This document shows, in pieces, positions 1-40,213 of a DNA stretch of 40,213 bases; position 1 is the stretch's first letter, and each line of letters opens with the position of its first letter. The position numbers and the translations under genes were made by a program. The notes beneath the pieces were generated by a model. It made no database searches, was not told the origin of the DNA, and saw only the letters and a list, made by a program, of their open reading frames with translations. The DNA is from Rhodovulum adriaticum (lineage in GTDB: Bacteria > Pseudomonadota > Alphaproteobacteria > Rhodobacterales > Rhodobacteraceae), in NCBI RefSeq assembly GCF_004345735.1, contig NZ_SLXL01000017.1, positions 1 to 40,213 on the forward strand, in the 5' to 3' direction.

Positions 1-504
1 GTCGCGCAATGTGACATCGGCAAGCGGCAAGCGCTCGGAGCCGAAATCGTCGCGGGCGACCCGCCATGAAACCAGGATGACCGGCACGTTCGGTACTTGC
101 CGGCGCAGGATTAACAATTTCTCCAGCACCTCGTCGATCCCACCGAAGTCATCGACGTGGATCAGCAAGGCGCCCCAACAGGATGGGTCCACCCTCAGCG
201 CGGAGAACGCACTGCCCAACTGGTCCGTCAGCCCGACCGACAACCCCGCTGCCCGCATCCAACCGATATTGGCGCCAAAATCGCCCCGGCTCCGCATTGC
301 AATCAGAACCGGACGTGTTGCCGGAAATTCGATACTGAACATGCGGGTAGGGTATGCCGGCAGCAGATCCAGCGTTCCGCATGCCATCTCAGAAGGTTCC
401 CGCCGCCCGGGCGAGCTTCCGGGCGACGGGGCCGAAACGAGGCGGAGGGCCGACGCTCGTCTCGGGTTCGGTTGTGGGTCGACCTGATTTGAAGCCTGTG
501 ACAT
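1..504 (-). CDS. Receiver-like hypothetical protein, C-terminus cut by window edge
   Basis: An open minus-strand frame starts at an ATG at 504, with an AGGG ribosome site about six bases upstream, and runs off the left edge (168 codons visible). The first 45 residues are Pro/Ser/Arg-rich and look disordered. The rest has an alternating strand-helix pattern (LLIHVDDFGG, then PVILVSW about 30 residues later) that resembles the beta3-to-beta4 part of a response-regulator receiver fold. The usual phosphoacceptor context is not clear, so it may be a degenerate receiver. An internal ATG at 387 is a possible alternative start. I do not know its function. The fold resemblance is inference; the open frame and ribosome site are seen directly. 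Confidence 0.5.
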   Translation of the reverse strand, partial: MSQASNQVDPQPNPRRASALRLVSAPSPGSSPGRREPSEMACGTLDLLPAYPTRMFSIEFPATRPVLIAMRSRGDFGANIGWMRAAGLSVGLTDQLGSAFSALRVDPSCWGALLIHVDDFGGIDEVLEKLLILRRQVPNVPVILVSWRVARDDFGSERLPLADVTLRD

Positions 505-759
505 GTCGTACCCTTTTTCCTTTCGGAACTAGCAGAATTATCCACTATCTTTACTTTAGATTTTATTCTAATCTTTACCCATAATTGTATTGTATTACTT
601 GGCGCCACCGAAAGCAGTGGCACGGAGGAGGGCAGCGCCGACCATTTCGGGGTAGGCGGGAATGTCGGCTTAGCGCGGACCGACAAACCCGCCACTCACC
701 GCGCCCGCTACGGCTGTCATGGTTTCGCCTTGCCCGGCAGGGTCGGCTGGCTTTGCCGA
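505..759. other. Intergenic stretch with AT-rich promoter-like core
   Basis: No convincing gene is present. Bases about 535-600 are strikingly AT-rich compared with the rest of the window and contain the inverted repeat AGATT/AATCT around a seven-base loop. This is the likely promoter region of the minus-strand gene that starts at 504. The remainder leads into the IS66 remnant and is probably decayed insertion-sequence DNA. Confidence 0.35.
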
Positions 760-1003
760 GCGCCCTGATGGGCGCGCTGAGCACATCCCCAAGCCCGGCG
801 GTGGCGGAGTCTGCCTTTGTGCCGCTGTCCATTTTGCCCGATCCCGTGGATCAGCCCGTTTCTTTTTTGACCGCCGTTGCCGCGCAGGATGGTCCCGGGG
901 TGATGACGATCGACGTCGGCCCGATCTGCGCGTGCGCATTCCCGGCTATGTCGCGGTGGACCGCGCAGCGGCGCTGGTGCGGGCGCTGCGAGAGGCTTCG
1001 TGA
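760..1003 (+). pseudogene. IS66-type accessory protein TnpA, frameshifted C-terminal remnant
   Basis: Two overlapping frames together give a recognisable C-terminal part of the IS66 orf1 product. The first reads AFVPLSILPDPVDQPV and PGVMTIDVGP. After a one-base loss near 920-930 the next frame continues VRIPGYVAVDRAAALVRALREAS and stops at 1003. The N-terminal helix-turn-helix half is missing. It is followed without a gap by the start of tnpB, which is the normal IS66 order. In intact elements this small protein is required for transposition with TnpB and TnpC; this copy cannot be functional. Confidence 0.65.
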
Positions 1004-1082
1004 TTGTCGCCGGCCAACGGCTGCCGATCCTGATTGCGACGAAGCCGGTCGACTTCAGGTGCGGGCACAACGCTCTGCTCGT
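1000..1082 (+). pseudogene. IS66-type TnpB, N-terminal stub
   Basis: A GTG start at 1000 overlaps the stop of the tnpA remnant, the usual IS66 arrangement. About 27 residues match the TnpB start (IVAGQRLPILIATKPVDFRCG, then HNALL). The similarity ends abruptly near 1082, where the complementary strand becomes a toxin fragment. The other roughly 90 residues of TnpB are absent. The continuing open frame past 1082 is read-through into unrelated DNA. The matching tnpC tail lies at 4553-5042 on the same strand. Confidence 0.65.
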
Positions 1083-1275
1083 CGTTCCCCCAGGCGAGTA
1101 CGATCACCTTGGCAGTGCTGTCGAAGCGGAAGAAGAGCCTATACTGCTGGAAAAAATTGGCCCGAAACCAGTGCGTCCGGTCCTCGCCGAGCGTTTCGCC
1201 TTGACGGAAGGCCGGAGCGGCGGGGTCGGGAGTGTCCTGAACTTTGTGTATCCGGCCCGGCCCATGCGGTTTCAG
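1080..1275 (-). pseudogene. YhaV-family toxin fragment
   Basis: The minus strand encodes about 65 residues containing FRQGETLGEDRTHWFRA, FFQQYRLFFRFDSTAKVIVL and AWGNDE. This is the conserved core of YhaV-family RNase toxins of the PrlF-YhaV type II systems. The N-terminal region has no usable start and the C-terminal part (normally continuing after WVNDE for 25 or more residues) is replaced by the IS66 tnpB stub. No PrlF-like antitoxin is visible next to it. The fragment is wedged between IS66 and IS3 debris and is almost certainly dead. The identification comes from remembered family motifs, not a search. Confidence 0.6.
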
Positions 1276-1289
1276 ATGCTCAAGCGTCG

Positions 1290-1445
1290 AAGCGCTCGCC
1301 GAACATTATGGCGAACTGGTTGCGGGCGGCAATATGGGTGAGAAGCACCATGTCCTCGCGCTGCCGCCGGCTGGGCGGGCGCCGCCGCCAGGCGCGCAAG
1401 CCGCGATCGGAAACCTTGAACAGGGCGCATATGCTGCCGAGGCAT
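1290..1445 (-). pseudogene. IS3-family OrfB N-terminal fragment
   Basis: Around 1336-1445 the minus strand reads CALFKVSDRGLRAWRRRPPS followed by RRQREDMVLLTHI. This is the typical N-terminal region of IS3-family OrfB transposases, upstream of the DDE domain. After that the frame continues with about 15 unrelated residues to a stop near 1290. The catalytic domain is absent. It has the same strand as the IS3 OrfA remnant at 3095-3333, so the two may derive from one element later split by the IS110-family insertion. Confidence 0.5.
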
Positions 1446-1624
1446 CCAGGGAACGGGCGTGGACCCGGATCCTGTTGCCATCAAGCGCAATCTGGTCGGT
1501 CTTCAACCCTGCCGGTAGAAAATCTCGTCGCGAAAACCATGAACCCATCGGCAACCTCCATCAAGTTCGCCGAGATATAGCGTTCTGGCAACTCAACTGC
1601 ACCAGATGCGCGACAGAGCCAATC
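1446..1624. other. Short unassigned stretch between IS fragments
   Basis: This segment lies between the IS3 OrfB fragment and the left end of the IS110-type element. A 62-residue minus-strand frame (1481-1669) crosses it but resembles nothing I recognise and has no ribosome site. I see only insertion-sequence debris. Confidence 0.3.
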
Positions 1625-1633
1625 TTGATGGGG

Positions 1634-1644
1634 TGGATGCCCCC
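1634..1644 (+). repeat. Left subterminal inverted repeat of the IS110-type element
   Basis: TGGATGCCCCC is an exact inverted copy of bases 2977-2987 and lies about 66 bases before the transposase start. Confidence 0.7.
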
Positions 1645-1709
1645 GCCCGACGGCATCGCGATGTTTCAAGATGGTGATGCTGAAGTCAACCTAAGAAGAG
1701 GAGGCATCC

Positions 1710-2732
1710 ATGAATGAGATTAGCATCGCCGGCGTCGACCTGGCAAAGCAGGTCTTCCAGCTTCATGGCGCTACGTCGGACGGGCGCGCGGTTTTCCGCA
1801 AGAAGCTGTCCCGGCCGCAGTTCGCGAAGTTCATGGCAGCCCTGCCGCCATGCATCGTGGCCATGGAGGCTTGCGGGACCGCGCATTACTGGGGCCGGGA
1901 ACTCGCCCGGCTCGGCCATGACATCCGCCTCATCCCGCCCATCTATGTCAAACCCTTTGTGAAGCGGCAAAAGAACGATAGCGCGGATGCGGAAGCGATT
2001 GCCGAGGCGGCCCAGCGGCCGACCATGCGGACGGTGGTGGTGAAGAGTGCCGCGCAGCAAGCCCGCGCGATGCTCTTCCGCACCCGCGATCTGCTCGTTG
2101 GTCAGCGCACCCAGCTGGTCAACGCACTGCGCGGCCATCTCGCCGAACACGGCATCGTCCTGGGCAAGGGCATCGGCAACGTCGAGCGCCTCGCCCTTCG
2201 CATGGAAGAGGATAACCTGCCTGACCTGGTCCGGCACCTGGGGCGCCTCTATCTCGATCAGATCGCGCGACTGGGAGCCGAGATCGAAAAGCTGGACAAC
2301 CGCATCGTTGCCGCCGCGAAAGAAAACGGGGTGGCCCGAAGGCTTCAGACCATGCCCGGGATCGGCCCGATCTGCGCGATGGCGATTACCGCCTTCGCGC
2401 CGGATATGCGTGAGTTTCGAAGGGGGCGTGACTTCGCTGCCTGGCTTGGCCTTGTGCCGCGACAGCATTCGAGTGGCGGCAAGCAGAAGCTGGGCTGAAC
2501 CTCGAAGATGGGTCAGCGCGACATCCGACGCCTGCTGATCGTTGGGGCGATGTCGATCGTCCATTGGCGAGGCCGTGACGGTGGGCGGCCGGGATCATGG
2601 CTCGCGCGCATGCTGAACCGAAAGCCGCGCATGCTTGTGGCCATCGCGCTGGCCAACAAGATGGCACGCATGGTCTGGGCCATGCTCGTGCGACAAGAGG
2701 ATTACCGAGATCCAACCGGCGCGGTCTGCTGA
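1710..2732 (+). pseudogene. IS110-family transposase interrupted by in-frame TGA
   Basis: An ATG at 1710 follows the strong ribosome site AAGAGGAGG. The product has an N-terminal DEDD RuvC-like domain (GVDLAKQVFQLHG at about 8-20; AMEACGTAHYW; KNDSADAEAIAEAA) and a C-terminal transposase_20 domain (MPGIGPICAMAITAF, DFAAWLGLVPRQ). At codon 263 (2496-2498) the frame hits TGA. The same frame then continues without a shift as TSKMGQRDIRRLLIVGAMS up to a stop at 2730-2732. The full 340-codon span is the normal length for the family. The missing tail carries the conserved serine-containing region, so the truncated product is likely inactive. A single-base sequencing error is the main alternative. 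Confidence 0.85.
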
Positions 2733-2976
2733 CCGCGGCGTGCGGAACGTCGGCGATGTGAGGAGAGCAATGACCCGTATGGGCAAATGATCGAACAGAT
2801 CCGGGTCGGGAAAACCAGTGGCATGCAACGAGCCCAGAGCTCGCAATTTTGATCTGGTTCCCGATCCGCGCATCACCATACCGGCCCGCGGCATGTTTTG
2901 GCCGCACCTGAGAGGCCTGAAACATGACCGCACTCGATCACACGCTCAAAAGGTCAAAGAAAACCCTTGCATCGAA
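2733..2976 (+). ncRNA. Candidate IS110 bridge-RNA region
   Basis: A noncoding stretch of about 245 bases lies between the transposase stop and the right subterminal repeat. Published work on IS110 elements places a target-and-donor-pairing bridge RNA in a noncoding end, in the right end for IS1111-type members. Short self-complementary pieces such as GAGCCCAGAGCTCG around 2830-2843 are visible. The location is the evidence; I cannot fold it here. Confidence 0.35.
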
Positions 2977-2987
2977 GGGGGCATCCA
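2977..2987 (-). repeat. Right subterminal inverted repeat of the IS110-type element
   Basis: GGGGGCATCCA is the exact complement of the left repeat at 1634-1644. Confidence 0.7.
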
Positions 2988-3094
2988 AACATGCATGCCG
3001 ATCCACAAATATGCTATCGGCAACAGCCCTCCGCCTTCGACACTACCACCGCTGTTGCTGCTCCGCACAGGCGGGCGCCGGCCCGGGATCGTTT

Positions 3095-3333
3095 TTTAGT
3101 GTCTCCCTCTCCTCCGTCACGAGACGCAGCTCGCGGCGAAGCCGTTCGATCTCCTTGACCAGTTCTGCCTCTTTCTGCGGCACCGTGCCCGCGTCCCCGT
3201 GGGCCTTGATCCACTTGTTCAGCGTCGACAGCCCAACCCCCAGATCCGCCGCAACCTGCCGGCGCGGCAACCCGCTGGTCAGCGCGATCCGCACCGCCTC
3301 GCGCTTGAATTCTTCCGTCCGCTTTTCTGCCAT
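3095..3333 (-). pseudogene. IS3-family OrfA, 3-prime truncated
   Basis: The minus-strand frame starts MAEKRTEEFKREAVRIALTS and shows the OrfA helix-turn-helix (LPRRQVAADLGVGLSTLNKW) followed by a leucine-zipper-like helix (VKEIERLRRELRLVTEERETLK). The expected KATxFFA ending and the overlapping OrfB are gone: after about residue 78 the frame runs into unrelated sequence (NDPGPAPACAEQQQRW). An A-rich run (CTAAAAAAC) stands at the position where these elements normally frameshift into OrfB. Upstream, TGGACTTGCA at 3390-3399 (minus strand) looks like the terminal repeat of the element. The protein is not functional for transposition alone. Confidence 0.75.
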
Positions 3334-3399
3334 CGTCCGTCTCCTTGATCACATGTCACGCTCTCAAGAACCCGGCACTTTTCCGATGCAAGTCCACCC

Positions 3400-3921
3400 C
3401 GGAGAAACTCCATTCCTGTTCCGCAGCAGGGATGGCATCGCAGGCCCCGGAAATCAGGAACAGGTGGGCGCGAGACGCCGCTGACCGTGAACCCAGCAAT
3501 GCGCAATCCTTACCTCGGGCCGCTTACCCTCCGAGATGGCCTTGTCAGTCGGCCATAACCCGGATACTCGCCAATCTGCAGGATGCCATCGAAGCCGGTC
3601 AGGAGCGCCAAGCGGACAGGCCATGAAATCACGGCGCGATCACTGATCCACGCACTTTTCAAATTGACTATTTTCCGATCACAACCACCGAAGGAAAGCG
3701 CCTTCCCTCATTACAAAAATGACACACCAACCGGGGAGAGGTCGATGAGGCGTTGTCATGTTGACAATTTATCCTGCTCGGCCTTACCTGTCCGAGTGTA
3801 GAACAAGGTGCACCAATTCAGGCATTCGGCCTGTGGGTCCTAGATGTAACTAATGGTTGTGTCTCGGCATCGGCTCGGGGCCGGGTGTCTTTGCGGAATC
3901 CGAGTTCCGCACGGGGTGAAC
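3400..3921. other. Gene-free stretch beyond the IS3 end
   Basis: No supported gene is present. There is one perfect eight-base inverted repeat, CCTGTTCC at 3415-3422 and GGAACAGG at 3457-3464, possibly an IS remnant. TTGACA at 3761-3766 has a poor -10 (TTACCT) 17 bases downstream and could be a weak promoter for the membrane protein that starts at 3922. Confidence 0.35.
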
Positions 3922-4476
3922 ATGAAATCTCGAGTACTTGGCCTCGCAACAGAAACCGTGATCGCCTCAGGGTTTTACTTGGCAAGTTTCGCGATGGTCT
4001 TGGGGGTACTTTTTCCTGCGCAGCGTGTGCTGGTACCTGGGCTAGATGGGTACAGCAGCTTATTGTTCCTGCCTCATGGTGTGCGCGTCCTCACAGCTTG
4101 GCTTCTGGGCTGGCGCAGTGTTTTTGCACTGGCACCGGGCGCAGCACTTGCGCATGCGTGGCTCTTGGGCGACGGGGCCTTCGAGTGGCCGCTCGTCGGG
4201 GTTTTCCTGCTTGGCATCACCGTTGCGCCCCTGACATTCACCATACTAAGAAGCATTGGATGGAAGAGCGCCAGTTCCGAACATGATCCTGTCTGCTGGC
4301 GGACAGTTCTTGCGGCTGGTGCGATCGCTTCCATCCCTAACACGCTCGTTGCAAACACCCTTTTTAACGCACCTTCACAGGATTACGTCGCCTACTTCGT
4401 GGGCGACTTTTTTGGCCTCTTGACCCTAATGGTGATCATGATCCTGGGCCTGCGTGCCTGGCGGATGACACTGTAG
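3922..4476 (+). CDS. Small polytopic membrane protein of unknown function
   Basis: The ATG at 3922 has a GGGGTG ribosome site at good spacing; a longer in-frame start at 3853 lacks one. The 184-residue product has about five or six hydrophobic segments, for example [20 protein letters not shown] near the start, then [56 protein letters not shown] and [15 protein letters not shown] at the end. A LPHGVRVL motif follows the first segment. The layout vaguely resembles sensory MASE1-type membrane domains but there is no output domain. It is isolated between IS fragments, with intact reading frame and normal codon use. I do not recognise a function. Confidence 0.55.
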
Positions 4477-4552
4477 GTTCGTTACTGCGCGTACCTCATG
4501 GCGAACACCGCCATCGCGGAGGCCAAGGCCGCCGAATTGCCCATGTCTCCTA

Positions 4553-5042
4553 TGCCGCGGAGATCAACCCGCAGACGCTGCCCTTGCCGCGCGCCAAAAA
4601 CACAGCGCGCCGAAGGTCGAGGCCTTCTTCGACTGGTCCGAAAGCCAACTCACGCGGATCCCCGGCAAGGGAGATCTGGCCCAAGCGTTCCGCTATGGGC
4701 TGGCCCGCCGGGCCTCATTCAGCCTCTTCCTCACCGATGGCCGCGTGGCCATCGACAACAACCCCGCCGAGCGCGCCCTGCGCCCGATCGGTATCGGCCG
4801 GAAGAACTGGCTCTTCGCGGGCGCCGACACCGGCGCCGAAACCCTAGCCCGCGCCATGACGATCATCGAGACCGCAAAGCTGAACGACCTCGATCCGCAG
4901 GCCTATCTCGCCGACGTGCTCGACCGTATCCACGATCACAAGATCAACCGGCTAGACCAGCTCTTGCCGTGGAACTGGGTGCCGGTGGCCACCGCTCAGG
5001 CCGAGGCCGCCTGATCAACCGCGGTGCCAACCGGCCGGTTAC
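4553..5042 (+). pseudogene. IS66 transposase TnpC, C-terminal remnant with right IS end
   Basis: One frame runs [20 protein letters not shown], then [40 protein letters not shown] and [20 protein letters not shown] to a stop at 5014. This is the unmistakable tail of the IS66 TnpC transposase, including the catalytic-glutamate region around [10 protein letters not shown]. About 150 of roughly 530 residues remain. The sequence after the stop ends in CCGGCCGGTTAC at 5042, as expected for an IS66 terminus (ends read GTAA). It sits directly against a recombinase fragment at 5043, suggesting insertion into that gene. Confidence 0.8.
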
Positions 5043-5225
5043 AACAGATCGGGCGAGCAGCAGCAGGATCGCCTTGTCCCTCATCCGACAGGATTGGGAA
5101 ATGTCGCACCCGTCGATCAACCGAACGATGTCCTGCGCGGGCAGATATCCCGCTGCGCGATCGCCTGGCAGCGCGTCTCTCGGCCGGATGCCGGGGCGAC
5201 CGGATACCCTGCAAGCCGTGACCGG
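5043..5225 (-). pseudogene. Tyrosine recombinase (phage-integrase type) fragment
   Basis: Minus-strand residues read AAGYLPAQDIVRLIDGCDIS followed by MRDKAILLLLARS. This matches the start of the catalytic domain of XerC/D-like integrases, where LLLLARLGLRxGD normally follows with the first catalytic arginine. The frame is cut exactly where the IS66 right end begins, just before that arginine. Upstream in-frame stops remove any start. It is therefore a dead fragment, probably from an integrated element that once occupied this boundary. Confidence 0.6.
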
Positions 5226-5332
5226 ATCAAATCGGAATTACTAACCGTGTGTTATCGGGAACGCTAACCGGATGAGCCTAGAGCGTGCTCCAGATGACGA
5301 GAGCCTGTCCCGAGGGTCTTTGCTGAGCAGGG

Positions 5333-5686
5333 TCAGGGGAACTCAGGGTTGAGATTGCCCGGCCTTGGCTGCGTGTCTTCATCCATGATGCCGGTTAGGC
5401 GATAAGCACCAGTTTTTCGGCCTCGGGGCACGGTGAGCATGCCCCTCGCCGTCAGGCGTTTCAGCGCGCGGTAGTAGGTTGGCGTCGAGATGTCGCGACA
5501 GAAAGCGTGTTCGCGGAGATCACGGCTGGAGATTTCCGCATCGGCGTCCGCCATCTCTGACATGGCGTAAACGATACGCCGTTCTTCGCCCGACAGCTGG
5601 TCCATGCCGAGGTCACGCTCCATCGCGGACAGCAACTCGTAAAGCTTGCTGAGTTGCGCCATTCGACCGCTTGCAAAACGTTTCAT
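5333..5686 (-). CDS. MarR-like winged-helix transcriptional regulator
   Basis: The ATG at 5686 (minus strand) follows a clear GGGAGGA ribosome site, giving 117 residues. The N-terminus carries a helix (LSKLYELLSAMERDLGMDQL). The middle forms a winged helix: ERRIVYAMSEMADADAEIS, recognition-helix-like TPTYYRALKRLTARGM, then the wing LTVPRGRKTGAYRLT. The short C-terminal tail is proline-rich. Small MarR-type regulators of this size are known near exopolysaccharide loci in related bacteria. Here it faces away from the glycan locus, so any link is inference. It likely binds DNA as a dimer and may autoregulate through the palindrome at 5721-5735. No ligand-binding residues can be assigned. Confidence 0.65.
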   Translation of the reverse strand: MKRFASGRMAQLSKLYELLSAMERDLGMDQLSGEERRIVYAMSEMADADAEISSRDLREHAFCRDISTPTYYRALKRLTARGMLTVPRGRKTGAYRLTGIMDEDTQPRPGNLNPEFP

Positions 5687-5720
5687 ACTGATTTCCTCCC
5701 GGCTGCAGCACCACTCACGG

Positions 5721-5735
5721 AGTATAGCATATACT
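5721..5735. promoter_or_regulatory. Palindromic operator candidate upstream of the winged-helix regulator
   Basis: AGTATA-GCA-TATACT is a perfect six-base inverted repeat 35 bases upstream of the regulator start, within an AT-rich stretch. An overlapping imperfect repeat (GCATA near 5728 and TATGC near 5743) extends it. TATACT on the minus strand would also serve as a -10 element, so a regulator bound here would block its own promoter. That role is inference. Confidence 0.4.
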
Positions 5736-5759
5736 TTATAGGTATGCTTGACGAATAAG

Positions 5760-6796
5760 CTATTGTAAAGGGGGTAAAAAATCTTCTCATGGTTGAATTT
5801 AAGGGCGGCCCTACCGCTTCGGGTGAGGGCGTGTCGTCTTGTTGGGCAGTCGAGGCAGCCTGCCCTTTTCGTATCAATTCGATCCTGTTTTCGGATGCAG
5901 ATGTGTTGGGCTCGATCGGGTCGTCTAGCTGCTTTGCTGCGCAAAAATGCTTAATTCGAAGCCGGCTGCGAGGGCCTTGCTCTCCCGCGAAAAATCTCAT
6001 AATGAAAGTCGCGGATTGTGTTCCGGCCAAGTGGTTGGCCAATCTGAGGTAAGTGCGTCCGACGTGAAGGGCATTAGCCAGTCACGGTGCGGTAGCTATG
6101 TTTGGGTGTGTTTTGGTTGCTCTCTTTAGTGTCGATCGTCTGGCGGTCCTGCGCCGTGTGTTGTGTCACCCAGAGAATGCTGGGCGCCCGCTAAACAGAA
6201 TTTTTCGTTCGCTCAGATGGATCATCCGGCTGTTTCTATATGCCTGGCGAGACGAGGGGGTCTTCCACTGGACGGGTGTTGCGCGCTTGAGTGTACTGAG
6301 GCGAGCGACCCGGCGCAGATCTCAAGCTCCGCTACGTTCTTAGAGATCGTACGGAAATGCACTCCAGTCACCTTGATTTCGTTGAGACAGAGAGCTTAGT
6401 CGATATCGGCTGAGTGGTGAGGTTGCGCGAGATTTCGCGTCAGGGTTGCGAGGGCCGACGTGCTGAAGGTCGATCTCGCTCCAATTTTGCCTTGGTGCAG
6501 CAAGACGATGAAAAACCCTTTGCGGAGCTGGTTCGGCAGCGCGCGCAGGGGCTTGCTTAGAAGGGCAGGGGACGCGGTGCGTGCCCCTTGTCGCGACTGG
6601 ACGCAGGCGTCCACGTCGGGTGAGCGATCAGCTCCTGAACGGGCAGGCTCGAATTGTGTCGTGTCGGGCGATCGCTTCGCGCCCTGTGTCCGAGAGTGAG
6701 CATTATTGGGTGCCCGCAAGGAATTCCCAAAACCTCCTTGCTCCACGCTGAAAGGTGCGCCATATCTTGAGGCGCAAGGTGAAGTGGGGTGCTAGC
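5760..6796. other. About 1 kb without a convincing gene
   Basis: Short frames exist on both strands, but none has a ribosome site plus a recognisable protein. The 119-residue minus-strand frame at 5683-6042 lies in the leader of the regulator. Frames at 6396-6746 look like non-coding translations rich in Arg, Ser and Pro. The base composition is lower in GC than the flanking genes. It may be a decayed gene or a long regulatory region. Confidence 0.4.
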
Positions 6797-7039
6797 ATGC
6801 GAGAATCGACTGTAACAACAAAAGGCCAGACGACCCTTCCAAAAGATGTCCGCAAAGTTCTTGGCCTGCAGCCGGGCGACAAACTGCGCTACATCCTGCT
6901 TGATGGAGAAGTGCGTATCTTGAGGGCCCGGCCAGTCCTGGATCTTGAGGGCGCTCTGAAACGTCCAGGCCAAAAAACCGTGACGCTGGAGGAGATGGAT
7001 GAGGCCATCGCGGCGGGCGCGGTTGACCCGAAGCAATGA
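6797..7039 (+). CDS. vapB: AbrB-type antitoxin of a VapBC pair
   Basis: The 80-residue product begins MRESTVTTKGQTTLPKDVRK, a swapped-hairpin AbrB/SpoVT DNA-binding domain (residues 1-45, with GLQPGDKLRYILLDGEVRIL). The C-terminal part (QKTVTLEEMDEAIAAGAVD) is the acidic toxin-binding tail. I chose the ATG at 6797 because homologues begin at this position; an in-frame ATG at 6755 lacks domain support. The stop overlaps the toxin start by four bases (ATGA), typical for coupled synthesis. It is expected to neutralise the toxin and repress the operon, probably through a site just upstream. Confidence 0.85.
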   Translation: MRESTVTTKGQTTLPKDVRKVLGLQPGDKLRYILLDGEVRILRARPVLDLEGALKRPGQKTVTLEEMDEAIAAGAVDPKQ

Positions 7040-7446
7040 TAGCCCTCGACACAAATGTCCTCGTGCGTTTCCTGACCCAGGACGATCCGGATCAGGGACG
7101 CATGGCGAGCGAGCTCGTCGCTGGGCTCACGGAACAAAATCCCGGTTTCGTCGCGAGAGAAGTTCTGGTGGAACTCGTCTGGGTGTTGGAGAGGAGTTAC
7201 CAGTATAAGCGTTTCGAGATCGCGCGCGTGCTAGAAGGTTTTTTGTCAGCCTCGGAGCTGGACATCGAGGAAGGCGATAGCGTTGGCGCAATTCTTCACC
7301 TGTACGAAGGGAAGGGGTTCGGGTTTTCCGATCTGATGATCCGGCAGGCTGCACGAAGAGCCGGCGCCGCTGCCCTGAAGACCTTCGACAGGAAAGCCGC
7401 TCGCCTCGACGGGGTCGAGTGGATTGGCAAACGGCACCCTCAGTAG
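7036..7446 (+). CDS. vapC: PIN-domain RNase toxin of the VapC type
   Basis: The 136-residue protein has all four acidic residues of the PIN nuclease site: Asp5 in IALDTNVLVRFL, Glu46 in REVLVELVWVLE, Asp99 in GFSDLMIRQAA and Asp118 in LKTFDRKAARL. VapC toxins are Mg-dependent RNases that cut tRNA or rRNA and halt translation. The gene overlaps the antitoxin by four bases and looks intact. The pair stands at the junction between the IS-rich zone and the glycan locus, where it could stabilise the region. The exact RNA target cannot be read from the sequence. Confidence 0.88.
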   Translation: MIALDTNVLVRFLTQDDPDQGRMASELVAGLTEQNPGFVAREVLVELVWVLERSYQYKRFEIARVLEGFLSASELDIEEGDSVGAILHLYEGKGFGFSDLMIRQAARRAGAAALKTFDRKAARLDGVEWIGKRHPQ

Positions 7447-7621
7447 GCGGCGTTATCGGCTGATCGCTTCGCGCTCCTTGAGTTCGAGAGTTTGCGTTAT
7501 CGGGCGTTTGGGGGCCGTGCGGTATCGCCTGCGGTTGTCTTGATGGTCGCTGTCAAACACGTTGTCGCTGCTCATCGCTACTATCCCCCGTCCGGTCTAA
7601 CGCTCCTGCAAAAGGATCCCC
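7447..7621. other. Leader of the glycan locus
   Basis: There is no gene here. This 175-base gap separates the toxin gene from the first glycan-locus gene and must hold a promoter if that gene is expressed independently. I see no strong -35/-10 pair. The segment GATCGCTTCGCG near 7460 also occurs at about 6668, a minor repeat. AAGGAT six bases before 7622 is the ribosome site of the next gene. Confidence 0.3.
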
Positions 7622-9235
7622 ATGAAAAGTCCCATTTTACTCGACTGCACCTTCCGCGATGGTGGATACTACAACGCGTGGGATTTCCCGCCCGCGCTCA
7701 TCAACGACTATCTCGCTGCGATGAAGGCTGCGCAGGTCGACGTTGTCGAACTGGGGTTTCGGCTTCTCAAGAACGCGGGGTTCAAGGGGGCCTGCGCCTT
7801 CACGACGGACGATTTCCTGCGCAGCCTCGCGATCCCGGACGGGTTGGCCGTTGGGGTGATGATCAACGGCTCTGATCTTTGCCCCGGGAACGGGCGCGAG
7901 CTCGCGTTGGCGCACCTGTTTCCTGAAAAGGCCGAAATGACACCGCTCGATCTCGTCCGGATCGCATGCCACTTTCATGAGGTCGAGACGGCATTGCCCG
8001 CGGTGGGGTGGCTCGCGGAGCGCGGCTATCGGGTCGGCTTCAACCTCATGCAGATCGCGGATCGGAGTGACGATGAAATCCGCGCGCTGGCGGAAATGGC
8101 GCGGGACTGGCCGATTGACGTGCTGTATTTTGCCGACTCCATGGGCTCGATGACGCCCGAGGATACCGCTCGTATCGTTGGCTTGTTGCGCGAGGGCTGG
8201 GACGGACCGCTCGGCATCCTCACCTACGACAATATGGGGTTGGCGTTGTCGAACACCCTGCGCGCGCAGGCTGAGGGGGTATCCTGGCTTGATGCCACGG
8301 TGACCGGGATGGGGCGTGGGCCGGGCAATGCGCGCACCGAGGAACTTGCCATCGAGGCGGAACGGCTGCGCGGGCGGCCTGCCAACCTGGTTCCGTTGAT
8401 GTCGCTGATCCGCAAGGAATTTGCGCCGATGAAGGCGGAATTTGGATGGGGCTCCAACCCCTATTACTATCTCGCCGGCAAATACGGCATCCACCCCACC
8501 TATATCCAGGAGATGCTGGGCGACGCGCGCTACGGCGAGGAGGACATCCTCGCCGTGATCGATCACCTGCGCGCGGAGGGCGGCAAGAAGTTCAGCTTCG
8601 ACACGCTGGACGGGGCGCGGCATTTCTATCGCGGCGAACCGCGTGGCAGTTGGAAACCTGCTGACATGATGGCGGGGCGCGAGGTGCTGATCCTCGGCAC
8701 CGGGCCGGGTGTGGTCGCCCACCGCCCCGCGCTGGAGGCCTATATCCGCGACGCCCGGCCGCTGGTGATCGCCCTTAACACCCAGGAGGCGATCGCGCCC
8801 GACCTGATCGACCTGCGCATCGCCTGCCATCCCGTCCGCCTGCTGGCCGATGCCGAAACCCATGCGCGCCTGCCGCAGCCGCTGATCACTCCGGCCTCCC
8901 AGCTGCCCGACTCCTTGCGCGCCGAGCTGGGCGACAAGGAGCTGTTCGATTTCGGTCTCGGCATCGAGCCTGGTCGCTTCGCCTTCCACGAAGACCATTG
9001 CATCGCGCCGACCTCGTTGGTGCTGGCCTATGCGCTGGCGGTCGCGACCAGCGGGCAGGCCGAAAGCATCCTGATGGCCGGCTTCGACGGCTATCCCGCG
9101 GGCGACGCGCGCAACGACGAGACGGCGGCCGTCCTCGACGCCTATCGCGCCCATGCCGGCGAGGAGCGACTGATTTCGGTTACACCCACGCGCCACCGGT
9201 TGCGCAGCGCCAGCATCTATGTATCCGCCCTCTGA
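7622..9235 (+). CDS. HMGL-like aldolase fused to a DUF115/glycosyltransferase-like domain, metal site altered
   Basis: Residues 1 to about 300 form a DRE-TIM barrel of the HMG-CoA lyase/4-hydroxy-2-oxovalerate aldolase type: LLDCTFRDGGYYNAWDF holds the Asp8 metal ligand and Arg12, and TVTGMGRGPGNARTEEL is also conserved. Residues about 345-537 form a second domain starting REVLILGTGPGV, like the MptE/DUF115 Rossmann-type domains found in surface-sugar loci. The family's His-x-His metal motif should lie in the GIxTxDNMGLALSNTL segment, but residues 200 and 202 are Leu and Tyr. The enzyme may therefore be inactive or use different chemistry. Such two-domain proteins occur in polysaccharide clusters next to CMP-sugar synthetase and HAD genes; here those survive only as the next chimera. 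The substrate is unknown. Confidence 0.75.
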   Translation: MKSPILLDCTFRDGGYYNAWDFPPALINDYLAAMKAAQVDVVELGFRLLKNAGFKGACAFTTDDFLRSLAIPDGLAVGVMINGSDLCPGNGRELALAHLFPEKAEMTPLDLVRIACHFHEVETALPAVGWLAERGYRVGFNLMQIADRSDDEIRALAEMARDWPIDVLYFADSMGSMTPEDTARIVGLLREGWDGPLGILTYDNMGLALSNTLRAQAEGVSWLDATVTGMGRGPGNARTEELAIEAERLRGRPANLVPLMSLIRKEFAPMKAEFGWGSNPYYYLAGKYGIHPTYIQEMLGDARYGEEDILAVIDHLRAEGGKKFSFDTLDGARHFYRGEPRGSWKPADMMAGREVLILGTGPGVVAHRPALEAYIRDARPLVIALNTQEAIAPDLIDLRIACHPVRLLADAETHARLPQPLITPASQLPDSLRAELGDKELFDFGLGIEPGRFAFHEDHCIAPTSLVLAYALAVATSGQAESILMAGFDGYPAGDARNDETAAVLDAYRAHAGEERLISVTPTRHRLRSASIYVSAL

Positions 9236-9702
9236 GTCGCTCCGGGCCATGCCCCCGCCCTGTCATCGCCTTCCTGCTCTGCAGCAAGGGCAGCGAGCGG
9301 GTGCCGCGCAAGAACATCCGTCCTTTCGGTCCCTTTGCGCATGGGCTGCTCGAGATCAAGCTGGGCCAGCTCCTCGCTTGCCCTGAAATCGACCGGGTGG
9401 TGCTCTCGACCAACGACGAAGAGATCCTCGATTTCGCCCGCAGTCTCGTCTCGGGCGGCGACCAGGCCGAACTGCGAGAGATCTTCGCTGCGCGCGGGCT
9501 GGATGGGTTGTCCGACGGTGGCATCTTCGGCAGCCCCGACCGCAAGGACACGATCCTCGCCCGCGAGCTGGGCACTGGCACCATCCGCCGCCCGCCGCTG
9601 TTTCCAGGTGGCAGCCGCTATGATCACGAGGCCGCGGTGCGGGCGGACCTCGATTTCGTCTTCGTCTCGGGCTGGAGCGAGATGTCGGAGTGGCAGCGCT
9701 AA
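9231..9702 (+). pseudogene. Chimeric remnant: CMP-sugar cytidylyltransferase start fused to HAD phosphatase end
   Basis: In one frame, residues encoded at about 9255-9440 (RPVIAFLLCSKGSERVPRKN, then VVLSTNDEEILDFARSL) are the N-terminal CTP-binding part of an acylneuraminate cytidylyltransferase. From about 9450 the frame reads VSGGDQAELREIFAARGL, GIFGSPDRKDTIL and RYDHEAAVRADLDFVFVSGW, the C-terminal half of a HAD-type phosphatase. An internal deletion between two neighbouring genes explains the fusion. The HAD motif IV, usually GDSxYD, is GGSRYD here, so the catalytic Asp is lost as well. No ATG or ribosome site is in this frame near 9240. It is most likely a pseudogene. Confidence 0.65.
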
Positions 9703-9887
9703 ATTGAGCGCCATCAACTCGCTTCGATCCGGAGTGTTGGTGATTTGGCGCTCCAAGAGCGTCGAATCCCAAATATCTGCTGAACGGGCGTTGAGATAGG
9801 TAAAAGCGGTGATGCGGCGGGCGCTTCGGACTGGCAGAGAACGACTGCCGGTTTTCTCGCTCGCCTTTCCTCGTTCTCCCGGGATTA
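9703..9887. other. Gap between the chimeric remnant and the flippase gene
   Basis: The stretch has no gene. It likely carries the promoter for the ABC flippase and the pse genes that follow, but no clear -35/-10 pair can be picked out. Confidence 0.3.
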
Positions 9888-11726
9888 ATGGAACCGTCTC
9901 GAATGATTGATATCCGAACTCTTCGGCAAGGCGTGGGCCTCCTTACCCGCGAAGAACGGCGCGAGGCTCTGCGCGTTCTTGTCGTGATCGTGATCACCGC
10001 CCTCATGTCGGCGGGTATGGTCGGGTCGATCTTTCCTTTCCTCTCCGTGCTCGCCGATCCGGGGCGTATTCAGACCGTACCGGCGCTCGCGCGTGCCTAT
10101 GACTGGGGGGGGTTTGAGAGCGATCATGCGTTTCTCGTGGCCCTCGGGCTCGGTTCCATCGTGGTGATCGTCGTCGCCAATCTCGCCAAGATCGCGCAGG
10201 TCTGGGTCGTCAACCGGTTTGCCTTGATGCGCATGCACGTGCTCAGCCACCGCCTGCTCGGCGCTTATCTGGCCCAGCCCTACGCCTTCTTTCTCACAAG
10301 TCATAGCGGCGACCTCGGCACGCAGATCCTCAGCGAAACCCAGCAGGTTGTGCAGAGCTTCTTCCGTCCCATGGGAGAAGCTGTGGCCGCCCTTTTCACG
10401 GTGGTCTCCATCGTGACACTTCTGCTCTGGGTCGAGCCTCTCATCGCCCTTACGGCCTTCGTCGTACTCGGCGCGATCTACAGCGGGACATTCGCTCTGA
10501 CGCGCCGCTTCGTCACGCGTTGGGGACGCCTGCGTGCCAGAACGAATTCGGAGCGGTTCCGGATCGCGGGTGAGGCGCTTGGCGGCGTGAAGGATATCAA
10601 GCTTCTCGGGCGCGAGGCTGCCTATCTCGACCGCTACGCCGCGCCGTCGCGTCGGATGGCAGGGGTCATGTTGCGCGTAGTGGTGCTGGGCCAAGTGCCC
10701 ATGAATGTCGTTCAGATCGCGCTCTTCGGAGGCGTTGTTCTGCTTTGCCTTGCCCTGCTCGATCCTGCGGCCCTGGCGCGAGGTGAAGCGCTGGCGAATA
10801 TTCTGCCGCTCCTTGGTATCTTCGCCTTTGCCGGGCAGCGGCTCATACCGGAGGTCCAGAAGCTCTACCAGGGGTTGACGCAACTTTCCTTCGGGGCCTC
10901 CGCTGTCGCTCGGGTGCATGCCGATCTGTCGCTATTGAAGTCCGGAGCTGCCCTACCGCGGGACATGCCGCAGGCGTTGGGCCTCAAGGACAGCCTTGAA
11001 CTTCGGGCGGTCTCGTATCGGTATCCGAACGCGGAAATGCCCGGTCTTGCGGACATCAATCTCACGATCCGTGCGGGGGAGCGGATCGGAATTGTCGGCT
11101 CAACAGGGGCGGGAAAGACAACCCTTGCGGATATCGTGCTTGGCCTCCTGTCTCCGACCGAAGGGTGTCTTGTCGTGGACGGCACAGAGGTCATGGCCAA
11201 GTCCTTGCGCGCCTGGCAGCAAAGTGTCGGCTACGTGCCGCAGGACATTTTCCTGACGGATGCCAGTGTCGCCGAGAACATCGCGCTCGCGCTCCCCTTT
11301 GAAGAAATTGACCGGAACAGGGTGGAAGCCGCAGCCAGGATCGCGCAGATTGATAGCTTCGTGCGCGAGGAGTTGCCGGACGGCTATGAGACGGCGATCG
11401 GCGAGCGAGGCGTGCGGCTCTCGGGCGGGCAGCGCCAGCGGATCGGGATCGCACGGGCGCTTTATCATGATGCCGATCTTATCGTCTTCGACGAGGCCAC
11501 AAGTGCGCTCGACAACCTTACCGAGGCAGAGGTCATGGCGGCGATCGACGCACTGCCTGGATCGAAAACAGTCCTCATGATCGCACACCGGCTCAGCACG
11601 GTGAAATCCTGTGATCGCATCCTTGTGCTGGACCACGGGCGGATCGCGGGCTTCGACACCTGGGATGCGCTGATCAACACCAACGCGGCCTTCCGCTCCT
11701 TTGCGGACCCTTCAAGGGCCGCGTGA
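9888..11726 (+). CDS. ABC-type lipid-linked oligosaccharide flippase (PglK/MsbA-like half transporter)
   Basis: The 612-residue protein joins an N-terminal six-helix membrane domain (about 30-330; for example VLVVIVITALMSAGMVGSIF and LFGGVVLLCLALL) to a C-terminal ATPase. Walker A is GSTGAGKTT at 404-412, the signature LSGGQ at 511-515, and Walker B LIVFDEATSALD with Asp535 and Glu536; the His-switch is in MIAHRLSTV. The size and fusion order fit dimeric half transporters such as PglK, which flips undecaprenyl-linked glycans, or MsbA. Immediate linkage to the pseudaminate pathway favours the glycan role. The ATG at 9888 has a weak GGGA site; Met at 9903 is an alternative. No separate Wzx-type flippase is visible, so this may be the only translocator of the locus. 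Confidence 0.85.
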   Translation: MEPSRMIDIRTLRQGVGLLTREERREALRVLVVIVITALMSAGMVGSIFPFLSVLADPGRIQTVPALARAYDWGGFESDHAFLVALGLGSIVVIVVANLAKIAQVWVVNRFALMRMHVLSHRLLGAYLAQPYAFFLTSHSGDLGTQILSETQQVVQSFFRPMGEAVAALFTVVSIVTLLLWVEPLIALTAFVVLGAIYSGTFALTRRFVTRWGRLRARTNSERFRIAGEALGGVKDIKLLGREAAYLDRYAAPSRRMAGVMLRVVVLGQVPMNVVQIALFGGVVLLCLALLDPAALARGEALANILPLLGIFAFAGQRLIPEVQKLYQGLTQLSFGASAVARVHADLSLLKSGAALPRDMPQALGLKDSLELRAVSYRYPNAEMPGLADINLTIRAGERIGIVGSTGAGKTTLADIVLGLLSPTEGCLVVDGTEVMAKSLRAWQQSVGYVPQDIFLTDASVAENIALALPFEEIDRNRVEAAARIAQIDSFVREELPDGYETAIGERGVRLSGGQRQRIGIARALYHDADLIVFDEATSALDNLTEAEVMAAIDALPGSKTVLMIAHRLSTVKSCDRILVLDHGRIAGFDTWDALINTNAAFRSFADPSRAA

Positions 11727-11753
11727 TCTTTTCCAACGATCGCGGAACATTTT

Positions 11754-12752
11754 ATGCTTGAGAACTCGACGATCCTCGTGACCGGCGGGACCGGTTCGTT
11801 CGGTCATGCCTTCCTGCCAATGACGCTTGAACGGTTCACCCCGAAGAAAGTCATCATCTTTTCGCGCGATGAGATGAAGCAATGGGAGATGGCCAAGCAC
11901 TTCGGCGATGATCCGCGCGTACGTTTCTTTATTGGGGATGTTCGCGACAGGGAGCGTCTCTATCGCGCCTTTGCGGGCGTCGATTACGTGGTTCATGCGG
12001 CAGCCACAAAAATCGTGCCCACGGCGGAGTATAACCCTTTCGAATGCATCAAGACCAATGTCAACGGGGCCATGAATGTGATCGATGCGGCCATCGACAT
12101 GGGTGTGAAGAGGGTGGTTGCCCTTTCTACCGACAAGGCATCGAGTCCGATCAATCTTTACGGTGCATCCAAATTGGCATCGGATAAGCTGTTTGTTGCC
12201 GGCAATGCCTATTCTGGAGAGCATGATACGCGGTTCTCCGTCGTTCGCTACGGCAACGTAATGGGGTCGCGTGGTTCGGTGATCCCGTTCTTCATGTCGA
12301 TAGCAGACAAGGGCGTTTTGCCCATAACCGATCCGCGCATGACGCGATTCATGATCAGCCTGGAGCAGGGGGTAGAACTGGTCTGGCACGCTTTCGATGA
12401 CATGGTTGGCGGCGAGATCTATGTGAAGAAAATTCCCTCGATGAAGGTGACCGACATTGCTCATGTCGTCGCTCCCGAAGCGCGCCAAGAGACCGTTGGT
12501 ATCCGCCCCGGTGAGAAGTTGCATGAACAGATGATCGGCATCGAGGATGCGCCTTACACCTATGAATACGAGGAACACTTCAAGATCCTGCCAGCCATTA
12601 ACCACTGGGCCAGCGACCCGGCGCGGATCAAGGGCGGGCGCAAGGTGGCCGAGGATTTCCTCTATACCAGCGATCTAAACCCGGACTGGATGAGCGACGC
12701 GGCACTTGCAGGCTGGATCGAGGCGAACCGTGCCAAGATCGGGGCGATCTGA
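11754..12752 (+). CDS. pseB: UDP-GlcNAc 4,6-dehydratase (5-inverting)
   Basis: This is the first step of CMP-pseudaminate synthesis: UDP-GlcNAc is dehydrated and epimerised at C5 to the L-arabino 4-keto sugar. The 332-residue Rossmann SDR has NADP motif GGTGSFG (11-17), Thr126-Asp127-Lys128 in LSTDKASSP and Tyr136-x3-Lys140 in LYGASK. These match the catalytic residues described for Helicobacter PseB. VPTAEYNPFECIKTNVNGA is also a family hallmark. Length is typical. Its stop overlaps the pseC start by one base (TGATG), so the pair is coupled. It differs from the Met-type dehydratase at 36,857, which acts on the other sugar branch. Confidence 0.95.
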   Translation: MLENSTILVTGGTGSFGHAFLPMTLERFTPKKVIIFSRDEMKQWEMAKHFGDDPRVRFFIGDVRDRERLYRAFAGVDYVVHAAATKIVPTAEYNPFECIKTNVNGAMNVIDAAIDMGVKRVVALSTDKASSPINLYGASKLASDKLFVAGNAYSGEHDTRFSVVRYGNVMGSRGSVIPFFMSIADKGVLPITDPRMTRFMISLEQGVELVWHAFDDMVGGEIYVKKIPSMKVTDIAHVVAPEARQETVGIRPGEKLHEQMIGIEDAPYTYEYEEHFKILPAINHWASDPARIKGGRKVAEDFLYTSDLNPDWMSDAALAGWIEANRAKIGAI

Positions 12753-13903
12753 TGATCCCCTATGGTCGTCAAATCATCAGCGATGATGACATCGCGGCAG
12801 TTGCGGCCATTCTGCGGTCGGATTTTCTGACACAGGGGCCTGTCGGGCCGCGTTTCGAACAGGCAGTTGCAGAACGCGTTGGCGCAAATCATGCGGTGGC
12901 GGTCAATTCGGCGACATCCGCCCTGCACATTGCCTGCCTGGCGCTCGGCCTTGGGCCCGGTGATCTTCTCTGGACCTCTCCCATAACCTTCGTCGCCTCA
13001 GCCAATTGTGGGCGCTATTGCGGCGCAGACGTGGATTTCGTTGATATCGAGCCCGAAACGTTCAACATTTGCCCGAGTGCGTTGGCCGCAAAGCTTGAGG
13101 CCGCAGCCTGGGCAGGGCGCCTGCCCAAGGTCATCGTCGCGGTGCATATGTGCGGTCAATCGCCCGACATGGTTCGGATCGCAGACCTGGCCCGGGCCCA
13201 TGGGGTGCGCCTGATCGAGGATGCAAGCCACGCTATCGGTGCAGATTTCATGGGTGGGCCGGTGGGCGGGTGCACCTATTCCGACATCACCGTGTTCAGC
13301 TTTCATCCGGTCAAGATCATCACGACCGCAGAGGGTGGGATGGCCCTGACCAATGATCCAGAACTGGCGGCGCGGATGGAACGTCTGCGCAGCCACGGGA
13401 TCACCCGTGAGCCAGATTTGATGACGCATGCGCCGGACGGCCCGTGGTATTACCAGCAACTGGAGCTTGGGTGGAATTACCGCATGACGGAAATGCAGGC
13501 CGCACTGGGGTTGAGCCAGTTGGGTCAGCTTGACGCTTTTGTCGCCCGTCGTCGGGAACTTGCTGCGCGGTATGACGATGCACTGGCCGATCTGGCACTG
13601 AGGCGGCCCGGTCGCCAGGCAGGGGCCTGCTCTGCATGGCACCTTTACGTCATCCGGCTGGACGACCGGACGCGCCATCGTGGCGTGTTCGAGGCATTGC
13701 GCGCAGGGGGCATCGGCGTGAACCTGCATTACATCCCGGTCCACCTTCAGCCCTATTACCGCGAACTGGGCTTCGGTTCTGGCGATTTCCCCGTCGCCGA
13801 GGATTACTATGCGCGTGCCATCTCGATCCCGCTGCATGCGGGGCTCACGGATGATGAACAATCCAGTGTCGTTGACGCGATTTCGCAGGCGCTCTCGACG
13901 TGA
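12752..13903 (+). CDS. pseC: UDP-4-keto-6-deoxy-L-AltNAc 4-aminotransferase
   Basis: This PLP-dependent DegT/DnrJ-type aminotransferase transfers an amino group, usually from glutamate, to C4 of the PseB product. The 383-residue protein has Asp157 in LIEDASHAIG and the Schiff-base lysine Lys188 in FSFHPVKIITTAEGG. The start MIPYGRQIISDDDIAAV and the PITFVASANCGRYCGADVDF segment are typical of PseC. It overlaps pseB by one base and pseF by four. Confidence 0.95.
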   Translation: MIPYGRQIISDDDIAAVAAILRSDFLTQGPVGPRFEQAVAERVGANHAVAVNSATSALHIACLALGLGPGDLLWTSPITFVASANCGRYCGADVDFVDIEPETFNICPSALAAKLEAAAWAGRLPKVIVAVHMCGQSPDMVRIADLARAHGVRLIEDASHAIGADFMGGPVGGCTYSDITVFSFHPVKIITTAEGGMALTNDPELAARMERLRSHGITREPDLMTHAPDGPWYYQQLELGWNYRMTEMQAALGLSQLGQLDAFVARRRELAARYDDALADLALRRPGRQAGACSAWHLYVIRLDDRTRHRGVFEALRAGGIGVNLHYIPVHLQPYYRELGFGSGDFPVAEDYYARAISIPLHAGLTDDEQSSVVDAISQALST

Positions 13904-14592
13904 CTGTTTGTTTGATACCTGCGCGAGGCGGTTCCAAGCGAATTCCGCGGAAGAATATCCGCGAATTCTGCGGCAAGCCCATGATCGCCTGGTCGATCGA
14001 CGCAGCAAGAATGTCCGGCTGTTTTGATAGGATCGTGGTGTCTACCGATGACGATGAAATCGCCAGGGTAGCGCTCGACTGCAGTGCCGAAGTTCCCTTT
14101 TGTCGTCGTGCCGCGCTTGCCGATGACCATACGCCGACCGTCCCTGTCATTGCCGATGCAATCGACCAGTTAGGTTTGGCAGAGTGCACTCCGGTCTGCT
14201 GTCTTTACGCGACAGCGCCGTTTGTGGCTCCGGGAGATCTGCGCGCCGGATTCGAGAGGCTTGAAGAGAACAGCGCGCCCTTTGTGCTGGGTGTGACGAC
14301 CTTTGCCTTTCCCATTCAGCGCGCCTTGCGCCGAGATGCGTCGGGGAGAGTAGCGATGTTCGACCCCGCCCAGATGCAGACGCGATCTCAGGATCTCGAG
14401 GACGCTTGGCATGACGCTGGCCAGTTCTATTGGGCGCGCGCGGCAAGCTGGAAAAGCTGCAGCGGGATATTCGAGGCCGGCGCCGAGGGGCTGCCCTTGC
14501 CCCGGTACCGCGTTCAGGACATCGATACCGAAGAGGATTGGTGCCGGGCAGAATGGCTGATGCGGGCCATGCAATTGGGAAAGAACCCATGA
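13900..14592 (+). CDS. pseF: CMP-pseudaminic acid synthetase (cytidylyltransferase)
   Basis: This is the last step of the pathway, activating pseudaminic acid with CTP. The GTG start at 13900 overlaps the pseC stop. The 230-residue protein begins TVCLIPARGGSKRIPRKNIR, the CTP-binding motif of the NeuA/PseF family. IVVSTDDDEIA and the C-terminal RVQDIDTEEDW are also conserved, and the Asp pair in DIDTEEDW is placed to bind Mg. QFYWARA is typical of PseF. The length is normal, in contrast to the decayed cytidylyltransferase fragment at 9231. Confidence 0.94.
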   Translation: MTVCLIPARGGSKRIPRKNIREFCGKPMIAWSIDAARMSGCFDRIVVSTDDDEIARVALDCSAEVPFCRRAALADDHTPTVPVIADAIDQLGLAECTPVCCLYATAPFVAPGDLRAGFERLEENSAPFVLGVTTFAFPIQRALRRDASGRVAMFDPAQMQTRSQDLEDAWHDAGQFYWARAASWKSCSGIFEAGAEGLPLPRYRVQDIDTEEDWCRAEWLMRAMQLGKNP

Positions 14593-15701
14593 CCATCGCC
14601 TTCCGCGCCGATGCTTCGTTCGACATCGGGACCGGCCATGTGATGCGCTGCCTCACCTTGGCGTGCGCGTTGCGCGAGGCCGGGGCGGAGTGTTGCTTTG
14701 TTACCCGCGCGTTGCCGGGGCACCTTGCGGATCGTATCGCAAACGAGGGGTTCAGGGTCTCCTTGCTGACCACGCCACACGGGGCGGCGCCGGATGGGCC
14801 TCCTGTGCATGCCGCCTGGGCCGGGGTTTCCTGGATACAGGATGCGGCAGAGACGAAGGCCGCGCTTGCCGCCGATTCGCCGGACTGGCTGGTGATGGAT
14901 CACTACGCCTTTGATGCGCGCTGGCAGGCGGCGGCGCGACCCGAGGGTGCGAAATTGTTGGTGATCGACGATCTTGCCGACCGGCCGCACGAGTGCAATC
15001 TTTTGCTGGACCAGAACCTTGGGCGCGTGGCCGGGGATTACGATAGGCTGGTCCCGGCAACATGCCTGCGTCTGATCGGCCCGCGATACGCGGTGTTGCG
15101 CCCGGAATTCGCCGCCATGCGCGCGCAGGTGCTATCTGACCGGGCCGGGCGCGGGTTGCGGCATCTGCTGATCACCATGGGCGGGGTGGACAAGGCCGAC
15201 GCGACCTCAACCGTGCTAGAGGCGTTGCGTGGCATACCTCTTCCTGACCCCTTGCGCATCACCGTCATCATGGGGTCGCGCTCCCCCGCCCTCGACCGGG
15301 TGCGGCGGTTGGCGCAGGACATGCCTCGACCGACAGAGGTGGCCGTGGATGTCGCGGACATGGCCGCGCGGATGGCGACGGCCGACCTGGCCATCGGGGC
15401 GGCCGGCAGTACGACGTGGGAGCGGTGCTGTCTGGGGCTGCCCAGCATCATCGTGGAAGTGGCGGAAAACCAATCGGGCATTGCAAGGGCGATGACCAAG
15501 GCGGGCGCCGCGCTTGATCCCGGGCCGCTGCACGCCGCGGAGTTTGCGCGCAACCTGCAAGACGCGCTGATCCGTGCCGGCGATCCGGGTCGTCTGTCCG
15601 ACCTGTCGGAAAAAGCCGCCGGGGTCTGTGATGGTGAGGGCTGTGGCCGACTGATAGCCCAACTCGATCTTTGCTCAACCGTCAATAGGATTGTTTCTTG
15701 A
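14589..15701 (+). CDS. pseG: UDP-2,4-diacetamido-2,4,6-trideoxy-L-altrose hydrolase
   Basis: It removes UDP from the acetylated intermediate with inversion, before condensation with PEP. The ATG at 14589 overlaps pseF (ATGA). An earlier in-frame ATG at 14430 lies inside pseF and is rejected. The 370-residue product opens MTIAFRADASFDIGTGHVMR, with the general-base His17 known from Campylobacter PseG. The C-terminal half is GT-B-like (LLITMGGVDKADAT, ADLAIGAAGSTTWERCCLGL) and resembles MurG. It is somewhat longer than the Campylobacter enzyme. It is a cytoplasmic enzyme coupled to pseH downstream. Confidence 0.93.
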   Translation: MTIAFRADASFDIGTGHVMRCLTLACALREAGAECCFVTRALPGHLADRIANEGFRVSLLTTPHGAAPDGPPVHAAWAGVSWIQDAAETKAALAADSPDWLVMDHYAFDARWQAAARPEGAKLLVIDDLADRPHECNLLLDQNLGRVAGDYDRLVPATCLRLIGPRYAVLRPEFAAMRAQVLSDRAGRGLRHLLITMGGVDKADATSTVLEALRGIPLPDPLRITVIMGSRSPALDRVRRLAQDMPRPTEVAVDVADMAARMATADLAIGAAGSTTWERCCLGLPSIIVEVAENQSGIARAMTKAGAALDPGPLHAAEFARNLQDALIRAGDPGRLSDLSEKAAGVCDGEGCGRLIAQLDLCSTVNRIVS

Positions 15702-16240
15702 CTAACTTTGGCAACCTTCGCGTCCTAGAAGATACGGATTTGGAGTTGATCCGATCATGGCGCAACGCGCCTGAAGTCGCATCGAAAATGTATACGCGAC
15801 ACTATATCTCGGAATCAGAACACAAGCTCTGGTGGCAAAATGTCCGAGAGCGTGATGACCAAAGTTATTTCTTATATGAGAAAGCCAATATCCCACTGGG
15901 AGTTGTGAGTTTGAGTCAAATTGACACAATCAACAAGAATTGTTTTTGGGCGTTCTACGCAAGCCCGTGTGCGCCTCCTGGAACTGGTTCTAAGATGGAG
16001 TTTCTTGCCCTTGAACACGTTTTTGGTTTTTTGGGCATGAACAAGCTCTCCTGCGAAGTGTTGGCCTTCAATGAGCCTGTTATTAAGCTTCATAAGAAGT
16101 TTGGATTTCGGGAAGAGGGTAGATTTCGCGAGCATCATCGCATTGATGATAAGCACGTTGATATTATCCGTCTTGGCATGCTGGCCCGAGAATGGTCGGG
16201 CGCGCGCGAAGAAATGAAAGATCGCATTCATGGAAATTAG
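15698..16240 (+). CDS. pseH: GNAT N-acetyltransferase acting on the PseC product
   Basis: It transfers acetyl from acetyl-CoA to the 4-amino group of the PseC product. The TTG start at 15698 overlaps the pseG stop by four bases. The 180-residue protein has the GNAT pattern: LEDTDLELIRSWRN at the start, the NIPLGVVSL strand, and LACEVLAFN-like LSCEVLAFNEPVIKLHKKFG with FREEGRFREH near the end. The gene is visibly more AT-rich than its neighbours, suggesting a different source from pseB-G. By position and family it completes the pathway; direct proof of substrate is not in the sequence. Confidence 0.88.
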   Translation: MTNFGNLRVLEDTDLELIRSWRNAPEVASKMYTRHYISESEHKLWWQNVRERDDQSYFLYEKANIPLGVVSLSQIDTINKNCFWAFYASPCAPPGTGSKMEFLALEHVFGFLGMNKLSCEVLAFNEPVIKLHKKFGFREEGRFREHHRIDDKHVDIIRLGMLAREWSGAREEMKDRIHGN

Positions 16241-17312
16241 AAACCGCGCCGGTATGGGTCATCTAGCCATAGCTAAGCGCCCCATCGGCCCCGGCCACCC
16301 GCCCTATGTGATTGCCGAGATCTCGGCCAACCATAATGGCGACCTGGACCAGGCGCTGAGGATCATCGACGCTGCGCAAGCCGCCGGCGCGGATGCGGTC
16401 AAGATCCAGACCTATCGTCCCGATACGATCACGCTGAAATCCGACGCGCCAGAGTTCCAGATCACCGAGGGATTATGGGCCGGACGAACGCTTTACGACC
16501 TGTACGAGTGGGCGCATACCCCGTGGGAGTGGCACGAGGCCCTGTTTGCCCATGCCGCGCGGCGCGGCATCACCCTGTTTTCGTCGCCCTTCGATCCGAC
16601 GGCGGTGGACCTTCTGGAAGAGTTGGGTGCCCCGGCCTACAAGATCGCCAGCTTTGAGGCGGTGGACCTGCCATTGATCCGCTATGTGGCGTCCACGGGC
16701 AAGCCCATGATCATCTCGACCGGCATGGCCGATTTCGAAGAGATCACCGAGGCGGTGGAGGCCGCACGCTCTGGCGGGTGTAAAGAGCTGGCCCTGCTGC
16801 ATTGCGTTTCGGGCTATCCGGCACCGGCGGCGGACTATAACCTGGCGACGCTGCGCGATATGGCGGCACGGTTCGATTTGCCCGTGGGGTTGTCGGATCA
16901 CACGCTGGACAACACGACCGCGATCGCCAGCGTCGCACTTGGTGCCGCGCTGATCGAAAAGCACGTGACGCTCGACCGCAACGTGGGCGGACCTGATGAC
17001 AGTTTTTCGTTGGAGCCAGGCGAGCTCGCCGCCCTGTGCCGCGATGCAAGGACCGCATGGGACGCGTTGGGCAAGGTGGACTATGGCCGCAAGTCGAGCG
17101 AGCAGGGCAACGTGAAATTCCGAAGGTCGTTGTATTTCGTCCAGGATATGAAAGCGGGCGACGAGATAACCGAGGCGTGTATCCGCAGTGTCCGGCCGGG
17201 ATATGGCCTGGCCCCCAAATGGACCGACGATATTATCGGTCGCAGGGTGGCGCGTGATGTCAAAGCGCATATGCCGGTGCAATGGGAGTTACTCGGGAAG
17301 AATGACTGTTGA
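16230..17312 (+). CDS. pseI: Pseudaminic acid synthase
   Basis: It condenses PEP with 2,4-diacetamido-2,4,6-trideoxy-L-altrose to give pseudaminic acid. The 360-residue protein has the NeuB-type TIM barrel (PYVIAEISANHNGDLDQALR near residue 26; KIASFEAVDLPLIRYVASTG; PVGLSDHTLD). A C-terminal SAF/antifreeze-like domain starts near residue 295 (RRSLYFVQDMKAGDEIT, ending near RRVARDVKAHMPVQWELL). The start at 16230 overlaps pseH by 11 bases; Met at 16251 is an alternative. With this gene the six-step route from UDP-GlcNAc to CMP-Pse is complete. Confidence 0.95.
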   Translation: MEIRNRAGMGHLAIAKRPIGPGHPPYVIAEISANHNGDLDQALRIIDAAQAAGADAVKIQTYRPDTITLKSDAPEFQITEGLWAGRTLYDLYEWAHTPWEWHEALFAHAARRGITLFSSPFDPTAVDLLEELGAPAYKIASFEAVDLPLIRYVASTGKPMIISTGMADFEEITEAVEAARSGGCKELALLHCVSGYPAPAADYNLATLRDMAARFDLPVGLSDHTLDNTTAIASVALGAALIEKHVTLDRNVGGPDDSFSLEPGELAALCRDARTAWDALGKVDYGRKSSEQGNVKFRRSLYFVQDMKAGDEITEACIRSVRPGYGLAPKWTDDIIGRRVARDVKAHMPVQWELLGKNDC

Positions 17313-17333
17313 TCTGTGAGTGAGGAGCGTTTC

Positions 17334-18746
17334 GTGAAGAAGCTCAGAACAATTTTGCCGTCGCATAGGTTCACGGAGTGTCAAAGGCAAAAAATAGCGG
17401 AGCTTGCCGAAACCGGGATCGTGGTTGATTTTGACGATTCGCGTTCCGGAAGCATCGCTTATGGACAAGGTGCGAATATTGGGGATCAGGGGGCTGGCGT
17501 CATTGATCTTAGCTCCAGCGATAAGGCTCGGATCTCTGAGATTGTTAAAAAGGTGATTTGTGACCCTAATGTTCAACTGTTCCTCCTGCGGCGCAACGAT
17601 GGCATTTCACGAAAGTTTAGAAGTCGACATGCTTTAAGGGTCCAAAATGAACTAATAAATTTCGTTCACATTGTCTATTTTTTCCATCTTCGGAAGCAGA
17701 TAGATTTTTTGATTTTATCCTCTACACCTCACAGCCTGCGGAACTATGTAGAAACACTGATCTATCAAGAGTTGGGTGTGGCTGTATTGATTATTGAGAG
17801 AACGTTTTCGCCTAAGTATCATTCGATAAGAGTTGGTCTTTCAGGTGGCGGGGAACTGCTTCCGCTCGGAGGGATGAGTGCCAATGAAGGAGAGGCCTAT
17901 GAGAATGAGGTGGCGGATAGATTGAATATTGCCTCCGGGAATTATTGTCATGCTATTCCAGATTACGAAAGGCGAAGATTGGAAGTAAATGGGGGTGCGG
18001 TTTTCTCGGCGTTGGTTACTGCCAGAAAAAACCGATTTCGACTGGGCCGGACGTTGCACGCGGTAACGATGTGGCGAGAGCTGAAAAGATTTTCTTCTCA
18101 GTCTTTGCCTGAGAAGTATGTTGCGTTTTTCTTGCAGTATCAGCCCGAGAGAACCTCATTGCCCGAGGCGGGGATATTTTGCAATCAGTATGAGGCAATT
18201 CAGATGCTTCGGCGAGCGGTGCCAAAGGATACGGTTGTTCTTGTAAGGGAGCACCCATCCACTTTCTCGAATAATTGCGACAAAATATGGAGGTGGTCCG
18301 GTTTTTATTCCGAAATTGATGCGATAGACGGTGTTGAAATTTGCGATATCGAGTCCAATCCTTTTGATGTAATTGACAGGGCTCAGGCTGTCGCAACACT
18401 CACTGGGACCGTGGGCTTTGAGGCTCGTGCGCGAGGGGTGCCCGTGGTATTTTTTGGAAAACAATTTTTGCCTGATTCACCTGGAGTTCATAGGTTTCAG
18501 ACATATGATCGTCTGGAAAAGTTCTTGTCAGAAAGTTGCGCGCGGATTGGCGATGCTGATTTGGGCGCTTTTCAAGAAGCACTCTGCGGCGCTTCTGCGT
18601 TTGTGTATCGAGCCAAGGAGCATTCAGAATTCGATCAAAATACATCCTCGGTCGTGGACGCTTTGCTGGAGATTTCGAGTTCCGAAAAGGCGAGGCAATA
18701 CATCTTTAGGTTGTGCGGGTCCGAGCCGAAGGTGTATCGCGGATGA
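17334..18746 (+). CDS. Capsule-biosynthesis-type protein (KpsS/KpsC-like)
   Basis: I chose the GTG at 17334 because GGAG lies six bases upstream; the earlier GTG at 17316 has no ribosome site. The roughly 470-residue product has a poorly conserved N-terminal half. Its C-terminal half shows the Capsule_synth pattern: VLVREHPSTFSNN, then AVATLTGTVGFEARARGVPV and VVFFGKQFL. In KpsC/S proteins this region forms a CMP-Kdo transferase domain; a role as a transferase using a CMP-nonulosonate such as CMP-Pse is plausible but is inference. Codons are much more AT-rich than those of the pse genes, a sign of separate acquisition. Its stop overlaps the next start (ATGA). Confidence 0.6.
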   Translation: MKKLRTILPSHRFTECQRQKIAELAETGIVVDFDDSRSGSIAYGQGANIGDQGAGVIDLSSSDKARISEIVKKVICDPNVQLFLLRRNDGISRKFRSRHALRVQNELINFVHIVYFFHLRKQIDFLILSSTPHSLRNYVETLIYQELGVAVLIIERTFSPKYHSIRVGLSGGGELLPLGGMSANEGEAYENEVADRLNIASGNYCHAIPDYERRRLEVNGGAVFSALVTARKNRFRLGRTLHAVTMWRELKRFSSQSLPEKYVAFFLQYQPERTSLPEAGIFCNQYEAIQMLRRAVPKDTVVLVREHPSTFSNNCDKIWRWSGFYSEIDAIDGVEICDIESNPFDVIDRAQAVATLTGTVGFEARARGVPVVFFGKQFLPDSPGVHRFQTYDRLEKFLSESCARIGDADLGAFQEALCGASAFVYRAKEHSEFDQNTSSVVDALLEISSSEKARQYIFRLCGSEPKVYRG

Positions 18747-19603
18747 AATGTAGTTCCGGGACTGTGTTCACCTATTGGGCTCAAGGCTTCGATGCCGCTC
18801 CTGATCTGGTGAAGGGCTGTGTGGCTCAAATCAACGCCGTGTCGGCAAACCAAGACGTCAAGCTGCTGGACAGCGAAGACTTGGAACTAATTCGACCTGC
18901 CATCCCCTTGGCGGACGCAACCTGGGACAGTCTCGGCCTGGCTCTGCAATCGGACCTTATTCGCACGGCCCTTCTGCTCCGTCATGGCGGGATATGGATG
19001 GATGCAACCGTTTTCCCAGTAATCGATATGCATGTTTGGCTCGAAGAGAGAATGCAGGCTGGCCTCTTCTTCTTCCAAAAGCCGGGAAGAGATCGCCTTA
19101 TCTCAAACTGGTTCATTGCCGCGGAGCCTGAGCATCCCATCCTCATCGCCCTCCTCCACAAGCTTTGCCGTTACTGGGAAAGCAGCGCCCTAAAGGATCG
19201 CAGCGGAAGACCCGACACGAAGATCGCTCTCGTAGGTCGGGCAATCAACCGGCATCCGAGCCTGACGCGCCTGTGGCTGACATCGCCGATGCGGTGGGCG
19301 CTGCGCCGCCCGCCCTATCTGATCTATCACTACGCGCTGAATGACCTGATCGCCGGCGACCGGCGCCTGCGCAGGATGTGGAACGACATGCCGTTCGAAT
19401 CCGCGGTGCCGCCCCATGCGCTGCAGCGCGCCGGTTTACAATCCCCTCTGACCGCCGAGACGAAAGCGCTGATCGATCATCCTCAAACCCCGCTCTTCAA
19501 GCTGACCTGGAAGGTGCCGGAACCGCAGGTGCCAGCCGGATCCGTTGTCGACTATTTGTTTTCCAAATCCAGCGCTGAGAAACATGATCATGCAGTGCAT
19601 TAG
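18743..19603 (+). CDS. Capsular polysaccharide synthesis-type glycosyltransferase (DxD-like, GT32-type fold)
   Basis: The ATG at 18743 overlaps the previous stop by four bases. The 286-residue protein begins with FTYWAQGFDAAPDLVKGC and has the helix WDSLGLALQSDLIRTALLLRHGGIWMDATVF. That segment is the donor-binding region of Caps_synth/Gly_transf_sug proteins, with MDA in place of the usual DxD. It then has LISNWFIAAEPEHPIL, where the conserved N-W-F-I-A segment follows. The product is cytoplasmic, with no membrane segments. The donor sugar cannot be told. GC content rises along the gene, back to the level of the locus. Confidence 0.7.
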   Translation: MKCSSGTVFTYWAQGFDAAPDLVKGCVAQINAVSANQDVKLLDSEDLELIRPAIPLADATWDSLGLALQSDLIRTALLLRHGGIWMDATVFPVIDMHVWLEERMQAGLFFFQKPGRDRLISNWFIAAEPEHPILIALLHKLCRYWESSALKDRSGRPDTKIALVGRAINRHPSLTRLWLTSPMRWALRRPPYLIYHYALNDLIAGDRRLRRMWNDMPFESAVPPHALQRAGLQSPLTAETKALIDHPQTPLFKLTWKVPEPQVPAGSVVDYLFSKSSAEKHDHAVH

Positions 19604-19704
19604 AACTCAAAAGATCGATTGCGGTATCTGTCTTGCTCTGGACCTGTCCCTCGCAGTGGTGGGAAAAGGCATAGTGCTGTCATGGGCTTCAGCTAGCTCG
19701 CAGC

Positions 19705-21078
19705 ATGCTGGCTAACCAAGCATCTCTTGCCCCAGGGCAGGTCCATAAACGAATTCGCCGCCCGGCCGACGTTCCGGCGCGTGCGGTTAAGATAATGGCC
19801 GGGATGCTGCTCGCGCCGCCGCTGCTGTTGGTCGAGGCGTGGCGAACAAGGAGCCACCGGTACCGGCACCTCTTGCTGACAGCCTTCTTCGCCGTTTACG
19901 GCGCGACGATCGGGATCGCCTACGACCCAACTGGGGCAGGTGCCGACGGCGTGCGTCATCTCCTGAAAGTGTACATCCATTACGGCGATCTGGCTTTCGA
20001 CGATTTTCTGCGCGAACTTTGGGAGATCCTGACCTTTCAAGTGGGGACATCACCGAACAAGGACGTCTACATCCATGTGATATCCTACTTCGTCGGAGGT
20101 GTCCTTGGCGTACCAGCCCTGTTCTTTTTTGTCGTCGGAGCCGTCTACGGGTACTTCTTCTCCGGGTCTATGCTGATCATCTTTCGCGACTGGGGAAAGG
20201 CCCGGTTGCCGTTGATCACACTGTTCCTGATCGCGAACTTCTTCTTGTTGAAGAACATCGAGGGCGTGAACACCGTGAGAACCTGGACTGGGCTCTGGGT
20301 CCTCGTCTACGGCTCGCTTCAGTATTACAGGACGCGCCGTCTTCGGTATCTCGTTCTCATGGCAATGCCGCCCTTCATTCACGTCGGTTACTTCGTGATG
20401 GCCCTGCCGGCCTACGCCGTGCTCATCTTCGGGAGTCGTGTGTCTCTCTACGCTGTGCTCTTCATCCTTTCGAGTACGACGACGCTGATAAGTCCAGGCT
20501 CCTTCGTCGAGGTTGCGTCCACGACGGAACGGGGAGTTAGTTCTGTGAATTCTTATTATCGCGAAGAGACTGCAAGTGCGGAGCAGGTGCTGGCACAGAC
20601 TTCTGGAAACCGAATTTGGTTCGTGCTCGCGAAGCTCAATGTCCAAAGATGGGCTCTGAATGTTTTCATCTACACGCTTCTCGTCTGCGGTGTCCTTACA
20701 CTCACGATGAACGCGTACGAACGCTGGATTGCTTCCATCGGCCTTCTTACGCTCACCTTGTCGAACAGCTTGTGGTTCATGTACGCCATCCACAACCGCG
20801 CATGGACGATCGGCGCGGTTTTCCTTGGAGCCGCCTTCATCATGATTCGGCTTCGGGTTGCTGATCGCTTCAAGGTGCCGAGGGGGAAGTCCCTATATCA
20901 GCTGGGCATGGTAAGCAGTGCCGTCTTGTTCGTGCCCTACTTCGCTTACAATCTTTCACTTTTCCTAGACTTTCCGAGTTTCTTCCTACTCGGCGCCCCC
21001 TTCACGGTCTGGCTCGACCCCTCGGTTAATCTGACAATCAAGGAAGCGCTTCGCGCCTTGATTTATGGAATTCTCTGA
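19705..21078 (+). CDS. EpsG-like polytopic membrane protein, candidate glycan polymerase
   Basis: The 457-residue protein has around ten hydrophobic segments, for example IMAGMLLAPPLLLVEAW, VYIHVISYFVGGVLGVPALF, FFVVGAVYGYFFSGSML, LITLFLIANFFLLKN and SSAVLFVPYFAYNLSL. A large outer loop (GVRHLLKVYIHYGDLAFDDF) lies between segments two and three. This layout, with an acidic and His/Tyr-rich loop after the first segments, resembles EpsG/Wzy-type polymerases that join lipid-linked repeat units in the periplasm. No other polymerase candidate is seen in the window. Start is uncertain; Met at 19795 is possible. Its stop overlaps the next gene by one base. Confidence 0.6.
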   Translation: MLANQASLAPGQVHKRIRRPADVPARAVKIMAGMLLAPPLLLVEAWRTRSHRYRHLLLTAFFAVYGATIGIAYDPTGAGADGVRHLLKVYIHYGDLAFDDFLRELWEILTFQVGTSPNKDVYIHVISYFVGGVLGVPALFFFVVGAVYGYFFSGSMLIIFRDWGKARLPLITLFLIANFFLLKNIEGVNTVRTWTGLWVLVYGSLQYYRTRRLRYLVLMAMPPFIHVGYFVMALPAYAVLIFGSRVSLYAVLFILSSTTTLISPGSFVEVASTTERGVSSVNSYYREETASAEQVLAQTSGNRIWFVLAKLNVQRWALNVFIYTLLVCGVLTLTMNAYERWIASIGLLTLTLSNSLWFMYAIHNRAWTIGAVFLGAAFIMIRLRVADRFKVPRGKSLYQLGMVSSAVLFVPYFAYNLSLFLDFPSFFLLGAPFTVWLDPSVNLTIKEALRALIYGIL

Positions 21079-22268
21079 TGCCCGAACGCACCCGCATCCT
21101 GATCGTCCTGACCCCTCCACTCGATCCGTCGACGGGGGGGGTTCAAATGAGCACTGTGAAGATGGCTCGTATGCTCAATTCTCAGGGGTTTGAGGTGGGC
21201 GTGTTTTCGTTCGAGGCCCACGGCCATCGGGCTACTGAAAACGTGGCGTTATTTTCTGCCCCTGAAAGCGGAAATGTCGCCAACAAGTCCAATCACGCGG
21301 CGCTGGTCGATGCCATCAGCAGGTTCAAGCCGCACGCCGTGATCAATCAGATGCCCTATGAACATGCCATCACGGAGACGTTGAGGCGAGCCTCGACCGT
21401 TCCGCGGATCGGGTGCCTGCGCAATACGCTCTACTCCGTACGAAACAACCTCGATGCTTACGCCGAGAATATGCTGCCTCGTCCGATAAAGGCCCTTGGC
21501 AAGTCGGCCATTGGCCGGGCCGCGTTACTGGCATTTCACCGCCAGAGGCATGCGAAAGACCTCAGGCAGATCCTTGCGACCTATGACCGCTTCGTCATGT
21601 TCGCTGAACCGAACCTGGAAGAGCTCGCGTACTTCGTCCCGGATTACGATCCGCAGACCATCGCGCTCATTCCCAACTCTATCCCGAACGTGGCAGATCG
21701 GGTTCCTCACAAGAAAAAGCGGCTGCTCTGGCTGGCTCGGGTTTCTGTCCACCAGAAGCGGGCTGATCTCATCCTTCCGATCTGGCGAAAGATCGCCCCT
21801 CAGCTGCCCGACTGGACGCTCGACATTGTGGGCGATGGCCCGTTCCTGGATGACATCCGGCAAGAGATTTCCAGGGACAGGCTCCCTCGCATAGAGCTAC
21901 ACGGGCGACAATCCTCAATGCCTTTCTTCGCGCGGTCGGAAGTGTTCATCATGACCTCCGACTTCGAGGGTTTTCCGAACACCCTGATCGAGGCGCAAAG
22001 CCAGGGCGCGATTCCGGTGGTGGTCGAAAGCTATCCCATGGTCCGCTGGCTGATCCGGCCTGAGGAAAACGGCCTGTTGACGCGCAAGGGCGATGTCGAG
22101 GGGATGGCGCGCGCAGTTGTCGACCTGTGTCGTTCCCAGGATCGACTCACCAATATGGCGCAGGGTGCGCTCAGGTCAGTCGAGCGTTTCACCGAAGAGA
22201 AGGTGGCGTTTGAATGGCGTAGCCTGATAGATGAGTTGATCGATACCAATCCCGCTAGTTCCCGCTGA
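21078..22268 (+). CDS. GT4-family glycosyltransferase
   Basis: The 396-residue GT-B protein begins with a Rossmann strand (RILIVLTPPLDPSTGGVQMS, with the GG acceptor-side loop). It has the donor domain start LLWLARVSVHQKRADLILPI and the E-x7-E motif EGFPNTLIEAQSQG near residue 297. These are marks of retaining GT4 enzymes using NDP-sugars. It is translationally coupled to the upstream polymerase candidate. A shared IPNSIP loop precedes the donor domain. Sugar specificity cannot be read. Confidence 0.85.
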   Translation: MPERTRILIVLTPPLDPSTGGVQMSTVKMARMLNSQGFEVGVFSFEAHGHRATENVALFSAPESGNVANKSNHAALVDAISRFKPHAVINQMPYEHAITETLRRASTVPRIGCLRNTLYSVRNNLDAYAENMLPRPIKALGKSAIGRAALLAFHRQRHAKDLRQILATYDRFVMFAEPNLEELAYFVPDYDPQTIALIPNSIPNVADRVPHKKKRLLWLARVSVHQKRADLILPIWRKIAPQLPDWTLDIVGDGPFLDDIRQEISRDRLPRIELHGRQSSMPFFARSEVFIMTSDFEGFPNTLIEAQSQGAIPVVVESYPMVRWLIRPEENGLLTRKGDVEGMARAVVDLCRSQDRLTNMAQGALRSVERFTEEKVAFEWRSLIDELIDTNPASSR

Positions 22269-22331
22269 TCTGAGTTTTGCTTGGCACCGGCAGCAGATTG
22301 ACCTGCTGGCCGCAGGGTTATGGAGTTTAGA

Positions 22332-23207
22332 ATGATTTCCTCTGTCTCGAAAAGGATTGGTCACGCCCTTGAAGCGCGGCTTCTTTCGCCATCGGTTTAT
22401 GTGAAAAAAGATTTTTATCGGCGCACAGGGCGACGCCTTGATCTCGCGCATCCTACCACATTCAGTGAAAAAATTCAATATTTGAAGCTTTATAACAGGG
22501 ATCCTGATCTTACCAATCTTGTTGACAAGATTGAGGTAAAAAATTTTATCAGGAATGAAGTGGGAGAGAAGTACACGATCCCATCGGCAGCCATATTTTC
22601 AGGTGTTGACGAAATCAACCTGGAGACACTTCCGCGACGATGCGTTCTGAAGGCCACTCACGGTTCGGGTTGGAATTTCTTCATCAAGAATAAGGATCAG
22701 GTTGATCTAAGGGAAATCAGGGAATTTTTCAAAAAGTGGCTTGGGAAGAGTTATTATATGTATTCGAAGGAGTGGGCGTATAACGGAGTTCGTCCGCGGA
22801 TAGTCTGCGAGCAATTGCTTCTGGACGAAAGCGGCAATGTGCCTGATGATTACAAAGTGTTTTGCTTTAATGGCCGCCCAAAATACGTTCAGGTCGATCA
22901 CGATCGTTTCACATTTCACAAAAGGGCTTTTTTCGATGTGAAATGGAGAAAACAACCTTTTACGATAGGATATCCTTTTTCTGAGAAGCAGATTGTCGCC
23001 CCGGTTTGTCTTGATGAGATGCTTCATGTAAGCGAGACCATAGCAGGTATCGCGCCCTTTGTGAGGGTTGATTTTCTCGTGCACGAGGAGCGTCCGTTTA
23101 TTGGAGAGCTGACATTTTACCCAGGCAATGGTATGGAGAAATTTATGCCCGAAAAATGGGATTCGGATCTCGGCGCTTGCCTTGACGTGTCGGAAATAAA
23201 CGCCTGA
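22332..23207 (+). CDS. TupA-like ATP-grasp protein
   Basis: The ATG at 22332 has a perfectly spaced GGAG, so it is preferred over the ATG at 22320. The 291-residue product shows the TupA-like ATP-grasp pattern: LAHPTTFSEKIQYLKLYNRD, LVDKIEVKNFIRNEVGEKYT, CVLKATHGSGWNFFIKNK with the ATP-binding lysine, DDYKVFCFNGRPKYVQVD and GELTFYPGNGMEKF. TupA family members occur in teichuronopeptide and surface-glycan loci, where they are thought to ligate carboxylates to amines. It is the first of four ATP-grasp proteins in the locus. Codon use is strongly AT-rich, unlike the flanking genes. Confidence 0.8.
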   Translation: MISSVSKRIGHALEARLLSPSVYVKKDFYRRTGRRLDLAHPTTFSEKIQYLKLYNRDPDLTNLVDKIEVKNFIRNEVGEKYTIPSAAIFSGVDEINLETLPRRCVLKATHGSGWNFFIKNKDQVDLREIREFFKKWLGKSYYMYSKEWAYNGVRPRIVCEQLLLDESGNVPDDYKVFCFNGRPKYVQVDHDRFTFHKRAFFDVKWRKQPFTIGYPFSEKQIVAPVCLDEMLHVSETIAGIAPFVRVDFLVHEERPFIGELTFYPGNGMEKFMPEKWDSDLGACLDVSEINA

Positions 23208-24304
23208 TGACTTCGAGTATGGATCAGGGAATGACCGAACGGCCAGACCTATATATTCATATCGGAACTGAAAAGACCGGATCGTCTTTTCTTCATACTA
23301 TGTTGGTGAGAAGTAGGGAGGATATTTGTCGCTCCGGATTATGGATGCCACTGGGATTGGCGCGCCACGAAAGGCGAATGCAACGCGGTCTCGTCAGCGC
23401 CGGAAACGCCTTCAGGCTTTGCCTTGCTTTGAAAGCCGAACCCGCTTCGCAAAAACTGTCCACGCTTCTTCATGACTGGGGAAGACAGGCGACAGAGCGT
23501 TCCGTTGGTAGAGTGCTGGCAACCAGTGAACTTCTTTTGCCCGAGTTGCATTCGGATGGTGGGTTGGAAAGGCTGTTGCTGGCGGCCCAAAAAGCTGGTT
23601 TTGGACGTTTGCATTTCCTCCTCATCCTGCGCGCGCCCGTCGAACAATTACTGTCACTTTACAAGCATCGCGCCAAACGGGGAACGGCTGGCGAGATCGC
23701 AGAATGGTGTGCGTCCGGGTATCGCCTGCCCCATGAACTCGCCGGGTTTCGCCGCCAGGCCGAAGCGCTTGGCATTGACCTTACCGTCCGGGGGTACAGC
23801 CGAGAGAAGGGCGCGTTGGAGCGGCGGTTCTTCGTCGACTGGCTGGGCGTGCCGGTTCCCGATGTGGCCGTGCCTGCCAGGGTAAACCCATCCCTGACCC
23901 TTTCGGAACTGGCGCTGGTTCGGCAGATGGCAGCTGTCCGCCCCGAACTGGTAGAGCCCCTTTACGAGGCGATGAGCGCCGTCGATCCCGGAGAGAAGGT
24001 TCAGGGACAGGCGCTTTCGCACTACGCACGGGCGGTCGCCACACAGGTGGTCGCCGAGCATGCCGCGGAATGGGAGGAGTGGAACCACCTTCTGCCCGCC
24101 GACGAGCGCCTGCCCATCCCCGAGGCTCCGGCCGACCTGCCACCACGACCCGACGAACTCGGGTTCAGCGAGGTCCAGATGCAAGCGCTGGCGGATTTCA
24201 TGGCAAGAACTGCAACCTCAGGCTTTGTGGCCGAGACCGCCTGGAAAAGCCGGATTCGGCCGCGCCTTGGCCGTGTGAAACGTGCAATCCTGCGGCCGGA
24301 CTGA
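23207..24304 (+). CDS. Sulfotransferase-like protein
   Basis: The 365-residue protein has the P-loop-like PAPS-binding motif LYIHIGTEKTGSSFLHTML near residues 15-33 and a 3-prime-phosphate motif FLLILRAPVEQLLSLYKHRA near 142-161. Together these mark the sulfotransferase_3 type. It may add sulfate to the glycan or to a lipid carrier. The C-terminal third (GYRLPHELAGFRRQAEALGI and onward) lacks recognisable motifs. It starts with a TGATG overlap and no ribosome site of its own, so its translation depends on the gene before. No PAPS-forming genes lie in the window. Confidence 0.65.
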   Translation: MTSSMDQGMTERPDLYIHIGTEKTGSSFLHTMLVRSREDICRSGLWMPLGLARHERRMQRGLVSAGNAFRLCLALKAEPASQKLSTLLHDWGRQATERSVGRVLATSELLLPELHSDGGLERLLLAAQKAGFGRLHFLLILRAPVEQLLSLYKHRAKRGTAGEIAEWCASGYRLPHELAGFRRQAEALGIDLTVRGYSREKGALERRFFVDWLGVPVPDVAVPARVNPSLTLSELALVRQMAAVRPELVEPLYEAMSAVDPGEKVQGQALSHYARAVATQVVAEHAAEWEEWNHLLPADERLPIPEAPADLPPRPDELGFSEVQMQALADFMARTATSGFVAETAWKSRIRPRLGRVKRAILRPD

Positions 24305-24307
24305 ACC

Positions 24308-25423
24308 ATGATGCGGAAATCTCGCGTCCTCGTGATCCTGCCCAGCTATGATGCGGGCGGGGCGGAGAATTATGCCCTCCGGCTGATACGTCATGCCGGA
24401 ACTGAAACGTTCGAATGGCATGTGACCACGGGAAACCTGCGCAATGCGCGCCTGGAACCTTCTTTTCGGGAAGCGGGGGCGCAAACGCATCACGCAACAA
24501 CGGGGTTCTTGTCGCCGCGCCAGGCGCTCGGTTTCCGCCGTTTTCTACGCGCGCATTCTTTCGACGCTGTCATGAGCCTGAACGGCGTCTTCTCGGGGCT
24601 TGCCATGCGGCTTGCGCAGGGGCAGGGTGTCCCAAAACGCATCGCGTGGCACCGGCGATCCACCCCCGCCTACAAGCCGACCCTTTTCAGGCGCCTATAC
24701 GCGGCGCAGGCGCTGAGATGGCTCGAAGACTCTAGCACCCATATCCTGTCGAACAGCCGGACGGCCCTCGATCATTTCCACGGACCTTGCTGGGAAAACG
24801 ATCACCGGTTTCAAGTGATCCCAAACGGTGTGGATGCCGACCGGTTCAAGCCGCGCCCGGAAGAGCGTACCCGTTTGCGGGCAGAACTGGGTATTCCCCC
24901 GGACGCCATCGTGATCGGTCACGTGGGGCGGGTCGATCCCGCCAAGGATCATGAAACGCTGTTTGCGACCGCGCGCTTACTCAAGGCGCAGCTTGGGACG
25001 ATCTACCTGCTGCTTGCGGGAACTGGCACGGACAAGGACGCCTTCCGTCAGCGGGTTCGAAAAGCCGGTCTTGCGGATGCTTACCTCGGGCTTGGCGTCC
25101 GCACGGATACTGAATGCATCTACCAAGCGATGGACGTGTTCGTTTTCCCATCCGTGACCGAGGGACAGCCAAACGCCTTGATCGAGGCGATGCTGTGCGA
25201 AGTTCCGATCGTTGCATCGAATATCGAGCCCATTCGCCATGCTGTTCCAGACTGTTTGCATGGCCGCTTGTTTCCATCGCAAGATTCAGTTCGGGCTGCG
25301 GCGATTGTTCGCGACACCCCCGGCGATAAGGGGGCGGACACCGCCGCTGTGCGCCACTGGGCACGCGACCGATATGCCCCCGACCGAAATTTTAACGCCC
25401 TGCTGGATATTTTGATATCGTGA
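24308..25423 (+). CDS. GT4-family glycosyltransferase
   Basis: The 371-residue protein starts RVLVILPSYDAGGAENYALR, the GT4 N-domain glycine loop. It has FQVIPNGVDADRFKPRPEER, the donor domain start IGHVGRVDPAKDHETLFATA, and E-x7-E in EGQPNALIEAMLCEVPIVAS near 283. All features fit a complete retaining transferase with NDP-sugar donor. It begins three bases after the previous stop and overlaps the next gene by four. The linkage formed is unknown. Confidence 0.87.
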   Translation: MMRKSRVLVILPSYDAGGAENYALRLIRHAGTETFEWHVTTGNLRNARLEPSFREAGAQTHHATTGFLSPRQALGFRRFLRAHSFDAVMSLNGVFSGLAMRLAQGQGVPKRIAWHRRSTPAYKPTLFRRLYAAQALRWLEDSSTHILSNSRTALDHFHGPCWENDHRFQVIPNGVDADRFKPRPEERTRLRAELGIPPDAIVIGHVGRVDPAKDHETLFATARLLKAQLGTIYLLLAGTGTDKDAFRQRVRKAGLADAYLGLGVRTDTECIYQAMDVFVFPSVTEGQPNALIEAMLCEVPIVASNIEPIRHAVPDCLHGRLFPSQDSVRAAAIVRDTPGDKGADTAAVRHWARDRYAPDRNFNALLDILIS

Positions 25424-26589
25424 CACGAAAACTCCTTTTTGCCCATGACGACAAAGTCACCCTGGATCAGGACAACAGGCCGGTTTCGTACAACTACACA
25501 CGGGGACTTGTTGAGCGTTATCGATACATGGCGGATCATGTGACCTTCGCCGTCCGGGGTGATGCGCGCGAGCCTGTTGCGTGGTTTTCCGATGCGACGC
25601 TTATCTGTCTGCCCGATATGAAGCATGGCAGAAATCTTGCCAAGATGCGCAAGTCCGAGGGTCGTGTTGCCTCTTTGGTGGCGGATCATGATCTGGTGGT
25701 TGCGCGGCTCCCTAGCCTTATCGGGTCCTGGGCATTGAAAAGCGCCGGGAAGATGAACAAACCAGTGCTGGTGGAATTCGTTGGCTGTCCATGGGACGCT
25801 CTATGGAACCACAGCCTGAAGGGAAAACTGGTAGCACCGTATTTTCGCGCCAAGAATAGACGCCTGATGCGTCGGACCACCCATGCCCTTTATGTCACGG
25901 AAACCTTTCTGCAAAAGCGCTACCCGAGCTCGGGTGAACAGATCGCATGCTCCGACGTTGAGACCGTCATGGCGGATCGCCGCTTGTTCGAAAGACGTCT
26001 CCGGCGGCTGAATGGAATTCGGGAGGGTGATAAGCCCATCACACTTGGGACGGTCGCCAACCTGGATGTGCCATACAAGGGGCACGACCTCGTGATCCGT
26101 GCTCTTGCGGCTCTCGGGGAGGCGCGGCATCGCTTTGTTTACAAGCTCATCGGACCGGGGGAGCCAAGCCGCCTGCAGAATCTGGCGACCGCCCTCGGCG
26201 TCGTCGATCAGATACAATTCGCAGGGCCATGCCCGCGTGAAAATATACCCCAGGCATTGGACGGTATTGATATCTATCTCCAGCCAAGCCGCCAGGAAGG
26301 CCTGCCACGGGCGGTAATCGAGGCGATGGCGCGGGGATGCGTCGTCATCGGGGCGAGAACGGGTGGAATCCCCGAACTTCTTGTTGATCCGTGGATCGTC
26401 CCCAGAGGAGACTGGAGACAGATCGCTGCGCGCCTGAGGACGGTCGAGACGCTTCCCCTCGCCCAGGCCGCTTCTCGGAATTACGAAAAGGCTCATGAAT
26501 TCGATATGGACGTGCTCGCGCGCAAGCGACGAGACTTCTATGATGTTTTTCTCGCGGATCACGGCTTGATGCCCGCGATCGGATGCTGA
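25420..26589 (+). CDS. GT4-family glycosyltransferase
   Basis: The GTG start overlaps the preceding stop by four bases (GTGA). The 389-residue protein has a short, unusual N-terminal domain beginning KLLFAHDDKVTLDQDNRPVS. A clear GT4 donor domain follows: LGTVANLDVPYKGHDLVIRA, then LQPSRQEGLPRAVIEAMARG with the E-x7-E glutamates near 300. FVGCPWDALWNHSLKGK is a conserved segment in the acceptor domain. Sugar specificity is unknown. Confidence 0.83.
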   Translation: MTRKLLFAHDDKVTLDQDNRPVSYNYTRGLVERYRYMADHVTFAVRGDAREPVAWFSDATLICLPDMKHGRNLAKMRKSEGRVASLVADHDLVVARLPSLIGSWALKSAGKMNKPVLVEFVGCPWDALWNHSLKGKLVAPYFRAKNRRLMRRTTHALYVTETFLQKRYPSSGEQIACSDVETVMADRRLFERRLRRLNGIREGDKPITLGTVANLDVPYKGHDLVIRALAALGEARHRFVYKLIGPGEPSRLQNLATALGVVDQIQFAGPCPRENIPQALDGIDIYLQPSRQEGLPRAVIEAMARGCVVIGARTGGIPELLVDPWIVPRGDWRQIAARLRTVETLPLAQAASRNYEKAHEFDMDVLARKRRDFYDVFLADHGLMPAIGC

Positions 26590-26596
26590 CCCTCCC

Positions 26597-27793
26597 ATGA
26601 TTCTTCATCCAGAAAAGACAATGCAGGGTGTGCGGATCGTCCATGCGGCGACCAGTGCCAACATGCTGACAGCGTTCGGTCGCGTAATGGCGGATCGACT
26701 GAACGAAGAGGGCGCCGAGCTTTACTTCGTGGCCTCGTCCCGTCCCATTTACGGGCGCCCCGCTGACAAGACTGAACTCGCCGCGATGGGGGGCACGCCC
26801 CTCACGCTGCCGCTTGAAAATAATATCCGTCCCTGGAACATCGTCGCGAATACCTATCGGTTCTGGCGTATTCTGCGCCGCCTGCGGCCCTCGGTCGTTC
26901 ACACGCGCGCCTCCGTTATGGGGATCGTGGGGCGGCTCGCGGCCTGGTTGGCTGGCGTTCCTTGCGTCGTGCACCACCAGGACGATCTTTACGCACGGGA
27001 AGAGCAGTTATCGCCGCGCAGACGGCGGCAAGCTGCCGCGCTGGAGCGATGGTTCGCCAATCGCAGCGATTGCACGTTCGTTGTCAGCGATGCCGTTTCG
27101 GAGGCGGCTCAACGCCTTGGGTTTGATGCGACGAAGGTCATCAATGTCGGACATGACTTGAGCAAAACGATCCGGAACGGTGCCGTCATCCCGCGCCCCG
27201 CGCGGGATGACGTGGCGCTGTTTGCGAAACTCGGCATCAGGGAGGACAACTTTCTGGTCGGCTCGGTGACCCGGCTGGAGGCGCATAAGGGCGTTGATAC
27301 GCTTGTTCGAGCCGCAGCGCAGGTGGTGGAGGACGCGCCGCAGGTCCGTTTCCTTGTTCGCGGCCGTGGGCCGGCGAAGGCACAGCTTGAAGAGATGATC
27401 GCAGAATGCGGGCTAAGAGAGCGGTTTTTCCTCGTGGAGGACTGGCTGTCTGATCGAGAGCTTGTCGAGCTATACAAGTCTTTCGATCTCTTTGCGCTGC
27501 CAACACGACGTGAAGGTTTCGGCATGGCATTTGCCGAGGCCATGTTCCTCGGTGTCGTGCCGATTGCTCCCGATATTCCCCCGGTCAACGAGGTCGTCCG
27601 GCCGAAGACCGGGCTTTTGGTTCCACCGACCGATACGGCATTTGCCGAGGCCATTCTCTGGTCCGCGAAGCATCCCGCCGAGATTGCCAGCCTGCGCCAG
27701 ACAGCCATCGCCGACGCAGAGGCGCGATGGGGTGGAACGCGCGCCGCGGACGCTGTTATCGCCACCTATACCCGCCTTCTCAAGGGGTCTTGA
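26597..27793 (+). CDS. GT4-family glycosyltransferase
   Basis: The 398-residue protein has an N-terminal GT-B domain (VRIVHAATSANMLTAFGRVM; VVHTRASVMGIVGRLAAWLA) and a donor domain (VGSVTRLEAHKGVDTLVRAA; LPTRREGFGMAFAEAMFLGV with E-x7-E near 306). The EGFGMAFAEA box is typical of WcaL/RfaB-like GT4 members. No good ribosome site precedes 26597; a downstream ATG at 26621 could be the true start. Its stop overlaps the next start (TGATG), so it links the transferase set to the deacetylase/ATP-grasp module. Confidence 0.85.
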   Translation: MILHPEKTMQGVRIVHAATSANMLTAFGRVMADRLNEEGAELYFVASSRPIYGRPADKTELAAMGGTPLTLPLENNIRPWNIVANTYRFWRILRRLRPSVVHTRASVMGIVGRLAAWLAGVPCVVHHQDDLYAREEQLSPRRRRQAAALERWFANRSDCTFVVSDAVSEAAQRLGFDATKVINVGHDLSKTIRNGAVIPRPARDDVALFAKLGIREDNFLVGSVTRLEAHKGVDTLVRAAAQVVEDAPQVRFLVRGRGPAKAQLEEMIAECGLRERFFLVEDWLSDRELVELYKSFDLFALPTRREGFGMAFAEAMFLGVVPIAPDIPPVNEVVRPKTGLLVPPTDTAFAEAILWSAKHPAEIASLRQTAIADAEARWGGTRAADAVIATYTRLLKGS

Positions 27794-28932
27794 TGTCAAT
27801 TGCACGGCTGATCGTTGACAACCTGCGTCATGCGCGGGGCTGGTCCAGTGACGAAAAACTCCTGGTCATCAATGTGGATGATTACGGAAATGTGCGGCTT
27901 GCCAGCGCCAGGGCGCGCGCGGAACTGGAGGCACGGATCACCGGGTTTGGCGGGTATATGGATTGTTTCGACGCCCTCGAGACACGCGAGGATCTAGAGG
28001 CGCTTTTCGAAGTCCTGGAGGGGGTGCGCGATTGCGCGGGTGAACCCGCCGTGATGACGGCCTATGCTCTCTCCGCCAATCCGGATTTCGAACGAATCCG
28101 GGCTGAGCGGGTATATTCCTATGAGCCTCTGCCGACGACCTTTGCACGTTGTGCCGCCCAGGCGCCTGCGGCCTATGAGGGCGCGTGGGAGCTCTGGCGA
28201 GACGGCGAAAGGGCGGGGATATTCCGGCCACAGTTTCATGGGCGCGAACATGTCAACGTGGCGCTGATCGAGACCAAGCTGGCCCAGGGGCATGCCGATC
28301 TGGAGGCCAACCTGGCCCTTGAAAGCATGGCCGGGCTGAGCGGGGTAGAAGAGATGCCTGGCGTGGGCTTCACGCATGCTTTCGGGGGAGACAACCCGAA
28401 CCAGTTGGACCGGCAGAGAGAGATATTGCGCGACGGAGTGAAGCTTTTTGAATCGGTTTTCGGCTTTACGTCGAAAACGTTCACGCCACCGGCACAAAAG
28501 CTGCCGCGCGCCTTGGTCAACGACCTGCGGCCGATGGGGGTCCTGACCCTGGACCGGCCTTTCATGCAGAGACCCGCGCGCGGTCGATTCCCGCGCCTGC
28601 CGCGTCTCAGCTTTCCGACAGCCCCGCAAAAGAGGCGACCGGGTTGCATCGTGCGGACCGTCAGCTTCGAGCCGGGGCAGGGCAGCTATTCCGACCCCAT
28701 CGGACATGCCCTGCGCCAGATCGAGCAGGCCTTTCGCTGGCGCAAGCCCGCCGTGGTTTCGTCGCATCGGGTGAATTTTGCGGGCCATATCGACGCGGAA
28801 AACCGGCGCAAGGGCCTTCGCGCACTTGACGAGCTCCTACACCGGATCGTTGCGACCTGGCCCGACGTGCGTTTCATCGGCGCAGATGACCTGGCGCAAA
28901 CAATGCTTGGGAAAGGTCACGAGGCACCATGA
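27793..28932 (+). CDS. Deacetylase-like protein, paralogue 1
   Basis: The start at 27793 has AAGGGG five bases upstream and overlaps the preceding stop. The 379-residue protein has a NodB-like Asp pair in LLVINVDDYGN (Asp29, Asp30) and the motif RPQFHGREHVNV (His149, His153). Near the end it reads AVVSSHRVNFAGHIDAENRR. The same three boxes occur in the 387-residue protein at 32,230, with low identity between them. The barrel and Asp/His layout resemble polysaccharide deacetylases, which remove N- or O-acetyl groups with a metal. The spacing is not that of textbook NodB, so another hydrolytic role is possible. No signal peptide is seen, so it is likely cytoplasmic. Confidence 0.6.
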   Translation: MSIARLIVDNLRHARGWSSDEKLLVINVDDYGNVRLASARARAELEARITGFGGYMDCFDALETREDLEALFEVLEGVRDCAGEPAVMTAYALSANPDFERIRAERVYSYEPLPTTFARCAAQAPAAYEGAWELWRDGERAGIFRPQFHGREHVNVALIETKLAQGHADLEANLALESMAGLSGVEEMPGVGFTHAFGGDNPNQLDRQREILRDGVKLFESVFGFTSKTFTPPAQKLPRALVNDLRPMGVLTLDRPFMQRPARGRFPRLPRLSFPTAPQKRRPGCIVRTVSFEPGQGSYSDPIGHALRQIEQAFRWRKPAVVSSHRVNFAGHIDAENRRKGLRALDELLHRIVATWPDVRFIGADDLAQTMLGKGHEAP

Positions 28933-29936
28933 AACGTCTGCTCTATCTGGCCTACTATCTTCGTCGCATGAATTGGGACTTGTTGCGCCGTTTCATGCGG
29001 CATGTCGAGGCAAGGAATGGCATATCGCCCTCGCGCCAGGTCGTGGCAATGGTTGTGAATTCGCTTCGTTACAATGTCTCGCCACTCGAGGTGTATCAGT
29101 TCGGCTTTTTCGGCGCCGACAAAATAGAAAAGGGCCGCTGGGCGGGGACCGGGACCATGTACGAATTCCAGCGCCACGCGAACCCACCGGGAGAACGAGC
29201 TATTCTCGATGACAAGAGGAAGTTCCACGACGCCTATCGAAAGTTCTTTCGTCACGAGGTTGTTACGCTTCAGGAAATGGAAGAGGATCGGACCCTTGCT
29301 TTACGAATGCTTGAACGGTATTCCGAGTTAGTGTTTAAGCCGGCACAAGGGAATTGCGGCGGCGGGCTTGTTTTCGCGGCCAGTGCGCAATTGAACGCTG
29401 AAAACCTGCCGGACTGGATGCGCGCACGGGGCTTAGACCTGGTCGAGGAAAGCATCCGTCAACATCCCGATTTTCAGGCGCTCTCGCCCTCCGCCGTGAA
29501 TACCGTGAGAATATTCACGTGCCTCGATTCCAGCGACCGTTGCCAGATCCTGGGATGCCGGCTTCGAATTTCGGTTAATTCCTCGGTTGATAACATGGCG
29601 GCCGGCAACATGGCCGCACCGGTCGACGAGGTCACCGGCAGGGTGTGCGGCCCGGGCGTCTATTCCGACATCACCAAGACGCCCGAAACCGTGCATCCTG
29701 TCACCGGAGTTCCGATCGAGGGCTTTCAAATCCCTTATTGGCCCGAAAGCCTGGCTCTCGTGCGTGAAGCAGCTGTCCTTCACCCGCAGAACCGATCAAT
29801 CGGCTGGGATATCGTGATCACGCCGGATGGGCCGGGGCTCATCGAGGGCAATCACGATTGGTGCAAGCTGGTCTGGCAATTGCCAGTCGGGCAGGGGCTC
29901 AAGCATATGCTGGGGGAGTGCGCTTTGAATGGCTGA
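28929..29936 (+). CDS. Sugar-transfer-associated ATP-grasp protein (ATPgrasp_ST type)
   Basis: The 335-residue product has the ATPgrasp_ST pattern: KFHDAYRKFFRHEVVTLQEM, LVFKPAQGNCGGGLVFAASA with the ATP lysine, SPSAVNTVRIFTCLDSSDRC, and WDIVITPDGPGLIEGNHDW with the metal-binding Glu/Asn. AVNTVRIFT is the family hallmark. ATP-grasp enzymes form amide or thioester bonds via acyl phosphates. The natural substrates of this subfamily are unknown; its name reflects repeated linkage to sugar-transfer genes. It overlaps the preceding gene by four bases and the next by eight. Confidence 0.8.
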   Translation: MKRLLYLAYYLRRMNWDLLRRFMRHVEARNGISPSRQVVAMVVNSLRYNVSPLEVYQFGFFGADKIEKGRWAGTGTMYEFQRHANPPGERAILDDKRKFHDAYRKFFRHEVVTLQEMEEDRTLALRMLERYSELVFKPAQGNCGGGLVFAASAQLNAENLPDWMRARGLDLVEESIRQHPDFQALSPSAVNTVRIFTCLDSSDRCQILGCRLRISVNSSVDNMAAGNMAAPVDEVTGRVCGPGVYSDITKTPETVHPVTGVPIEGFQIPYWPESLALVREAAVLHPQNRSIGWDIVITPDGPGLIEGNHDWCKLVWQLPVGQGLKHMLGECALNG

Positions 29937-31128
29937 GAACGCCTATCCTGCGGCCTTTGTCACCTATGGATGGTGCCGATCTGCCTATACCGTGGTGCGG
30001 TCGCTCGCGGCACGGGGTGTCGAAGTCCATGTCGGCGACAGCTCTCCCTTTGCCATGTGCCGCGTGTCGCGCCACACGGCAAGTTTCACCCGTTTGCCTG
30101 ACTTCTTTGCTGAACCGGAAGCCTATGTGAGAGTCCTTGGGGACGCGCTCGTCAAAACAGGGGCAAAGATCCTTTTGCCTTGTTTTGAAGATGTCGAGCT
30201 TGTCATCCGCCATAGAGAGCAGCTGCCTGCCGACGTCTGGGTGGCTGTTCCCGATCTCCAGAACTGGGCGATAGCCGAAGACAAACTCGACTACATCGAG
30301 CGCGTTGGTGCCGCAGGGTGCCCTGTGCCCGTGACATACCGGGTCGAAAGCCGGACAGAGGTGCAGCGTCTAGCGGGCATGTTGGAGTTCCCCGTAGTGC
30401 TCAAGGTGCGGATGGGAAATGGCGCGCGCGGTGTCGAGATCGTTGAGACTGCTGATGAGCTGGAACCGCGCTTTTTCGCCCTGATCGAGGAATTCGGTCT
30501 CCCCGAAGGTCGCTGGCCGATTGTCCAACAGCATCTGCGCGGCCGAAAGTTCAAGCTCGACGGCGTCTTTCGCCACGGCCAAAGCCTTGCCACGAGTGTC
30601 TTCGAGATCCTGCGGTGCAAGGGTGCGGGCAAGTTCGGCACTTCGACCTTCCGGCGGACAGTCGATTTTCCCCAGATCACACGCGATGCCATTCGGGCGA
30701 TGGAAGCGCTGAACTGGCATGGTATGTTCAACACCGACTGGATCTGCGATGAAACCGGAACGGCGCGGTTGATAGACATCAATGGTCGGCTCAGCGGGGC
30801 GGTCGGTGTCCCGTTCGCGGCTGGTATGGATTTGCCTTGGATCTGGTATCAGGTCTCGGCAGGTCTTGATGAGATCCAGGCCGAAGATGCGCGCCCGGGC
30901 GTTCATGTCCGCTGGCTGGTCGGCGACGGGATCGCGCTGGTGGAACATGCGATGGACGGGAAATTTCGGGAGGCGGCGAAAATCCTCGTGCCCCGGCCCG
31001 GTTGCAGGCATGACGATTTCTCGCTCACCGACCCTTTGCCACTCATGGCAGAGGGGCTCGACTATTTCATGAAATTCGCGCGGGCCCGAGGCTCTACGCG
31101 TCCGATGACGGAAGGAATGGTGCGCTGA
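29929..31128 (+). CDS. ATP-grasp protein, carbamoyl-phosphate-synthetase-like type
   Basis: The 399-residue protein has an N-terminal Rossmann pre-grasp domain (YPAAFVTYGWCRSAYTVVRS; GAKILLPCFEDVELVIRHRE) and an ATP-grasp core: FPVVLKVRMGNGARGVEIVE carries the ATP lysine, IVQQHLRGRKFKLDGVFRHG, and RLIDINGRLSGAVGVPFAAG supplies the metal-binding D-x-N. Proteins of this layout ligate amino acids or other carboxylates to amines. The eight-base overlap with the previous gene argues for one transcript and matched amounts. The substrate cannot be read. Confidence 0.78.
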   Translation: MAENAYPAAFVTYGWCRSAYTVVRSLAARGVEVHVGDSSPFAMCRVSRHTASFTRLPDFFAEPEAYVRVLGDALVKTGAKILLPCFEDVELVIRHREQLPADVWVAVPDLQNWAIAEDKLDYIERVGAAGCPVPVTYRVESRTEVQRLAGMLEFPVVLKVRMGNGARGVEIVETADELEPRFFALIEEFGLPEGRWPIVQQHLRGRKFKLDGVFRHGQSLATSVFEILRCKGAGKFGTSTFRRTVDFPQITRDAIRAMEALNWHGMFNTDWICDETGTARLIDINGRLSGAVGVPFAAGMDLPWIWYQVSAGLDEIQAEDARPGVHVRWLVGDGIALVEHAMDGKFREAAKILVPRPGCRHDDFSLTDPLPLMAEGLDYFMKFARARGSTRPMTEGMVR

Positions 31129-31147
31129 TAGCGCGCCCGATATCACC

Positions 31148-32230
31148 ATGAAAATCGCGATCCACGACAGCCCCAATGGTTTCCATCCGCGCTGGAGAGC
31201 CTATTGCCAAGAGCTCGGCATTCCTTTCAAGCGCGTGGACTGTCACGCCTCGGACATCATTGAGCAACTCGCCGATTGTGACGGCCTGATGTGGCATCAC
31301 AGCCAAGGGAACCCGCGCGACCTCATCGCGGCCAAGGCCGTGCTCTCGGCGTTGGAACATGCTGGCGTGCCGGTCTTTCCGGACTGGCGAACGGGATGGC
31401 ACTTCGACGACAAGGTTGCGCAGAAATACCTGTTCGAGGCGATTGGCGCCCCATTGGTGCCGACCTGGGTCTTTCTGGACCGGCAGAGTGCCCTCGACTG
31501 GGTCGAGAAGACCGACTTTCCCAAGGTGTTCAAGCTGCGGGGCGGTGCGGGGTCGGCCAATGTGCGCCTCGTGCGCAGCCGGGGGGAAGCGCGGCGGCTC
31601 GTGCGGCAGGCCTTCGGCCGCGGTTTTCCGAATTACGACGCCTGGGGCAGTCTGAAAGAACGCTGGCGGCGCGTCCGGCTGGGCAAGGCAAGCCCGGCGG
31701 AGGTTGCGAAGGGGGTCGCCCGCCTCGTCCATCCGCCGACCTTCTCCCGCGTGCTGGGACGAGAGCGCGGCTATGCGTATTTCCAGGAGTTCATGCCGGA
31801 TAATGCCTCGGACACGCGGATCATCGTGATCGAGGGAAAGGCCTTCGCGCTCAAGCGTTTTGTCCGGGCGGGCGATTTCCGCGCATCGGGAAGTGGTGAT
31901 TTCGCCTATGGGCGGGAGGAGTTCGATGAACGCTGCGTTCGGATCGCTTTCGATGTCACGGACCGGCTCGGTGCAAGCTGCGCCGCGTATGATTTCGTTT
32001 TCGATGCTGAAAAGACCCCTCTGTTGGTCGAAATCAGCTATGGGTTCCTCCCGGACGGTTACGACGCGTGCCCCGGATACTGGACACCGGACCTGACTTG
32101 GCATCCGGGCGCCTTCAATCCCCAGGGATGGATGGTGGAGGCTCTTCTCGAGCAGATTGAGCATCGCCGGGGCGATTTGCGCGGAGCGGCTGTCAGTGCG
32201 AGCAGCATGTATTCGATTGCATCTTCCTGA
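31148..32230 (+). CDS. ATP-grasp protein, RimK/D-Ala-ligase-like type
   Basis: The 360-residue product starts MKIAIHDSPNGFHPRWRAYC, with a pre-grasp domain (DCDGLMWHHSQGNPRDLIAA). The ATP-grasp core follows: VAQKYLFEAIGAPLVPTWVF, FPKVFKLRGGAGSANVRLVR with the ATP lysine, FMPDNASDTRIIVIEGKAFA and PLLVEISYGFLPDG. The RIIVIxGKAFAxKRFVR segment is RimK-like. It is not closely similar to either neighbouring ATP-grasp protein, so the three are not recent duplicates. It starts 19 bases after the previous stop and ends in a TGATG overlap with deacetylase-like paralogue 2. Confidence 0.75.
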   Translation: MKIAIHDSPNGFHPRWRAYCQELGIPFKRVDCHASDIIEQLADCDGLMWHHSQGNPRDLIAAKAVLSALEHAGVPVFPDWRTGWHFDDKVAQKYLFEAIGAPLVPTWVFLDRQSALDWVEKTDFPKVFKLRGGAGSANVRLVRSRGEARRLVRQAFGRGFPNYDAWGSLKERWRRVRLGKASPAEVAKGVARLVHPPTFSRVLGRERGYAYFQEFMPDNASDTRIIVIEGKAFALKRFVRAGDFRASGSGDFAYGREEFDERCVRIAFDVTDRLGASCAAYDFVFDAEKTPLLVEISYGFLPDGYDACPGYWTPDLTWHPGAFNPQGWMVEALLEQIEHRRGDLRGAAVSASSMYSIASS

Positions 32231-33393
32231 TGACGTTCCAGACTCTTAAAAAATACGCGGCGCCCTATTACCGCAACCTCGGCGGCTGGCGCACACGGCG
32301 GAAGATCCTCGTGATCGAAAGCGACGATTGGGGCAGCATCCGCATGCCCTCGCGACAGGTCTACGAGCGGTGCCTGAAAGCGGGGTATCCCGTCGATCGA
32401 ACATGGTATGAGCGGTATGACTCGTTGCTCAGCGAAGATGATCTTGAATTGCTGTTCGGTGTTCTGTCGTCCTTCCGGGATGCCGAGGGACGCCATCCCG
32501 TCATCACGGCGAATGTCATCGTCGGAAACCCGGATTTCGCGGCGATCGAAAAGTCGGATTTCCAAAACTACCATTACGAACCCATAACCGAGACCTTTCA
32601 GCGTTACCCGAAACACCATCGCTGTTGGTCGCTTTGGCAGGAAGGACAGAGGCACGGCGTCCTGATGCCCCAGTTCCACGGTCGTGAGCATCTGAATGTC
32701 GCGATGTTCATGTCGGCCCTGCGGGATGGAAATCCCGACATGAAGTTCGCTTTCGACAACAGAATGCCGGGCTGCATCCCGAAAGGTCCGCAGCGCGGTC
32801 CCAATTTATACGTCGAAACCACCCGCTTCAGGTCGAAAGCTGAAAAGGCCGCCGTGTTGGATGCAACCCTTGAGGGTCTGGATCTATTCGAGAATCTTTT
32901 CGGCTTTCGTTCCAGGACTTTCATTCCGACGAACTATGTCTGGAGCAGCGATTTCAACGCAGCCGTCCGTCACGCGGGTGTTGAAGCCTATCAAGGTATG
33001 CGCTTGATGAAGGAACAACAGTCGGCTGGCACGAGCCACCCGGTCCGACGCAGGCTTGGGGACCGGAACGACTTCGGCCAATTCTACCTCGTGCGGAATG
33101 CTAATTTCGAACCATCTCAGAGTGCTGAGCCTCGTTTGCGCGCCGTCGACAGGTGTCTGCACGATATTCAGGCCGCCTTTCAGATGGGAAAACCCGCAAT
33201 CATCTCGTGCCACCGCCTCAACTTCTGCGGGTTCATTGATGAAGCCAACCGCGACCAGAACCTGAAGGCGCTGAAGGCCATGCTTACTGCGGTACTGCGC
33301 AAATGGCCGAACGTCGAGTTCGTGACGTCGGAGGAGATGCTGGATATCCTGAAGAGCACCCCGCGCGAAGGCCAAGGTGCGTCGTGGGCATGA
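32230..33393 (+). CDS. Deacetylase-like protein, paralogue 2
   Basis: The 387-residue protein has ILVIESDDWGSIRMPSRQ (Asp32, Asp33), MPQFHGREHLNVAMF (His150, His154) and AIISCHRLNFCGFIDEANRD. These boxes sit at nearly the same positions as in paralogue 1 at 27,793. Members with the ESDDWGSIRMPS start are annotated as polysaccharide-deacetylase-like in many genomes with no proven activity. It is a likely soluble protein. Together with paralogue 1 it brackets the three ATP-grasp genes. The overlap with the upstream gene by one base supports coupling. The two paralogues may act on different amides or esters. Confidence 0.65.
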   Translation: MTFQTLKKYAAPYYRNLGGWRTRRKILVIESDDWGSIRMPSRQVYERCLKAGYPVDRTWYERYDSLLSEDDLELLFGVLSSFRDAEGRHPVITANVIVGNPDFAAIEKSDFQNYHYEPITETFQRYPKHHRCWSLWQEGQRHGVLMPQFHGREHLNVAMFMSALRDGNPDMKFAFDNRMPGCIPKGPQRGPNLYVETTRFRSKAEKAAVLDATLEGLDLFENLFGFRSRTFIPTNYVWSSDFNAAVRHAGVEAYQGMRLMKEQQSAGTSHPVRRRLGDRNDFGQFYLVRNANFEPSQSAEPRLRAVDRCLHDIQAAFQMGKPAIISCHRLNFCGFIDEANRDQNLKALKAMLTAVLRKWPNVEFVTSEEMLDILKSTPREGQGASWA

Positions 33394-33399
33394 ACCCTC

Positions 33400-34170
33400 G
33401 TGTACGAGCTCATCAAGTTTCTTTCCCTCTTCACCTATCCTCTCGGCGTCACATTCCTGCTCGCGGGCGCCGCAGTTCTGTGCCGTGCGCTGGGACGGAG
33501 GCGGCTTGCGGCTGGACTTGGAGCGGTGGCTTTCATCTGGCTCTGGGTCTGGTCGATGCCTGTGACGTCGGAACGTCTGCGCGGCGGGTTGGAGGCGCGG
33601 TATGCCAACTTGCCCGTAGGGCAGGCGCCAGAGGCGGACGCGATTGTCGTTCTTGGGGGCGCCTTCAGCACGAATGAGGCTTGGCCTTACCCCAATGCCA
33701 GCGGATCGATTGATCGTTACTGGCACGGGGCGCGGCTCTACCATGCCGGGCGCGCGGACCTTATCGTTCTGACTGGGGGCGGATCTCCGAACCGCCCCGA
33801 CAAGCTGACCGAGGCCGAGGCGGGCGCGCTTTTTCTGGTCGATTTGGGGGTACCGCCATCCGCGATCGTTCTCGATACCGCCTCGCGCACCACGCGGGAT
33901 CACACCGATTATCTGGAGCCGATCTTGCGGGAGCGAGGTCTTGAGCAGTTGCTGCTTGTCACATCGGCAACACACATGCGGCGCGCCGAAGCGGTGTTCC
34001 GTCGGGCGGGCTTCGATGTCGTGCCGGTGGCAACAGACTTCTCGGTTGGCCCGGACCCCGTCAAGGGCCCGCGCCGGTACATGCCGAGTGTTGGTGCCCT
34101 CGGTGCCAGCACGGCAGTTATTCACGAATATCTCGGCTATTGGTTCTATCGCCTCCTCGGCAAGGTGTGA
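33400..34170 (+). CDS. DUF218/YdcF-like membrane-anchored protein
   Basis: A GTG start six bases after the previous stop gives 256 residues. Two N-terminal membrane helices (LFTYPLGVTFLLAGAAVLCR; LGAVAFIWLWVWSMPVTS) precede a soluble DUF218 domain: EADAIVVLGGAFS, RADLIVLTGGGS, ALFLVDLGVPPSAIVLDTAS and LLLVTSATHMRRAEAVFRRA. ElyC, SanA and YdcF share this domain; ElyC affects lipid-carrier-dependent envelope synthesis in E. coli. The domain should face the periplasm. As the last gene of the module it may act on the carrier-linked product. Its biochemical activity is not known. Confidence 0.8.
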   Translation: MYELIKFLSLFTYPLGVTFLLAGAAVLCRALGRRRLAAGLGAVAFIWLWVWSMPVTSERLRGGLEARYANLPVGQAPEADAIVVLGGAFSTNEAWPYPNASGSIDRYWHGARLYHAGRADLIVLTGGGSPNRPDKLTEAEAGALFLVDLGVPPSAIVLDTASRTTRDHTDYLEPILRERGLEQLLLVTSATHMRRAEAVFRRAGFDVVPVATDFSVGPDPVKGPRRYMPSVGALGASTAVIHEYLGYWFYRLLGKV

Positions 34171-34348
34171 TCGCTTGGCACGGTGCCGCTGTCCGGGCAG
34201 GGACCGACCTGTTGACCTGACCGATCCCGCGCGTCGCTGAGCCACTATTCTCTTCGTTCCTCCACGAAACCGCATGACGTGCTGTCAGTGCATTGCACGA
34301 CAGGCGTCTCGCGGCATTCCTCCTTAAGTTAGACAGGAAGATATCCCG
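34171..34348. other. Gap with hairpin, probable operon break
   Basis: This 178-base gap is the longest between glycan-locus genes after pse. It holds the hairpin CTGTC-A-GTGC-ATT-GCAC-GACAG at 34,282-34,303 without a following T-run. AGGAAG eight bases before 34,349 is the next ribosome site. It could hold an internal promoter or an RNA-structure signal. Confidence 0.4.
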
Positions 34349-35524
34349 ATGCTTGATAATGCTCGGCCGCCCGAAGCCTTGGCTTCGGCGCTCGTTGAAT
34401 TCGTCCGTTCTCTTTATGAGACGGACGAGTTCATCCCCCTGCATGTCCCCACACTCGGAGAGGCGGAAGCGCACGCCGTGTCCGAGGCGGTGAGGAGCGG
34501 CATGATCTCGACTGTCGGCCCACAGGTTGGCGCCTTCGAGGAAAAACTCGCAAAGATTACCGGGGCCCGGCATGTCGTCGCGACGGTGAACGGCACGGCA
34601 GCGCTGCATCTCGCGCTTCTTGGGGGCGGAGTGCAGCCGGGTGATGAGGTGATCACCCAGGCCCTGACCTTTGTCGCGACCGGCAATGCCATTCGCTATT
34701 GCGGGGCAGAGCCGGTGTTTCTCGACGTGGATCGCAACGGGTTGGGCTTGTCGGTCGAAAGTGTCGAGCGGTTCCTGGAGGAAAACGCCCTTCGCGAGAA
34801 GGACGGCAGCGTGATCAATCGGCAAACCGGACGTCCCATCCGCGCCTGCTTGCCGATGCACACGAACGGGCATCCCGGCGACATGGCGCGGATGTCCGAG
34901 ATCTGCGCGCGCTGGGGCCTTGCCTTGGTTGAGGACGCGGCAGAGGCGCTCGGGAGTTATCGGGACGGTCTGCATGCAGGGCGCGTCGGGCAATGCGGTA
35001 TCCTGAGCTTCAACGGCAACAAGATCATCTCGACGGGTCAAGGCGGCGCGGTGATAACCGATGATGCCGCGATTGCGGCACGGGTCAGGCACCTGGCGGC
35101 GGTCGCAAAGTGCAACCACCCTTGGCGCTATGAGCACGATGCTATCGGCTACAATTACCGACTGCCTGCGCTTAATGCGGCTCTTGGCCTCGTGCAACTC
35201 GATCGTCTGCCGGCCTTTTTGGAAAGCAAACGCGCGATTGCCGCCGTCTATACCGACTGGTTCGAGGAACACGACCTGCCGTCGGTCCGTGAACCGGTCG
35301 GGGCAAGCTCCAATTTCTGGTTCAACGCGTTTCTGGTGGACTCGATCGGGACGCGCGATGCCGTCTTGGAGTGGACCAACGCGCGGGGCGTCATGACACG
35401 ACCCCTCTGGGACCCTCTCAACACGCTGCCGCCCTACCGCGATTGCCAAACCGACGACCTCTCGAACACGAAGTGGTTGTTCGAGCGTCTGATCAATGTC
35501 CCCTCAACGCCGAGACTCAAATGA
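34349..35524 (+). CDS. LegC-family 4-aminotransferase (DegT/DnrJ type)
   Basis: This 391-residue PLP enzyme has Asp196 in LALVEDAAEALGSY and Schiff-base Lys225 in LSFNGNKIISTGQGG. The N-terminal extension ALASALVEFVRSLYETDEFI and MISTVGPQVGAFEEKLAKIT are typical of the LegC group, which aminates the 4-keto product of a UDP-GlcNAc 4,6-dehydratase. The product would be UDP-4-amino-4,6-dideoxy-GlcNAc. The matching dehydratase lies at 36,857. No acetyltransferase, epimerase, LegI or LegF accompanies it in the window. The sugar may therefore stay amino or be modified by another enzyme. It overlaps the next gene by four bases. Confidence 0.85.
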   Translation: MLDNARPPEALASALVEFVRSLYETDEFIPLHVPTLGEAEAHAVSEAVRSGMISTVGPQVGAFEEKLAKITGARHVVATVNGTAALHLALLGGGVQPGDEVITQALTFVATGNAIRYCGAEPVFLDVDRNGLGLSVESVERFLEENALREKDGSVINRQTGRPIRACLPMHTNGHPGDMARMSEICARWGLALVEDAAEALGSYRDGLHAGRVGQCGILSFNGNKIISTGQGGAVITDDAAIAARVRHLAAVAKCNHPWRYEHDAIGYNYRLPALNAALGLVQLDRLPAFLESKRAIAAVYTDWFEEHDLPSVREPVGASSNFWFNAFLVDSIGTRDAVLEWTNARGVMTRPLWDPLNTLPPYRDCQTDDLSNTKWLFERLINVPSTPRLK

Positions 35525-36807
35525 CCTGTCTTCCCGAAGATCCCCGCATTGCCATCATCGGTCTGGGCTATGTCGGGCTGCCCTTGGCGGCGGCCTTTGC
35601 CCAAGCCTATCCGGTGGTCGGTTTCGACATCGATCCCATGCGGATCAAGGAACTCGAGGCCGGGCGCGACCGGACGCGTGAGCTTACGGATGCGGAACTC
35701 GCCGAGGCGGTGGCATCTGGACTACGCTTTACCGATGACCTCGCGGCGCTGGATGGGTGCAATACATTCATCGTGACCGTGCCGACTCCCATCGATGCAC
35801 ATCGCCGCCCGGATCTACGCCCTCTGCTCTCGGCGAGCGAAACGGTTGGGCGGATCATTCGGCCCGGATCGGTGGTGGTTTTTGAATCGACCGTCTATCC
35901 GGGGGCGACCGAAGAGGACTGTATTCCGGTCATCGAGCGGGTCTCTGGCCTGAAATACAATGAAGATTTCTTCGGAGGCTACAGCCCGGAACGGATCAAT
36001 CCCGGCGACAGGGAGCACCGCGTCGCCGATATCGTCAAGGTGACCAGCGGCTCCACACCTGAGGCGGCGGATTTCGTTGACGCGCTTTATGCCCGGATCA
36101 TCAAGGCGGGCACACACAAGGCCGAAAGCATTGCGGTGGCCGAGGCCGCCAAGGTGATCGAGAATACGCAGCGCGACGTGAACATCGCACTCGTCAATGA
36201 GCTTGCTATCGTTTTCGAGCGCTTGGGGCTTGATACGGAAGCTGTTCTCACGGCCGCGGGGACCAAGTGGAATTTCCTGCCCTTCCGCCCAGGGCTGGTT
36301 GGTGGTCACTGCATCGGTGTCGACCCCTATTATCTGACACACAAGGCGCAGGAGGTGGGCCACCACCCCGAAATGATCCTGGCGGGGCGTCGGTTGAACG
36401 ACGGCATGGGCGCCCATGTGGCCGACCGGGTGGCCAAGGGGATGATCCGCCGCGGCATGTGCCTTCCCCAGAGCCGTGTGCTTATCCTTGGCCTTGCCTT
36501 CAAGGAGAATACACCGGATCTGCGCAACACCCGCGTCGTCGATATCGTCGATGCGCTTTCCGAATATGGGGTGAGCGTCGACATTCACGATCCCGAAGTC
36601 GATGCGGCGGAGGCAAAGCAGGAATACGGGCTCGTCCTCGTGCCGCATCCGGAGCCCAAAAGCTATGATGCCGTCATCCTGGCCGTGGCGCACAAGTGTT
36701 TCGTCGATGGTGGCGCTGCAAAGCTGCGAGCCTGGATGAAACCGGATGGCTATCTGTTCGACGTCAAGTATGGCCTCCCAGCCGCATCGGTAGACGCGCG
36801 CTTGTGA
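35521..36807 (+). CDS. UDP-HexNAc 6-dehydrogenase (TviB/WbpA-like)
   Basis: The 428-residue protein oxidises C6 of a UDP-N-acetylhexosamine (or similar) to the uronate using two NAD. It has the NAD motif IAIIGLGYVGLPLAAAF, the central ENTQRDVNIALVNELAIVFE, and catalytic Cys264 in GLVGGHCIGVDPYYLTHKA. C-terminal LILGLAFKENTPDLRNTRV is the UDP-binding domain. The HCIGVDPYYL form of the Cys box is typical of UDP-GlcNAc/GalNAc dehydrogenases rather than UDP-Glc dehydrogenases. The ATG at 35,521 is preferred, as an earlier ATG at 35,371 lies inside the aminotransferase gene. With the epimerase at 38,904 it could yield a UDP-GalNAcA-type donor. Confidence 0.88.
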   Translation: MTCLPEDPRIAIIGLGYVGLPLAAAFAQAYPVVGFDIDPMRIKELEAGRDRTRELTDAELAEAVASGLRFTDDLAALDGCNTFIVTVPTPIDAHRRPDLRPLLSASETVGRIIRPGSVVVFESTVYPGATEEDCIPVIERVSGLKYNEDFFGGYSPERINPGDREHRVADIVKVTSGSTPEAADFVDALYARIIKAGTHKAESIAVAEAAKVIENTQRDVNIALVNELAIVFERLGLDTEAVLTAAGTKWNFLPFRPGLVGGHCIGVDPYYLTHKAQEVGHHPEMILAGRRLNDGMGAHVADRVAKGMIRRGMCLPQSRVLILGLAFKENTPDLRNTRVVDIVDALSEYGVSVDIHDPEVDAAEAKQEYGLVLVPHPEPKSYDAVILAVAHKCFVDGGAAKLRAWMKPDGYLFDVKYGLPAASVDARL

Positions 36808-36856
36808 CGAGGTCGCTCCGCGCGCGTCGGCTCTTGTCGCCATCCAATTCCCCAAA

Positions 36857-38059
36857 ATGAAAGCTGGCCTAATGAATGCCCTTGACCTCATCGGACGCGA
36901 TGAGCCTCTTTTCCAATCCGATCTCACCTGCGTTGAGGCCGACATCGCGGCACATGTGTCCGCCAGCAGGTTCCTTGTCATTGGCGGTGCAGGGTCCATC
37001 GGCCAAGCGGTGACGCGCGAGATCTTCAAGCGCAATCCCCGCGCCCTCCATGTCGTCGATATCTCGGAAAACAACATGGTCGAACTGGTGCGCGATATCC
37101 GCAGCACGCTGGGCTATATCGACGGTGATTTCCGCACCTTTGCCATCGACTGTGGATCGGTCGAGTTTCGGGCGCTGGTGGACTGGGCCGGGGGGTATGA
37201 TTACGTCCTGAACTTGTCGGCCCTCAAGCATGTCCGCAGCGAGAAGGACCCCTTCACGCTGATGCGGATGGTCGATGTCAACATCCTGAACACGATCGAG
37301 ACCTTGGCAATGGCCCGGTCACATGGGGCAACCAAGTATTTCTGCGTCTCCACCGACAAAGCCGCTAACCCGGTGAACATGATGGGCGCGAGCAAGCGGA
37401 TCATGGAAATGTTCCTGATGCGTGAAAGCGACACGCAGCCGATCTCGACCGCGCGTTTTGCCAATGTCGCCTTCTCGGACGGATCGCTGCTGCACGGGTT
37501 CAACCAGCGCTTCATGAAGCGCCAGCCGATCTCGGCTCCGCGCGATGTGCGGCGCTATTTCGTCACGCCGCAGGAATCGGGGGAGCTTTGCCTGCTGTCC
37601 TGCCTGCTTGGGGAAAACCGTGACATCTTTTTTCCCAAGCTTAGCGAAAAGCTTGACCTGATCAGCTTTGCCGAGATTGCCGATCGGTTTCTCAAGTCCC
37701 TGGGCTATGAGCCTTATCATTGTGCCAGCGAAGAGGAGGCCCGCGCGGATGTCGAGGGCCATATCTCGCGGGGCCGCTGGCCTTGTTATTTCTTCGATAG
37801 CGACACCACCGGCGAGAAGCCCTTCGAGGAATTCTTCATGGCGCATGAAGAGGTTGACCTCGACCGTTTCGAGAGCATCGGAGTGATCCGCAACGACCTG
37901 GCTTTCGAAAGCGACAGGCTCGATGAGTTTCTGCGCCATATCGCGGACATGAAGGCGCGCGGCACATGGGGCCGTTCTGACCTCGTCGCGCTGTTCAATC
38001 GCATGCTGCCCGATTTCGCACATGCGGAAACCGGCAAGTTCCTTGATGATCGGATGTGA
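36857..38059 (+). CDS. Soluble CapD/PglF-type UDP-GlcNAc 4,6-dehydratase
   Basis: The 400-residue SDR has NAD motif GGAGSIG (43-49), SALKHVRSEKDPFTLMRMVD, Thr166-Asp167-Lys168 in VSTDKAANP and Met176-x3-Lys180 in NMMGASKR. Met in place of the usual Tyr is a known trait of the WbpM/PglF branch, whose products keep the C5 configuration. Unlike PglF it lacks membrane helices. The C-terminal extension (about 300-400, DLDRFESIGVIRNDL) is distinctive. It likely feeds the LegC-like aminotransferase. Met at 36,872 is an alternative start. Confidence 0.85.
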   Translation: MKAGLMNALDLIGRDEPLFQSDLTCVEADIAAHVSASRFLVIGGAGSIGQAVTREIFKRNPRALHVVDISENNMVELVRDIRSTLGYIDGDFRTFAIDCGSVEFRALVDWAGGYDYVLNLSALKHVRSEKDPFTLMRMVDVNILNTIETLAMARSHGATKYFCVSTDKAANPVNMMGASKRIMEMFLMRESDTQPISTARFANVAFSDGSLLHGFNQRFMKRQPISAPRDVRRYFVTPQESGELCLLSCLLGENRDIFFPKLSEKLDLISFAEIADRFLKSLGYEPYHCASEEEARADVEGHISRGRWPCYFFDSDTTGEKPFEEFFMAHEEVDLDRFESIGVIRNDLAFESDRLDEFLRHIADMKARGTWGRSDLVALFNRMLPDFAHAETGKFLDDRM

Positions 38060-38062
38060 CCT

Positions 38063-38746
38063 ATGCTCAAGCTTGACATGACACGGGTGGCAGATCTGCT
38101 GTTGTCCACACTCTTCATTCTTCTAGTAGTGCCGCTTTGGGTGATCGTGATCCCGGTTCTGCGATTCACCGGCGAGGGCGAGGTGTTCTACCGCCAGCCG
38201 CGGGTCGGGAAGGATGGGCGCATCTTCAACCTTCTGAAATTCGCGACCATGCTGAAAAACAGCCCGAACATGGGCACGGGGGATCTGACACTGCACAACG
38301 ACCCACGCGTCCTGCCAGTAGGACGGGTCCTACGCAAGACAAAGATCAACGAGTTGCCGCAGCTCCTGAACGTCTGGAAAGGGGACATGAGCATCGTTGG
38401 GCCGCGTCCGCAGACCCCACGGATCTTTGCGCTCTACCCTCAAAATATCCAGGACGACCTGAAGAGAATTCGTCCCGGCCTCTCCGGTGTCGGCCCCATC
38501 CTTTTTCGGGGGGAGGAGAAGATGCTTGAGGGGGCCAATGACCCGCAGGCGCTCTATGAAAGCACGATCATGCCATACAAGGGCGAAGTCGAGCGGTGGT
38601 ATCTCCATAACCGCTCTATCCGGTCTTATTTCCTAGTTATTGTCATGACGGTATGGGTGATCCTGTTCCCCAGGAGCGGGGCTGCCTGGGCTGCATTTCC
38701 AGGTTTGCCAACAGCTCCGAAGGAATTGGCCACATTCTGGAGGTGA
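38063..38746 (+). CDS. Initiating phosphoglycosyl transferase (PglC/WbaP-like)
   Basis: This monotopic enzyme transfers a sugar phosphate from UDP-sugar to undecaprenyl phosphate, starting the repeat unit. The 227-residue protein has one N-terminal re-entrant helix (LLSTLFILLVVPLWVIVIPV). It also has the family boxes VFYRQPRVGKDGRIFNLLKF, HNDPRVLPVGRVLRKTKINE, LPQLLNVWKGDMSIVGPRPQ and RPGLSGVG. In PglC the catalytic dyad is Asp-Glu in DELPQ; here it reads Asn96-Glu97. KFATM replaces the usual KFRxM. These are real departures or a subgroup trait. A second hydrophobic stretch (YFLVIVMTVWVILF) lies near the C-terminus. Confidence 0.85.
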   Translation: MLKLDMTRVADLLLSTLFILLVVPLWVIVIPVLRFTGEGEVFYRQPRVGKDGRIFNLLKFATMLKNSPNMGTGDLTLHNDPRVLPVGRVLRKTKINELPQLLNVWKGDMSIVGPRPQTPRIFALYPQNIQDDLKRIRPGLSGVGPILFRGEEKMLEGANDPQALYESTIMPYKGEVERWYLHNRSIRSYFLVIVMTVWVILFPRSGAAWAAFPGLPTAPKELATFWR

Positions 38747-38820
38747 AAGCCTGCCGTCTTCGAGCGGATGTCGTGCCGTTTCTGCACAGAGTCCCTTGCC
38801 AAAGCTCCGAGGATAAGAAC

Positions 38821-38907
38821 ATGAAGACCAATATGCGACGCGGTGATTGCAATGTGGGCCGCGTGGCTGCGGCTGTGAGCCGCATCAATGGAGGTGAGGT
38901 GGAATGA
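38821..38907 (+). CDS. Possible 28-residue leader peptide
   Basis: An ATG at 38,821 with GAGGAT seven bases upstream encodes [20 protein letters not shown] followed by RINGGEVE. Its stop overlaps the start of the epimerase by four bases (ATGA). It could couple translation or be noise, since no homologue is known to me. Confidence 0.2.
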
Positions 38908-39908
38908 GACGTGCCTTCATCACCGGTACGGCCGGGTTCATCGGGTTTCACCTTGCTGACCTTCTGTTGAAAGAGGGTTGGGAGGTTGTCGGCTATGACG
39001 GCATGACCTCCTATTACGACGTGGCGCTCAAGCAACGTCGGCACGCCCTGTTGCACCAGTCTCCTGCCTTCTTGTCGCATGAGGCCATGCTGGAAGACGA
39101 GGATGCGCTCAGCGCCGCCGTGATGGCCGCGGCCCCGGATGTCATCGTGCACCTCGCAGCCCAGGCCGGGGTCCGTTACAGCCTCGAAAACCCGCGCGCC
39201 TATATTGACGCGAATGTGGTCGGCACCTTCAACGTGATGGAGGCGGCGCGCCGCGCGGAGGTATCACATCTGCTCATGGCATCGACCTCGTCGGTCTACG
39301 GGGCCAATGAGCAGATGCCTTTCGTCGAAACGGAAAAGGCGGATACGCAACTCACGATTTACGCCGCGACCAAGAAAGCCAATGAGGCCATGGCGCATTC
39401 CTGGGCGCATATCCACGACATCCCGATTACGATGTTCCGCTTTTTCACGGTCTACGGCCCCTGGGGCCGCCCGGATATGGCGCTGTTCAAGTTCACGAAA
39501 GGCATACTGGAGGACACGCCCATCGACATCTTCAATAATGGCGAGATGTGGCGGGACTTTACCTATGTGAGCGATCTGGTGCGCGCCATTCACCTCTTGA
39601 TAGACGCGGTTCCCGGTGGGGCGGAAACAGCTGTCGAGGGCGACAGCCTCAGCCCGGTTGCGCCGTTTCGCATCGTCAACATCGGCAATTCGCAACGTGT
39701 CCGGCTTCTCGATTTTATCGAGGCGATCGAGGAGGAGTTGGGAAAGCCTGCCCTCAGGAATTACATGGGCATGCAGATGGGTGATGTACCCGCAACCTGG
39801 GCCAATGCCGCGCTTTTGCAAAAGCTGACCGGCTATCGCCCTGAAACGGACGTTCGCGAGGGAGTGAGCCGCTTCGTGAGCTGGTATCGCTCCTACTACG
39901 GGGCATGA
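38904..39908 (+). CDS. NAD-dependent UDP-sugar 4-epimerase (UDP-hexuronate type)
   Basis: The 334-residue SDR has GTAGFIG (8-14), [35 protein letters not shown] and Tyr153-x3-Lys157 in [10 protein letters not shown]. The [20 protein letters not shown] segment is typical of UDP-glucuronate or UDP-GlcNAcA 4-epimerases (WbpP/Gla-type). A strong GGAGGTGAGG site precedes the ATG. It would convert the product of the dehydrogenase at 35,521, but the N-acetyl preference cannot be read. Confidence 0.88.
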
Positions 39909-40124
39909 GTGAGCGCGAGCGAGGGGGCGGCCCGCCACGGCGACAACGTCACAATCGGGTTGCCTTCCGCTCGCACGAGCACATTGCAGGGCGTCCTCTG
40001 CTCTGCCCACCTTATCAAAGCGGCCCATATAATCGAAGCTCGTTGGATACCTACCTTGGCAAGGGTGCGGCAAGCTGATGGCCCACCTTCGGGTCAGAAG
40101 GCCGGACGGGAGGAGGACTGAATC
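39909..40124. other. Gap before glmS
   Basis: A 216-base gap with no supported gene. GGGAGGAGG about ten bases before 40,125 is the glmS ribosome site. I see no riboswitch or ribozyme-like feature and no clear terminator, though the length allows a promoter. Confidence 0.35.
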
Positions 40125-40213
40125 ATGTGCGGAATCGTTGGCGTCCTGGGCGATCACGAGGCAGCCCCGATCCTGGTTCAGGCGCTGGCGCGACTGGAAT
40201 ACCGCGGCTATGA
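40125..40213 (+). CDS. glmS: Glutamine--fructose-6-phosphate aminotransferase, N-terminus only
   Basis: The visible 29 codons read [20 protein letters not shown] and [10 protein letters not shown]. This is the class II glutamine amidotransferase start, in which Cys2 becomes the N-terminal nucleophile; LEYRGYD is a GlmS hallmark. GlmS makes glucosamine-6-phosphate, the source of UDP-GlcNAc used by nearly all sugars of this locus. The rest lies beyond the window. It may be the housekeeping copy or a locus-specific second copy. Confidence 0.85.

Follow-up and report, generated by a model that had tools for sequence, protein, structure and literature searches.

Bacterial polysaccharides often carry amino acids in amide linkage or other acyl groups, and to our knowledge the genes that put them there are mostly unassigned. 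Iyer et al. reportedly surveyed the ATP-grasp amidoligases in 2009 and predicted that those encoded near glycosyltransferases add amino acids or similar groups. For Caulobacter holdfast synthesis, the comparable enzymes are HfsH, a deacetylase of the CE4 type, and HfsK, an acyltransferase of the GNAT type. Both are modification enzymes predicted to act on the lipid-linked or polymerized glycan, and the text consulted names no ATP-grasp as their partner (PMC6372794). The C-terminal TupA-like domain of Cj1438 from the Campylobacter jejuni capsule is a glycan-associated ATP-grasp that forms amides in polysaccharide synthesis, and according to the text consulted it acts on the chain-incorporated sugar rather than on UDP-GlcA (PMC11800397). 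There the sugar supplies the carboxylate, and the same portion of text mentions no CE4 partner. The locus described here carries two CE4-like proteins together with three ATP-grasp proteins of other subtypes than that of Cj1438. Each protein is of a known kind or is distantly related to one. The combination, with one ATP-grasp swapped in a sister species, seems undescribed; full-text searches brought up no description of two CE4-like proteins with three ATP-grasps, which is weak evidence of novelty because these searches covered open-access papers.

The window, that is, the whole stretch of 40,213 nucleotides that was analyzed, comes from the purple bacterium Rhodovulum adriaticum (genome of 3.35 Mb in 36 contigs). 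All five open reading frames described in the first-pass annotation are present on the plus strand: gene A (P0001, 379 aa, 27793..28932), gene B (P0002, 335 aa, 28929..29936), gene C (P0003, 399 aa, 29929..31128), gene D (P0004, 360 aa, 31148..32230), and gene E (P0005, 387 aa, 32230..33393). Their coupling was also as described, with overlaps of 4, 8, and 1 bases at the A/B, B/C, and D/E junctions and a 19-base gap between C and D. This coupling does not, however, delimit the five genes as a module. On the 5′ side, the stop of a GT4-type glycosyltransferase gene (26597..27793, plus strand) shares 1 base with the start of A, and on the 3′ side E is followed directly, after a gap of 6 bases, by a gene for a DUF218/ElyC-like protein (33400..34170, plus strand; PF02698, 1.1e-30). 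Upstream, the pseudaminic acid genes (11754..17312, plus strand) overlap one another as tightly as A to E do. Since short overlaps are frequent along the whole locus, they do not single out these five genes.

The surroundings support a polysaccharide or glycan-building locus as the setting of A to E. Among the pseudaminic acid genes, PseC, PseF, PseH, and PseI exceeded their NCBIfam cut-offs, and the PseB-like frame was assigned to Polysacc_synt_2 by Pfam comparison only. The PseG-like stretch, a tentative assignment based on its position, matched no Pfam family at 1e-5. The locus also contains GT4-type glycosyltransferases, capsule-synthesis-type proteins, an ABC transporter, and a polyprenyl glycosylphosphotransferase-like protein (170.3 bits, below the cut-off). 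Downstream of the DUF218 gene lie, both on the plus strand, a LegC-family sugar aminotransferase gene (34349..35524; TIGR04181, 464.8 bits against a cut-off of 420), a possible source of a free amine, and a gene for a TviB-like nucleotide sugar dehydrogenase (35416..36807; TIGR03026, 379.9 bits against a cut-off of 189.8, and 567.8 with the TviB model, below its cut-off of 592), a possible source of a uronate carboxylate. The start of the dehydrogenase gene is approximate, and the frame as read overlaps the LegC gene.

The two flanking proteins of the block, A and E, are supported as deacetylase-like hydrolases of the CE4/NodB type by predicted metal-site motifs in both and by a predicted barrel for E. 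They were claimed to be paralogues with common motifs, and this proved correct: 121 of 387 aligned columns are identical (31%, E = 2e-47), and the quoted motifs occur in both proteins (DDYG at 29, HGREH at 149, and SSHR at 323 in A; DDWG at 32, HGREH at 150, and SCHR at 326 in E). The Asp-Asp pair, the HxxxH motif, and the late His are invariant in 7 of 7 aligned homologues, and judged from sequence they would supply the Asp, the HxxxH metal site, and the late His of the CE4/NodB class. The predicted fold of E is the deformed beta/alpha barrel of that class, and its structure matches include HP0310 (3qbu), ArnD (8t0j), and WbmS (3hft). The top Foldseek match, however, is a GH57 enzyme and not a deacetylase, and the model, built from 5 sequences, has pLDDT values below 50 at residues 34 to 41 and 331 to 336, right beside two of the motifs. 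In their motifs, the predicted fold of E, and their place in a polysaccharide locus, A and E thus resemble the CE4/NodB deacetylases. They differ in adjoining ATP-grasp genes and in matching 0 families of Pfam (E ≤ 1) or NCBIfam (E ≤ 0.1), the scores of curated deacetylase models not being reached; their deacetylase role is putative. Sequence searches of solved structures returned nothing for A and no credible match for the A/E profile, and PHROGs returned nothing for either protein (best, 0.092). None of the proteins A to E has a strongly hydrophobic 19-residue stretch (maxima of 0.63 to 1.42, with a maximum KD of 0.63 for A), and the hydrophobic stretch found near the N terminus in 6 of the 7 distant A/E family members measured is absent from A and E.

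The three proteins between them are ATP-grasps of different subtypes, as had been proposed, each scoring above the curated cut-off of a different model. B is a sugar-transfer-associated ATP-grasp (ATPgrasp_ST, PF14397, 2e-46 over residues 79 to 328; 158.8 bits against 31.4, covering model positions 5 to 273 of 278), and C is an ATPgrasp_Ter or CPSase-like ATP-grasp (PF15632, 1.3e-10, 41.6 bits against 29.1; ATP-grasp_3, PF02655, 5.3e-7, 30.3 against 23.2). D is RimK-like, with a partial match to PF08443 (23.1 bits against 21.0; model positions 79 to 163 of 188) and a match to the RimK-family glutamate ligase model TIGR00768 that did not reach its cut-off (1.9e-10, 40.6 against 143.4 bits). Sequence searches of solved structures gave weak matches of C to ATP-grasp carboxylases (best, 2.5e-4), only weak ATP-grasp matches for D, and no credible match for B. 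In D the acidic motif (LVEIS) has Ser as its last residue, at a position where B and C carry Asn. The count of three holds for the block, but the same gene run includes a fourth ATP-grasp outside it, a TupA-like gene (22320..23207, plus strand; PF14305, 1.5e-58, 198.6 bits against a cut-off of 25), which brings the ATP-grasp subtypes of the locus to four. PF14305 is absent among the Pfam families found for B, C, and D; within the window, only the product of 22320-23207 corresponds by sequence to the Cj1438-type TupA-like domain, and it would be a putative uronate-amidating enzyme.

The explanation that we favor, in which our belief and our doubt are about equally strong, is that A to E form a cytoplasmic glycan-tailoring cassette in a lipid-linked polysaccharide locus, in which the hydrolases deacetylate and the ATP-grasps re-acylate the amines. 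A and E, as metal-dependent CE4-type hydrolases, would take N-acetyl groups, or groups like them, off amino sugars, most likely while the repeat unit is carried on undecaprenyl. New amide bonds would then be made by the ATP-grasp ligases: an amino acid or another carboxylate would be placed on the freed amine by C and probably by B or D, so that one or two positions of the repeat would end up with a different acyl group in place of N-acetyl. The chief competing explanation is that the ATP-grasps instead amidate sugar carboxylates, those of a uronate made by the TviB-like dehydrogenase or of pseudaminic acid, the other partner of the bond being an amine or an amino acid. A and E would then work independently of the ligases, on different sugars, and leave free amines there. 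RimK-type ligases typically activate the carboxylate of the acceptor, which counts for such amidation. Such amidation also has a precedent, since the text consulted on Cj1438 reports that its TupA-like domain amidates the C6 carboxylate of glucuronate, and not an amine, after incorporation in the chain (PMC11800397; PMC11800379), and the locus encodes a TupA-like protein as well as a dehydrogenase of the uronate type. The two explanations may apply side by side here, amidation then falling to the TupA-like gene product. As an account of the block itself, we consider carboxylate amidation rather unlikely, and the C position, at least, fits an amine acceptor better, as the following comparison suggests.

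The nearest named relative found, Rhodovulum bhavnagarense (NZ_SLXU01000017.1), has the gene order A-B-(GNAT)-D-E. The two sequences are collinear at 21782 to 29923 of the window (94.7%) and again from 31036, and gene C lies in the break. A-B is common to both species, with 77 to 100% identity in 60-base steps. The C slot of R. bhavnagarense is occupied by a gene for a protein of 200 aa that is predicted to fold like GNATs, PseH and FdhC among them; this prediction, made from one sequence, is of modest confidence (pLDDT, 60.8). The protein had no Pfam match at E ≤ 0.1, and its best NCBIfam score was far below the cut-off (0.015, 15.3 bits). Between the GNAT-fold gene and D, 31 codons of C survive as a remnant (84% identity). 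In addition, the 3′ third of E has been exchanged in R. bhavnagarense, and E is followed by a broken ATPgrasp_ST gene. CE4-like and ATP-grasp genes are therefore adjacent in three arrangements: A-B, D-E, and the R. bhavnagarense E with the broken ATPgrasp_ST gene. Replacement of an ATP-grasp by a GNAT-fold protein is most simply explained if both acylate an amine, which points to an amine acceptor at the C step. The chemistry of this step would then be exchangeable in evolution, carried out by an ATP-grasp in R. adriaticum and by a GNAT-fold protein in R. bhavnagarense. A more detailed version of the favored explanation, which we offer only tentatively, is that deacetylase and ligase work in pairs (A with B and E with D) to re-acylate two amino sugars of the lipid-linked repeat, while the third position, C, swaps between ATP-grasp and GNAT from species to species and so alters the surface chemistry.

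The first-pass annotation had also proposed looking for the five-gene order in other genomes. The order recurs in part: besides A-B-(GNAT)-D-E in R. bhavnagarense, D adjoins E in one Thiorhodococcus metagenome-assembled genome (MAG), and the set was found in no other sampled genome. Narrow A/E profiles, built from 2 or 5 sequences, found relatives in 2 of 16 genomes of the genus, 1 of 149 of the family and 1 of 289 of the class (in both cases R. adriaticum itself), and 3 of 398 of the phylum, R. adriaticum included. A wider profile, used only for a sample of 321 Gammaproteobacteria, the class of the Thiorhodococcus MAG, found 16, the MAG among them. D is conserved in R. bhavnagarense and the MAG, and among 378 genomes of the phylum it was found in R. 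adriaticum alone. C occurred in 2 of 16 genomes of the genus, one of them with merely the 31-codon stump, and in 2 of 148 of the family, the second at 25% identity. Because only 4 to 6 first-look candidates per genome were scored in the large samples, distant members may be missed in these counts.

The neighborhoods gave a similar picture. When all open reading frames of at least 80 aa were compared in the 20 loci that contain A/E relatives, B, D, or TupA had homologues only in those of R. bhavnagarense and Thiorhodococcus. The other 18 loci carry distant A/E relatives (three of these loci are shorter than 10 kb), and in 0 of 18 did the fetched flank encode anything homologous to B, C, D, or TupA; the controls recovered A/E in 20 of 20 positive loci and B in 13 of 13 ATPgrasp_ST loci. 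In genomes of distant A/E relatives, ATPgrasp_ST matches were either on a different contig or separated from the locus by more than 2 Mb. Conversely, none of 13 ATPgrasp_ST loci (13 of the 20 matches were fetched) had an A/E relative or a CE4 motif within about 4 to 6 kb. The wide gammaproteobacterial A/E family was considered as a sign of a general deacetylase/ATP-grasp system and rejected on the 0 of 18 loci; the five-gene set appears to be an uncommon arrangement rather than a pathway in wide use. Six distant A/E loci read by eye had glycosyltransferases nearby and, in some, sulfotransferase-like genes. A conserved D-E-DUF218 order in Thiorhodococcus was considered and dropped, as tblastn gave no significant match. 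The plasmid collection contained no relative of A, D, E, or the GNAT-like protein and no DNA match to the block, and none of 36 pattern matches in viral contigs was confirmed. Plasmid relatives of B (14 records) and C (47 records) were set aside as support: in the 8 records whose surroundings were read, a deacetylase was never adjacent, and in two of these an annotated polysaccharide deacetylase lay 5 to 7 kb away on the opposite strand (one record is unannotated there).

This narrow distribution, the gene replacement at C with the mosaicism at E, and the comparably tight coupling throughout the locus all favor the view that A to E share no pathway and are neighbors only because cassettes are shuffled in a rapidly changing polysaccharide locus. 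We consider this very improbable, since D and E are together in both Rhodovulum and the Thiorhodococcus MAG and A-B is retained in both Rhodovulum species. A somewhat less remote, though still improbable, alternative is that the 4-amino group introduced by the LegC-type aminotransferase is what the ATP-grasps acylate, while A and E act elsewhere in trimming or quality control. A LegC-family gene is in the locus, and a crude motif scan of the window, run without a positive control, found 0 hexapeptide-repeat N-acetyltransferases among 77 plus-strand open reading frames of at least 80 aa, so the LegC amine has no evident capping enzyme there. However, such an acetyltransferase may sit elsewhere in the genome, and this alternative explains neither the two hydrolases beside the ligases nor the D-E adjacency in another class.

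For N-acyl exchange by A to E, the favored explanation, the evidence is thus the barrel of E, the invariant motifs, the three ATP-grasp types, the swap of C, the repeated CE4-like/ATP-grasp adjacencies, and the lack of strongly hydrophobic stretches. Against it are the rarity of the association (0 of 18 and 0 of 13 loci), the LegC-type aminotransferase, which could supply the free amine in place of a hydrolase, the Ser for Asn in D, the modest GNAT model with no family cut-off reached, the E model with its weakness beside two motifs and its GH57 top match, and the carboxylate, not amine, specificity reported in the accessible text for the known TupA-like enzyme (PMC11800397). The earlier proposal that hydrolases free amines which ligases then amidate is supported in part, in the predicted hydrolase and ATP-grasp identities, the glycan context, and the amine acceptor suggested at C; the gene order recurs only partly in other genomes, and uronate amidation independent of the hydrolases has a precedent.

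A compact set of hydrolases and ligases in which a ligase has naturally been swapped for a protein of acyltransferase fold gives a direct genetic handle on how acyl groups are installed and changed on bacterial polysaccharides. The block is also a source of glycan-modifying enzymes, and A and E would serve as test cases from a deacetylase-like family outside the Pfam and NCBIfam models searched.

In the sister species R. bhavnagarense, a GNAT-fold gene occupies the place of the ATP-grasp gene C (L003 8143-8896), and a 31-codon remnant of C persists between it and the RimK-like gene D. The 3′ third of the hydrolase gene E in this species is unlike both the window and the Thiorhodococcus versions, and downstream of E lies an ATPgrasp_ST gene that is broken across two frames with an internal stop (L003 11152-12220).

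Distant relatives of the hydrolases A and E were found in proteobacterial loci (L037-L052, L012, and L013). A hydrophobic stretch lies near the N terminus in six of the seven relatives measured, and the two searched against Pfam at E ≤ 0.1, from L044 and L012, matched zero families. A crude pattern scan detected an additional ORF with CE4-type motifs in the same locus in L013, L045, L048, L049, and L050. On a Nitratidesulfovibrio plasmid (L057 6989-12524), a relative of C, annotated as hypothetical, and a second ATP-grasp gene bracket two acyltransferase-type genes, one of them annotated as heparan-alpha-glucosaminide N-acetyltransferase; exosortase genes are close to this group.

The window locus that carries A to E holds a fourth ATP-grasp subtype, a TupA-like gene (22320-23207). 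The gene directly after it (23207-24304) matched zero Pfam families at E ≤ 0.1 and, judged by eye, looks sulfotransferase-like.

Further upstream, a seemingly interrupted frame (9235-9888) carries an SKGSERVPRKN-type motif, recognized by eye, and resembles the start of a CMP-sugar cytidylyltransferase. Close to the polysaccharide genes, window 7622-9235 encodes a protein of 537 aa. Its N-terminal half is similar to 4-hydroxy-2-oxovalerate aldolases, scoring 91.2 bits, under the cut-off of 229. This aldolase-like protein may produce an unusual precursor.
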